Below, piece after piece: positions 1-64,000 of a DNA stretch of 64,000 bases. The notes under the pieces were generated by a model. It was not told the origin of the DNA, made no database searches, and was given only the letters and a program-made list of their open reading frames with translations. Position numbers and translations under genes: made by a program. The first letter of the stretch is position 1. Every line of letters begins with the position of its first letter. The DNA comes from Unio delphinus (Eukaryota > Mollusca > Bivalvia > Unionida > Unionidae), in contig JAQISU010000164.1 in assembly GCA_029339505.1 (NCBI GenBank), positions 186,001 through 250,000 on the forward strand. Reading direction: 5' to 3'.

Positions 1-517
1 GCGTGTTAATTTCGTCAAAATAGACAAAATAAATCAGATAGCAAAATATAAGTGTCCTAATTGTATGTCGATTTGCTGTATATATATGCACACACTAACA
101 CACACACTGGTTTGTGGTGGGGTAGGGGAAGACAGTTATAAGGATCTTTGAAAGTTTCCATCAATAGCGGTAACCTTTGAGCCCTTCTGGGTATTATATA
201 ACTAAATGTCAGCAAAGTATCTGTTTACATAACAACAATTGTCAGAAACCAAAGCAGTGACAGATTACAACTGTGTATTTTCAATTCTGTCAGACAAATA
301 AATGCAAAAAAAACTTTGTTTTTGAAAATATGAATCTACACATTGATATATTATTTGTAAAAATCGGTAAATGTTTTAGATGTATCACAGTTATATCTTT
401 TAAGTGAAAAAATTAAAATAAAACGATAGCAATTAAATATACGAAGTATTAAGACGTTTGGCGTTCTTTTCTGTAGTTGAGAATTATCCCATTAAAATGA
501 TAATATCTCACACACGT

Positions 518-690
518 TCATTCATTCATTCATTCATTCGTTCGTTCGTTCGTTCGTTCGTTCGCTCGCTCGCTCGCTCGCTCGCTCATTCATTCATTCA
601 TTCATTCATTCATTCATTCATTCATTCATTCATTCATTCATTCATTCATTCATTCATTCATTCATTCATTCATTCATTCAACCCAAACAA
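518..690. repeat. (CATT)n / (CGTT)n / (CGCT)n microsatellite
   Basis: Tandem tetranucleotide: CATT units, then CGTT, then CGCT, then a long pure CATT run. The flanking 1-517 and 691-897 show no gene that I can support. Confidence 0.95.
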
Positions 691-896
691 TATTTGTAAT
701 GTCAGAAGTGGTTGAATTACATACTTTATATTTTAGAACATATTTCAAGCAAATGTCAAATCCAGAGATATTTCCTAATCGCACCTATATTCTTATAATA
801 AAGAAACAAAAACAAAACCAGCCGTGTCAACATGCACACACGTTTATTAAAAATATCAAAGATAACCTTTATTTTGTTTGTTATGGTTATCTGCTT

Positions 897-1008
<112 letters not shown>

Positions 1009-1171
1009 GGTTCACATTTATGATATAAAATGTCTAAACTTTGAGCAATAGTTAATTGCCCAGATACGTTTACCATTAGAATTCAACTCATACCGGATGT
1101 CGAACAATGGGGCATAGTTAGAATCTAAGTCATTTGCATGATCGTGAAACCGTTAATCCAATAAACTGACG

Positions 1172-1256
1172 TACTATTGGTCAGTTTGATGTCTAATTAG
1201 CTTCTTTGCGACAAAATGAATAAAAGCATGACGACCACCCAGAGATAGTATAAAAA
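1172..1256 (+). promoter_or_regulatory. Putative CCAAT/TATA promoter of the RBBP4-like gene
   Basis: TATAAAAA lies at 1249-1256 and an inverted CCAAT motif (ATTGGTCAG) about 75 bp upstream near 1174. The spacing is typical of a polymerase II core promoter, and the start codon follows about 150 bp after the TATA box. The motifs are seen in the sequence; promoter activity is inferred. Confidence 0.5.
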
Positions 1257-1399
1257 GCAGTTACATATTTGATATCCGTAGATATTTTACTGAGCGTGAT
1301 TCTTGCCATGGGCATGTCAATTTGTCTTTAGAAACAAAACGACTTATTTTGAGGTACGTTTTTGTTTTTTCTTTGAACAGAAACGTACAATAGTTATAA

Positions 1400-2629
<1,230 letters not shown>

Positions 2630-2928
2630 AGACAAGACTTTCCATTCTTGCATAATGTATGGCCAACTCTTTTAATACAACCCTGGATATCAAATGTCAT
2701 TTAGTTTGCAAAATAACTGACATTTTCATGCTTTTTTTGCGTTCGCGCAGAGGTTGAAAAACTGGTCTCCTTCTAAAAACTTCCTAAGAGAAGAGTGTTT
2801 TCACGTTTTTGTGCAAGTTTTCGTTTAGAGCACATGCATGATGAAGGGATTTGTTTTACCAATGTATATAAAGCAAGTCATTGAAACTACGTATTTTTAA
2901 GATGTTACACTTCGTTCGGGTGAATATT

Positions 2929-2934
2929 AATAAA
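2929..2934 (+). terminator. Polyadenylation signal AATAAA
   Basis: AATAAA lies 300 bp after the stop codon of the RBBP4-like gene, followed by a GT-rich stretch (TGTTGTCTATG). This would give a 3' UTR of about 320 bp. Confidence 0.6.
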
Positions 2935-3158
2935 TGTTGTCTATGTACCATGATTTAGAATTGTGTAGTTTATTCACACCCTTATCTTTTTCCGCGTGTT
3001 ATTTAAGAACACTATGTTTCAGACAGTCCAGTCAGGTAATAGACTAATGTCCAGTATGCGATAAGTTGAATCAGTAACCTAATGGTTCATTGCTGTGTTT
3101 TCCTTCTTCTCTCTATTCTATTTCTCTTTCATTTTCTTTCCGTCTACCATTCTATTCT

Positions 3159-3161
<3 letters not shown>

Positions 3162-3236
<75 letters not shown>
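3162..3236. repeat. (TA)n microsatellite
   Basis: Pure AT dinucleotide repeat followed by a T-run. A pyrimidine-rich stretch precedes it. No gene is visible between 2940 and 3600. Confidence 0.95.
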
Positions 3237-3245
<9 letters not shown>

Positions 3246-3596
3246 TTTTATTACAAAAAAAGGACTGACTACCAGGTAGTATTAAAGAATAGCAAAGGCA
3301 GAGCATAGTTCATCCTTAATTTTGGTAATCTTCTGCTCTACTCTCCCAGTCATCCATCTTTATTTTTTTTTTAAATCTTCTCCTCTACTCTCCCAGTCAT
3401 TCATCCTAACTCTGCTCGTTACTTCTCGATTCTCGCTATCGTCTAGTGATTGAAGGGAAAGCTCTAGTTCCAGAACGAGAGAAATCTCATGTTCCAAGAG
3501 TTGTGAACCTGTAGAGTTCTCTTTAAGTCATAAAATCTGTAGTTATTAACAGAATAGAACAAGCTCCAGCAAAGAATACAATGTACGGACACACAC

Positions 3597-3599
<3 letters not shown>

Positions 3600-3649
<50 letters not shown>
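3600..3649. repeat. (AAT)n microsatellite
   Basis: About 16 AAT units immediately before the CCGGTT satellite. Confidence 0.95.
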
Positions 3650-3651
<2 letters not shown>

Positions 3652-3654
3652 CGG

Positions 3655-6600
3655 TTTAAACCAAGAGGATTTTATGGTTTAAGTCTGCATTGTACAGATT
3701 TTGACATGTTTTGACCGGTTCAAAACGGTTCTGTCCAGTTCATACTGGGTTCAGGTCGTGTTCATGATTTAAGAAGGTCTTGGCCAGGTTTAGCCACTTT
3801 TAAACACTTCAAAACGGTTAAATTTGGATGAAACTGGTTCCATCCGGTTCAAACCTCTTCAAACCATTTTATTATGGTTCAATACCGCTTCTTCAATCAG
3901 CTTGATTGTTAGTATCCTGTTTTATCCTGTTTGAATTGCATCACTATGTATAATACTGCTCAATACAGTTCAAAATGGTTCAAACCAGATTATCCTGATT
4001 AAAACCCGGTTCAATCCTGTTTATTCCAAGTAGAATTTATGGTTAAAGGCTGTATGGGACCGTTTGTGTACGGTTTTAAACCGGTTTAAACAAATTCCGT
4101 CAACATCGAACCAGTTTCAATCGGTAAAAACCGGTTGAAGCCTGTTCAACCTGGTGCAAAACTGACTCATACCGGTTCATTCCATGTAGATTTCATGGTT
4201 TAAGGAAGTGAAAGGCAGATTTCTACCGGTTAAAACCAGTTAAAACCGGTTCAATCTCAATCAAGTCGTTTAAATTTGGATAAAACCGATTCAATCCAAT
4301 GTATCCTGCTTCAAGACCGATTCGAACCGGTCTATTCAATCAGATTTTATGATTTAAGGGTGTATTGGTCAAGTTTTTACCGGTTTTAACCGGTTCAAAA
4401 TAGTTTTTCCATTTTTAAAACTGGTTCAAACCGCTTTATTCCAAATAGATTTTATGGTTAAGTCTGTATTTGACAGATTTTTAACAGTTCAAACCGGTTC
4501 AATTCGGACCAAAGCCGTTACATCCAGTCCAAGCCCGTTCACTAGAGTTTATCCTGGTTCAGAACCGTTTCAAACTGGTTTATTTCGAATAGATGTTGTG
4601 GTTTCAGATTGTTTTGACAGGTTTTGGCCGCTTTTATCTGGTTTAACCAAGTTTAAACCGGATGAAACCGGTTCCATCAGATTGAAAGCGGTTCAAACCA
4701 GTTTATCCAAGTAGTGTTTATGGTTATGTCTGTATTGAACATGTTGTGACCGGTTTTAACAGGTTCAAACTGGTTCAGTCCAGATCAAACCGGTTTCATC
4801 AGGTACAGACCGGTACTCGATTATTCCAAGTAAAATGTATGGTTCAAGTCACTATTTTACAGGAGTTTTAACCGGTTCTGACGGGTTCAATCTGATCTAA
4901 CAGGTTCCTTGCGGATGGTTTTAAACGATTTGTCCAAGTTTGTACTGATATCAAACCGGTTAAAACCTGTTTATTCCAAGTAGATTGTATGGTTTAAGTC
5001 TGTATTGGACTTGTTTTGACCAGTATTAAGCTGTTAAAACCGGTTCAGTCAGGAACAGACCGGTTGCCTCCTTTTCAAAACGGTTTAAAGCAGCTTACAC
5101 CAGTCCAAAAGGGGTTGAAACCGGTTTATGCCATTTAGATGTCATGGTTAAAGGCTGTGTTGTACAGGTTCTGACCTGTTCTAACCGGGTCAAACCGGTT
5201 CAATCCAGATCAAACCACTTTATATATTCAAAACCGCTTCAAACCTTCTGATTCCAAGAATATTTTATGGTTTAGGCTGTATGGGGCAATTGATGACATC
5301 ATTTTACCCATTTATCCGGTTATAGCAGGATCAAACCGGATCCATCCGGATCGACCTGTTCAAACCAGTTTATACTGGTTCAAAGCAAGTTCAAAAGAAT
5401 CTGATCCTGGTAGATCTTATGGACAAATGCTGTATTAGTACGTTTTGATAGGTTATACTAGATTAAACCCGGATCAACCCGGTTTCATCCTGCTCCGGAC
5501 GAATCAAACTAGTCTAAGCTAGTTTATACTGGTCCAAAACCAATTCAAACAGATTTATTCAAAAAAGATCTTATGGATAAAGACTGTATTGGACTGGTTT
5601 ATCCCCGCCTTTTACAGGTTGAATCCGGATTAACCAGTTCCATCTGACTCAACCAGATTTAAGCCAGTTATCTGTGCTCAATCCCGTTTCAAACTGGTTT
5701 ATTCCAAGTAGCTTTTATGAGTAAAGGGTAGGTTTTTACCGGTTTTGACCTGCTTAAACTGAATCAATCCGGATCAAACATGCTTCATCCGGCTTAAACC
5801 GGTTCACCAGTTCAAACCAGTCTATCCTGGTTCAAAACCGTTTCAAATCGATTCATTACAAGTAGATTTTATGGATAAGAACGTATTAGAAGGTTTGGAC
5901 CGGTTTTACCCGGTTCAAACCGGTTCAATACGGATCAAACCGATTCCTTCCAGATGAAACCGGTTCAAGCCAGTTGATCCTGGTTCAACACCTGTTCAAA
6001 CCGATTTATTCAAAATAGGTTTTATAGATAAATGATGTATGGACAGGCTTTTACTCGTTCAACCCGTTCAGATTTGTTCATATTCGGATCAAACAGGGTT
6101 CATACGGCTCAAATCCGTTAAAACCAGTTTATCCTCTCTCAAAATTAGTTAAAACCGGTTTATTCTGAGTAGTTTGTATGGATAAAGACTGTTTCGGACA
6201 GGTTTTGATCGGTTTTATCAGGTTCAAACCGGTTCAATCCGGATAAAACCCGTTCCATTCGACTCAAACCTGTTCAAACTAGTTTGTCTTGGTTCCAAAC
6301 AGGTTCAAACCAGTTTATTCGAGGTAAATGTTATAGATATAGGCTATATTGGTCAGGTTCTAACCTATTTTATCCAATTGAATACGGACCAGTCCGGTTG
6401 TATCCGGATATAACCTGTTGAAGCCAATTTATCTCGGTTCAAACCGGTTTATACCAGGTAGATTTTATTGATGGTTTAAGCCAGTTTATCCTAGTTACAA
6501 ATCGGTTTAAACCGGTTTATTCCAAGTAGCTTTTATGAATAAAACTTGCACTGGACAGGTTTTGACCAGTTTCATCCGGTTCAACCCTGTTCCATCCGGC

Positions 6601-8060
6601 TTAAAGCCGGTTCGAACAGCTTATCTTGGATGAAAACCGCATCAAACCGGTTTATTCCAAGTAAATTGTATGGATAAACGATGTTTTGGTAAAAACTGTT
6701 TTAATCTGGATCAAACCCGTTTCATCGGGCTCAAATCAGTTCAGATCAGTTTATTCTGGTTCAAACACCTATTCTAGTAGATTTTATTGTTTATCTCTGC
6801 ATTGGACAGGACTTATTAGGATATAACCGGTTCGATTCGGATCAAACCTGTTACATCCGTTACAAACCGGTCCAACCCTGGTCATCCTGGTTCAAATCCA
6901 GTTCAAACCGTTTATTCCATGTTCATGATATTGTAAGGTTTTGTCAGGTTTTAATCGGTTCAAATCTGATAAATCCGGAACAAATCGGTTCAAACCAGTT
7001 TATCCTAGTTCAACGCCAGTTCAAACCTGACTTTTCCAAATGGATTTTAAGGTTTAACGCTCTTTTGGACATGATTTATCCTGTGTTAACAGGTTCAATC
7101 CGGATGAAACCGGCTACATTCGGTTTGAACGGGTCCAAACTAGTTCATCCTAGTTCAGAACCAGTTCAAAGCGGTTTATTCCAAGTATATTTCATGGTTT
7201 AACCTAATTTTAGACAGGTTTTGTCCGGTTGCAACCGGATAAAACTGGATCAATCCGAACCAAACTATTTTCATCCGGTCAGCAGGTTCTAAACCAGTTC
7301 AAACCGGTTTATTCTAATAAGATTGTATGGTTTAATGTTGTATTTGACGTTATCCGGTTTAAAGAGGTTCAACCCGGATCAAATCCGTTCCATCCGATAC
7401 AAACCATTTCTAGCCACTTCTTTTTGATTCAAAACCACTTTAGACCGTTTTATTCCAATTAGATGTTATGGTTGAACTCTGTTTTTAACAGGATTTATAC
7501 GGTTTCAACCGGTTCGAACCGGATTAATCCATATCAAACTGGTTGAAACCAGTTTATTCTGGTTAAAAACCAGTAGAAACCGGTTGATTCCAAGCAGATT
7601 TTAGGATTTAAATATGTGTTGGATAGGTTTTCAACGGTTGTATCTAGATCAAACCGAATAATCCCCGAACAAACCGGTTCCATCCTGTTCATGCCGGTTG
7701 AAACCAGCTTATCCTGGTTAAAGACAGTTTCAAACAGGTTTATTCCAGTAGTTTTTAAGATTTACGACTGTATATGACAGGTTTGGTCAGGTTTTAACGG
7801 GTTTAGTCTGAGTGAATGCGGATCAAACATTCGACCCAGTTGAAACATGTTCAAACCACATTATCCTGGTTCAAAACCAGTTCAATCCGGCTTATTCCAA
7901 GATTATTTTATGTTTTATATCTGTATTTGACTGTTCAAACGGGTTCATTCTGGATGAAAACGGTTCTATCCCGTTCAAACCGATCCAAGCCAGTTCATCC
8001 TGGGTCAAAACCAGTTCGGCTTGGTTTACTCTAAGTACATGTAATGATTTAAGGCAGTTG
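3655..8060. repeat. Degenerate CCGGTT-rich satellite array
   Basis: About 4.4 kb of diverged tandem repeat. A landmark segment (TTTATGGTTTAAG-like) recurs about every 105-155 bp, for example near 4190, 4344, 4449, 4592, 4714, 4831, 4983, 5137, 5262, 5413 and 5567. The rest of each monomer is made of short variants of CCGGTTCAAAC, so the palindrome AACCGGTT occurs very often. Short open frames inside it (for example 4454-4714 and 7229-7462) are repeat translations, not genes. Confidence 0.9.
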
Positions 8061-8734
8061 TAACAAGATAACCGGGTGGGATTTTCGGATTCACGACAGA
8101 ACATTTTTTGACGATCATATAAACACAATTTTTAATAAGGAATGAATTGAATGAGCAATTAAACTATGAATACGAGCGTGCACATTTAGTCAAAATACTG
8201 GATTAATTAACATAAAAATGCACAAATGTAATAAAGAAAACTACAAATTACTTTACAAAATACAAATACAAAGGGTGAATGATTCACAGTGACTAAACAA
8301 TGAATATAGTTTGCTCAGATATAAAAAAAACATGTAGAATTTACTCATGTAGTAAAATTAATTCACTCATAGTGAAATTAAGAAGACGAAAAAGAACAGA
8401 TATATAACTTATCTTTACAGTCCCGAAAGATACAATGAGTTTTACGAACCACAAAAGTTGTCCACGGCTACAAGATTATATGCAAGGAGATACACTCCGT
8501 AGTCAAATTAATTTATTTCAGCTCCACGGCTGCTAAAGTTCAGCCTCACAGCTGCTACGATTAATTCCCGTGTTTGGCTTTACAGCTTGCAAAACGTAGA
8601 CCTCGATCACTCCGATAACTTGGAACCCTTTAAATACGACACAATATACATTAATCACCCTCGGGTATTTTTGTACGCCAAAAACGAAACTCGAGTACAT
8701 GTATTTAATAAATTAATAATAGGGTTTATACAAT

Positions 8735-8935
8735 TCTGTGACAGCAGTGTTAGATTGGTTTTGTCAGGTTTTACCGGTCAAAACAGGATCAGTGCGGATC
8801 AAATCAATTGCATCAGGTTCAAACATGTTCAAACCAAATTAGCATGGTTCAGAACCAGTTCAAACCGGTTTATTCCAACAAGATGTTATGGCTTATATCT
8901 CTATTTTATCGGCTTGACCGATTTTAAAGGGTTCA
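8735..8935. repeat. Detached block of the CCGGTT satellite
   Basis: The same satellite resumes (TTTTACCGGTCAAAAC, then GTTCAAACCGGTTTATTCC) after about 670 bp of unrelated AT-rich sequence. An insertion into the array or a local rearrangement is implied. The intervening 8061-8734 and the following 8936-9770 show no gene I can support. Confidence 0.8.
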
Positions 8936-9777
8936 ATGGGGCACTGCCTCCATGTATTGTCCACGATAAGGTCATCAAGCTTTCACTTTTCATTTTTCTC
9001 ATTGTTACTTTTGTCTCCTTTAAATTCTTTATCATAAGTTACATATTACATTTAGATACATATTTTACTCCCGTTTTCAAGTCCACTGGACTCAAGTTAC
9101 GTATTGTTTATCTTAGGCATTTGTCTGTATTTTATTCCACAATTTTCACCCCAAATCCAACAAAACCACTTAGAAGATGTGATCAACTATATTGGCTTAT
9201 TGCATCAATTTTATTCACTACACAAAGGAGGGAAGCTTTCTATTTGTGTGACAAAGAGGATGGGTAGGTTGACCTTTGTGTAAGGACTAGGGGTTAGTGA
9301 CCTCGTGTATCTGCAGACTATGTAAAGTGTTCAAAGCTTTTACTTTATAATAAGATTGAGTCATGTCCATCTGTCTCTGATGTTAAGTTCTGCATCTATC
9401 AAACAAATATAAAGTCCTTTATTTTTGGTGAATGGTACTTTTTAAAGAAGGAGAGGTACATAATATTTGGTACATTGACCTTTGACCTAGTTATTACATA
9501 ATATGATATGATGTTATTTATCAAATATCACCCATGAGAAGTACGATAAGTGCTGATATGAATAAAACAAAATACATACTTAAAACAATTCACGGTATTC
9601 CTAAAATGTAGTTTGGTAATAAAGCACAAATATGAAAACTTCAGCTAAAATAGTTCAAAGACCATTACATTAGACACAGCTTGGTACTTCCCAAAAATTG
9701 TTTTGACAAACTGTACAAGTTCACTTGTTACTTGTACAGTTCCGTGTCCTATGTCTTTTTATACGTTCATTAGAAAT

Positions 9778-10670
9778 GCTTCTTCTGTCTCAATGGAGAC
9801 CCAAAGTTTGCCCACCGGACTCTAGCCATCTGCTTACAACTGAGGCACCATCTGCAGCCTTGGAACAACTTTTCTTGGCTTACGGCGGGTATACATCTGC
9901 ACTTACCACCGCCCGAGATTACACTTTGTACCGACGCGAGTACGGAGGACTGGGAAGCCCATCTCCTACCATGATATCGAGATGTCAGCGGTGAATGGTC
10001 TCCCCACGAACGACTTCTGCACATCACTCTTCTGTGAATGATGGCCACTGTGAAAGCTTTTCACTGGTGGCAGGAGCACCACTATGTCAATGAATTCCGG
10101 ATTCTGTCCGACAACTCAACACTAGTGACTCAAACGACAAGGAGGAACCAAGTCCCCAGACCTTTGCGTCATGGTGTGTGACTTTCTAAACTAGTGTGGT
10201 CAACAACAAATCGTTATATACTGAAACACCTCAACGTTCTAGCCGACTCGTTGTCACGAAGCAATCAACTAATTTAGACAGAATGTTCTCTTCATCCCTC
10301 GGTTTTCACACAGACCTGTATCCTTATGTGACCGGCCATTGGTGAACCTATTTGTGATAAGGTGGAATACCAAACTTTCGTTCCTGATAAATACAAAAGT
10401 TTTTATCTACCTACGAAATTAGGACAAAACGATTCATCAGCTCAGACAATCTCATCCTGGATCAAGTGGGTTATTCGCTCAGTGTACAAGGAAATAACTC
10501 AAGCTCAAATTCATTCTTTTCTGTATCTGGGCTCATAAGATTACGTCATTTGTCACCATCCTAGCATTTGAATGAAGCTGTTCTTTAAATGACACAATTC
10601 AGCTGTGTGATGGAAATCCACATTCTCTAGATTTTATCTCTGAGATCTCTCGTCTCAAAGGCCCAATTTT
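9778..10670 (+). pseudogene. Decayed DIRS-type (tyrosine-recombinase) retrotransposon: RNase H and recombinase remnants
   Basis: No intact frame, but consecutive blocks in several frames match the order seen in DIRS elements. They are LLLSQWRPKVCPP and GGYTSALTTARDYTLY (start of the RNase H domain), a LSDNSTLVT stretch, QGGTKSPDLCVMVCDFL, a HLNVLADSLSRSNQ stretch and a NLFVIRWNTKLSFL stretch. After about 100 bp, TISSWIKWVIRSVYKE and a block resembling the C-terminus of the tyrosine recombinase follow. Frameshifts and stops separate the blocks. The assignment is by family resemblance from memory. The Q-GGT-(K/R)SP-LC motif is the most diagnostic part. Confidence 0.6.
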
Positions 10671-10927
10671 GATCTGGTAGGACCAATCTTCGCAGCTCAG
10701 TGGGTCACACTTCTAGGTCAATACACAGCTTCTTGAAGACGTGGCTTCGCGACCTCCGCTAGTATTACGGGGGAAATGTTTTTTTTCCTTCCCTTTTTGA
10801 TGCCGTCCCCGGCAAATGGAGTCCCCTTCATTCGGGTTACCTAGAAGTTGTCTCATTCACTTAGAAGACTGGAGATGGTATCACTGGAGTAAGGGTATTA
10901 TCTCCCTCTACCTCTTAACTATTAAAC

Positions 10928-11165
10928 TAGTTGTTGTTGTGGTAGGGTTTAACGCCAATTTTCAGCACACGAAAAGCTATACATGGCGACCAGTATTATT
11001 AGTGAAGGAAGAACCACCGATCCACGAGAAGCTATTGGCAAACTTTCTCAAATACCCACATTGGCCGAATTTGAGACTCGAACCAACACAGACAGAGGTG
11101 AGATGGCAGTGATCCGTAACAAAGAGCGCTTTAGACCACTCGGGGCCCCACCTATTAAACTAGTG
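10928..11165 (+). mobile_element. SINE-like repeat (GGGTTTAACGCC family), copy 1
   Basis: Begins with a GTT-rich run, then GGGTTTAACGCCAATTTTCAG, TATACATGGCGACCAG, CCCACATTGGCCGAATTTGAG and CTCGGGGCCCC. The same order of blocks occurs at 35277-35517, so this is an interspersed repeat. The GGGTTTAACGCC core is one I associate with mollusc SINEs. Confidence 0.7.
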
Positions 11166-11311
11166 TATTATTATTGGGTAATGTATTCGAAGAAGAAACC
11201 AATTGTGTTTCTTCGAAAATGCTTACCGAGTCATAATACACATACACCCTTGCAGCCTCCCCTCAGTTACATCCCTAGAGTGTGCCCTCCACTCCAATAA
11301 TAACTGGTGTA

Positions 11312-12164
11312 CAGCCGACTCCCGTTAACTGCACACCCTCGGGCCCGTCACGAGACTGTTAACCGGAGTGTGTAGTTAACCGAAGTACGGTACAGCACAG
11401 CTTTAAATCAGCACGGCACGAATATATGTGAAGAATAAATATAAACAATGATCAGAATCCACTCTTTTAAGTTTTACTTAAATGTTAAGCTTGTTTTCCT
11501 TCCTCCGAACACAACTTCACTGATTCAAGCAATGGATCAAGAAATTATAGCGAATTTCAAGAAATTCTATCGATCGCTAGTTATTCGAAAACTGATGTCA
11601 GACATTGATATGTCATCTCCCGCAGAAAAAGTATTCAGCTCCAAAGTCGTCTGCATCCTGTTTTTTTTGCCGTGTTGTCAGTTAAATTGAATTCCGTTGC
11701 GCATTTTCCATCTTTCCAACCATCCATTTGTTGGTTTGAAATGATTCAAGCCCGAACGGTTTAGAGCAATGTTTCCCATGCTGTACATGTACTATGTTTT
11801 TCCCACGCTATTGCTCTCTAGTGGGCGCGGATATACATGTATATACCACCTAAGGCGTCCTTTACATGTCAGTCATTTACAAAGTCGTATTTACCAGCTT
11901 ATTTGTCGGCTTGTTTGAAGCGCTACAACAGTGGACTGGCAATAACTAATCATGACTATACATCGTACAACCGGAGTAAAATTGTAATGAATAATGTGCC
12001 ACCGGCAGAAATTTATCGTGCTATTATCCGGAGTGTGCATTTAAGCCAAGTGCAGTTATCCGAAGTTTGTACCTACTGAAAAGCATTGGGGAAAAACGGG
12101 ACCGACGTGACTACGTGCAGTTATCTGGAGTGTGCAGTTAACCGATGTGCAGTGGAGTTGATTG
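11312..12164. mobile_element. Decayed pogo/Tigger-like DNA transposon with TA flanks
   Basis: The left end CAGCCGACTCCCGTTAACTG and the inverted right end (reverse complement starts CAATCAACTCC) are imperfect terminal inverted repeats. They contain GTTAACTGCACAC, and each is flanked by TA. Further subterminal copies of GTGCAGTTA-like sequence lie near 12050-12150. The interior holds a fragment of a pogo/Tigger transposase (separate entry). The boundaries come from the TA flanks and the repeats. At about 850 bp the element is too short to be autonomous. Confidence 0.55.
11460..11640 (+). pseudogene. Pogo/Tigger (DDE_1) transposase fragment
   Basis: The frame from 11448 contains LVFLPPNTTSLIQAMDQ followed by IIANFKKFYRSLVIRKL. 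This is the conserved block just before the third catalytic acid in Tigger/Jerky-type DDE transposases (usual form: FLPPNTTSLIQPMDQGVI). Only about 60 residues of the family's several hundred remain, so it is a relic. Confidence 0.8.
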
Positions 12165-12483
12165 TATTCTTAGTGTCGCATAGATTTATATGTAAGGGGA
12201 GATCACTCTGCCCGACCACCACATGAGTCGGCAGACAACATTTAATTCCCTTCAGCTGAAAGCAGTATCTGGAAGGGCTAGATTTGCGAGGTAGTGGTAG
12301 TACTCCTAAGGTTTTGTGAATTGGTAAGTATTTTCAACGAAACTTATTTTACTATTTTTAAAAACCGTTGGTTTCACGGAACTTTGATGAAAAATCTATA
12401 TGAAAGAACTGAGAATGACGTTAAAATAGAATTTGGGAGTGATTTTTATCATGTAAAAGATGATAGGGGTTTCCGCACAATAG

Positions 12484-13090
12484 GTGGCGCTCTATCATTT
12501 CATATTTCAAATACAGTTAGAATTTTGAAGAAAAATAATTTACCCGGGTTTCCTCACTAATTATACGGGCTATTTATAAAAAGGGACTTTGCATAGCTTA
12601 GACATTGTTCAAAGAACTTTCAAGTCCTTTTATTTTGGTGGATGATTGATGGGTGTAAAATGGGTTATAGATAGACAGCTAGCCTTACTTCAGATGTGCA
12701 CCTTTGAAAACAGTGCTAGTTCCACTTGGTCATTTTTACTTCCTGAACGTCAGAGGTAAATTGTAAATTAAAGAGCCGGTACCTTTGTTTACATTTTATA
12801 TATTTGGCACATGATTCATTGCACTTTCAAAAAGGGGGTATTGTCTAGTCTGACAAAATTCATTTTCCCAGTTTTTAAAGACAAATTCATGCTGATTATT
12901 TGGAGCATCGGAAAGCAGTTATTTTAATCAACAGAGTGCTTAGATCATTTACAATTTCTAAAAGTACAGTATCCAAAAGAAATGTCAGCCACATTACATA
13001 TAAGTATCATAGAGGTATGCCAACATTCTCTCTACTGTGCATGTTCTAAATGCAAATAGCTTCACCTTACACAAGTCACTCTCTCAAAAG
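12484..13090. repeat. Direct duplication, copy A
   Basis: Starts GGTGGCGCTCTA and contains GGGTTTCCTCACT, GGGCTATTTATAAAA, CAGATGTGCACCTTT and TATGCCAACATTCTCTC. All of these recur in the same order and orientation at 13838-14420. It is diverged by substitutions and small indels and has no visible coding content. Confidence 0.8.
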
Positions 13091-13837
13091 TAAATATTAA
13101 ATGGTTAGTGTCCCATTAAAGAGTACATAAGTATTACTGTTGTATGATTTAATTTTTATTGTATGACTGAAACATTTAAATGGCAAATATCAAAATAGTC
13201 CTTTTGAATAATTCTCACGTATCCCCGCTACTACAGAACATAGTTTATTAGTTTCAGTCTCAAACAAATCCAACCAGCCTCCCCCTCATCCCGCCCCTTA
13301 TGATAAAAGTGAGCTATTTTAAAATTGCGCATTACGTTTTGTCAACACAGCAACCAATGTTATGCTGAAAGACCAGAACATGAAACTAGCCAGAATTATT
13401 CATGTTAACAATATATTTTACATTTTGAAAAGCGATGGAATGTATGCTGTTCATAAAGGTCAAAGGGTCAAATATTTGCTTATTGGTTAATATGGAAGAA
13501 AGCGAATTTGCTTTGTCATTAGTTTATTATTATTTCATTACGCATTACAAATAAACGAAAAGAAACATTTTCACAATGTATATCTTAACTTAATGCAACA
13601 GTTTTAAATTCGACTTGACTTTATTCCTATATTTTAAAACTTCAAATTTACTCATAATTAAGGTCACTACTTACACAAATATGGCTCATGGCAAAGTATG
13701 TAAGCAAGAGCAAAATATGCATAATTAGCTTATTTTCATGAATAAAATCAATGATAATGTACCATTATATTCAAAACATCATTCATAATAATATAACAGT
13801 AAAAAAAATTGAATACATTTTGATATTTCTTTTAAGG

Positions 13838-14420
13838 TGGCGCTCTACTGTTTTGTATTTTGTATCGGGCTTTGAAGTTTAAAGAAAAAGAATTTCCCCG
13901 GGTTTCCTCACTGGTTATACTGGCTATTTATAAAATACTTATATATTAGGTGTTGTTTAAAGAACCCTTAATTCCCTTTATTTGGGTGTATGATCGATGG
14001 GTGTAATATGGGTTATAAAGTAAACAGCTTGGCCTTACTCCAGATGTGCACCTTTAAAAAAAATGGTCTTTTTAAATTTCTGAACTTTATAGGTAAATTG
14101 TACAAAAAAAAGAGCTGATAAGTTTTTATTTTATTTTATATGTTTGGCAATTCATTGACTGCACTTTCAGAAAGTGGTATTGTCAAGTCTGGCAAATTTT
14201 CTTTTCCCTATTTTATAGCTGCTACGGATGGTGTACTTTGTGCTGATTTTGGAGCACCAGGGAGAAGTCATTTTAGTTAGCGGCGTGCTTAAATAATGTA
14301 CAATTTCCAAACGTACATTATCCAAGGAAATGTCAGCAACATTACATCTAAATAACACAGTGGTATGCCAACATTCTCTCCACTGTGCATGTTTTAAATG
14401 CAAACAACTTCACCTTACAT
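13838..14420. repeat. Direct duplication, copy B
   Basis: Second copy of the block at 12484-13090, separated from it by about 750 bp of unique AT-rich DNA. Downstream of this copy, 14421-14680 holds short open frames on both strands that I do not recognise and would not call a gene. Confidence 0.8.
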
Positions 14421-15119
14421 ACGTGCTCTAAATTCCCATCCTTTGCAAGAAAAGTCGTTGATGCTGCAGAATATGCTGAAAAAGAAGATGGACCACTTGA
14501 CCTGCATTCACTTCCAAAAGATAACCAAATGGTTGGTACTCCTAAACAAAACAAAACTTTACAATGGGAGGTCAAAGTCCTCTTTGCAAAACAGATTAAA
14601 AGTTAAAAGAAAATCCGTAACGAAAAGACAAGTGGTCCAGTCTTGGTGGAGAACTCTACCGCCCCTTTTAAAGTACTAGCACAATCCAATTTCAGGGTAC
14701 AAAAGAGGGAAATTAAACCAAATCACACGAATCGACAGAGGAGGGGAAAACCACCAAAGGAGATGTAATAGGGAAATATCATCGAAATAAACAGTTCTGA
14801 ACGAACACAAGGCATGCACATCCAGTTAGAGAGAACAGCTTACGGGAGTAAACAAGGGAACGATTCCTACTACTCGTCCCCAAGAACATCCTTAACACGT
14901 AATAGGAAGTATACAACCTCGACTGCGTGGTCCTCCACATAAGTGATGATGATGCTGAACTTGCTGTCGGGATGTTGGATTTGGTAACAGTGGATGCTAT
15001 TAACATCGATTGTAATTATGTTCCACATGTTGACGAATATCTGCTGCAGATGGGAATTACCAGGCCCAATTATACACTCATATATAGCATAATCGAAGAC
15101 TAGATAGCAATCTATTGTT

Positions 15120-15255
15120 TAGATTACCAGCCTGGTGTGCCACTACCATCACTAGGCCAGCTTGGAGTCATTGGGTATGACTCGACCGGGGATCGAACCC
15201 ACGACCTACCGCTTCCGCGGCGGACGCTCTAACCACTAGGCCACCGGAGCGGTTA
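15120..15255 (-). mobile_element. tRNA-derived SINE fragment
   Basis: Contains GGGGATCGAACCCACGACC, which is an inverted B-box, and GCGGACGCTCTAACCACTAG, which resembles an inverted A-box region. Together these look like a tRNA read on the minus strand. The same segment recurs near 35080-35147. It is flanked on the right by a GTAT microsatellite. It is a SINE head rather than a functional tRNA because it matches another dispersed copy in the window. Confidence 0.65.
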
Positions 15256-15261
15256 TATGTG

Positions 15262-15293
<32 letters not shown>

Positions 15294-15307
15294 TGTATGT
15301 ATGTATG

Positions 15308-15337
<30 letters not shown>
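15262..15337. repeat. (GTAT)n microsatellite
   Basis: About 17 GTAT units directly after the SINE. 15340-16000 shows no gene. A G-run lies at 15648-15662. Confidence 0.95.
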
Positions 15338-15338
<1 letters not shown>

Positions 15339-16006
15339 TCTTACGGAAATTAACCTCAGAACACGGACTTACATAACGTAATCACAAGTTACCGAAATGT
15401 GGTCGTTTGTGGCAAAATCCGGATATTGCCTTGTCCGTGTGTAATTAAGATTCCGACTTTATATAAGATTCAGTGGAAATGTGCTGAAAACCAGACTAAA
15501 TTACCCGGAGTAAAATATATGCTTTAAACTACACACATTTTTTAAAAATGGCGTCCATCAAGCGAGCGGTCAGAAGGAAATGAACATTAAATCTCTTATA
15601 ATTTGTTTAACAGTAGCGAAGAATAAAATGAAATAATCAGATTATTGGGGAGGGGGGGGGGCGGGAGCAGGAAGGGCAGCAATTACGTTTAATGAACTTG
15701 ATGTGTTGATTTGAGTATATCACATGGCGGGAAAGCCGATTGCCGTCGACACAGCTTTTTCTTTTTTTAAAAATTGTATTTGTTTACTTATTTAAAGTAT
15801 TACATAAAGTTGAGAAATATCACAAATGAGCACCGTAGGGTTTGAAACTGCATTTGGTGAAACTGTACTGCAGGTAATTAAGGTTAAAGTAAACATTACA
15901 CACGTTTGGTTTCAATACAAATACGATGTTTACCGTCGGTATATCAGTCTTAAATATCACACTAATGGACTTTTAAATGCATGTTTTTCAGTTTGACAAT
16001 ATATAA

Positions 16007-16173
16007 ATGTGTGTGTGTGTGTGTGTGTGTGTTTGGGGAGATTGTGCATCTATAATCGTACGAAAAAAAGATATACAAAGACATTAAAGATTGAAAATAT
16101 CGTAACAAAATGATGACTGTAAAAACAAATAGTTTTTTCCTCCCACAGACATTTACAAAATGTGACAGCACTG

Positions 16174-16233
<60 letters not shown>
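16007..16233. repeat. (GT)n and (GA)n microsatellites
   Basis: GT run at about 16007-16031 and a long pure GA run at about 16179-16233. The short open frames here are repeat artefacts. 16240-17670 shows no gene beyond unconvincing frames. A tandem copy of TATGTTTAAAAAGAAGAT lies at 17068-17105. Confidence 0.9.
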
Positions 16234-16236
<3 letters not shown>

Positions 16237-17673
16237 AACTTGGTAATATGATTTTGATTTATCATTCGTTTATATAACTGCTTGACTTATTTAATATCGC
16301 GGTATTTAGTTTTGATGCCAAATTATACAATTATTAACATTGCAGTATACTTTTTTCCAGTACTTATACGCGATATAAAATTTTTGGTATTGTGTTCCGT
16401 ATACAAACCGCATCACCGACAGATACCTATTGGAAACTGGTTAACCTTTGTCAGATTTCGGGCAGCTTGACGAACTTAAATGGCTTAATGACTGACATCC
16501 TCTAACACTTATCTTATGAAAACTGCCTTATTGTTCAGTTGAATGAATCATGTTGAGAATGTATTGAATGGTACAAGAGCCAGCGTGAAGATAACTTCAT
16601 TTCCATGTAGCAACTTGTTAACGTTCATTTCTTTCAAACAGGATTTTCCCTCATCATATGATTGGCATAGAACGCTGCATGGACTACACCTTCCTCTTCT
16701 CAGAAATAGTTGTCTTTAGGTTGAAAACAAGAAAATTGATAAAAATTTGCTTTTAGGATTAGACGATTCTGTTGAATGATACATATTTCATGACACATAT
16801 AAATAATAAGCGTGCGCATAATTTACGTTCATGACATCATTAGTGCATTGGATGTTTCAGTGCAACTGCTTTGAAGGCGAAATTTAGGATAAAGTCGGTA
16901 TTGCAGTAGGAAGTTGTCAAAAAGAATTAAAAACTGTTCCTTAATCAGACTACGTACAATTTAATCGACACACAAGAGGGAACAGGAAGATAGGCATCGT
17001 TGATGTGCTGTCTTGTATAGCCTAACCAGATGGATATATGTTACTGTTGAAAAGCCTAACTATTACGTATGTTTAAAAAGAAGATCTATGTTTAAAAAGA
17101 AGATCGTATAGTCAGTCTATTTCAGCTTGGTACATGGTTTTCAGTGGTGCTAAACATTGTAGTATTATAAAACGCACGAAACATACAAAGATGGACGTTA
17201 GTGATACGGATAAATCATGGATAAATCAACATTGTTCAGTGTTTTCTTTTGCTGTTATTACGTTCAAATGTGTGAAATCTTGGAAGCTCGAGCCATCGGA
17301 ACAGCTTAAAAATCGCCAAATTTTTCATATTAATTCTATTTTAAGCACGTGACATAACTTCGTGATAGAACAACAACAAACCTTGACATTAAGTAGATTT
17401 TATAATTAATTTCAAACAATAAGATTCAATGTTCTGAACAGATAGAAATTACGGTAGGCATTGACGATTCTCTTTCTATCGTTGCTGTATTTATGACAGG
17501 CCACCTAAATGTGCTCGTATTTTCAATGTTAGAAACAAAGAGTACTATACGTTTTAGTACACGAGGACACGGAACGATACGTGCTAGCTAGCTTAATTTT
17601 CCACATCAGCGTGACGAACATTTGTCCGGCTGTAGCCGTATTTCGAGGTAATATTAGTAAGGAAGCAGTAAAT

Positions 17674-17734
17674 ATGTTGATGCTGTACATCTTTGGTGTG
17701 AACCTATTGTTCCTTTTATCGGGACCAGTTCTAG
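17674..17734 (+). CDS. Putative signal-peptide exon of the EGF/F-type-lectin gene
   Basis: ATG opens about 20 residues with a hydrophobic core (LYIFGVNLLFLLSGPVL). It ends in phase 1 at CTAG, followed by a strong donor GTAAGG. A secretory signal is the natural reading. The codon split over the donor (G) pairs with the two bases of the next exon I can identify (27257), giving Ala, a good signal-peptidase position. The 9.5-kb gap is large and other exons could lie between, so the link to the downstream exons is an inference from phase, strand and biology. A second ATG follows two codons later. Confidence 0.45.
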
Positions 17735-17920
17735 GTAAGGTATTCATCAATAGCCAATGAACTATACTTTGCTCTTCTTGATAATTAAATTTCTTTCCTT
17801 TAACAAAGAATTTGTTTTTCTCAATTTCTTACTTTATAACTGAAGAAAATTTGTTTTTAGTTAACAAGAAATTTTACACACCTAGTGTTGCTTATATTAT
17901 TTTAATATTTTGAGCATCTG

Positions 17921-18028
<108 letters not shown>

Positions 18029-19339
18029 TTTAATATGTTCTTTGGTGTGGGCATAATTGTTTATAATTGCAGCAGAACATAATAGCTGTTGAATGTCATA
18101 TTTTAATAAGTAGGCTTTACAAGTATTTTGTACAGGAAATTTAAATGGAAAAATATGCATAACATTTAAACTTTAATTTATTTTTACGAAGTACAGATGT
18201 TTTCCTGTATCCATTACTTCTCGCAAAATCTGTTAAAAAATTAGCTTGATTTTTTTAATTTATTTTCTCCTTCATTTGCTTCTTGTGATATTTTGTTTTT
18301 ACGGTGTATAACCTCTTGCAACTTGATCTCAGTTCAGTTTTGAAATATTGCACATTGCTCTCAGTATTTCATGTTTTCCATAATCTAAACTAACTCTTTC
18401 TTTCGCATGTTTACTGTTCTTTTACTTTCCATTTCTTTCCTTTACCCTCGCTTATATGTTCCATTTGATTGTCACTCATGTATATACTATACACATCTAC
18501 CCAACAGCTAATTACGAAACCTTTTGCAATAAGAGGTAGTAAATGATGTTACAAACGCCGAATTCGTGTCGCTTTTCCTCACTTAATAATATTTGTAACA
18601 GAACGCCAGGTATTTTCTATTGCAATGGACGATACTTATCGTACATTCAGAATGCTGTGCATTCATGCCGTTTAAAGGATCGTGTACATAAACATGAGCT
18701 ATATAGTTCCTTTTTGTATGGAAAATAAACAAAAGTTTCATTGGTATACAATATTATTATTTGTTCCATTTGTTTGAAACGCAGAATGACGGAGATATGC
18801 CAAATCACATTTCGAGCCCTCGTGTCAAGTTTGCGTTTGTCTTTGCTTAGCCTTTACCGAAAAGTACGTTAGAAATAAGAACTCTTTCTATGCAATTTGA
18901 GGATGGTATAGGTATCGTTTATTAGCAACTTCACTATGTTTTTGTAAAGGTTACTGCACATAATTTTACTATATTAGCAACCCGTGTAAAGACAAGTTTC
19001 GATAATAAAAAATGGTAATATACTAAATATCAGATGAAAGAGTAAATACACTACCAGAACATACTTTTTATTTACATTTCTCCGCAACATAAGAATAATG
19101 TGAGCAATGAATGGTGTTATCAGCTATTGATTAATTCAGTAATTCACTGCCCTTTTATGACTTGTCTATATTTGTGTTTGTTAATAAATTTAAAGAGGCA
19201 TTCCACACTGCAAACCGTTTAGATCAAAGTTTTGACTGAGCTCGAGAAAGAACTATTTTGAGCAAATTCCAATAATTCATAAGATTTTAAAAAGAAGAAG
19301 AAGAAAATACTACCAAAAACATCCTGAAAGTTGAGTGTT

Positions 19340-21012
19340 TCTGAGTGTTTCTTTGCCTTTCAATCTAATCAAGTTTGGTATTGGGAAGATGATGTGCTCA
19401 TACAACGACCTCTGCATCACCAAATCATTCTTTCAGAAATTCTTTCCCGGTCCAAAAACTGGCACCAACTGGACTTGTTCATTACAAGGCGGTCTGCCAA
19501 GAAGGGTGGGCTTCTTATCCGTACCTTCCACAGCGCTGACTGAGACAATGACCACTTGCTGATGTGTTTTAAAATGAACCTCCAACCAAAGAAGATACAC
19601 CGCTCTAGACATGAAAGTAAACTACGCATTGACGTGTCATATCCAGACAAGGCTGAGGGATTTAACTATGCCATCTCCAAGACATTTGATTCAGAACCTC
19701 CCAATGGCAATGTCAAAGAGAGGTGAGATCACATCAGAGAGATTGTGTACAGCACAGCCACACGGATCTTTGATGAGAAGCAGTCAAAGAACAACGACTG
19801 GTTTGAGGCAAACTTCATTATACACACGCCAGTCATAGAAGAACGTCGCAGTGCTCACCTGGAACATAATCGATCCCCTTGCCAGAGGACTCAACAGACC
19901 TACAGGTCTACCGGAAGCAACGTGCAGGGGTTAGCACAGCAGTGCACCAATGAATACTGGCTTCAGCTCTGTCAAAACTTCCAGTCAGCAGCATATATCG
20001 TAAACATCAGATGCATGTATGATGGCATAAAGAAAGCAATGGGTCCCACAAAGAAAGCAAAAATACGACTGACGTCTGTCGCAGGCGATACCATCCACGA
20101 CAATGGCAAGCAGATGGAGCATTGGGTGGAGTATTACTCTGAACTGCGCTCCGGAAGGAATCACGTGACCAACGATTCTCTCAACACCTTTGAAAACCTT
20201 CCGCTTATGACCGAACTGGACGAGAAACCTACTGTGGCGGAACTAAAGAAGGCCTTAGAGAAACTGTCCTTAGGTAAAGCCCGAAGGAAGGACGGCATCG
20301 CAGCAGACACACCTGCACGACCTACTCTGCAAGTTCTGGATGGGGGTGCAGTGTCTCAGGACATGAGATACGCCAACACCGTAACACTGACATGAACAAA
20401 GGCGACAGAGGTCACTGCAACAACTACAGGGGCATATCCCTTCTCTGTATCGTGGGTAAAGTCTTGGCACGCATCATCATGAATAGACTGCAGACGCTTG
20501 CTGACAGAGTGTATCCAAAGTCGCAGTGCGAGTTCCGCGCAGAGAGGTCCACAATGCAGAGAAATGCAGAGAAAAACATAAACCCTTCTTGGCCTTTATA
20601 GACCTCAACAAGGCGTTTGATCTGGTCAGCTGAGACGAACTCTTCAAAATCCGGGCGAAGATTGGATGTTCTCCAAAGCTGCCAAGCATAATCCAGTCCT
20701 TCAACGATGACATGAAAGGCACTGTGTAGTACGATGGCTCAACGGCCAACTCCTTGAATGTCTGCAGAGGAGTGAAACAGGTTTGCGTCCTAGCCCCTAC
20801 GCTCTGCGGCATCTTCTTCGCTGTCCTGCTCAAGCAAGCCTTTTGGGACGCCCACAGAAGGGATCTACTTCCGCATGCGATCAGACTGCAAACTGTTCAA
20901 CCTTGCAAGACTAAAGGCACAGGGCAAAGTGCGTGAAGCAACCATCTTCCCAGATGATAATGCCCTAGCCACCCATACAGAAGCTGAGTTACACGACCTC
21001 ATGGACCGCTTT

Positions 21013-21014
<2 letters not shown>
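19340..21014 (+). pseudogene. Non-LTR retrotransposon (LINE) remnant: endonuclease end and reverse transcriptase
   Basis: Blocks in several frames are in LINE order. An endonuclease C-terminal region is followed by a linker (residues like WVEYYSEL at about 20125, then LTELKKAL-type helices). Reverse-transcriptase motifs are NNYRGISLL (20420), FLAFIDLNKAFDLVS (20590, motif A), GVKQVCVLAPTL (20770, motif B) and FPDDNALATH (20945, the [F/Y]xDD box with Pro at the second position). Frameshifts and stops interrupt it, for example at 20393 and 20631. It ends abruptly in an AT microsatellite before the C-terminal domain. The motifs fit a Jockey/CR1/RTE-like clade; I cannot place it more finely. Confidence 0.85.

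Positions 21015-21015
<1 letters not shown>

Positions 21016-21101
<86 letters not shown>
21016..21101. repeat. (TA)n microsatellite truncating the LINE
   Basis: Long AT run plus a few GATA units directly after the polymerase motif. 21130-23150 is AT-rich with no gene I can support. Confidence 0.95.
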
Positions 21102-21102
<1 letters not shown>

Positions 21103-23155
21103 TAGATAATAAGAATAATAATCATAAAAGCAATAATAGGAAAATAATAATAAATGTTATTATTTTATCAAACACTTTTCTGGTTACATTCACAGTTTGT
21201 CGAATATTTTATACACTTATAATGTTATTGCTTATTCCTTCAGATTACATATTGCATCTGTCATATTTTCCTGACATTTATATAGTGATATTATCCTTCA
21301 ATCAAGATTTCGGCAAAATAATTTTTGGTGGATTTGAAGAGAAAAAAAATAAGATGAAGTTTACCTTCTTTATGAACGAACACTGAGTTTTTTGTTACTC
21401 TTCTTACTCATTTTCCGAATTCACGTATACGTTTGTCGTTTGCTATAGTCTCCGAGTTTTTCATTTTCTCCATTAATATCTATAAGAATTAGCAATATAT
21501 GCACAATGTACAAAGCTAGCATAAGTTTTATTTCTTAGCCACATCTTATGAACAAACTTAATTTCAAAAGATACATAAGATATTTTTTCATATGTTTATT
21601 GGTACTTCAAATTACGGTCCTATTAAGATGAAATAAGTACTTGACGGAACGTCAATGCTGCGCTGTGTTGGAACTTTAACTTCGCTGTCTTCGCTAAGAA
21701 TACAACATTTGTTTCTAGTCTCAACTATTCAGAGATTCAGTATATCCTTTCCATTTCACGGATACAGATTTTATTTTAACATTCATTCTTCAGCTTACAA
21801 ATAGTCTCGTAACTGTAAGAAACTCTTATATGTTTCATTAGATATCTTCCACTATTGCTTACAGCTGAATCGCGCACTTATCATTAAACCTTTACAAAAT
21901 AGCTACCAGTTACACGGAATAGCCTACATACTACAGAATAGAACAAAACTATTAATTGGACGTAAGCAAACAACAGAGTCCGCAGAAGCGAGTGATATTA
22001 ACACAATCCGGTTTACCTAGGTATTTGTTTCCACTATCCACGTTACTTGTTCACTGTACCGGAACTTTTTCGGTTTCCGACATTAAGGAATGTAGATAAA
22101 TATTCGAGTAATCTTTCTACAACTTTAATGATTATTTTATTATTCATTACAAGATATTTTTAAATTATCTTTCTTTTACAAAACGGCTCGATCTATAACT
22201 ATTGATGAATATTACAAATCAGATTATGTGTGTGATCATTGAATCACAAGATTGATACTTCACACGCGGTGGCGTTATGGAATGTTGTGAAAGAATTTGG
22301 GCAAATATTTTGGATTACAAATAAAGACACATGTCATGTTTTATTTATCGGCTAGCCTATGTTAATGTGTTAAGTACATGTTTTCCTTTTTAAGACTGCA
22401 AATCATCCATTGATTTTCAAGAACGCATATGTTTTCGGTCTGAAAATTACGTAATCTTTTTAGTTTATGGAGTTAAGTGTTTTATGCTTACCGCTCCTCT
22501 CTGATAAACATCTTTTCTCTGGCAATTATATCAGTAATGTAGCTAGTCAATTGTATGGTTCCGTATCAGCACTTACTTTTTTGTAATATCGAGATAGTCA
22601 ATATTCTGCTTAATGCATTCTGTATGCATACAAATGATAATGGCGATAGAAAATCTGGGTATAAAGTAAATCCTCTTAAGTGGGGTGGAAGGTGAGAGAA
22701 AACTAACTGGGCGGTAAAGGAGGATATCCAAAGTTGGAATACACTTGACATATATCTTTCAGTATTTTGCAATTGTTTAATCTTTTTCGCAACAGTACTA
22801 CTACATGAATCAATTACTTTGACACTTAAGCTTATTTGACGTTACCAATACTTTCCTATATTTGCTGGTATTATTTTGAATCCATTTTATCTATTGCTTT
22901 GTCAGATACGTATTTACGGGTTACGTCTTTGTATGTACCGTGTACCATATTAATTGTAATTCTTATTATGTTCTCCAGATATGTTGATCTTCTTGCTATT
23001 ATCTTTCCCAGATTTGTTTCTAATTTATTTTCTGGATCCATTTAAATAGTTACAATGGCTAAAGTAAACTTTGGTAAAGAGTTTGCGAATCCTGCTTCCA
23101 TACAAGATTTTGATTCTTGCTGTAGATTATAAAGCAACACCAGAAGACCTTTTAT

Positions 23156-23268
23156 CTGATGATTGATTTGAAACCCATCAGACTTGATTTGAAACCCATC
23201 AGACTTGATTTGAAATCCATCAGACTTGATTTTAAACCCATCAGACTTTGATTTTAAACCCATCACCA
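23156..23268. repeat. 21-bp minisatellite, about five copies
   Basis: Units of ACCCATCAGACTTGATTTGAA with small variants. An (AAT)n run follows at 23357-23409. Confidence 0.9.
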
Positions 23269-23352
23269 ACTATCCCAACAATGTAATAAATACTAGTGGA
23301 TGAATATAAAAGAAACATAAGTTAAATATTAGTGAAATACAATATAATCGAT

Positions 23353-23356
<4 letters not shown>

Positions 23357-23409
<53 letters not shown>
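23357..23409. repeat. (AAT)n microsatellite
   Basis: Pure trinucleotide run. 23410-24520 shows no gene I can support. Confidence 0.95.
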
Positions 23410-24521
23410 TTTTATCTAATTGGAGAAGAACATTGTATTGCAAAGAAAAACACTCAAATATGATTAAAATTTCTAAAATCGACAAACCAAATACAATACC
23501 AAAGAGGTGGAAGTATTTTTGTATTTATATATATTAATCTATATCTTTGGAAGCTGCATTATCTGTTTTAAATCTTATTATGATACTTTCATCCGAATCG
23601 ATGCCTTGTTTACCTTCAATTAATTTCTCAAGCAGCTTATGTATGCTGTCTTGTAAAGCTGAAACAGACTCCGATCGTTGTTCTACTTTGTACATGAACA
23701 ACTAACTATATTAGATATCAAATTAGATTTAATATTCAGATACAGTCGTGCTATCTTTTCATCTATTAGCCCATGATATTGTGTAGGAAACCACTAATTC
23801 AGTCCTATTTGTATGAATGTAACGGCATTAAATTTCCTTATTAATTTCTTCCATGCAGTTTTTCCAGTATAGAACTGATGAGCAATTTTAATTTACATGT
23901 ATGTGCTCTTAAAGTCGCATCTGGTGTATATGTAGTTCCGTACCGGTTTATGTTTTATAGGTCCATTATCAATAATATCTTTTTTAAGCAATATATTTCT
24001 AATTAGGAATATAATCACAACTAAAGGTTGTTACACCTGTTCTTACATTATTTTAGACCTATCTTGTTGTTTAGGGATTTATATACTATATTATCATATA
24101 ACATATTTGAGTATTCAAACAAAAGTTTCGTATTTGATACATGTATTGCTTTTGTTAACAATGGTCATGGTTGGGACGAGAAAGGGGCACGAACCACGCT
24201 ATTGGTTTACAAAAGCTTCTTCCAAGGAAACCTCGGTGTTTTTATCGAAACTTTTCAAGTCTATCTCCAGGAGGAAAATAAGTACAGAAAACTTAAGATT
24301 GAAGCGTAAGCACTTGTTTAAATATTAAAGAAAGAGACACAAAACGTAAACGAAACAAAGGGTTATGAGCGTAAAAGTTATTATTATTAGAATAAATTTT
24401 ATTTTGTTTATTATGAGCCACTTTATTCTGAACACTTTAAACAAGGAGAGTTATATTATTTTTGGAGATTACACATTCTAGCTTTATAAATCCGAGCACG
24501 AAAGTTCCGAAATTGAACTAA

Positions 24522-24590
24522 AAGGATAAGGATTAGATAAAGGATAAGGATTAGATAAAGGATACGGATTAGATAAAGGATAAGGATTAT
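24522..24590. repeat. Short GGATAAGGATTAGATAAA tandem repeat
   Basis: About four copies of an 18-bp unit with one GGATACGGATT variant. Confidence 0.85.
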
Positions 24591-24917
24591 TTTCTAGTGT
24601 TGCAAGTTTAGTCACGTCTATTATAATCTGAACATTGTGTTCTATATTTACAACAAAACATGTCCGTTCTTGGATTAAACATTGACATGTCATAGTAAGA
24701 GGATTTTAGAATGTACACTAAGAAATAGATAGATTGTGGCATTTGCTTACAAACATATTAAGTGACCACGGCCTTTAATAATAATTGCGATAATATTAGA
24801 TGATAAGTATAAAGTTATATTTCTAGCCGATTCTTTACATTTAAAATAAGTAATCGCAAACACAAATTAAACTATGGACAGAGTCCATATTGTCAGTATC
24901 ACATCCATATCCTCTTT

Positions 24918-26029
24918 GTACATGAATCACAGTAATAAATAGTGTAGTTCTGAGGAAAGTACATGATTCCCAGTAATAAATAGTGTAGTTTTGAGGAAAG
25001 TACATGAATCACAGTAATAAATAGTGTAGTTCTGAGGAAAGTACATGAAGCCCAGTAATAAATAGTGTAGTTCTGAGGAAAGTACATGAAGCCCAGTAAT
25101 AAATAGTGTAGTTCTGAGGAAAGCACATGAATCACAGTAATAAATAGTGTATTTCTGAGGAAAGTACATGAAGCCCAGTAATAAATAGTGTAGTTCTGAG
25201 GAAAGTACATGATTCCCAGTAATAAATAGTGTAGTTCTGAGGAAAGTACATGAATCCCAGTAATAAATAGTGTAGTTTTGAGGAAAGTACATGAATCACA
25301 GTAATAAATAGTGTAGTTCTGAGGAAAGTACATGAAGCCCAGTAATAAATAGTGTAGTTCTGAGGAAAGTACATGAAGCCCAGTAATAAATAGTGTAGTT
25401 CTGAGGAAAGCACATGAATCACAGTAATAAATAGTGTATTTCTGAGGAAAGTACATGAATCCCAGTAATAAATAGTGTAGTTCTGAGGAAAGTACATGAT
25501 TCCCAGTAATAAATAGTGTAGTTCTGAGGAAAGTACATGAATCCCAGTAATAAATAGTGTAGTTCTGAGGAAATTACATGAAGCCCAGTAATAAATAGTG
25601 TAGTTCTGAGGAAAGTAAATGAATCACAGTAATAAATAGTGTAGTTCTGAGAAAAGTACATGAATCCTAGTAATAAATAGTGTAGTTTTTAGGAAAGTAC
25701 ATGAATCCCAGTAATAAATAGTGTAGTTCTGAGAAAAGTACATGAATCCTAGTAATAAATAGTGTAGTTTTTAGGAAAGTACATGAATCCCAGTAATAAT
25801 TAGTGTAGTTCTGAGGAAAGTACATGAATCCTAGTAATAAATAGTGTAGTTCTGAGGAAAGTACATGAATACCAGTAATAATTAGTGTAGTTCTGAGGAA
25901 AGTACATGAATCCCAGTAATAAATAGTGTAGTTTTTAGGAAAGTACATGAATTCCAGTAATAATTAGTGTAGTTCTGAGGAAAGTACATGAATCCTAGTA
26001 ATAAATAGTGTAGTTCTGAGGAAAGTACA
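24918..26029. repeat. 41-bp minisatellite, about 27 copies
   Basis: The unit starts ACATGAATCCCAGTAATAAA and continues through a TAGTGTAGTTCTGAGGAAAGT segment. Variants fall at fixed positions (AATCAC, AAGCCC, ATTCCC, AATCCT; ATTTCT or TTTTTA in the middle). Blocks of several units recur as higher-order groups. The unit has no stop in three minus-strand frames, which creates long artificial open frames. It lies in the presumed first intron of the EGF/lectin gene. Confidence 0.95.
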
Positions 26030-27256
26030 GATGCTGACTTCAATCAAGATCAACTTTCAAACGTTTTCTCTGCTTTGGCTGTATTCATTTTGCAATCGAA
26101 TGCATTAAATATTGAACGCTCGAGAAATCTGAATATAGCTGAAAGAATGAGCATCTTGACGCTGATGATTAGGAATTTAGGAACGAATCACGGTAGCAAG
26201 TATTTTTTTTCTAATCGATTCTATGCAGTAATACTTTAAATCATAGGCATTTATAATTAAGATTCTGCATTTTAGAAATATTTCACTATCTTGATAGTAT
26301 AAAAGATATTTCAAATTGAAGTAGTAATATATTCATAGATTCGCATTTAAGTCTGGCTGTAGAGGGATACTTTTGATCGAGTTATACTGTACTAGAAAGA
26401 CAGATTTTTTGACCCTTGCATTTAAGAACGGAAGGAAATATTTGGTTGAGTTTTAAAGAAATAGATAAATATATTTTCTGACAATTCTTATCCATTTAAT
26501 AATTAGCCATATGGTCCTGAACAAATTATAACTTATCATAAATTTATGCAGCATCCATTTAAGTTGCTCTAGGATGCGACATTAAGTTGTAGTAGCTTTG
26601 TAGTAGCATATAATGTAACATTACGCTAAGATACTCTACTGGAAAATGCAATATTTTATCATTTATTTATGTGTAAAAAATTTAATTTAATATGAAAATT
26701 AAAAGATTACAAAAGTAATTTTTTTCAAGAGTTAAAACAGATAGGTGCATATGCATATTTCGTAAATTTATTTTGTCTTTACTAATGTTTAAATTATTTT
26801 CCTGTTGCTTTCCTTCTTTCAAAGCTTATAAGCCATTTTTCTTTTACAAATTTTCCTTTTTGTATGTTAATGCTCATGCATTTTAACATCAGTTCAGTTA
26901 ACATTGGCTGCATTTCACTCTCAGTCTGTGTTATAGTCTCCGTAATCGTACTACACGTTTCCTGTATACAGTGTCTTTATATAGTTATTATGCTTCTATT
27001 TTCTAGATTTTCTTGTCATATATTTTAGTTTACTTACTTGTAGTTAAAACTATATTGGCTTAGAGTTTAGATCTATGCTGTATCATAACATCTCTTTTAC
27101 GTACAATATTTTACTTTTTACATTTGCATTGTTAAGGATTATATATAAATTAGCGTTGTCTGACATTTCAAATGTTAATTCTTTACTGAATGTATTATAT
27201 ATTATACGTGTTGTATTGTATATGTTCGTGCAGTGTTTGCATACATACCTTTGTAG

Positions 27257-27403
27257 CAACTGGAGAGGTGACGTGTTCAGAGCGACGATTTGGACCCAGA
27301 TGCCAACTTACATGTCATTGTAATTCGAATGAGTGTACTACTACTGGCTGTACATCGGGTTGTGAATCTAAATGGGACGGACCGACGTGTCAGGTCATCA
27401 TAG
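27257..27403 (+). CDS. EGF-like exon (MEGF type)
   Basis: Bounded by acceptor CTTTGTAG and donor GTGAGT, phase 1 at both ends. It encodes about 49 residues with eight Cys, including CSERRFGPRCQLTCHC and GCESKWDGPTC, the laminin/MEGF-style EGF spacing that contributes to adhesive or scavenger ectodomains. It joins in frame to the exon at 28843 (Ile-Glu across the junction). A phase-1 symmetric exon is typical of shuffled extracellular modules. Confidence 0.75.
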
Positions 27404-27466
27404 GTGAGTACTGAGCACTACAGCAAGTCAGTTCAGTATGAATGCATCTACCAATAGATGGATGGA

Positions 27467-27469
<3 letters not shown>

Positions 27470-27511
<42 letters not shown>
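27470..27511. repeat. (GT)n microsatellite in an intron
   Basis: Pure GT run in the intron between the EGF and lectin exons. Confidence 0.95.
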
Positions 27512-27512
<1 letters not shown>

Positions 27513-28009
27513 ACAAACACAGGATGTGCTAATTCCTCGTCATACACGCACAAATTACCAAATTACCAATCACTGAAAATTTGTTTACTCATAGGTCAAT
27601 AACCAAATCTGCATTCAGGTGAACAGGCAGCAAAGCCAGTATCAGTGGTTCTTGTACTAAACATAATCATGTTGTTCAATATATGTTGATAAACGGGCAC
27701 TATAATACAATTTTGCGAAAATGTAAAAATATTATAAACAGTTTCGCAATCAGAAAAAGCAACTAATGAAAAATAAAATGCCCTGAGATAAATGAAGTAC
27801 TATTTAATACGTAAACTTGCAGAAACATAAACCTTTTTTATATAAAAAAAAGACAAAATAAAATATGCGTTGGCTATAAATGCATAACTCTGCTTAAAAC
27901 CACAAATACGTCAATAGTAATAACCTTTATAAAAGAAGGTGTGAAATGTACATGAACCATTATGTGATTTGACTAATTAAAACACTGACTACTAATAATA
28001 AACTGCACG

Positions 28010-28155
28010 CAACTTGTTATGGTACTAAAAGCTGCCTCGTTCGGCGCTCAGCATTAAGAGGTTAATGTTAGGACTGGTCCGCCTTGTCTCAGGACAATGC
28101 AACTGGGTGGAACGTCATGCTATAGATGGCGCCCCAGATGACAGATGACTTTCAC
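28010..28155 (-). mobile_element. SINE fragment (CATTAACCTCTTAATGC family)
   Basis: The reverse complement carries GACCAGTCCTAACATTAACC, TCTTAATGCTGAGCGCC and GAGGCAGC. These are the same blocks, in the same order, as 34944-35060 on the plus strand. It is a dispersed repeat in the opposite orientation inside an intron. Confidence 0.7.
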
Positions 28156-28221
28156 ACTGCAGACATCAAAGCGATAAAACTGAATTTTTTTTAGAAAGCT
28201 ACGTTAAAACTCCACATCGCA

Positions 28222-28225
28222 AACA

Positions 28226-28258
<33 letters not shown>
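28222..28258. repeat. (AC)n microsatellite
   Basis: Short AC run. No gene between 28260 and 28842. Confidence 0.9.
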
Positions 28259-28842
28259 CTTCATTAAATGACCTGCTGAATATCCTCTGTTAATTTAAAT
28301 AAAGTATTTTGAGTTTCGTAGAAAATTATAAATAATGCATGAAGGTATCGCTAAAATGTCTCAGAAAATGAACATCACAAACAAAAAATAGTTGCTATGA
28401 AAGTCCAAAACGGATTTGGAACTTAAAACATTTTTACCAGATTCTGTCAAATCGTTGAGTGCCCAAAGACAGCTGCTATTATGTATATGGTGCATCGCGA
28501 AAATATAGCCTTATATGATCATATTGCACTAAAGGTAGGCTGGTTCATTAGTTGTTAGACATGAATGTTCGTATTCAGTTATAAGAGAAGGATAATCACT
28601 TAGAGGTTGCCACAGTTACCTATGCTGTTGAAATCCCCGGATTTAGATTGTGCAAGAATTGATGAGATTCAAACACGTGTATTGTGAAGCACTATGTGCT
28701 GTTAACAGCTGCAATACATCATCGCAAACAATGTGCCTCGCTCTGGATTGGATCAGTCATTTCCACCCAGAGGGGTGACTAATCATCATCTTAAGTGTCT
28801 AGATAAATTAATATCCGAATAATATTTCAATATATATTCCAG

Positions 28843-29040
28843 AGAACATTGCACTCAATGGACGAGCTGAACAGAGAAACACAACAAAGGAACGTAACGC
28901 TAGTCTAGTAGTTGATGGTAAGGACAACACATACGGCCATTCAGAATGGAGAGGCACAGGCCAGCAACACGTGACATGGTGGCTTGTTGAAATTAGCCAG
29001 AAAGAATCCATCAGAAAAATTGATATTCGATTTAAAGCAG
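28843..29040 (+). CDS. Exon for first half of a discoidin/F-type-lectin-like domain
   Basis: Acceptor TATTCCAG, donor GTAACG, phase 1 at both ends, 66 residues. The pattern NIALNGRAEQ, SLVVDGKDN, TWWLVEISQ and IRKIDIRF is the start of the galactose-binding-like fold of F5/8 type C and F-type lectin domains: an ALN strand, an AVDG loop, then WW-V-DL and a V-I-strand. The domain continues in frame in the exon at 32645 (Asp split over the junction). It likely binds sugars or membranes on the cell surface. The usual Cys-His-Thr sugar-binding residues after AVDG are not obvious, so ligand binding is uncertain. Confidence 0.75.
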
Positions 29041-29839
29041 GTAACGTTGAATGTATATTCGAAGAGTAAGTCATGTCCTTTCAAATATTGGTTTTATATA
29101 TCCTACACCGGTATAAGCTCTTTTATTTGATGAACAAAGAAATAAATGCCGTACTTGTTATAGCTTTGTAGATTTCAAATCATGATTAAATTGTATACTT
29201 TTAATGTTTTATGGAAAACCCACTTGCTTTTTTTTTGTTTTCTCCTTCATATTCTTTCTCCCGCTCGTGAAAACAACATTCTATAATTTCTTCTTGACGA
29301 CTTTAAACGATGGTAAGATAAGTTTTCTTCTCGGACTTTTAAAGGAAACTTCCTTTTTATTTGTATTCCTATCGCTATATAAAATGAACAGGCAACATGA
29401 ACGAATTTGTTCTCTCAGGCCCTTCCTCAGTACCATTCCCCTATCATGAGCAATAGGTTTATAATGTGTAAAGGGTGTTGACCTTCTGTTATACAATTTA
29501 TGTAATCAATGAAAAGGTGCCACAATGAACGCCTGAATATGAAACGCATATTACGAAAGGGTACCTTCAAGTAGTAACAACTTTTTTTGTCCATATCAAT
29601 CATAAAAATGACTGAATTTGCATGAACTACTGCTATTCGATATTCTCTATCACCCAAAGCGTATCGAATAAACGGTACACTTATTTAAGGAAATACTCAT
29701 GAGTACTGTGACGTGTGGCTTGTTATGACGCCTGTGTGGTAGGTGTGTTATTATGGTTAAGGTGGGGTGCTACCAATATTTGTTTAAAATTATTATCGAA
29801 GTCCCATACGAGCTCGATTTTGTAGGCAGTGAATTTAAT

Positions 29840-29842
<3 letters not shown>

Positions 29843-29898
<56 letters not shown>
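29843..29898. repeat. (GA)n microsatellite
   Basis: Pure GA run in the intron. 29041-31200 shows no other gene I can support. Confidence 0.95.
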
Positions 29899-29900
<2 letters not shown>

Positions 29901-31210
29901 TCTCTGACACCTAATTAGCAATGCCGACAGCTAATTTATAAAGTACACAAAAGGTGAAATTCAAACGAATAACAATTTAATACAATTAAATAGTCAAATG
30001 ATAATAATTCCTCCTTCACTCTTCTTCCTCTCGACCAAGTAATAGCCTATTGCATCGTTTGATTTTTAGTGTGAGATAGGTTTTCCACCTGTCCTTGTTT
30101 TCCACTCATAAAGCATCTCTCTTATCACGCCAAATTCTTCTCTCACTCCGTCTTCCCTCGTAATACATTCTTATCCTTGACTGCTCCTTCTCCAATTTCT
30201 CCTTCTCGAAACCTCTTACGACTAGCCTTCGATTCACAATCGACTTCTCCAATAGTAATTATTTCGTCACCCTCCAAGAGACTCGAGACTAAACTATACC
30301 GGAAGTTTGTCCCCTAAAAGTTTCCTTTACGAAGCTTTGTCGTTCTTGGAATTTCCCGAGTTTCCCTGCCAAATTACGTGTGGCTTTCCCAGAGTATTGC
30401 TGTATAACCTTCCAGCACTATGTTTGCGCAATTACTAAGTTCATTGCTCGAAAATACAAAATTAAATTCGGATTGAAATAGTAGCCACACCCTCTCTCAA
30501 TTCAATATCGATTCTACCCTATTCTATTCAACTTAGCAAATAATCCCCCCCCCCCTCAATATTTTGCGATTTAGGTCGATTATAAAGGTCATTTATTCTT
30601 GAACAAAGCTTTCCACGTGCGACTTTTTCACACACAACAAAGCTGTTTTCGTGCCTTTACGAAAAGGATCCGCTATAGAGACGGTGTCTAACATATACAC
30701 ATGGCTTCTAACAATTTCTTTGTTCCCCTGTCTTACGCAATCGCGGGCTGGGCAACGTGACAATTACACATCAAAAAGAGGTCGTTTAAGTAGCTGTTTT
30801 AACTGTCATCACAATCATAGGCATGCTTGAAAACTACACAGAAATCAGCTATTGAACAGTGTCGATTGCAAATCGAACTTAAGTGATAAATCGAAATGTG
30901 GGTGCATTGTCTGTTTCTGAATTCAACCGTAAGCTTGCCAAGACAAACAATTACACGTTTGAAAGCAGAAATAAACGAAAATAGAAACCAGCATCATTTC
31001 GTGCAAATCCACTAACAATACATTTCTGTCGTTTAAAGATGTTACGCTCAGTGGTATGCTGGACCGTTCTGGCTTGTTTCTACAGTAACTCACTCCAGCA
31101 ATGTTCACTGTGTTAATCCGCGCATAATACATAACATTTTAACAAAACTTAAAATATCTGCATTTTGATATGGAAAACAGCCAACAATTTGACACAATGC
31201 ACAATATAAA

Positions 31211-31377
<167 letters not shown>

Positions 31378-32046
31378 CAGACATACATACATTTAAAAGT
31401 AGCTGTCATCAAGTATTGGGAAAAGTCTTAACTTCTTTTTATTGATTCAGTTATGCATCCACTAAACGAATTTAATGCAATTGCGAAACACGTCTATTCA
31501 AATCGGAAGCTTTTTTTATTTTAAGACCAGAGAGTCGTAACATTGTTCTCTCGAATCTGTCGGATGCTACCGATCTGTGATGTTTCTATAGTACCCCAGC
31601 TACAACAAAATGTTTATGGTATTGATCTTCATGTGTTAGCTAAAATACAAAATCTTTTTATTTTCGTTGAAAACATTCAATAATTTGACAAAATAACCAT
31701 TCTAGAGCATTTTTTTTGTAGAATTTTGTAAATGGTCCATGTCCTATATTTAATGAAGATTTCGGAACTTCAGGTTTTTTTTTATATAGTAATGCGGCCG
31801 TTAATCGCACTGGTACATAAAAGAGCAAACAAAACAGTGCAGATCAAAGGTTATTGCATAAAATGTATAATTAATGGATAATCTACGAAGTTTATTGGCA
31901 GATAAAAGGATATATTTAACTCGTCAAATAGAAATAGAGTGACAATACAATGTTTTTCACTTGACGAGTGTAATATTTCCTTATATCTACTAAAAACACG
32001 TAGATTTCTTTTATTTATTACTCGAATATTGTTTTAAAAATATTAA

Positions 32047-32048
<2 letters not shown>

Positions 32049-32077
<29 letters not shown>

Positions 32078-32130
32078 TGTATGTATGTATGTATGTATGT
32101 ATGTATGTATGTATGTATGTATGTATGCAT
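32049..32130. repeat. (ATGT)n microsatellite
   Basis: About 20 ATGT units just upstream of a SINE. Confidence 0.95.
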
Positions 32131-32195
32131 ACATGTATGTACACACATTTTGTTGTGTGTTCACATTTTGAAATTTTCATAAAGCACACGTTTAT

Positions 32196-32335
32196 AGAGA
32201 GCCGCGGTAGGTCAGTTAACAGAACGTATGTCTCGTAATGCAGGAGTCACTGGTTCGGTACCCACCCAGACCTGTCTGAGTCGGCTGCCTAGGTGTATCC
32301 TGGAGAAAGACACTTAGCTCTCATTTTTTTCGGCG
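32196..32335 (+). mobile_element. tRNA-derived SINE
   Basis: A-box-like GGTAGGTCAGTTAAC and B-box-like ACTGGTTCGGTACCC at polymerase III promoter spacing. A tail of CCTGGAGAAAGACACTTAGC and a T-run follow. The head resembles a tRNA but has no acceptor-stem pairing that I can close, so it is a SINE, not a tRNA gene. Confidence 0.65.
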
Positions 32336-32644
32336 ATTAAGTTCCGTTACAACAACAGCATGCAGGTTTGTTTTTGTACTACATCCATAGTTAAAATAAA
32401 TTTAGACCAACAAATTGTTCTCCACCTTTTTTTGACTGGCGGCTGTCAGTCACAAAATAAAAAGGTTGAGAACAGTTTGTAGGAATGGTATAAATTTACA
32501 GATCATGCAGAATCCGTTCAGATAAAGAAATATACATAAGTATATGTTCATGTACGTTTGCAGCACTGCGTAAATAGATGAATATGAACGTGGTACATGA
32601 AAATAATTACAATGTTTACAAAATTTCGTTTCTTTTCTTTGAAG

Positions 32645-32923
32645 ATTCTGAAGACCGTAAGAAGATACCTGGCTTCTCATTGTACATATCTGATTTTAAA
32701 CCATACGGCGATGAATATAGAGGAAACCACTGCTACACTTATACTACTATTGACCCGTCAGTGAACCCGGAAAATACATTCTCATTCAGAAATTGCACAC
32801 GTCATGGACAATTTGTGATTCTGTACAATAAAAGAAACCATAAAATGTCAGAAAGTGACAAGAAGATGTATTCCAATTACCCACATTTACGGCTGAATGA
32901 AGTTGAAGTTTATGTCGATAAAG
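32645..32923 (+). CDS. Exon for second half of the discoidin/F-type-lectin-like domain
   Basis: Acceptor TTTCTTTGAAG, donor GTGCGT, phase 1 at both ends, 93 residues. It holds PGFSLYISDF, a cysteine pair in the loops (HCYTY and RNCTRHGQFV) and the terminal strand LRLNEVEVYV. That end is the hallmark of F-type-lectin and related domains, whose last strand reads L-x-L-x-EVEVY. It completes the domain begun at 28843 and joins in frame to the EGF exon at 34092 (Glu split over the junction). Confidence 0.75.
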
Positions 32924-34091
32924 GTGCGTAGCATCTATTATGATGTATATATTAGGCATATATGCTACGTAATGTGTATAGAAATTAAATTCGTTTTTCT
33001 ATCAATACGTTAAAGAAAAAATATTATACTTTTTTCACGTTTTCGTTTTATGACAACAAATACGATAAATGACGACAAAATTAATCCCTGGGTGCGAAAA
33101 GACAAAATGTGGATCAAAATATTCTTAGATTATAAGCATGACATGAGTGAATTTCACTGACAAAAAAGAATCTTCCAATCCCACCCTACACCCCCAATAC
33201 CTTTTTTTTAGGTCATTCATCTTCACATAAAAATCTATACTTCTTTTTAAAACATTTTCTTTTCAGACCAATGCATTACTTCCTTTCTACTTACAATAGG
33301 GAGATAATAGTTTACTGCGCCAATTCTGTCAAATTATTGTGTAATAGTATTATTCAGTCGATAGTATCAATCGGAATGGATTTTTTAGAACATACCTGAC
33401 ACACAATAAATGGAGAATACGGTGCCGCAGTTGTGGCGCAAAAATATGTTTTGTCTTATCATGAGAAACAACAACAAGCATACTGTCAAATATGTATACA
33501 AAAAACAAGAGCTCACCATCACAGCACACACATACCCACACGCTTAGAATTCTTTCTTATCGACTTCATCCCCTCCGGATAGCATCGTATACACATACAC
33601 ACGCAGACCTAGCTACATTCTGCATAAATTAATTGTTTTGGATCTTTTCATGCCACTTTCGACAATATATCCTTCTGCTTTCAATGACTAAGAAAGATTA
33701 ATTAAATTACCATGCACGCGAAAAAGCATAGAAAGGTGACTTCAGATAATCCTCGCGTTTGTCTCATTGAAATAAGTTGGTATTTAAACAAAATGGCGTG
33801 TGTTCAACAGTTTTTTTTTTTTTTATAAAAAAACATATTAAACTTGGTTGAATAGAATTAGTGTATAGAAACAAAATGTGGTGTGTTAAACAATAAACGG
33901 AAATATCTCCTTCCGATTTTGACTGACGATGAATGCTTAAAGTGGACATCATTTGAGATCTAATCGGTATGAAGTATGAAATTTAGAAAGAAGGAAATAC
34001 ATTGCATTACCCTTAGCTTTAGAGTACATTGTCAAGTAGGATCACTTATTACTATCATTTCATAAAACGGTTGCTTGAATTATATAATCAG

Positions 34092-34331
34092 AATGTTCGG
34101 CTGGGACCTATGGCCAGGATTGTGATCAGATATGTGGTCACTGTCAAGGAGAAGTCTGTAATAGGAGTGACGGAAGGTGCCAGTGCCAGGAGGGATGGAA
34201 GGGAGACACTTGCAATAGTGCCAAGGTCACCACGGCGATGACAGTGTCAGCAGGAACTGAAGCGGCGGTGACTACGGCATCTACTGAGGCGTCAGTAGCT
34301 AAGGTTTCCATGGAAAATAATTCAAAACAAG
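34092..34331 (+). CDS. EGF-like exon plus Ser/Thr-rich stalk
   Basis: Acceptor ATATAATCAG, donor GTATTC, phase 1 at both ends, 80 residues. CSAGTYGQDCDQICGHCQ and CQCQEGWKGDTC form an eight-Cys EGF/laminin-type module. About 35 Thr/Ala/Ser-rich residues follow (VTTAMTVSAGTEAAVTTAS) that look like an O-glycosylated stalk. I could not find the next exon, expected to carry a transmembrane segment, in this window. In molluscs, ectodomains of this kind occur on secreted proteins and on receptor-type phosphatases; the sequence does not decide which this is. Confidence 0.7.
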
Positions 34332-34526
34332 GTATTCTTCTGTTCAGCTCGCTTGCACTAACTGCACGAGAACTTTTGCTATACCTCACCTCCGCTGTTG
34401 TAGCTCTTAACAAATGTGCATGCTTGTCTTTAGGTTAGCTTTTATTAAAAAAAAAATAATAACAATGACAATGACTTTACTTATAGCAGGTGATACAATA
34501 AGCTTAAGAACTTTCTTGAGGGGTAT

Positions 34527-34549
34527 ATATATATATATATATATATATA
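34527..34549. repeat. (TA)n microsatellite
   Basis: Short AT run. No coding exon recognised from 34332 to 40670. Confidence 0.85.
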
Positions 34550-34804
34550 CCACCATGCCTATACAACTCTATATCCACACTCCTTCCTTTCTTGTCCCAC
34601 ACGGACACTCGTTCATATATATGAAACCACATACTATGCATACAATATGCAATAAAAATACAGGTGTTTTCATTCCTACTTAGAAGCAAATGCTTCATTA
34701 AATATCTGCACCTAATAAAATATACCCATTTTCTCTCTGAATATGTCTAATGTTTACTTATATAAGTACAGATTTCATAGCAATCAGCTAACCTGGATGC
34801 TAAA

Positions 34805-34874
<70 letters not shown>
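34805..34874. repeat. (GT)n-(GA)n compound microsatellite
   Basis: GT run turning into a GA run. Confidence 0.95.
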
Positions 34875-34879
<5 letters not shown>

Positions 34880-34943
34880 TTTTAACGTAGCTTTAACAAC
34901 TTTCCTGTCATATCGATATGATGTCTGCACTGTGGCAGTAATG

Positions 34944-35147
34944 ACTAGCACTGGGGCATCATGCCACAGACACCCAGTCACATTATCCTGACCAGTCCTT
35001 ACATTAACCTCTTAATGCTTAGGGCTAAGCGAGGCAGTTCTTAATACCATATTCATATGATTTTGGTTTGACTCGGCCAGGGTTGGAACTCGAGACTTCC
35101 CGCATCCGAGGCGGATGCTCTAACCACTTAAGTCACCGGAGCGGTCC
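34944..35147 (+). mobile_element. SINE (CATTAACCTCTTAATGC family) with tRNA-like tail
   Basis: Contains CCACAGACACCCAGTCACAT, CATTAACCTCTTAATGCTTA, GTTGGAACTCGAGACTTCCC and GAGGCGGATGCTCTAACCAC. It shares its left half with the inverted copy at 28010-28155 and its right half with 15190-15255, which links those two fragments to one family. Confidence 0.75.
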
Positions 35148-35276
35148 AAGTATTATGTTGAGATTTTAGGAACACTCTTTTTTTGTGGCTATTTACAATT
35201 TGGCATAAGGATACAAGAACACATGTCAAAATTAAAAATCACTAGACCACTCATATTTTTGTATATTGCTATCATG

Positions 35277-35517
35277 TTGTTGTTATTGTTATTGTTGTTG
35301 TTGTTGTAGGGTTTAACGCCATTTTTTTCAGCACACGATAGGCTATACATGACGTCCAGTATTAATGGTGGAGGAAGAACCCGGGAAACCTCCCGGAAAG
35401 AACCACCGACCCACGAAAGCTACTGGCAAGCTTTCTCACATACCCACATTGGCCGAATCTGAGACTCGAACGTAAGAGAGAACGCTTTAAGCAACTCAGA
35501 CTACTTGGGGCCCCTAT
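35277..35517 (+). mobile_element. SINE-like repeat (GGGTTTAACGCC family), copy 2
   Basis: GTT-rich head, GGGTTTAACGCCATTTTTTTC, GGCTATACATGACGTCCAGT, CCACATTGGCCGAATCTGAG and CTTGGGGCCCC match copy 1 at 10928-11165. Copy 2 retains a segment (CCCGGGAAACCTCCCGG) that copy 1 lacks. Confidence 0.75.
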
Positions 35518-35545
35518 CATGTACAGGTTTACACTAGCGTTAAAA

Positions 35546-35665
<120 letters not shown>

Positions 35666-38623
35666 CCTGCTGTACTAGGGAGATTTGTAGATGTTTTAAA
35701 AATAGTTACAATTTGTGGATCAAACAAAATTTGTAATGCTTTCAAAACAATTAAACCATTACTGGCTTATCCAAACTTTGGGGTATTATTTTAACAAATA
35801 TAAGCCATCCTCGTAGGAAACAACTGGCGAAATAAAAAAATGTAATGTTATTGTAATACAATTATATTTGTTTTGCATTTAATAAATAATCGAAGAAAGT
35901 TTCATTGAAATTAAACGTGAAGGTTTGAATATTTGTGTTTACATAACTAACAGGATGTCATATACAAAAGTAAAATAAAAAAAATACACTGGTGCACGGC
36001 AAAAAGTGTGTATTAGTAATACGGAAAGGGCATGACGAATTGTTTGACGGTTGTTTACCAACTATAAGAGTTACGCTGTTCAAATTAATGATTCACTGAA
36101 ATAACATATCTTTGTTGAAATCAATGTACCAAAAAGACACTTCTCCCAGAAGACACGTAATAATTACAGCAGACAAATAGCAGGATCAAGAAGCAAGAAA
36201 ACTATTTTTTTAAAAATAATAATGACTTTCTAAAATGTGAGAGATGTGGATAAAACAATGTATTAGAGCACAAGAGTTAAAATATGTAGCACACATGAAT
36301 ATGTATTGATTGCAAAATCTGACGACACAAAAAACTATTAGTACACTTTTAAAAAAATCGTGATACAGCGAATATGAGGTACACAATATCCTAGCAGGGT
36401 AGCAAACACATCACATAAGAAATTAAAATAAATTGATTCAAAGTACATCTGACCCCCCCCCCCTAAAATATAAAGTGCTCTAAGCGAGTCTATGAGATTA
36501 AGAAAATAAAAAATAATAAGGGGCTTTTTAAAAAAATCAATAAATGTTGACGTAATCATTTTTACGAAGTTCGGTCATGTAAACTGTATGTGTGCGAAGC
36601 AAGATCAGTTTTGAAATATCAAAAATCTAAAGAAAGTTATAAAGGAAAGGCTAGCCAGAGAAAGCAGAATAGAAAATACCTGATTTGTAAAGAGAAAAAC
36701 CAACGGATTTCAATGTGTTATTACTTTGTAGGAGTGTGGATGTACATAACTTGTTGTAGTATTTCCTTCTGGCGTTTAACATAACAAATTAATCTAGATT
36801 AAATAGCTAGTTAATGTTTACATGTTTCATATTGCTTTCAGATAAGAAGGTTACTGAGTCATTGTGGAATACATCTACCTTGTGAAGATCAAACCAACAA
36901 TTACATAATATAAAATAATGTTTTTCTTTATTCCACTAGATCATGGTTTGTGATATATAATATAAAAGACACAAATGTAACAAACGATGACTCGTAGCCA
37001 AAAAAATATTTTTTATTTTATGGAGAAACGTTAGGATTGGAAAAAGAACTTCGTGCATTTGGTTGATGCTACTGGAAAGCGAAATCACTAGACATTTATT
37101 TTAATTAGAACGTTATTGGAAATGAAGCCACTGGATGGACTTAGTTCGATAACGTAGCAAAGGGTTCAAAACTAGATTCAAAGTAGATGGTTGTATTTAT
37201 TCCGCATCTTAGTTCATATTTACTGAACAGAACACTTATAAATTCTGTCTGTTTTGAGACAGAAAATGCAAAACATATTCAAGAACCAAATACTAGGTCA
37301 ATTTCACGTTTTCATTAATTTAATTGACATAGCCATAAACTAGTGACGCGCGCTTTATTTTTGCCAAAGCCAGTTACGTAACATTGTTCACAGGTAAGTG
37401 AGGGAATTCTTTGTTTGGAACGAGTGAACATCAAAGAGGGTCGTAACCATCCTAGACAGACGGTTGGGAGGGGCGGTGTCTGATCATTATGAATCGACAT
37501 TCAATCGGAATTGAGCAAGGCGTGTCAAACATTAGAACCTCAAGTTTAAATATATTATCTGGAGAACTAAAGAAGTCAGTATGCCCGAATCGTTTTGCGG
37601 GAAATTAGAAAATAAGCTATTCCGTCGCTATTCGATATTGGCGGGATTGTTTTTTCCGGGAATAACCAGGAGCTTTAATACAGGTTAGTTATTATTTACT
37701 CGATTGTTGTAAAATGTTACTGAAAAGTAAGTGTACTTTAATTATTTCAGTATGTATACTTTAGTATGTAGAATTACCATTTGTAGTCCGATTCATTCGT
37801 AGTGTTTGATATACATGCATATTTTGAGATATGAGCAATGTGATGTAAAGAATTAATATTGTAATTCGCTATTGGGTTAATTTGTTGTAACCTCGTGCAT
37901 TTATTCATTTAATATTATAGATTTGCAAATGTTGATTTGAATTATAAACGTTGTATAATGGTTGCGGTCCGCATCATTAGTATAAGAATTTTCCTATTTG
38001 TGTATACTTTGTTGGAGTATCATGTGTAAGGATATATCAGCGCATGGATAGGTGCATATCTGCGTTCAATTGTAGAAGTACAATGTTCAGAAATGCGTCT
38101 GATTATATGATATTGTTTTGTATAATAAGATTGAGGACACTTAGCAGGGAGAATGTGTATTTCGATGGGCACGAATGCGTGCCCAGAAACGGTAATGGCC
38201 TATCTGATGATAGTTGGGTCTTCTGTATTAATTTAATAAATTGGGAGCACCCCACCCCAAACTGAATAAGCACCAATCTTCACAGTCAACAAGGGTTTAC
38301 AAAAATATATAAACGCTTCAAAAGTAAACTTAGACAATGCTTCTGGTGGTGACACCGCTAACTTTATTCCCGAGACATGGTGATGAAAATGAAAGGTATC
38401 GAAGGATACAACAACAGTTTAAAGAAATCCAAATATTCGTATAAACTTGGTGTAACATGACGAAACCGGGTGAGATTGGATCCGCCAAAGATAAATAACA
38501 CACCAATGATAAATGAGATGTGCTTTTAAAACATATTTTGTTAATGATAATTTAATCTTTGACACTCTAGCTACAACAAACTGTGTCTCACAAACTGATC
38601 AAAACAACTCAATCAGCACACAC

Positions 38624-38626
<3 letters not shown>

Positions 38627-38704
<78 letters not shown>
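38627..38704. repeat. (TA)n microsatellite
   Basis: Pure AT run. 38705-40670 shows no gene I can support. Confidence 0.95.
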
Positions 38705-38706
<2 letters not shown>

Positions 38707-40678
38707 TCAGCCAAGATAGACAAACATTATTTTAAACTACAACAAACATTTTAGAGAGGGGCTTCGGCGCACGTGATGGCTGTTTCACCTTTGTTCGTTT
38801 ACAAACGGAAACGTTTTTGCCTCTGACATCGCAGCGCAGACGAAATCCGATGGTCTGCATGAGAAAGGGGTTTATTTTACCAAAACATTTGATAGCAGAA
38901 ATGGTAAACTTTCGATATCTTTGAAACAATTGAGTTTATTGAGGAGTAGTACAATATTTCCAATGAACAAATAAAAAGCATTATACATAAATGAGAAGAA
39001 CTAAGAAAAACTCATTTAATATCTACTTTTGTCAACCTCAAAATATGCACAAATAAATTCAAAGAGGAAATATACCCAAAAGGTAACATTCAAGAAAGTA
39101 TGAATATCGAATGCATCAAACGGAGATAAAATGTTTTGAGCATTTCGAATCAGAATTAGACAATTATGACCAGCTACAATGCTAAATTGTTAGGATTTAA
39201 TAGGCAGACAGCTATATGGGGATATACTTAATCTGATATAGTTTATTCTTTAAATCTACAACAGTTTATATATTATTTATCTTGATCAAATATATGACAC
39301 AATAAAAAATATTTTAGTCTAAATGGTATGTCCTCAGCAAATCTAACCTCCACAATTTTGTTTGAGATCTTGCATTTTAAAAATATTTTTCACGCTGACC
39401 TTGTTCCTGATAACATCAACGGTCATTACAAGCAGTTTTAAAGACAAGTGGTCTACAGCGCTCGCCTTTACATGTCACTGACATCTCACAACTGCCTTTA
39501 TGGATTCGAGCTTCGGCTAAAAATGTTGTGCAAATACGTGTTATATTCTATTACGTAAGACTTTGAGGTGATTTGGAAAAAAGAGACAAATTTAATAATT
39601 ATAGAAGCAAATTAACGAAAACATACAAATTATTGAGATCCAAATGAATCGTTCACATAGATTCAGAATGCTGTGTGACAATACCGCAGGCCGTAAGAAG
39701 AGTAGATGTACAAAGGTCAATGTCTAATATTAAGCAATATTTACAGCAAATTGGACAGAGGAAAAGCAATAAAATGTAAATTAAACGACAATGAGAAAAA
39801 ATCATTGAAGAGTATAATGTATGCTTTACAATATAACCCAATCAAATTGTTGGTTGATGTTGACCTTCGATGAATCCTGGGAATGTCAACACTCTCCTTC
39901 CTTCGGCACATCTATAAAACACTGTAGGTGAAGGATTTCTGCAATGGGTCTTCTTTCGGTTCATCCTCTTTTACCGTAGCATGTGTTGCATTTGATATCC
40001 CTCAATCTACATTGATCTCAGCGATTCAGCATACTGGTTTGAAACGGTTTAAATCTTCTCCCAATAGCTATCCATAATCTATCTCACCCATGACTTCTTC
40101 ATCTCGTACCGTCCTTTTCACTGTACAAATAACTTATTCTAACTGATAGAAGCAATATGAACCTATCATATCCCTTTTTCCGAACATTTGAATTGTCGTC
40201 CTACATTCCTAACACGTCGCCTTTTATCTACCTGACCTCGTGAATCTGTAACGCGCCAACCGGTATGTATTTTGAAAATTTTAACTCATGTTTAGAACGT
40301 ATTGAATAGTTGATTTCAGTTGATCGTCTGCAACATCACCCGACCACAACTCGCGTAGGATACACATAGAAAACGATCATAACTATTATACAACAAATCA
40401 AATCGTGAAAATCCATCAGCTTTCCGTTGCTATTTCCCGATACGAGAATATATTCGCCTTCAGATACCGCTCAATCTTGTAGCTTCTCCGCCTACATACG
40501 GCACAATTTTTTCCCCCAACAATAACAATGTCTAGCGAACCGTTTTAAGTTGGTTAGTATAGCTGTGAAGTGAACTGTCCAATTTGCCAAACATCTACTG
40601 ACTCCGAAGTAAACTGTGGTCCACAATATTTTAAAAACTCTTTCAGAACCCACAACCGCTAAACATATCTAATGGTAC

Positions 40679-40868
40679 CAGAGGCGTAGCGATGATATTT
40701 TGCGCCCGGGGACGAACTATAAAATTGGCGCCCCAGCGATCTTGTGACCGATTTATTACCCTTGTTTACTTATTATAATGTAACGTTGTAAGCCTCATTT
40801 TGGCGCCCCTGTACCTTGGCGCCCGAGGATATATGTACCCCCTCCCCCACCCCCTAGCTACGCCTCTG
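40679..40868. mobile_element. hAT-type MITE
   Basis: 190-bp element with 12-bp perfect terminal inverted repeats (CAGAGGCGTAGC / GCTACGCCTCTG) and an 8-bp target duplication AATGGTAC on both sides (40671-40678 and 40869-40876). The 8-bp duplication and CAGxGGCG termini are those of hAT elements. There is no coding capacity. The interior repeats GGCGCCC. Confidence 0.85.
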
Positions 40869-41022
40869 AATGGTACTGCGGTCACGCTCGGTGTTTCCGA
40901 TATTCTGTAAGGCAACATACTTATGATATCTAATAGCGCAATCTACAAGTTTTAGTATATAAACGTTGTTTTCCGGTGGAGAAGGTGTGATCATAATTAT
41001 CCACATCCACTCTCTTAAGTGG

Positions 41023-41311
41023 AGCAGCAGAGAGGGTGAATCCTACAACGTTTTTAGACAAAATTTGATTGAAATCCTAAAACGAGCCTTCCTACGATCT
41101 TATTTTAACCAAAAAAATGCAAACCCTACAACGTTTTGAGACAAAAAATTGATTGAAATCTCCCTGCGAAATCATTTTAACTAAAAAAATGAAAACGATT
41201 TTTTAATTAATTTTGGTCGCAACTTGTTGTCATCCACCCTCTCTGCTGCTAAAGTTTTCATCACTGGGTTAATAATTCTTTTACGATTTTAACCGAATAT
41301 TTGATCAAGTC
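41023..41311 (+). repeat. Polinton left terminal inverted repeat
   Basis: Starts AGCAGCAGAGAGGGTG and is the inverse of 55862-56150. It is built of two diverged copies of an about 85-bp unit (each with CCTACAACGTTTT and TTGATTGAAAT). The terminal motif recurs inverted at 41235-41250, inside the repeat. Confidence 0.95.
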
Positions 41312-41328
41312 TTTAGGACGAAAATCAT

Positions 41329-42723
41329 TTATGATTTCACAAACAGACTAATCGCTAACACCTCTTCTTGTAAATCAATCAGATTATTTGACTGGTCGGT
41401 GAGTTTGAAATTAATTCTGGTTAATGAATTATTATGGCATCGCATATAGACAGGATTAATTGGGTTTTCAATAATTAGGAATCCTGGAGGAGCTGTTGGT
41501 GCAAATGAATAAAGAATATATCCCTGCTGAGCTTGATTTGATTGCTCTAGATTAATCTGATAGCTTCCTTCGATAACATCACACACTAAATTGAGCGCAA
41601 TCACCGATGAAATATTCACGTTGAACGGAGCGATATGCCTGCCGCCACCGTCTGGGTCATTATTGTGTTTGAGGATTTTTATTTCCGGTGATGCTGTTTT
41701 TTTCCACGTATCATGAATTATTTTGAAACCAACATCGATGGCATCATTGAGAAGTTTTTTTAGTTCTGGTACGTTATATCCTGGTAGTTTGAATGTTGGA
41801 ATATCTTCAACGCGGATATTATAGTTTGATGCAAATCTTGTTCTCGATATGGGGTTTTTATCATCGAGTATAAATCGAATAATTTGTGAATTAAATTTTT
41901 CCATATCGTCGATAATTTTGTTACATGTTTCTACGACGCTGATAAATTCATCTCGGGTGAGAGAGCCGGATTTAAGGGGTATTAACAACAGTGATAAATC
42001 GTTGTTTATTGCATAAATCATACCAGTGATTTTAGGTTTGTTAACAAAATAATCCCCCTCTATTTTCTCCCCTGGCTTCTCTCTTCCAGTTGGTTGGTAT
42101 ATTAAATCAAAAAAATCTGTAATGAATTGGTAATCTCTATAACTACTCCCTATTGGATCATGATTTTTTATCACGTCGGTGACATAATCATTTTTTTGTG
42201 GTTCTGGTAAATCAACGGTTTTTCCCCCTGGTGGTTTTTCAGGCCATCCTAGTACGGTTCTTATTGAGCTTTGATAGATATCTACAACGTATCCTTCTGT
42301 GTTTATCTCAATTGCGGATGATAGCGTCGGTTCATGAACTGTTATAGCGATTTTTGACTCTACTCCAGTAATCGATTTTATTCTACGCGCGAATTCATTA
42401 TTGATTTGTTCAATTTGGTATGACCCTGTTGGTATCGAAACGACGTTCCAGTCTGGGGTTCCGTCGGGTTTATTCTTATTCGCAAACACTAAAGAATTAT
42501 TCGGTTGTTGACCACCAAATGATTTTGATCTGATATTAGGCCAACTGTGATACACTCGTAGTTTTGCAAGCGCTATCTCCTTCACTGGGACCGGAGAGGG
42601 GAAATTCACACTGAATTCTGGATTCGTTGATGTTATTGATATCATGCTTGTTTGTACTGGGTTCGTGTTCTCCACTATTCGTTGAAGTAATTCCTGCGGT
42701 GTTGTCATTGTTATTATACTCAT
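41329..42723 (-). CDS. Putative penton-like minor capsid protein of the Polinton
   Basis: 464 residues. The first third has the pattern of a widespread Polinton-linked virion protein: NFPSPVPVKEIALAKLRVYH, NNSLVF, then SIPTGSYQIEQINNEF (residues 96-110). The last third completes it with VIALNLVCDVIEGSY, YSFAPTAPPGFLIIENP and a final SLTRINFKLTDQSNNLIDLQ followed by LAISLFV. Between these, residues 180-340 form a largely helical insertion absent from the short versions I know. Such proteins are thought to be jelly-roll minor capsid (penton) subunits at the virion vertices. It is the last gene of the leftward block, ending 18 bp from the left inverted repeat. The family name is inferred from order and pattern; a host-contact role is possible but not shown. 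Confidence 0.6.
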   Translation of the reverse strand: MSIITMTTPQELLQRIVENTNPVQTSMISITSTNPEFSVNFPSPVPVKEIALAKLRVYHSWPNIRSKSFGGQQPNNSLVFANKNKPDGTPDWNVVSIPTGSYQIEQINNEFARRIKSITGVESKIAITVHEPTLSSAIEINTEGYVVDIYQSSIRTVLGWPEKPPGGKTVDLPEPQKNDYVTDVIKNHDPIGSSYRDYQFITDFFDLIYQPTGREKPGEKIEGDYFVNKPKITGMIYAINNDLSLLLIPLKSGSLTRDEFISVVETCNKIIDDMEKFNSQIIRFILDDKNPISRTRFASNYNIRVEDIPTFKLPGYNVPELKKLLNDAIDVGFKIIHDTWKKTASPEIKILKHNNDPDGGGRHIAPFNVNISSVIALNLVCDVIEGSYQINLEQSNQAQQGYILYSFAPTAPPGFLIIENPINPVYMRCHNNSLTRINFKLTDQSNNLIDLQEEVLAISLFVKS

Positions 42724-42942
42724 GATTTATTTCTAATTTTGGTATCGATGAATCATAAATACTGACCATCACTGAGAACTCACAATCTGGTAATGTTGAT
42801 ATTATTGAGATCATTTTGTTTTTTGGGTTCGTGTTTTCTGATTCCATCGGTGTTGTCATTGTTATTATACTCATGTTGTCGCTCTAATTTCGATATCGCG
42901 GAATCAAAAATACTGACCATCGCCGAGAATTCACTATCTGAT
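42632..42942 (-). repeat. Tandem duplication of the membrane-protein/penton gene junction
   Basis: Two diverged copies, about 42632-42790 and 42798-42942, offset by 151 bp (start-codon motifs at 42723 and 42874). Each contains the start motif encoding MSIITMTTP, which overlaps an out-of-frame HEYNNNDNT segment, and the upstream coding segment EFSxMVSIxDSxIxKLE. The duplication adds a spare start and a shifted tail; the 112-codon frame at 42536-42874 is a by-product of it. Confidence 0.85.
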
Positions 42943-43325
42943 ATAATCGTATTGTCGAGTGACGACGATATCATCAATGATAATTGCGAATATGCGGTTG
43001 ATGCAATATGAAATTGAAGTAAGTAATTCTGCAGTTTACTCTGGCTGCATGATGATATCTTTTTTGCTATCCCGGTTAATATACCCCCGATTGTAGCCAC
43101 CGCAGAAATGCAAATTGGAACTACGACCGGGGCAATCATTGTAACCGATGCAAGTATTATTCCGGCACCAGTGAGAACGCTTGACACCGAGTATATAATA
43201 ACATCAATTGTGGTGATTCTTCGTCGGTATTTTTTTATTTTTATTTGATATTCCTCAGTGAGGGTTTTGAGTCTATTTTGAAATTCTCTGACCTGATCAT
43301 AGCGACATTGCGTTGATGAAATCAT
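42780..43325 (-). CDS. Polinton membrane protein, two hydrophobic helices
   Basis: 181 residues. A charged N-terminal helix (residues 10-38, likely coiled coil) leads into two long hydrophobic segments, about 41-60 (VIIYSVSSVLTGAGIILAS) and 62-87 (MIAPVVVPICISAVATIGG), then a polar helical tail. Small proteins with this layout are common beside the fibre and penton genes of animal Polintons. They could be virion membrane or membrane-disrupting proteins, but no function is established from sequence. The C-terminal 50 residues were altered by the junction duplication: its frame now runs past the duplicated start motif and ends at 42780. Confidence 0.6.
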   Translation of the reverse strand: MISSTQCRYDQVREFQNRLKTLTEEYQIKIKKYRRRITTIDVIIYSVSSVLTGAGIILASVTMIAPVVVPICISAVATIGGILTGIAKKISSCSQSKLQNYLLQFHIASTAYSQLSLMISSSLDNTIISDSEFSAMVSIFDSAISKLERQHEYNNNDNTDGIRKHEPKKQNDLNNINITRL

Positions 43326-43376
43326 TTTTATTTTAAAAACACTAGCGTTTTCAATTGTGAAATCCGAACGATTTAG

Positions 43377-44324
43377 TTATTTACTTAAATCCGCTACGAA
43401 TTCCACATACCACGTTATTGAAACCCCAATCAAACTTTTATCAGTATATGTTATAGTGAACTTTTCAGTTTTATCCTTGTCGATGATCGTTGAAATCGTA
43501 TTGTTGACCCCGGATGAACTCGACGATGATATATTAAATTGAGTTAATGGTGTTACTAGTGTTAATCGATAAATACCTTTAACGGTTGCAGTGATATCTA
43601 ATTTGTTGTTTGTAGGTGTCCACTCAAATGATCCGTGTTGGATTGTATATACTACGTTATTGGTTTTCTCATGAGGAATTTTTGTTTTTTCAATGATTGT
43701 TATCATCCTCGAAAAATCACCTTTGACGGCTTCGATGAAAGTTTTCGTCTCATCGATGGATTTTTTAATATCAGGGAGTTTTATTTCAATTTTATCCAAC
43801 TGGGTTCCGATAAATTTATCAATGATATTTCTACGAAATGATATAAACTGTTTTACGTTATCTTCAATTCTAGATTCAAGTGTTTTTAGTACAAACACAG
43901 AATTGTTTAATTCATCGTTGAGAGTTTTTAATCGATCTGTAATCGTCGAAACGAGTACACCCGGTTTAAGTTTACCCTGATCGGAAAATAACGCGATAGT
44001 ATCCTCGATTGCGTTTTGTTGTTTAACCAAAATATCATCCAGAGAAATATTACTGGTTTTCAATTTACCCTGATCGGAAAATAACGCGATAGTATCCTCG
44101 ATTGCGTTTTGTTGTTTAACTAAAATATCATCCAGAGAAATATTACTGGATTTCAATTTACCCTGTTTGTCTTGAAATACAACTATTTCATTAGGATCAA
44201 CACTTGTTAAATTTAACGTCTCAGCTATTTCATCTTCAATTATTTTTTTTACATCCTTGATAGAATCAGGTGGTGCAGTGCCATCGGGTTTGGGTTTCAA
44301 AGATCTCCCCCAAATATCAATCAT
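43377..44324 (-). CDS. Polinton coiled-coil fibre-like protein
   Basis: 315 residues starting MIDIWGR, an opening I associate with Polinton fibre-like genes. Residues 54-115 hold two perfect-to-near-perfect 31-residue repeats (core GKLKSSNISLDDILVKQQ; 93-bp DNA unit). Residues 120-220 are predicted coiled coil from heptad-like charged helices. The C-terminal 95 residues are beta-rich (TIQHGSFEWTPTNNKLDIT, then GIYRLTLVTPLTQFNI) and look like a head domain. A trimeric stalk-and-head fibre is a reasonable inference and would act in attachment, but no known fold is proven. It ends 51 bp before the membrane-protein start. Confidence 0.5.
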   Translation of the reverse strand: MIDIWGRSLKPKPDGTAPPDSIKDVKKIIEDEIAETLNLTSVDPNEIVVFQDKQGKLKSSNISLDDILVKQQNAIEDTIALFSDQGKLKTSNISLDDILVKQQNAIEDTIALFSDQGKLKPGVLVSTITDRLKTLNDELNNSVFVLKTLESRIEDNVKQFISFRRNIIDKFIGTQLDKIEIKLPDIKKSIDETKTFIEAVKGDFSRMITIIEKTKIPHEKTNNVVYTIQHGSFEWTPTNNKLDITATVKGIYRLTLVTPLTQFNISSSSSSGVNNTISTIIDKDKTEKFTITYTDKSLIGVSITWYVEFVADLSK

Positions 44325-44325
44325 G

Positions 44326-44763
44326 TTATTGTAAAACTCTTTCTCTCTCTAAAAAGCGATTGCTGGTGTAGTCATTTACGACAATATGAGGTGGTTTTCC
44401 GCTTGGGTTACTCAAGGAGTTAGAAATAGCGTCAAGGACATTTAATACTTCGCTGCCACATATTGGTGGGTCATTGATTTGTTGTGTTGGTAGCGTAGAA
44501 TACCAAGTCTTCATTGGAAATTGTTTTATGTAACGCATAAACTCTTTTGGTGGGGCTAATCCATATGAATCAAAATAGACAATCCCACGTGGATCAATAG
44601 CGTATGCAACCCAGTGAGTTCCAGGTCCGGTGCTGTTATCGAGATTAATAATACCTGTTTCAGTTTTGTTTGGTTGATGTGGTAATTGATCTTTCATAAA
44701 GACACCTCTGAAATTTTTAATCACTAGTTTTTTAGCCGCATTCATTAAATCAAAATTGGACAT
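44326..44763 (-). CDS. Adenain-like cysteine protease of the Polinton
   Basis: 145 residues from the ATG at 44763, which lies 21 bp after the stop of the upstream core-protein gene. An in-frame ATG at 44874 is unlikely because the added residues are only the core-gene repeat read in another frame. Adenain motifs are in order: GTHWVAY (His50), YFDSYGLAPP (Asp65) and QQINDPPICG (Gln about 94-95, Cys102). They match the His-Asp/Glu-Gln-Cys arrangement of adenovirus maturation protease and C48/Ulp1-type enzymes. In Polintons and adenoviruses it cleaves capsid and core proteins during virion maturation. The usual second Cys after the CG motif is replaced (CGSEVL). Confidence 0.85.
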   Translation of the reverse strand: MSNFDLMNAAKKLVIKNFRGVFMKDQLPHQPNKTETGIINLDNSTGPGTHWVAYAIDPRGIVYFDSYGLAPPKEFMRYIKQFPMKTWYSTLPTQQINDPPICGSEVLNVLDAISNSLSNPSGKPPHIVVNDYTSNRFLERERVLQ

Positions 44764-44783
44764 AGGAATCTTCGATTCCTGAA

Positions 44784-45302
44784 TTAATAAATCGTTCCTG
44801 GTAGTCTTAGACCCTTTCCGCTGTACCACGAATACGGGGTTCCTGGTAGTCTTAGACCCTTTCCGCTGTACCAAGAATACGGGGTTCCTGGTAGTCTTAG
44901 ACCCTTTCCCTTTTTTTTATATCCTTTCCCAGTTGCTTTCTTTAGTGCCATTCCTGCTGCAGTACCAACGGCTCCTAACGCTGCCGCTTTAGCCACCGCT
45001 GGGGCTGCTGCTGCAATCAATGCTGGAATCGCAGCTAACAACGGAAATATACCGCCTGTTTTAATCATATTTTTGATAGCAGCCGCAGAAAGAGTAATCT
45101 GAACACCTTTTTTGGCTGCAAGTGCATCATTGAAATGTTTTATTTGACGAGTTGTCAGCGATAGTTTATTTGCACCACCAGTCATTTGGTTGGGTTTCAA
45201 CGTGATTGTGGTTCCACATTTTTTAGCTGATTCCGATTGAAATTTTTTTAATTGACCGGGAGTTAACGCAACACTAATAGCACTATATGACATGTTATAC
45301 AT
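44784..45302 (-). CDS. Polinton virion core-like protein with C-terminal repeats
   Basis: 172 residues (alternative start Met4). The N-terminus is polar (LTPGQLKKFQSESAKKCG; LTTRQIKHFNDALAAKKG) in two similar helix-turn blocks. A hydrophobic Ala/Gly-rich centre follows (GGIFPLLAAIPALIAAAAPA, residues 83-102). The tail is basic with two and a half copies of GKGLRLPGTPYSWYS (45-bp DNA units, residues 132-172). This resembles small core or membrane-active proteins encoded next to Polinton capsid genes and recalls adenovirus core peptides. A packaging or internal virion role is inferred. It sits between the protease and the capsid gene. Confidence 0.6.
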   Translation of the reverse strand: MYNMSYSAISVALTPGQLKKFQSESAKKCGTTITLKPNQMTGGANKLSLTTRQIKHFNDALAAKKGVQITLSAAAIKNMIKTGGIFPLLAAIPALIAAAAPAVAKAAALGAVGTAAGMALKKATGKGYKKKGKGLRLPGTPYSWYSGKGLRLPGTPYSWYSGKGLRLPGTIY

Positions 45303-45355
45303 AATAGATTGATTCTAAATCGTTTACAATTTCAATGAAAAATCGAGAAAATCAA

Positions 45356-46771
45356 TCAAAGATTTTCTACTGGGGCATCTAACACTCTCATTCTTCCTCC
45401 AACACCTTCGAGTAGCATTGATTTATCACTAAGAATGACAGCAACCGCTCTATAATTAGCAATACCACCAGGACGGGTTACACGGGCTCTAAAGTGTATA
45501 TCAACAACAGATTGTCTCATCAAATCGAGATGTTCCAATGAAAAGTAATAAATCGGATAGAGGCTTTTAAAATCCAATTGTGATATTTGCAAACCAGTAT
45601 CCACATTTTGATCACGTGCCATAAACGACAATAGGTTATGATATACACGTGCAATATGGTTGTGAGTGTAATCAAGTTGTACATCTTCAGATGGTTCCTG
45701 TTGTCCGTTTATTCTCAGTGAGACCTCTCTAACACCTAACTGATCAAATATCATATGACTTCGTTGTTGATTACCAACTCGTGCATTATTCTGTAACGCC
45801 ACAAATATATGACGTGGAGCTGAAACCCCTTGTTTTGATGCCAGATGCCAAGTAAATATATCATCAACATTGTCTTGTTTAATATCCGTAGTCACTGATA
45901 ACCAACTCAACAATGACTTTCCTCCTTGTTCCATAAATGACAACAATTTTTCTTCTGCTGTGATCGATGGAGTTAACACTGGCATCCACAATGCTAGTTT
46001 TGTTAAAATGACTTTACCATCAGCAACACCAGCATCATGCCATATTGCATCATTATCAGTACCCTTTCGTACAAGCGCTACTGTGTGTTTAGCTCCATAA
46101 ATAACCTTTCGGACATTTCTACAGAATCCAAAAATATGATGCAGTGGAATTACACATGAAAACTGTCGACGCTGTCCATGCAACGTTGCTACGCGTGTTG
46201 CAAACCCTAGGTTATAGTTAGTGATATTATTTATGACATCAAAAGTACCAGCTGGTCTTGTATATCCGGCTGGTGCTGGATCAACTGCGGTAGCTTGTGT
46301 TGCCTTGACTCTAGAATACTGGTTGTGTTCAGGGTGATCAGTAATATCCTTAGAAAACATCATAGATGGACCAGCTGATCTTGTATAATCATCAGAGTAT
46401 CTCGCTAACCCTATGATTGTTGTGGCCACATCAACTTCACGGTCAATGGATTCAATTTCCTTTCCATCAATGAGATATCTAGCGCTTTCAAATAACGCCA
46501 TGATCCCATTATTAACAAAACCGACTTTGATAGTTGGGTTATTGTCATATGGTGTATTAGCATCGACATTTGTTACAAGTTCTCCTTCTACTTCAATAAA
46601 TGCTTCACACGGTAGAAAATATTTACTGGTATCATGAACTTGAAGTTCAATTCGCGATCGGAGATCTGGTTGTACTGCGTGATAAGAATAAAATTGAAAA
46701 TCGCGTACAGAATCATTCTTGCCAACTGGGGCATCCATATCAAATGCTGGATCAGGTGACCTTTTGAACAT
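45356..46771 (-). CDS. Polinton major capsid protein (double jelly-roll)
   Basis: 471 residues, intact. Signature elements are DAPVGKNDSVRDFQFYSY near the N-terminus, FVNNGIMALFESARYLIDGK (residues 86-105), the family hallmark CVIPLHHIFGFC (206-217) followed by VIYGAKHTVALVRKG, and the C-terminal YYFSLEHLDLMRQSVVDIHF. These correspond to the two jelly rolls of Polinton/adintovirus hexon-like proteins, which form pseudohexameric capsomers of an icosahedral shell. No stop or frameshift is present, so a folded capsid protein could be made. Confidence 0.93.
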   Translation of the reverse strand: MFKRSPDPAFDMDAPVGKNDSVRDFQFYSYHAVQPDLRSRIELQVHDTSKYFLPCEAFIEVEGELVTNVDANTPYDNNPTIKVGFVNNGIMALFESARYLIDGKEIESIDREVDVATTIIGLARYSDDYTRSAGPSMMFSKDITDHPEHNQYSRVKATQATAVDPAPAGYTRPAGTFDVINNITNYNLGFATRVATLHGQRRQFSCVIPLHHIFGFCRNVRKVIYGAKHTVALVRKGTDNDAIWHDAGVADGKVILTKLALWMPVLTPSITAEEKLLSFMEQGGKSLLSWLSVTTDIKQDNVDDIFTWHLASKQGVSAPRHIFVALQNNARVGNQQRSHMIFDQLGVREVSLRINGQQEPSEDVQLDYTHNHIARVYHNLLSFMARDQNVDTGLQISQLDFKSLYPIYYFSLEHLDLMRQSVVDIHFRARVTRPGGIANYRAVAVILSDKSMLLEGVGGRMRVLDAPVENL

Positions 46772-46810
46772 TTATTCTATTTATCAGAGTCTAAATCGCG
46801 ATTTTTCATT

Positions 46811-47272
46811 TCATCGTCGTGTTTTTTTAAAGCCACTTCCTGCTATCATGTTTGCTATCATGTTATTTTGGTCCCCTTGATTTATCAAGGGAGTCACCAT
46901 CGACGCTAATTTTTCGTCTACTGCGTTATTTATAATTCTACTAACACTTGCAGGCATTTCCGCTGTAGACGGTAACGGTTTCTTTTTTCGTAAATCACTT
47001 CGTGATTTCACTAATGATGTTAATTTATTCTTCGCAGTTGAAAATGCTTTTCCAGCAAGATCTCCAACAGCACTAATCCCCTTATCACGAATAACATCAA
47101 TTGCTTTCATTGATAATTGTTTAGCTAACGGCATCACTTTTGGAGCCATTCTCGCAAATAACCCTGCAATGGTATTGCCTAAACCATCTCCGTAGTATGC
47201 TCTATAAACTGGAAACCGTGAATTAACTACATAGACGAGGGTTGGTTTATCATGATTGTAGTGTATGATCAT
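46811..47272 (-). CDS. Small Polinton virion protein, pVI/pX-like
   Basis: 153 residues. A short leader precedes YYGDGLGNTIAGLFARMAPK (residues 26-45), an amphipathic glycine-led helix. A basic helical region follows (KNKLTSLVKSRSDLRKKK) and the protein ends GSGFKKTRR. Small proteins with a G-x-GLG...GLF helix lie beside Polinton capsid genes and are compared with adenovirus minor core/cement proteins (pVI, pX). A virion-internal role is inferred. Its leader matches that of the next gene upstream at 28 of 30 positions. Confidence 0.55.
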   Translation of the reverse strand: MIIHYNHDKPTLVYVVNSRFPVYRAYYGDGLGNTIAGLFARMAPKVMPLAKQLSMKAIDVIRDKGISAVGDLAGKAFSTAKNKLTSLVKSRSDLRKKKPLPSTAEMPASVSRIINNAVDEKLASMVTPLINQGDQNNMIANMIAGSGFKKTRR

Positions 47273-47302
47273 TATTTTAAATCAGAAACAATTTTTCAAT
47301 TG
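47273..47302 (-). promoter_or_regulatory. Shared late-gene leader, copy 1
   Basis: The 30 bp immediately before the start codon at 47272 matches 48363-48392 at 28 positions. The common core read on the plus strand is AAATCAGAAACAATTTT followed by CAATTG. A promoter or 5' leader for virion genes is inferred. Confidence 0.5.
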
Positions 47303-47312
47303 ACTTTTCAAT

Positions 47313-48362
47313 TCAGTCACTATGATACCCACTTTCCACTAACTCGCCAATGAAATCTCGATATGTGCTGATATCCATGATACCACCCTGAAATAATCGT
47401 CTACAGATATCAGCTGCTTCATTAATTATTTCCGGTGAGTTATTTCCGGCTCGTTTTCCTCCGATGAGAACCTCTAATCGTGATATATCACTGAGAACAC
47501 TACCAGGACATGAAATCCAAGGATTTTCCCTCGAAGAGTTTCCAACTAAACCACTGCCTGAAAATCCTTTGGTTTTATCAGTGATACCGGTTGCACCTTT
47601 TTCATGATCAGCTTCTCTCGTTATTTTCATCGGTTGGGGGGATTGTGTTATATCAATAAATTTTGATTGTTCTGGTAGTCTAAGAAATCCGGTATCCGAT
47701 TGCTCCCCTATAGATGATTCAGCTTTTTTTATTGCTGCCATATATTCCTGAAATGTTTTATCATCTCCTTTTGCTTGAGAGGAACCTGATAGTATACGAT
47801 ATAACCCCCTATACCAATCTTTTTTAGGGGGAAGATTATAATCACCTTGAATATATTTTCTTCTCTGATGAAAACTCCTAGTGACAAATTGGGCTAATTC
47901 TTCCATAGAATCAAATTTTTTATTTCTCAATTCATCTAATTTACCGGGAAGAAGTTTTTCATTGAATGCAACTCGTCCACTAGTAGTATCCTCCCCTTCT
48001 TCTTGAAATTCGGGTGGGGGGATATCTTCTTGAAGTTCTCGTTGTTGTTCTGAAGCGGTTGATATATCCTGAGGAAGTGTTTTCAATGATTTTTTTGTTT
48101 GTTTAGTTCTTTTTGCTATTTTTTCTAACACAGGAAGAAAAGACTCTTCTTGTTTTTTTCCTTCTTCAGAGATTGTTGACACTATCTGTTTCGTTGCTGT
48201 GGTTACTGGTTTAAACAATTCTTCAGACCCCACAGCAAAATCAGTTTGTAAACTCTGTCGTTGTTGCAGTTTATTCCGTACAGAGTCGCGAATTGGTACA
48301 AATTTCTTAATTGCATCCAGTCGTTCACGAGCCAATCGGGTTGTTAATGCTTCATTGACCAT
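47313..48362 (-). CDS. Polinton structural or assembly protein, unknown function
   Basis: 349 residues. The N-terminus is LTTRLARERLDAIKKFVPIR with long charged helices. The centre (residues 95-130) is acidic and disordered. Residues 180-190 contain KKDWYRGLYRIL. The C-terminus has SGLVGNSSRENPW, then GSVLSDISRLEVLIGGKRAG and a three-helix end. Polintons of marine invertebrates often encode a protein with a similar C-terminal G-x-L...LE.LLG.I.AGN module beside the capsid genes, which I recall without a known function. It is the first long gene of the virion block and carries the shared leader. Confidence 0.5.
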   Translation of the reverse strand: MVNEALTTRLARERLDAIKKFVPIRDSVRNKLQQRQSLQTDFAVGSEELFKPVTTATKQIVSTISEEGKKQEESFLPVLEKIAKRTKQTKKSLKTLPQDISTASEQQRELQEDIPPPEFQEEGEDTTSGRVAFNEKLLPGKLDELRNKKFDSMEELAQFVTRSFHQRRKYIQGDYNLPPKKDWYRGLYRILSGSSQAKGDDKTFQEYMAAIKKAESSIGEQSDTGFLRLPEQSKFIDITQSPQPMKITREADHEKGATGITDKTKGFSGSGLVGNSSRENPWISCPGSVLSDISRLEVLIGGKRAGNNSPEIINEAADICRRLFQGGIMDISTYRDFIGELVESGYHSD

Positions 48363-48392
48363 TATTTGAAATCAGAAACAATTTTCCAATTG
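48363..48392 (-). promoter_or_regulatory. Shared late-gene leader, copy 2
   Basis: Partner of 47273-47302. Weaker echoes (AATTG near A-runs, or CGATTTAGA) lie before the core-protein, capsid and membrane-protein genes. Confidence 0.5.
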
Positions 48393-48461
48393 CAAAACAC
48401 TTTTTCAATCCCGACCTAACACCATCGATTTTTGACATCCCTTGAGGGTCGGCTAAAAAAA

Positions 48462-48540
48462 AAATGATTAATGGTCGGGCAATCAAATAATGATAAATAG
48501 TCGGTCAATCAAATAATGATAAATGGTCGGTCAATCAAAA
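48462..48540. repeat. About 26-bp intergenic repeat, three copies
   Basis: GGTCGG(G/T)CAATCAAATAATGATAAAT repeated three times in the 170-bp gap between two Polinton genes. It could be a regulatory or origin-like array, or only slippage. Confidence 0.75.
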
Positions 48541-48936
48541 TTGTTCATTTTCTTGAATTAACGCCCGTAGGTTTCTAACTTTAGAATTAACCTCCTTTTT
48601 CAATTCGTATTCGTACCCCAATTCTTTTCGTATTCGTTCTACGATGGTATACAACGGAGCGAACACACTTACGTCACTGGAAAATGCGAGAGAGTCCTTA
48701 ATAGAATTCTGAATTCTTTTGATGAGCGCATACTTCTTTGGTAGCATATATTTATTGTTGTTAACTCCGTATTCTATATCCTGAAAATCAGACATGATTT
48801 GATCAGGATTTAACCCATCTGATAGTTCAATATCCCAACTTTTCAATTTTGAAATCTCGAATAAAATGCTATTCATGTTTTCAGAATTCATTATTCTATA
48901 ATAATGATATATTTCTAAATGAAAAATATGACGCAT
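48535..48936 (-). CDS. Small Polinton protein, unrecognised
   Basis: 133 residues, helical and charged, with no family that I recognise. The first ATG (48936) overlaps the stop of the HNH gene as TAATG, which suggests re-initiation. The internal ATG at 48891 (MNSENMNS) is an alternative start. The C-terminal helix KELGYEYELKKEVNSKVRNL may be a coiled coil. Confidence 0.5.
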   Translation of the reverse strand: MRHIFHLEIYHYYRIMNSENMNSILFEISKLKSWDIELSDGLNPDQIMSDFQDIEYGVNNNKYMLPKKYALIKRIQNSIKDSLAFSSDVSVFAPLYTIVERIRKELGYEYELKKEVNSKVRNLRALIQENEQF

Positions 48937-49427
48937 TAGACGTAACTAAATCGAATTTTCTGTCCTGTCTTTTTTGAAATCGCCGTTTTGGTTATCCCCT
49001 CTGCAACTCTTCGTACTGAGGGTGGACAAATATCGAAGTGCCTACCGGCGCTAGTTATTGATTGAAATATTTTTTCTTCGTTAGTTATCGTATTCAAAGA
49101 TTTCACAGGTCTCGCTTTTTTTGAGCATTTTCCAGTCTCTCCTCTTTTCAAATTCTCACTTTGTGTGATAGCTTGCAGATTTGATAAAGAATTGTTTTTC
49201 GGATTAGAATCCTTGTGATCAATGACAGAATCATCCTCGATCAATCCATAAAAACACTCAAATGCGAAACGATGATTGAGATAAGTTTTCTTTCCAGCAC
49301 CAAACACCAAATACCCCATACCATTGTCAGCACCAACTGATTTCTTCAGTCTGCGGTTTCTTACAACACCATCAGTGGATGCTTCATAATTTGTGATCAC
49401 AGGGTGTTGTCTGAATTCTTGGTTCAT
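48936..49427 (-). CDS. HNH endonuclease with NUMOD-like flanks (homing type)
   Basis: 163 residues. An N-terminal NUMOD4-like segment (YEASTDGVVRNRR) precedes an HNH_3-type core: NHRFAFECFYGLI (His52), VIDHKDSNPKNNSLSNLQ (His71, with Asn residues at 75-83). A NUMOD1-like DNA-binding segment follows (IFQSITSAGRHFDICPPSVR), with a KTGQKIRFSYV tail. This domain order is that of phage and large-virus group-I-intron-style homing endonucleases. It would nick or cleave DNA with a Zn or Mg co-factor. All key histidines and asparagines are in place. It is unusual as a gene of an animal Polinton and may be a cargo gene acquired from viruses. Confidence 0.85.
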   Translation of the reverse strand: MNQEFRQHPVITNYEASTDGVVRNRRLKKSVGADNGMGYLVFGAGKKTYLNHRFAFECFYGLIEDDSVIDHKDSNPKNNSLSNLQAITQSENLKRGETGKCSKKARPVKSLNTITNEEKIFQSITSAGRHFDICPPSVRRVAEGITKTAISKKTGQKIRFSYV

Positions 49428-49441
49428 TCGTATACATAATA

Positions 49442-49846
49442 CTATTGTTTGTCTAATTCATCGTTTGGTTTAATGATAAATCTTTCGATGTAGTCTTGAG
49501 GAGTTCTTATGATTTTATCCTTGATACTGACTTTGTCAGCGTCAAGAATACTGACTTTGTCAGCGTCAAGAATACTGACTTTGTCAGCGTCAGGGTCAAA
49601 ATTTCTGATTGATTGTCCATTTTTGATTCTTTTATCATAATATCGCTTCAACTCCCTGTATCGCTTACCACCGCAATTTAGACACAACTGAGATTTTCCC
49701 CTGACCCCAACTCCACATAGAATACAGGGTAACGGACCAAGGCTTCCACGTCGAAAGCTTTGCATATGATACCCACAAAACTCATTTCTGCATGATTTGT
49801 TACACGGGGTTACTGATCCAATCATAAGCCACTTGCAGTGATTCAT
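49442..49846 (-). CDS. Cys-rich zinc-binding protein with 8-residue repeats
   Basis: 134 residues from the ATG at 49846 (an ATG at 49864 adds six). CKWLMIGSVTPCNKSCRNEF, with C-G-Y-H after it, forms one zinc site. PCILCGVGVRGKSQLCLNCG forms a second, a CxxC...CxxC ribbon. After a basic helix come three tandem copies of DADKVSIL (24-bp DNA units). The N-terminal cysteine pattern is one I associate with small zinc proteins of nucleocytoplasmic viruses and Polintons. A nucleic-acid or ubiquitin-related role is possible but unproven. Its start faces the replicase gene across about 40 bp. Confidence 0.6.
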   Translation of the reverse strand: MNHCKWLMIGSVTPCNKSCRNEFCGYHMQSFRRGSLGPLPCILCGVGVRGKSQLCLNCGGKRYRELKRYYDKRIKNGQSIRNFDPDADKVSILDADKVSILDADKVSIKDKIIRTPQDYIERFIIKPNDELDKQ

Positions 49847-49856
49847 TATATAAAAA
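49847..49856 (+). promoter_or_regulatory. TATA box in the divergent intergenic region
   Basis: TATATAAAAA lies about 33 bp before the ATG at 49889. The 42-bp gap between the zinc protein and the replicase must hold promoters for both directions. Confidence 0.5.
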
Positions 49857-49888
49857 TCTTTCATTTAAATGCTTGTTTTAATTATAGC

Positions 49889-52800
49889 ATGAAGGAATTA
49901 AGGAAAACGCCTTCGAAAAATGCTGATAAGGAGTTTAAGAGATTATTAAAAATCAATCCTAGATTTAATCTCGATAGACCCAAAAAACGTCCAATAGACG
50001 GAAACATGAAAGAGTTTAAGAGATTATTAAAAATCAATCCTAGATTTAATCTCGATAAACCAAAAAGACGTAACAAACGTCCAATAGACGGAAACATGAA
50101 AGAGTTTAAGAGATTATTGAAAATCAATCCTAAATTTAATCTCGATAAACCAAAAAGACGTAACAAAATCAATCCTAGATTTAATCTCGATAAACCCAAA
50201 AAACGTCCAATAGACGGAAACATGAAAGAGTTTAAGAGATTATTGAAAATCAATCCTAGATTTAATCTCGATAAACCAAAAAAAACGTCCAAGAGAGATT
50301 ACCCTTGGAAAGATGCTCAATTCAATCTCGATATAGCTTCTAATACACCAAAGAATACAATTCTTGATAAAGCCATGATTAGTAAAATCAGAGACTGTTT
50401 TAATGAATTTAAGCGTGATGGAGCATCTTATTGTTGGTCAACATTTCGAATTGATGGTGTTGTTGACGCTACCATGAATGATGAAAAAGCAGCAGTGATA
50501 ATTTCACGTGTTGGGGAAAAACGGTATTTTTTCCGAATCAAATTCATTATCGAAGTCGATGGCAAATGGATTATTAAGGATAAATTTGAACCAATCCTCA
50601 AGAATAAAAAAGCTGTCATTGTGAGTAGAGATTCCAAACCAGGGATTCTAACCGGCATTGATAAACCATACTACGAAAGATCTTATCCCGTAACAGCAAT
50701 GGTTTATGGGATATATCCGTTAAATGATAAACCCGATATCGCAAAACTAGCTCCTATGAAATATTCGTCAGGGCTTAATTGTGTAGCAGAACGAATAATA
50801 GAACACTTCACAAATGCATCCCGAGGAAATAAACTAACTGATCTGCGACGTAGGAAAATAACCGAGTGGGAACTGACAGTGAAACAGCATGGTGCAAAGA
50901 TTTCTGATATAGCTAAATTAGAAACATCATTAAGATTTCCAATAACAGTTATGACGATAACGGGAGAGGTTTTATACGAACCGAAATATAACAAAAATGG
51001 AGCGCCAATACAGATTATTGATCATAACAAACACGCGTGGACACCTGCGGTAACAATATTTCCACGAGAACGAACCGTGAAATATATCCCTAAGGAGTTC
51101 GTCGGGGATGTTTTCTATGAAGAGAAATTATTCGATGCTATTCATGCGTTGTGTAAGGATGATCCTTTGTCAGTGTGGTTACTTAGAAGTGATGAAGAAT
51201 TCGATCAATTTGTAAAACCAAATGGTGAATTATATCGCGTTGAAGAATTAGATAACAGAATGAGAAAAATCGCTAGTGATTTTTCACCGGAGAATTCCCA
51301 TGAAAAACTACTCACGGATAGTTTTACTATTCCATCAGTGGTAGCTCACTTCGCAAGAGAAAAAAACTCATGGCGTCCAACACGAAATGATTTTCTCGAG
51401 GATGTTAAATTGAGTTGCGTCGAATTCGGTCATGGAGGACTGTGGAATACGAAATACTCACGTGATGGTATGATTTCAATTGATATATCCGCGTGTTATC
51501 CCGGAAGTTTTCTCGGGTATGGGGAATGCGCTGAGTACTTCAAACGATTTGGACACCCCACGCATGAAATGACTCGTGTTGCGATCAATGGACCATTGCC
51601 TGATTTTGATATAACCGGATTCGCTCGTGTGATATCATTCGAATTAGCTACAGGGTTACATCCGTGTAGTTATGTTTGGCTCGGTAGACACCTATCTGAA
51701 AAACACTGGATGCCAATAGTGCTATTGAGATATATGATTGATTGTGGTATGCTAATATCGTTGATTGTTTCCGAGGCTATTATATGCTATCGAGCTCAGA
51801 AAGAAGTTTGGCTACCACAACCCGATCTAGATAGAATAATCAACGAACTACGAAAACAATTTCCAGATTTCAGTGAAGAAGAAATCATAAATTGGTCTAA
51901 GAAGTTATTTGAAATTAAAAAAGAACAAGCAAAAGATCTCGGAAGAAGAATAATCGGTAAATTTACCCAGGGTGGACGATACGATAACGCAAAATACTCT
52001 TCGCGGTTGATCATAGATGTCGCTGAATACGATTTTATTGTAGCGGATTTAATGAAACAGGGAAAACTTGTATCCCGTAAGGATGCTTTTCTATCCAATG
52101 GTGAGAAATTAGGTACGGTTGTTACCTACTGTGATGGATATAATTCCCAGTACACACATTTGAGAAGTTCAATGCTAGCCTATGCTTCTATTAATCTATT
52201 TTCGATGATAAATAGATTTCCTAATACCGCGGTTAGAGTGGCCACTGATTCGATGTATATACACAATAAGTACAAATCAGCTGTAGCGGCATTCACAGAT
52301 CCCGAAGAAAATTGGGGGCGTTGGCGATTTAAAAAAGAGATGCTACATGAGTATTGTGAATCCGCAGACGTTGCCATGGATGATAAATATCTTTGTTGTA
52401 ACCGTATTGAAATTCAATCAGAATTTTCTAATGCACCACCGGTATCTGATCCAGTATGTAGATACAAGACAGTTTATTTAAACGGTTGTGGCGGGTCAGG
52501 AAAGACAACTCGTGCAATTGAATTATTTCGTCGTGGAAACGCTAGCGTTTCTAACATGATTGTGCTAACACCGACTCACAGACTCGCCAGAGAGATGATA
52601 CAACGAGGGGTAAATGCTTGCACTTATCACAGTTTTTTTCGATGGAAAGGTGACAAATGGACTCCTGAGCGTATGGGTGATAAATTCATTCCTGAAATCA
52701 TAATTTGGGATGAAATATGCACAGTGTCATTAGATGTATTACAAACATTTCTTGAGTGGTTGTTAAACAAAAACACAAAAGTCGTCATGTGCGGGGATCA

Positions 52801-53527
52801 CGGCCAACCACCACCATTTGTCGGTGCATCTCCACATGAATGGCTAAAGGGTTTTGTAGACTACTATGAAGAAATCACCACTGATTATAGATCACTTGAT
52901 GAACGATTACGCGAGTTCAAAGCGCTAATTAGATTACAACCGGATAGAATCCAATGCGAAATAGCGCGTGAAGTGATTTCAGAAACTCCAATGAATGATT
53001 TCTGGGAAACATGGACACCAAACGATTTGATCATTGCAAGTAGAAAAATAGTCAGGGATACACTTCAGATGAAGTTATTTGAATTGCATAAAGAAAAATT
53101 TGCAACGCTTCCAGTACCCCTTTGTTATAGGCCATCGGATACACGAAAACAGAATATTGAAGTTGATATTCCAGGACAGAGTGAAAAACAAATTCTGGTA
53201 TTAAATGATATTGTGCTGGTTGATATCAATGTCGTTGAAGATGCATTGCGTGCTAATAAATCCCCGTGGACGCTAGGATACGCAGCAACAATACACTCTT
53301 CACAGGGATTGACTATATCGGATACAATTGTTTGGATGGTGGATAATCACATCGAATGGTCGAATTTAGTCTATCTCGCAGTATCCAGAGTACGAAAAAT
53401 AAATCAACTTCGAAGAGTTGTTTTCGATGATAATGACACAACAATGGATGATATTGATGTTAAAATTATTGATAAAAAACTCTCCGGTTACAAACAACAG
53501 GACAAAAAAAAAACAACGAGAATTTGA
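49889..53527 (+). CDS. Fused family-B DNA polymerase-like / SF1 helicase replicase
   Basis: About 1212 residues from the ATG at 49889; the frame is open from 49838, and numbering here is from 49838. Residues 30-150 hold four full and one partial copies of a basic repeat (EFKRLLKINPRFNLD). The middle has NCVAERIIEHF and ETSLRFPITVMTI. Polymerase motif A is SIDISACYPGS (Asp549), a motif B-like RRIIGKFTQGGRY follows near 685-700, and motif C is VRVATDSMYI (Asp804). The helicase half begins at Walker A GCGGSGKTT (883-891). It continues with IIIWDE (Asp958, Glu959), VVMCGDHGQPPP (982-993), AATIHSSQGLTIS (about 1149-1162) and YLAVSRV (1179-1185), all SF1 (RecD/Pif1-like) motifs. No DEDD exonuclease motif is evident. 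It would copy and unwind the element. Canonical Polinton polymerases lack this helicase. An HNH frame follows in +1. Confidence 0.8.
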   Translation: MKELRKTPSKNADKEFKRLLKINPRFNLDRPKKRPIDGNMKEFKRLLKINPRFNLDKPKRRNKRPIDGNMKEFKRLLKINPKFNLDKPKRRNKINPRFNLDKPKKRPIDGNMKEFKRLLKINPRFNLDKPKKTSKRDYPWKDAQFNLDIASNTPKNTILDKAMISKIRDCFNEFKRDGASYCWSTFRIDGVVDATMNDEKAAVIISRVGEKRYFFRIKFIIEVDGKWIIKDKFEPILKNKKAVIVSRDSKPGILTGIDKPYYERSYPVTAMVYGIYPLNDKPDIAKLAPMKYSSGLNCVAERIIEHFTNASRGNKLTDLRRRKITEWELTVKQHGAKISDIAKLETSLRFPITVMTITGEVLYEPKYNKNGAPIQIIDHNKHAWTPAVTIFPRERTVKYIPKEFVGDVFYEEKLFDAIHALCKDDPLSVWLLRSDEEFDQFVKPNGELYRVEELDNRMRKIASDFSPENSHEKLLTDSFTIPSVVAHFAREKNSWRPTRNDFLEDVKLSCVEFGHGGLWNTKYSRDGMISIDISACYPGSFLGYGECAEYFKRFGHPTHEMTRVAINGPLPDFDITGFARVISFELATGLHPCSYVWLGRHLSEKHWMPIVLLRYMIDCGMLISLIVSEAIICYRAQKEVWLPQPDLDRIINELRKQFPDFSEEEIINWSKKLFEIKKEQAKDLGRRIIGKFTQGGRYDNAKYSSRLIIDVAEYDFIVADLMKQGKLVSRKDAFLSNGEKLGTVVTYCDGYNSQYTHLRSSMLAYASINLFSMINRFPNTAVRVATDSMYIHNKYKSAVAAFTDPEENWGRWRFKKEMLHEYCESADVAMDDKYLCCNRIEIQSEFSNAPPVSDPVCRYKTVYLNGCGGSGKTTRAIELFRRGNASVSNMIVLTPTHRLAREMIQRGVNACTYHSFFRWKGDKWTPERMGDKFIPEIIIWDEICTVSLDVLQTFLEWLLNKNTKVVMCGDHGQPPPFVGASPHEWLKGFVDYYEEITTDYRSLDERLREFKALIRLQPDRIQCEIAREVISETPMNDFWETWTPNDLIIASRKIVRDTLQMKLFELHKEKFATLPVPLCYRPSDTRKQNIEVDIPGQSEKQILVLNDIVLVDINVVEDALRANKSPWTLGYAATIHSSQGLTISDTIVWMVDNHIEWSNLVYLAVSRVRKINQLRRVVFDDNDTTMDDIDVKIIDKKLSGYKQQDKKKTTRI
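49929..50290 (+). repeat. In-frame tandem repeats at the replicase N-terminus
   Basis: Units of about 81-90 bp encode EFKRLLKINPRFNLDKPK plus a linker (RPIDGNMK). Copies differ by few bases and one is truncated. The strong DNA identity shows recent expansion. Confidence 0.95.
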
Positions 53528-53729
53528 TATTGATGCTAAATTAATAATCACTTTGAAGAAACAACAGAATAATCACTGCGCGAGTTGCAATTGTATAATG
53601 CGTTGGCAGTATTCGGATAAGGATCCTCGCCAATTCACCGTAGACAGAAAAAATAACAATCTCGGTCATGTCAGAAATAATGTGATGTTGACTTGTCTTG
53701 AGTGCAATAGACGCAAAGGCGCTAGTTAA
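53504..53729 (+). CDS. HNH (endonuclease VII/HNH_5-like) domain, +1 frame after the replicase
   Basis: The frame is open upstream to 53418, where it overlaps the replicase. From the A10 tract it encodes REFDIDAKL, HCASCNCIMRWQYSDKD, FTVDRKNNNLGHVRNN and VMLTCLECNRRKGAS. This is a compact HNH nuclease with two CxxC pairs and the central D/H-N residues (VDR...GHVRNNV). It has no plausible start of its own at the domain edge. In related replicase proteins that I recall from fungi and cnidarians, an HNH tail of this kind directly follows the helicase. It is therefore probably the C-terminal domain of the replicase, displaced by a +1 shift within the run of ten A at 53504-53513. The shift could be a mutation, an assembly error or recoding. 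Confidence 0.75.
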
Positions 53730-54510
53730 GACCATGCGGTGGCAATTGAGTATCCTCGGGAATCACTTGTAGTTGTTGTCGAGTAAAACCCCGCTGAGGG
53801 GCAGTTGAATCCAGTTTATAGACTGGAGGTCTACCAGTTGATCGTGTTATACTAGATATCTTATGCGTAGTGACGCTCCAAATAGGATCAGTAGCCCTTT
53901 TTCTACCCCCTTCAAGCTCTCCTGGTTCGTATAAGTACCTCACAATGACATTACTACCAAGAATTGGTTGGGAAACGCTAGCGTTTCTAGGGAAATCTTT
54001 TTGTGGTTGTACGGGTATTGACTTCTTTTTAATCGCGTTGATAGGTTTCATGTTGATTGTTCTAGTAATCTCGTTATTCAGTGCAGTAATCACAGATGGT
54101 AATCTTTTAACCCATTCACTGGATCGCTTTTCTTGAATGAATTCTTTTGCGTATTGATATCCAAATAACCGCTCAGCAATCGTCCGATTAAATCGTTCTA
54201 CAATGGCCTGATCGCGATGTAGCGCAGTATGCCCTCGTCGTATGGTGACATTATGATGTTTCATTGTAGATAACACTGCACCCTGAAATTCCTTGCCAGG
54301 ATCAACCTGCAATAGATTTGGCCAACGCAGAGGACCTCGTCGATAAATCCTTTCAAATGCAGAAGCGACTTCAGTGGCTGATTTTGTTTTTAACGGTTCT
54401 GCTTCTTTGTATCGACTTGCAATATCAACTACGGTTAACGCATATTTGTAACCACGATCATGTGGCAGAAATAATATATCAGCCTGATGAACTTCATTAG
54501 GAGCGGTCAC
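53722..54510 (-). CDS. Polinton integrase (rve family, DD35E), main frame
   Basis: 262 residues with the retroviral-integrase-like catalytic core: HQADILFLPHD (Asp11), LLQVDPGKEFQ (Asp70) and AIVERFNRTIAERL (Glu105). The spacing Asp70-Glu105 gives DD35E. The C-terminal 90 residues contain a beta-rich DNA-binding part (IVRYLYEP, PIWSVTTHKISSI, VYKLD). It joins element ends to host DNA. The coding sequence evidently continues further upstream: the same frame stays open and family-like to the A-tract at 54597-54604, beyond which the N-terminus is in another frame (separate entry). The stop at 53722 overlaps the end of the HNH frame on the other strand. Confidence 0.9.
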   Translation of the reverse strand: MTAPNEVHQADILFLPHDRGYKYALTVVDIASRYKEAEPLKTKSATEVASAFERIYRRGPLRWPNLLQVDPGKEFQGAVLSTMKHHNVTIRRGHTALHRDQAIVERFNRTIAERLFGYQYAKEFIQEKRSSEWVKRLPSVITALNNEITRTINMKPINAIKKKSIPVQPQKDFPRNASVSQPILGSNVIVRYLYEPGELEGGRKRATDPIWSVTTHKISSITRSTGRPPVYKLDSTAPQRGFTRQQLQVIPEDTQLPPHGLN

Positions 54511-54685
54511 ATCAAAATGCGAGAATTGAATTTGTTTAGGCGGTGGTAGATAAATTTGCCATAGTGCCTGTTTGGATAACCAATTAGCCGCAGTGGTTTT
54601 TTTTCACTTTTGCAGCTCTAGCGAGTTTATTGATTGCAGCGTTACCCCTCCAGTATCCCCTCGGAGAATAATAAATTGATTCCAT
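54511..54685 (-). pseudogene. Integrase N-terminal segment, frameshifted at an A8 tract
   Basis: The ATG at 54685 opens a frame (IYYSPRGYWRGNAAINKLA) typical of Polinton integrase N-termini, a zinc-less helical head. It reads through a run of eight A (54597-54604 on the minus strand) into a stop soon after. The main integrase frame is entered by a +1 shift at this run, after which family-like residues (QALWQIYLPPPKQIQF) lead into the catalytic core. It starts 5 bp after the stop of the PLA2 frame. Confidence 0.8.
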
Positions 54686-54689
54686 ATTA

Positions 54690-55049
54690 TTAATTACCAG
54701 CACCTAACATCAATTTACTTTTCATAGCCGATTTTATCAAAAATGAAGCCAATTTTTCTTTGAAGGATTTATCAGGAATAGCATTTAACGCATGAATTAA
54801 TTTCACATCCGCGAGATGCCTGTTTTGCAGATTGCTGCTTTTATAAGCAACATCATGAAGGTGACAGACCTTATCAATGGCGTTTATTGGTTCTTCACCG
54901 GGGTTGGGTTGATTTTGATTATTGAGTCTGATATCAAGTCTGGTTCCTGGTCCACAGTAGCTATATCCTGGGAGGTGCTTTTCTCCGGGGTATTTTGCCC
55001 ATGGGGTTCCAGGGAGTTTTGCTAATTTGGCTGCGATATCACCTCCTCG
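54690..55049 (-). CDS. Parvovirus-type phospholipase A2 domain, -1 frame after the zinc ribbon
   Basis: About 110 codons, open from the A9 tract to the stop at 54690, with no start codon of its own near the domain edge. Motifs are LPGTPWAKYPGEKHLPGYSY, then CGPGTRLD, the Ca-binding loop, and KVCHLHDVAYK with the HD catalytic dyad followed by x-x-Y. These are the features of PLA2 domains in the parvovirus VP1 unique region and in several Polintons, where the enzyme is thought to breach endosomal membranes. It is continuous with the zinc-ribbon gene only if a -1 shift occurs at 55050-55060. Ordinary frame searches with an ATG requirement miss it. Confidence 0.8.
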   Translation of the reverse strand, partial: RGGDIAAKLAKLPGTPWAKYPGEKHLPGYSYCGPGTRLDIRLNNQNQPNPGEEPINAIDKVCHLHDVAYKSSNLQNRHLADVKLIHALNAIPDKSFKEKLASFLIKSAMKSKLMLGAGN

Positions 55050-55207
55050 TTTTTTTTTAAATCAGATCCCATAGACACAAATCTAAATTTCTTTGTACCA
55101 CATTGCACGCATTTACCAGAAAGCGCTGATCGGTTATTTTTTGTTGTAATCGTCGTCAAGTCATCTGTGCCAGTACGCGTTTTACACTTCACACAATATA
55201 GATCCAT
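55022..55207 (-). CDS. Zinc-ribbon domain (DUF5679-like), zero frame
   Basis: 61 residues: MDLYCVKCKTRTGTDDL, then GKCVQCGTKKFRFVS. Two CxxC pairs form a zinc ribbon seen in many DNA-virus and Polinton proteins. In the zero frame the protein continues only about 15 residues past the ribbon, over an A9 tract, and stops at 55022. The shifted frame encodes the PLA2 domain. The start is 5 bp from the divergent ATPase start, so promoters must overlap coding sequence. Confidence 0.85.
   Translation of the reverse strand: MDLYCVKCKTRTGTDDLTTITTKNNRSALSGKCVQCGTKKFRFVSMGSDLKKNEEVISQPN
55048..55060 (-). promoter_or_regulatory. Candidate -1 ribosomal frameshift site
   Basis: Minus-strand RNA would read U UUA AAA AAA AAC in the zero frame of the zinc ribbon. 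This contains two canonical X XXY YYZ heptamers, U UUA AAA and A AAA AAC, both in register. A -1 slip enters the open PLA2 frame; the zero frame stops about eight codons later. I cannot confirm a downstream pseudoknot. Confidence 0.5.
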
Positions 55208-55212
55208 AATTT

Positions 55213-55884
55213 ATGTATAGAAATATGGATATAATTGATTTTTCAGCGACTAAAACAAGAGAACCAATTAAGCATCATGCAGCGCTACCAAACTCTATCC
55301 GGATGATTATAATCGGGCCATCTGGATCCGGTAAAACGCAATTGTTGCTCAATTTAATAATGAGATGGATGAAGTGGGATAAGTTGTATTTAATTGCCCC
55401 TAGCGTAGATGATCAACGATGTTATGAAGTGCTAAAAGATTTTAACGAGAATGCATCAGAAATTAAGGGTGAGAACGCCATTGATTTTATAACCGATATC
55501 GATGAAGCACCGAGCATTGATGATATTGATGGAGATATTAACAATTTAGTCGTATACGACGATATAATGTTGGATAAACAAAAAAATCCTGCTAGAATAT
55601 TTTCCCGTGGGCGTCACAAAAACACTGATGTGATATATGTCACTCAACGCTACACTCAGGTTCCAAAAGTCATCAGAGATAACTGCAATTTATTGTCTGT
55701 ATTCAACGGAGTTGATACTCATACTCTTAGAAATATTTGGCAGACATGGTGTTCTGATATGGACTTCAATCAATTTCGAGATTTCTTTAGTCATGCTCAG
55801 TCGACTCCGCACGGATTCGCAACAATAAATCTACATGATCCTCGGACACGATATCGTATCGGACTTGATCAAATATTCGGTTAA
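55213..55884 (+). CDS. FtsK/HerA-type genome-packaging ATPase (A32-like)
   Basis: 223 residues (alternative start at 55225, MDIIDFS). Walker A is GPSGSGKT (residues 35-42), preceded by the hydrophobic strand SIRMIIIG. Walker B is NLVVYDDIM (Asp116-Asp117). A downstream ARGRHKNTDVIYVTQRYTQV-like segment (FSRGRHKNTDVIYVTQRY) provides the sensor and arginine finger region. It pumps element DNA into capsids in Polintons, adintoviruses and poxvirus-like relatives. The last seven codons and the stop lie inside the right inverted repeat. Confidence 0.92.
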   Translation: MYRNMDIIDFSATKTREPIKHHAALPNSIRMIIIGPSGSGKTQLLLNLIMRWMKWDKLYLIAPSVDDQRCYEVLKDFNENASEIKGENAIDFITDIDEAPSIDDIDGDINNLVVYDDIMLDKQKNPARIFSRGRHKNTDVIYVTQRYTQVPKVIRDNCNLLSVFNGVDTHTLRNIWQTWCSDMDFNQFRDFFSHAQSTPHGFATINLHDPRTRYRIGLDQIFG

Positions 55885-56150
55885 AATCGTAAAAGAATTA
55901 TTAACCCAGTGATGAAAACTTTAGCAGCAGAGAGGGTGGATGACAACAAGTTGCGACCAAAATTAATTAAAAAATCGTTTTCATTTTTTTAGTTAAAATG
56001 ATTTCGTAGGGAGATTTCAATCAATTTTTTGTCTGAAAACGTTGTAGGGTTTGCATTTTTTTGGTTAAAATAAGATCGTAGGAAGGCTCGTTTTAGGATT
56101 TCAATCAAATTTTGTCTAAAAACGTTGTAGGATTCACCCTCTCTGCTGCT
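55862..56150 (-). repeat. Polinton right terminal inverted repeat
   Basis: Inverse of 41023-41311 over 289 bp. The inner edge includes the end of the ATPase gene. The internal inverted copy of the terminal motif is at 55923-55938. Confidence 0.95.
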
Positions 56151-56434
56151 AGTGGGCTATTTAACAAGGCCATACACTCCTAAGTATGTCGGTTCCTTGT
56201 TCTCGAGCAAACCTGTCTTACATAAATACTGGTCGTGACTTGTGAACCTTTTAACCCATAAATGGTTGGTTCTTGCGGCTTTGCACTACTCAGGGCCGGA
56301 TCAATGTGTGGAGGTAGGGCGGTTTCAATGTTTCCAGATCCCACTTGCAAAAAAATACACACACGCACATGTACAGTCACTTGTCCATCATTTCCTTCTC
56401 GCAGACGTTTTTCCCCCAAGAGTAATGATATAAA

Positions 56435-56551
56435 GCTTCTTATTCAAAAGCAGGTCATACTCAAGGAGCATGTTCTGAGTACTTACAGTCGCGAGTTGAC
56501 AGTCTTTCTAGCAGAGAGAGAACACCGGACGCTCGAATAAATCTCTAGCAT
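56435..56551 (+). pseudogene. Ty3/gypsy gag fragment, upstream part
   Basis: KLLIQKQVILKEHVLSTYSR and ELTVFLAEREHRTLE resemble the C-terminal part of a retrotransposon capsid (the LIxEQFL...CSREL-FL-ER pattern, then EE-A-LAD-Y). The frame ends at TAA (56538). After removal of the BEL element, the same register leads into EGYEHVHSRSG at 62803. Confidence 0.6.
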
Positions 56552-57255
56552 TGTTCTGGCCGGACCAGACAGTATAACCCAATACTTTTCATAGGTAGGT
56601 CTATGGAAGTATGTTTGTATGGTAAACTAAAAAAAAAATAAAATAAAATAAGGGGCTATTACAATATGCATAGTGGCATGACATTTAAATACATGTATCA
56701 ATCAATACGATTAATCAGCATGCATAAGAATAAGGACTAATCATGTGTATTAATAAGGGCTAAAATTCGAACACGAACTTCAAACACGCAAAATGAATGA
56801 ACATTACTAACCCACCTACGAACCAGGGCCACACACACCCTTTTCAACAACAACTGTATATGATACAGGACCATAAACAACCGTACAAACGCGGATTACA
56901 AATATATGCAAATATTTTCTCTACAAACGCTGAAATGAACCAAATTCATACACACCGGCTCACAAACGTGTATGAACAAGAACTATAAATGTGTAATTGA
57001 ACAAGGGAAAATATATAAAAACTTACTTGACAGTAGTTTGTCCTGTCCTGTCGATAAGACTGTAGGTTATGCACGATTTTCAGGAAAATCAGGTGTTAAG
57101 TAGCCCAAAGTAAAGTTAAATGTAAACGCGGAAGCGGAATACGGAGTCAAATCCGGAAACTGATTTAGGTTGTAAAATGGTAAAATAAACAAGGTATTTA
57201 ATAAATATTTACAAATGGATTCAATCACTAAAAGGAGTGAATGAGATCCAGAACA
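56552..57255 (-). repeat. BEL/Pao 3' LTR (left copy)
   Basis: 704 bp. It differs from the right LTR by about five substitutions seen by eye, a 27-bp stretch around CCAGGGCCACACACACCC present only here, and the length of an A-run. Confidence 0.95.
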
Positions 57256-57264
57256 CTCCCCGCC
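57256..57264 (-). promoter_or_regulatory. Candidate polypurine tract
   Basis: Minus strand reads GGCGGGGAG directly before the 3' LTR, as expected for the plus-strand primer. 57265-57577 holds no coding motif; RNase H end and integrase should have been here. Confidence 0.6.
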
Positions 57265-57577
57265 TGGTATCTATAGAGATACCACTACCACTTATTCTAT
57301 TATAGAATATATAACGATATTCTTGATACACAGTAATCCAAATTATTATACATGAAAAATATAACGTAAACCCAACGAATGTCACATGAATGAATTCCTA
57401 TCCAACAGTTATGTAAATGGAAAAACGGTAATTGTCTGAATGTCAATAACGAATGAAAGATGATCCAATGAATGTCTTTAGTCAATCAGAAGTATAAGTT
57501 CAGTAATCGGACGGGTGTAAATTTTAGGTTCGCATTTATCACCAACAACGATCCGGACGTCCGCCTTTCAGACGTGA

Positions 57578-60124
57578 TTATCGGATCCTTTTATTGCCCT
57601 TGTGACAATGAGCTATCTCCACAGCTAGGACCGCGGCACATAGTTCCTCTCTTGGAATCGTGGTTCCAGTTTTGGGGGCTACTTTAGCCTTTCCAATAAC
57701 AAATCCTACGTGATAATGGTTACTGACGTCTTTCGTTCGAAGATAAACGACGGCGGCAATAGCTTTATCTGAAGCGTCCGAGTAGACATGGAGTTCCCTG
57801 GTGATGCATTTGCTAAGTTCGGGCACATATGTCCTTGATATTCTCAAGTTTTTAAGTGGTTCAAGGGTGTTTTCCCAAGACTCCCATTTAGAGGCAAATT
57901 CATCGGATACGGGCTCGTCCCAATCTATGGTCTCTAAGACAATGTCTCGAAGGATGAGTTTCCCATATATGATAACGGGAGACAGAAATCCAAGCGGATC
58001 AAAAATGCTGTTAATCGTTGATAAGATTCCTCTACGGGTAATTGGTTTTTTATCGGAAGACAGTTCAAACAGAAATTTGTCCGCGTTGACATCCCATATT
58101 AGGCCAAGACTCCGTTGGAGCGGTTTTTCTTCCGAGTCTAAATCTAGATCTTTCAAATTAGATGCCAGATCAGTTGTTGGAAAAGCAGCCATTGCTTCAG
58201 TGCTATTCGATGCAATTTTGTGAAGTCGAAGATTGCCATAGTCTTTTAATGCACTTTGAGTGTCCACTAAGAGCTTAACAGCTTCTTCGGGTGTTGAGCA
58301 AGAAGTTAACCCATCGTCGACATAGAAGTCCCTGGAGACGAACGATGTAACCTGGCTTCCGTACTCAGGTTCAGCTTTCAAAGCGGCCTTACGTAATCCC
58401 AGAGTTGCGACGGCTGGCGATGGACTGTTTCCAAAAACATGTACTTTCATCCTGTACTCAATGAGTTTCTTATTGATGTCATTGTTCTCATACCAAAAGA
58501 AACGCAAATAGTTTCGGTGGTCCTCTCGGACGATGAAGCAGTGAAATATGTGCTGCACGTCTGCAGTAACAGCTACCATTTCCCTTCTAAAGCGAAGAAG
58601 TACACCAATAAGATTGTTGATTAAGTCTGGTCCTGTAAGCAGTACGTCATTCAATGACACTCCTTGGTGTTTTGCAGATGAATCGAATACGCCTCGTATT
58701 TGATCGGGTTTTCTCGGGTGGTAAACACCAAACAATGGTAAATACCAGCATTCTTCGTTTGCCGCTAGCGGTGGAGCTACCTCGGCATGATGATTGTCCA
58801 AGATTTTTGCCATAAATTCAAGGAAGTGTTCACGTTTCCTTGTATTTTTCTTCAGATTGGCGTCAAGAAGTTGTGCCCTATGTTTTGCCTGGGTCTTGTT
58901 GTTCGGCAATGGCGGCCTAGGTGACTTGAAAGGTAATGGAGCTACCCAGTGCCCAGTTGAGTCTATTTGAAACTCATTATCCATTTGTTGCATGAATATT
59001 CTGTCCTCGTGCGACATACCAGTTATGTCGTCGTCCTTTGTCCTCTCGAAAACTGAGGAACCAAACTCGCTATCTTTGCGATGTAGTGCGGGATTAGAAA
59101 GTTGCTCCCGTACTTCCAAATAGTTGTGACATGGCACTAGGGCTGTCGGCTGACCCGAAGGTGAAACATGAGTTCGGCTGACGTTGACATTATCGGGCGC
59201 ATGTTGTTTATCTAAACATGCTTCTCCTATGACGACCCATCCTAGCTTGAGTCGCTGGGCGTATGGTGCTCCTCGATGACCTATTCGTTGTTCTAGAACG
59301 TAATGAGCTTCTGCCAAATCTCTTCCGATCAGTAGCATAATCTCTTTTCTTCTGTCTATTGGTTTGATAGACCCAATAAGATCGTTTAAGTGTTCATGGA
59401 ACTTTACAACTTCTGGAGTTGCGATCTCGTTTTTATCATCAGGTATGTTGCCACACTCGATGAGTGTCGGAAGTTCCAATTCTACGTCTCCATTGATGGA
59501 TTCTACGATGAAATCACTTCCTCTTCGGCCGGAAGTGATGACTCGACCGGAACAAGTGTTGAGGGTGTAACTCTCAGGTTCTGATCTGACATCAAAGAAA
59601 TCAAATAAACTTGGCAGGGCTAGGGATCTGTTGCTTTGGTCGTCGATAATAGCATATATTCTAAGAATTTTATTTGGATTGTCTTTGTTGTAAACATTGA
59701 CCGGTAAGATTTTGGCGCATGACTTTCCATGAGCTCCTTTACAGATTTCAGTACATTTAGCTCGTATATCTTCCTCATATTGCTTCTTGGAGTTTTTGGA
59801 GAACTCCCCGCCATGATTTTCCGCAGCCTCAGGAGGTAAACATGGAGAAGGCCTATTGACGTGTAAAGCCGTAGTATGCTGTTTGCTGCCGCAATCCTTA
59901 CAACAAATCTTAGCCTTGCAATCGCGACTGACATGCTTATCCGATGCACAACACTTAAAACAAATAATGTGTTGTCTTAGGAGTTTTTTTCTCTCTTCTA
60001 TGGATTTGAACTTAAAGCCCCTACATTCATCGAGTGTATGTTTCGTATTGTGTAGAATGCAGTTACTTAATGGTTGACTTTTTGGCTGATCGTCCTTTTG
60101 ATTTGTCAACTGTTCTTCGGACAT
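57578..60124 (-). CDS. BEL/Pao pol, truncated: zinc knuckles, protease, reverse transcriptase
   Basis: 848 residues. CCHC-like knuckles come first (CFKCCASDKHVSRDCKAKIC). A DUF1758-type aspartic protease follows (IYAIIDDQSNRSLA, where DDQSN stands where a DSGS/DTGA motif is typical). Reverse transcriptase has GVFDSSAKHQGVSLND, VAVTADVQHIFHCF (motif A) and FYVDDG (Tyr601-Asp604). The Pao RNase H-like part starts at LHVYSDASDKAIAAVVYL. The frame ends shortly after PREELCAAVLAVEIA, so the rest of RNase H and the whole integrase are deleted, yet the region up to the polypurine tract is short and clean. Reverse transcription motifs are intact; integration cannot be done in cis. Confidence 0.9.
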   Translation of the reverse strand: MSEEQLTNQKDDQPKSQPLSNCILHNTKHTLDECRGFKFKSIEERKKLLRQHIICFKCCASDKHVSRDCKAKICCKDCGSKQHTTALHVNRPSPCLPPEAAENHGGEFSKNSKKQYEEDIRAKCTEICKGAHGKSCAKILPVNVYNKDNPNKILRIYAIIDDQSNRSLALPSLFDFFDVRSEPESYTLNTCSGRVITSGRRGSDFIVESINGDVELELPTLIECGNIPDDKNEIATPEVVKFHEHLNDLIGSIKPIDRRKEIMLLIGRDLAEAHYVLEQRIGHRGAPYAQRLKLGWVVIGEACLDKQHAPDNVNVSRTHVSPSGQPTALVPCHNYLEVREQLSNPALHRKDSEFGSSVFERTKDDDITGMSHEDRIFMQQMDNEFQIDSTGHWVAPLPFKSPRPPLPNNKTQAKHRAQLLDANLKKNTRKREHFLEFMAKILDNHHAEVAPPLAANEECWYLPLFGVYHPRKPDQIRGVFDSSAKHQGVSLNDVLLTGPDLINNLIGVLLRFRREMVAVTADVQHIFHCFIVREDHRNYLRFFWYENNDINKKLIEYRMKVHVFGNSPSPAVATLGLRKAALKAEPEYGSQVTSFVSRDFYVDDGLTSCSTPEEAVKLLVDTQSALKDYGNLRLHKIASNSTEAMAAFPTTDLASNLKDLDLDSEEKPLQRSLGLIWDVNADKFLFELSSDKKPITRRGILSTINSIFDPLGFLSPVIIYGKLILRDIVLETIDWDEPVSDEFASKWESWENTLEPLKNLRISRTYVPELSKCITRELHVYSDASDKAIAAVVYLRTKDVSNHYHVGFVIGKAKVAPKTGTTIPREELCAAVLAVEIAHCHKGNKRIR

Positions 60125-61966
60125 TCACTTTAGGTTTGGTTCCATGAGTGTTTTTTGCAGAATCACCTTTTTGAGTGGGATTGTCCAAATCTACGGGTCG
60201 GAAACCAGGGTTATTTCTCAGATCGCATGTGTGCTCAAGAAAGGCATGGAATTCCTCGAATGGTGGGAAAGCGATGGAATGCTTCGAAGCATAGTTGGCT
60301 GCTCTGCTTGACCATTTTTCTTGCAATCCGTAAGGAAGTTTAGATACGAGAGGTCTTACCCCAGTAGACGAATCAAAGTAAGCAAGGAGAGTCTTAAATT
60401 CATCCTTTTTCTTGAAGAATTTCACCTCTGACAGTAGATCCAAAAAATCATATAACTTCTCGTTGTCCCGGTTGGTGAGTTTGGGAAAAGACTCAAGTTT
60501 TTTCTTTATGGAAGCTTCTACCATCTCTGGCGAACCATACCTCCGATCTAGGCGTTTCCAAAGTTCGTTTAATCCATTAGATGGATCCCCTGCATTAGAC
60601 GATCTTATGCTTAGGGCTTGTTCTGAGGATTTTGGGCCTAGCCATTTAACCAACAAGTTGATTTGTTCTGAGTCTGATAGTCTCAGTTCTTTGGTTACAC
60701 ATTGAAAACTGTCTTTTCAAGCATGATAACATCCAGGTTTGTCGTTATATTGCGTGAGCTGGGAGAAAAGCAAATCTTTCCGTAACAAGAACTTTGTCAT
60801 TTCCGATGCCCCATTATCGGTCATAGCTGAGGCATTCGGCAGGGTTGAATGCTGCGTCCCCATCTGTATGTCCTGATTTAAGCTATGATTTTGAGAGAGG
60901 ACTAAGTCCCTTTGTCTTGCGTCGTGTGAAGTAGGGACAAATTCCGGTGCGCCTGCGGAGAGTTTAGATATTTTTGGCTCCTCGCTGGGACGTAATCTGG
61001 TAAGAGTAGATGTAATCGGCTGATAATCATCAAAGGACGTCCCAAAATGAACAGAACGATGTTCTCGGACTCCATAAGGAAAATCAAGGTTCTTATCCTC
61101 GCCTGTTGGTCTCTGTACGTTCTGTAAGTAGCGGTTCACTGGTCATCGTACCAGACGATACCTTATCAGGCTCCACATCGCCAATGTTTCCTTTATCTAT
61201 GAGCTGACTTTGTTGGCTTATGTATTCTTTAATCCGGTCAGAGTAATCCGCCGTTTGTTGCGGAGGACCATCCTCAATGACTTGACTTCCGGCCTCGTCC
61301 ATTTCGTAGACACGAGCTTCTGCCTCGGCAATGGCCAACTCTTTCTTGGTTTGAAGGAGGATCATTTCAGTCTTAAATATGGCTGCTTCCTCGTCCATAA
61401 CTGCTTTTTGTTGAGCCTCCCTCCATTCGTTCAAGTGCAGCCTGTTTTTCTGCAAAGAGAATGGCGGCCCTAGCGGCTTCCGCTTTTGCCCGTTTTTGTC
61501 TGGCAACGCTTGGGGCGTCAGAATGTTTTGACGACTGGGAACAAGCTTTGCTCCCAGAATGATGAGATTTCACGGACCTCTTGTCGTCATATTGACTTTT
61601 GTTCTTGAGAAGGTTTAGCGCCCTATCGACAGCACGTTTCCGAAAGTCCACTAGCTTGAATAAAGTATCTAAATCTTGGGTACTTTCATCTGACCTGGTT
61701 CCTTTCAGAAAGCTCGTAAAGGCGTTGACCTGACCCAGATATTTGGCATTTTCCTGTATGATGTTTTGCTCCAGAGCAAGACAGTCTTGGACCCTTTCAG
61801 GCGGGCTGTCTGCAATTTTCAAATATGAATCCAGCATGGACCATAGGTATTCCACGTTCTGGGAATATTTGTCTCTCCTTTCTATGTAGGATTCTCTCCC
61901 CTTTTCTGACAGAGTACGGTTCCTTGGACCCAATTCTTCTGAGTGTAAAGATTCGAAGTTGTCCAT
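60063..61966 (-). pseudogene. BEL/Pao gag (DUF1759), broken by frameshifts and a stop
   Basis: Consecutive frames are 61966-61373 (MDNFESLHSEELGPRN, coiled-coil start), 61506-61093, 61139-60717 and 60656-60063. The last has the DUF1759 pattern (LWKRLDRRYGSPEMVEASIK, then LPYGLQEKW). The register changes near 61373-61506, 61093-61139 and 60063-60124, and an in-frame TGA sits at 60717-60719 with gag-like sequence continuing (CVTKELRLSDSEQINLLVKW). BEL elements normally have one long gag-pol frame, so this copy cannot make Gag without recoding. Confidence 0.85.
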
Positions 61967-62119
61967 GTTTTTAGGTGACTAAAAGTGCCCTGAACTTCTA
62001 CCACTTTTAGTGAGGAGCGTTCTTACCTCGACTCCAACGTTGAGAGCTGGTTGCCTACCGGATGGAACGTGCTTCAGTGTTACTGGTCGACGGGACGTTG
62101 ACTGTTGATGTCAATTTAC

Positions 62120-62796
62120 TGTTCTGGCCGGACCAGACAGTATAACCCAATACTTTTCATAGGTAGGTCTATGGAAGTATGTTTGTATGGTAAACTAAAA
62201 AAAAAAAAAAAAATAAAATAAGGGGCTATTGCAATATGCATAGTGGCATGACATTTAAATATATGTATCAATCAATACGATTAATCAGCATGCATAAGAA
62301 TAAGGACTAATCATGTGTATTAATAAGGGCTAAAATACGAACACGAACTTCAAACACGCAAAATGAATGAACATTACTAACCCACCTACCACAACTGTAT
62401 ATGATATAGGACCATAAACAACCGTACAAACGCGGATTACAAATATATGCAAATATTTTCTCTACAAACGCTGAAATGAACCAAATTCATACACACCGGC
62501 TCACAAACGTGTATGAACAAGAACTATAAATGTGTAATTGAACAAGGGAAAATATATAAAAACTTACTTGACAGTAGTTTGTCCTGTCCTGTCGATAAGA
62601 CTGTAGGTTATGCACGATTTTCAGGAAAATCAGGTGTTAAGTAGCCCAAAGTAAAGTTAAATGTAAACGCGGAAGCGGAATACGGATTCAAATCCGGAAA
62701 CTGATTTAGGTTGTAAAATGGTAAAATAAACAAGGTATTTAATAAATATTTACAAATGGATTCAATCACTAAAAGGAGTGAATGAGATCCAGAACA
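62120..62796 (-). repeat. BEL/Pao 5' LTR (right copy)
   Basis: 677 bp, partner of 56552-57255. Transcription on the minus strand would start here. I could not match a tRNA primer-binding site in the bases that follow it (minus strand GTAAATTGACATC). Confidence 0.95.
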
Positions 62797-63414
62797 AGCA
62801 TGGTGGAGGGGTACGAGCATGTACACTCGAGGAGTGGAGGTTCCGGTGGCGCGGACAGATCCCGACAACTGAGTCACGTAGTGTGGGGGAGGGAGAACCG
62901 GCTGTCCCTAACCGTCAAGGCGACGAGAAGGTCGGAGGAGGATCCTCAGGTAAGGATGCCACACATAGATCCGGAAAGGCATCACCCACGAAAACCGGAC
63001 TTGCAGGTCGGCGAGGTGTTTCAACTGCATGTACCCGGACATTTTTTCTAGGACTGTCCCAAGAGCAGGCAGGTCCAGGTGAATGCCGTTGCTAGAAAGG
63101 AGTTCGAGCCGGAGCCAAGCTATAAACCAGCAAACCTTGTGTCCGCAACTGTCAACGCAGAAGGTGCCACGATATTGTACGACACTGGGTGTAGCGATCC
63201 AGCTCTTGTCGACAAGAAATACGTGAAGCCTGAGGACTACACAGGGGAGGTAATTTATTTCCAGTACGCGAACAGCACGCGTTACACGTTGACAGTGGCT
63301 GTCATTGACCTCGATTCACCGAACGTGAAGGGAAAAATTGAGGCTGACGTTATACTGAGATGTCGTTATGTGTTGCTACAACGGAACCTTAAACCTGCAC
63401 ACCGATGCCGGTGA
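62797..63414 (+). pseudogene. Ty3/gypsy gag end and aspartic protease
   Basis: Gag tail, then a decayed zinc knuckle (FQLHVPGHFF, stop TAG at 63049, DCPKSRQ) in the same register as the protease frame. The protease has ATVNAEGATILYDTGCSDPA with the catalytic DTG and continues VIYFQYANSTRYTLTVAVID. The first Cys of the knuckle is lost. The protease itself is open to 63414. Confidence 0.75.
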
Positions 63415-63529
63415 GTGCTGTGGAAACCAGGTCCAAGAGTCGACAGACGAAACCGACTCCAATGGAAGTTAGATCGACACCGGTCAGTAACGTACTTCCG
63501 GACGAATTGGCGAAGCTTTAGCAGGAAGA

Positions 63530-63900
63530 CGCAACTCTGACGCAGATGCACAAATACGCTGAAGAGGAAACGGAGAAGGAAACTCCGAATGACGCGGTGA
63601 AGTTTGCGTACAATAAGGGGATCACGTATCGCCACGCCAGGAAAGGCAGTGAACACTTTAAGCATGTCGTCGTGCCTAAAGAGAAGCGAGGCGAAGTGTT
63701 AAAACTCGCGCACGAAAGTCTTATGGGAGGACATGTGGAAATTGCCAAGACGCGTGACCGTCTTGTCAAAGAGTTTTACTGACCAGGAGTTCAGGGAGAT
63801 GTCAAGCGGTTCTTTCTCTCCTGTGACAAATTTCAGAGAATGGCACCAAAAACGAATCATCGGCCAGTCACCTTGGGGAGGACCCCCTTAATCGATGAAC
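63530..63900 (+). pseudogene. Ty3/gypsy integrase zinc-binding (H2C2) domain remnant
   Basis: VVVPKEKRGEVLKLAHESLM, GGHVEIAKTRDRLVKEFY, a TGA at 63780 in place of the conserved Trp, then PGVQGDVKRFFLSCDKFQRM. The HHCC motif is intact except that the second Cys is Phe (CDKF). The start of the catalytic core (PLIDEPFRRVAG) is visible before the frame decays. Confidence 0.8.
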
Positions 63901-64000
63901 CATTTCGACGCGTCGCAGGTCACGCGTCTTGGCAATTCCCACATAGTATTCCTACGAGGTTACGGACATACCAGTGATAACGTCACTTGTCGAGTTCGGG

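What the first reader, a model, noticed from the sequence alone, without database searches (positions are those of the whole stretch)
49889..53729. Replicase is a PolB-like domain fused to an SF1 helicase and an HNH tail
Canonical Polintons encode a protein-primed PolB with a DEDD exonuclease. Here palm motifs (DISACYP, ATDS) precede a complete RecD/Pif1-like helicase in one polypeptide, followed by an HNH nuclease, and no exonuclease motif is apparent. I recall similar polymerase-helicase-HNH proteins of unknown context from arbuscular fungi and cnidarians. This window places the family inside a capsid-encoding Polinton, which would give those orphan proteins a virus-like origin and define a distinct Polinton lineage.
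Basis: partly seen in the sequence, partly recalled or inferred. Interest (0 to 1): 0.9.

Follow-up and report, generated by a model that had tools for sequence, protein, structure and literature searches.

The report
Self-priming polymerase-helicase of an animal virus
A 15-kb virus-like element in what is likely an animal genome carries one gene that joins a predicted protein-primed DNA polymerase to a helicase; such fusions are already known from protist viruses and mobile elements, so this appears to extend a known kind to a new combination of genes and hosts.

The parts
41023..56150 (.). whole element, 15,128 bp; flanked by a 5-bp direct repeat AGTGG (41018-41022 and 56151-56155)
41023..41311 (+). 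left terminal inverted repeat, 289 nt, 2 mismatches to the right one
55862..56150 (-). right terminal inverted repeat
49889..53527 (+). replicase ORF (1212 aa from ATG; GTG at 49838 possible)
49931..50278 (+). tandem copies of an N-terminal peptide (EFKRLLKINP[RK]FNLD[RK]P)
50336..50728 (+). [not shown]
50684..50686 (+). Tyr266, candidate priming residue (between alpha2 and the last strand, followed by Pro)
   Evidence: rule from PMC11071308 section 7; inference
50726..51052 (+). predicted OTU-type protease domain; Cys298 codon 50780-50782, His379 codon 51023-51025
51062..51457 (+). stretch that aligns from phi29 residue 52 on: possible exonuclease remnant
   Evidence: no residue-level alignment was available
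51458..52372 (+). protein-primed PolB-like palm; motif A 51482-51502, motif B-like 51950-51973, motif C ATDS 52241-52252
52442..53425 (+). SF1 (Pif1/RecD2/Dda-like) helicase
53504..53513 (+). run of ten A where the replicase and HNH frames part
53523..53729 (+). HNH (endonuclease VII-like) coding stretch, in another frame than the replicase
   Evidence: Pfam HNH only E 0.007, below its cut-off
53722..54510 (-). rve integrase core (GTG start; open frame reaches 54603, no ATG upstream in it)
54693..55061 (-). phospholipase A2-like protein (open frame)
   Evidence: PF08398 E 1.2e-11
55025..55210 (-). DUF5679 zinc-ribbon-like protein
   Evidence: E 4.7e-14
55213..55884 (+). A32-type packaging ATPase
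   Evidence: PF04665 E 9.8e-13
45356..46771 (-). [quoted passage not shown]
   Evidence: PF21738 E 4.9e-19
44326..44874 (-). adenain-like maturation protease (below Pfam cut-off)
   Evidence: PF00770 E 1e-3, 19.2 bits against 21.3
48936..49427 (-). free-standing HNH_3 homing endonuclease
   Evidence: E 4.1e-12

Best explanation
The ORF at 49889-53527 lies inside a 15,128-bp polinton-like element and is predicted to be its replicase, one chain that would prime, unwind and copy the element's DNA. Shown: a long ORF inside an element with TIRs, capsid, ATPase, protease-like and integrase genes; SF1 helicase sequence; a Cys and a His of an OTU-like pattern, invariant in the covered homologues. Predicted: the palm fold. 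Inferred: the N-terminal little-finger-like domain would act as terminal protein and offer Tyr266 for the first nucleotide at the TIR end. The OTU-like domain would then cut the primer domain off. The palm would extend by strand displacement, and the fused helicase would open the duplex, standing in for the missing exonuclease. The HNH, in frame in nearly all relatives that reach that far, would nick or resolve DNA. Integration would be by the rve integrase. In this copy the HNH is out of frame, so this copy probably makes a replicase without it, unless slippage at the A-run joins them.
Confidence: 0.8

Rival explanations
1. The palm is dead and the protein works only as a helicase; a host polymerase copies the element. 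Motif C reads ATDS, without the first metal-binding Asp.
For: The first motif C residue is Ala in 48 of 49 covered rows. The authors of the class first read the same change in Tlr1-like proteins as inactivation (PMC11071308 section 10; their 2016 paper itself was not held).
Against: Motif A Asp, the motif B-like Lys and the second motif C Asp are kept in 45/46, 48/49 and 48/49 covered rows. PMC11071308 section 10 notes that PolBs without this Asp (mavirus, pipolins, some archaeal ones) are active.
Confidence: 0.12
2. The HNH is a separate homing endonuclease gene that merely lies downstream, not part of the replicase.
For: It is in another frame here, and a second, free-standing HNH_3 gene lies nearby at 48936-49427.
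Against: 37 of 38 homologues that reach far enough carry it in frame; the nearest relative P0001 (72% identical) does too.
Confidence: 0.07
3. The element is a fossil: a once active virus whose replicase has lost its tail by an indel in the A-run and whose integrase has lost its start.
For: Frame change at a 10-A run; no ATG upstream of the integrase core in its frame.
Against: The other main ORFs are long and open, and the TIRs differ at only 2 of 289 positions, so insertion or turnover is probably recent. An assembly error in a homopolymer would look the same.
Confidence: 0.3

Closest known systems
Tlr1-like helicases / pPolB-S1H fusions of polinton-like viruses, Tlr1 and transpovirons (PMC11071308, sections 7-10 and passages read; the 2016 founding paper was not held)
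   Same: Palm with degenerate motif C, no apparent working exonuclease, C-terminal SF1 helicase, OTU-like domain upstream, HNH or GIY-YIG tail in some
   Different: Predicted little-finger-like TP domain, which section 10 names for TvV-S1 among these fusions; HNH nearly universal in the family here; slug and Glomeromycota members; no phylogeny against Tlr1 or PLV proteins was run
Polintons/Mavericks and adintoviruses
   Same: TIRs, double-jelly-roll capsid, packaging ATPase, adenain-like protease, rve integrase, about 15 kb
   Different: No separate pPolB gene; 5-bp flanking repeat instead of the 6 bp that I recall for polintons
Oxyrrhis marina OmPLV helicase-pPolB (PMC12721341, passages read)
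   Same: SF1 helicase fused to a pPolB in an endogenous PLV
   Different: There the helicase is N-terminal and the exonuclease complete
Mavirus pPolB
   Same: Exonuclease reduced to a remnant, motif C without first Asp (PMC11071308); best named viral fold match
   Different: Helicase is a separate SF3 gene
HelPol replicases (PMC11071296, sections 13 and 16 and passages read)
   Same: Replicases reported on contigs mixed with adintovirus genes
   Different: [quoted passage not shown] no identity with this family was tested

Membership tests
pPolB-S1H fusion (Tlr1-like helicase) | protein-primed PolB palm with motifs A, B, C | tested here: met
   [not shown]
pPolB-S1H fusion (Tlr1-like helicase) | C-terminal SF1 helicase in the same chain | tested here: met
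   Pfam and fold
pPolB-S1H fusion (Tlr1-like helicase) | exonuclease domain absent | tested here: inconclusive
   The alignment starts at phi29 residue 52; a remnant of the later part is possible
pPolB-S1H fusion (Tlr1-like helicase) | vOTU domain with catalytic Cys and His | tested here: inconclusive
   [not shown]
pPolB-S1H fusion (Tlr1-like helicase) | TP-equivalent domain upstream of vOTU | tested here: inconclusive
   [not shown]
pPolB-S1H fusion (Tlr1-like helicase) | groups with Tlr1/PLV/transpoviron proteins in a tree | not tested
   No reference sequences were at hand; the viral scans gave none
Polinton | TIRs, DJR capsid, A32-type ATPase, cysteine protease, rve integrase | tested here: met
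   the protease match is below the Pfam cut-off
Polinton | separate pPolB gene with exonuclease | tested here: not met
   No second ORF of polymerase size in the element (next longest 471 aa); the one replicase is a helicase fusion
Polinton | 6-bp target-site duplication (recalled) | tested here: not met
   5-bp AGTGG at both ends
Adintovirus (definition in PMC11071296 section 16) | OTU-bearing PolB and hexon recognisable by BLASTP; integrase with C-terminal chromodomain | not tested
   no adintovirus hexon was at hand; the chromodomain was not examined

The most novel reading that the evidence does not exclude
This is a separate lineage of animal and fungal viruses in which adintovirus-like virion genes and a retrovirus-like integrase ride on a single self-priming replicase: primer protein, its own releasing protease, polymerase, helicase and a fixed branch-cutting HNH nuclease in one chain. 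The lineage would keep the ancestral little-finger primer domain, and the Glomeromycota and sea slug genes would be its endogenous copies.
Probability: 0.35. Interest if true: 0.68.

Novelty: new variant of a known kind. Interest (0 to 1): 0.5.

Why it matters
In the papers read, pPolB-S1H replicases come from polinton-like viruses, the ciliate element Tlr1 and transpovirons. Finding the design in a likely animal host, with an integrase and a polinton- or adintovirus-like virion-gene set, would blur the line drawn between polintons and polinton-like viruses and give the Glomeromycota and Elysia genes a possible source. The family is large enough (73 homologues) to make protein priming, self-cleavage and the HNH role testable in one enzyme, with a named candidate priming residue.

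Full report
1. Element. The window holds an element of 15,128 bp, 41023-56150, bounded by 289-nt inverted repeats with 2 mismatches and by a 5-bp direct repeat AGTGG outside them. Its genes include a double-jelly-roll capsid protein (45356-46771, PF21738 E 4.9e-19), an A32-type packaging ATPase (55213-55884, E 9.8e-13), a phospholipase A2-like protein (E 1.2e-11), a DUF5679 zinc-ribbon protein (E 4.7e-14), an adenain-like protease (E 1e-3, below cut-off; these four), an rve integrase core (E 3.5e-9) and a free-standing HNH_3 gene (E 4.1e-12). I call this set adintovirus-like from recall of such genomes; no adintovirus protein was compared. The host is probably an animal: a Pao retrotransposon lies downstream (Peptidase_A17 E 8e-42; that Pao elements are animal-specific is recalled), and the only organism names among the capsid relatives are the freshwater mussels Sinanodonta and Potamilus (4 of the 54 distinct proteins taken together; 2 of 22, 3 of 53). 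The species is not known.

2. Replicase ORF. One search gives one long ORF; from the ATG at 49889 it is 1212 aa. Pfam sees only the helicase. Residues below are numbered on this 1212-aa protein; the structure models start at its residue 139 (model = number minus 138).

5. Exonuclease. The phi29 alignment starts at phi29 residue 52, after the first exonuclease motif (its position is recalled). Between model 247 and 385 five positions are acidic in at least 80% of covered rows: 269 (only 2 rows), 307 (87% of 46), 331 (85% of 27), 353 (84% of 45) and 374 (48 of 48); 307 and 331 are Asn in the window. A working exonuclease is thus unlikely, but a remnant is possible, as reported for mavirus (PMC11071308).

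6. HNH. The HNH stretch lies in another frame; the frames part at ten A, 53504-53513. PHROGs calls it endonuclease VII-like (E 7e-11); Pfam HNH scores only E 0.007. With a profile from eight homologues, 37 of the 38 homologues that extend at least 150 aa past the helicase motif H[ST][ST]QG have it in frame, and 50 of all 73 match it (the exception among the 38 is P0064, a Gigaspora gene model; the eight seeds are among the 37). So it looks like a fixed part of the family rather than a sporadic homing insertion. Whether the break here is real, an assembly error or a slippage site is not known.

7. Relatives. In a tree of 50 rows (49 of the 73 homologues and the window) the nine rows with fungal names form a clade (100/100), and the window groups with four unnamed proteins (100/100) apart from the two Elysia rows (midpoint rooting for drawing only).

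8. Known or new. PMC11071308 (sections 7-10 and passages read) describes fusions with the order TP-vOTU-palm-S1H in polinton-like viruses, Tlr1 and transpovirons, predicts them to be active polymerases in spite of the changed motif C, and notes HNH or GIY-YIG at some C-termini. So the fusion is not new. PMC7805220 (passages) reports a fungal PLV insertion (Allomyces) with MCP, ATPase and helicase, and Rhizophagus polintons without a detectable capsid gene. In ten paper searches (open-licence papers only, listings capped at 5 to 20 papers each) I saw no report of this fusion in an animal or glomeromycete genome; I saw listings for all ten searches and passages, for two papers also whole sections, of ten papers. 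What appears new is therefore the combination and the host range, with the reservation that the linkage of capsid and replicase is shown in this one element only.

9. Mechanism. Inferred, not shown: protein-primed start at the TIR ends, release of the primer domain by the OTU-like protease, strand displacement with the fused helicase, HNH action on branched or nicked DNA, and integration by the rve integrase.

Noticed in passing
window 49931-50278: The N-terminal peptide EFKRLLKINPRFNLDKP, matched once by a loose pattern in 15 of 73 homologues, is tandemly repeated here (four full copies and a partial one). It may be a short binding motif.
   Followed up: partly
window 41235-41250 and 55923-55938: Each TIR carries an inverted second copy of its own 16-nt end (AGCAGCAGAGAGGGTG), about 200 nt inside, so most of each TIR is bounded like a small element of its own.
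   Followed up: no
window 42690-42943, 43965-44150, 44794-44928: Short tandem or near duplications lie in or between virion-region genes, as if the element readily gains short repeats.
   Followed up: no
window 53722-54603: The integrase core's frame has no ATG upstream; it starts at a GTG or runs open to 54603, so its N-terminus may be missing or joined from elsewhere.
   Followed up: no
L001: A contig binned as a Diapherotrites archaeon holds a degraded copy of this replicase, probably eukaryotic contamination.
   Followed up: partly
window 57578-60656: A Pao-type retrotransposon lies just downstream of the element.
   Followed up: no
window 1409-2629: A WD40 gene with a CAF1C histone-binding domain, probably a host gene of the GRWD1/RBBP kind.
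   Followed up: no
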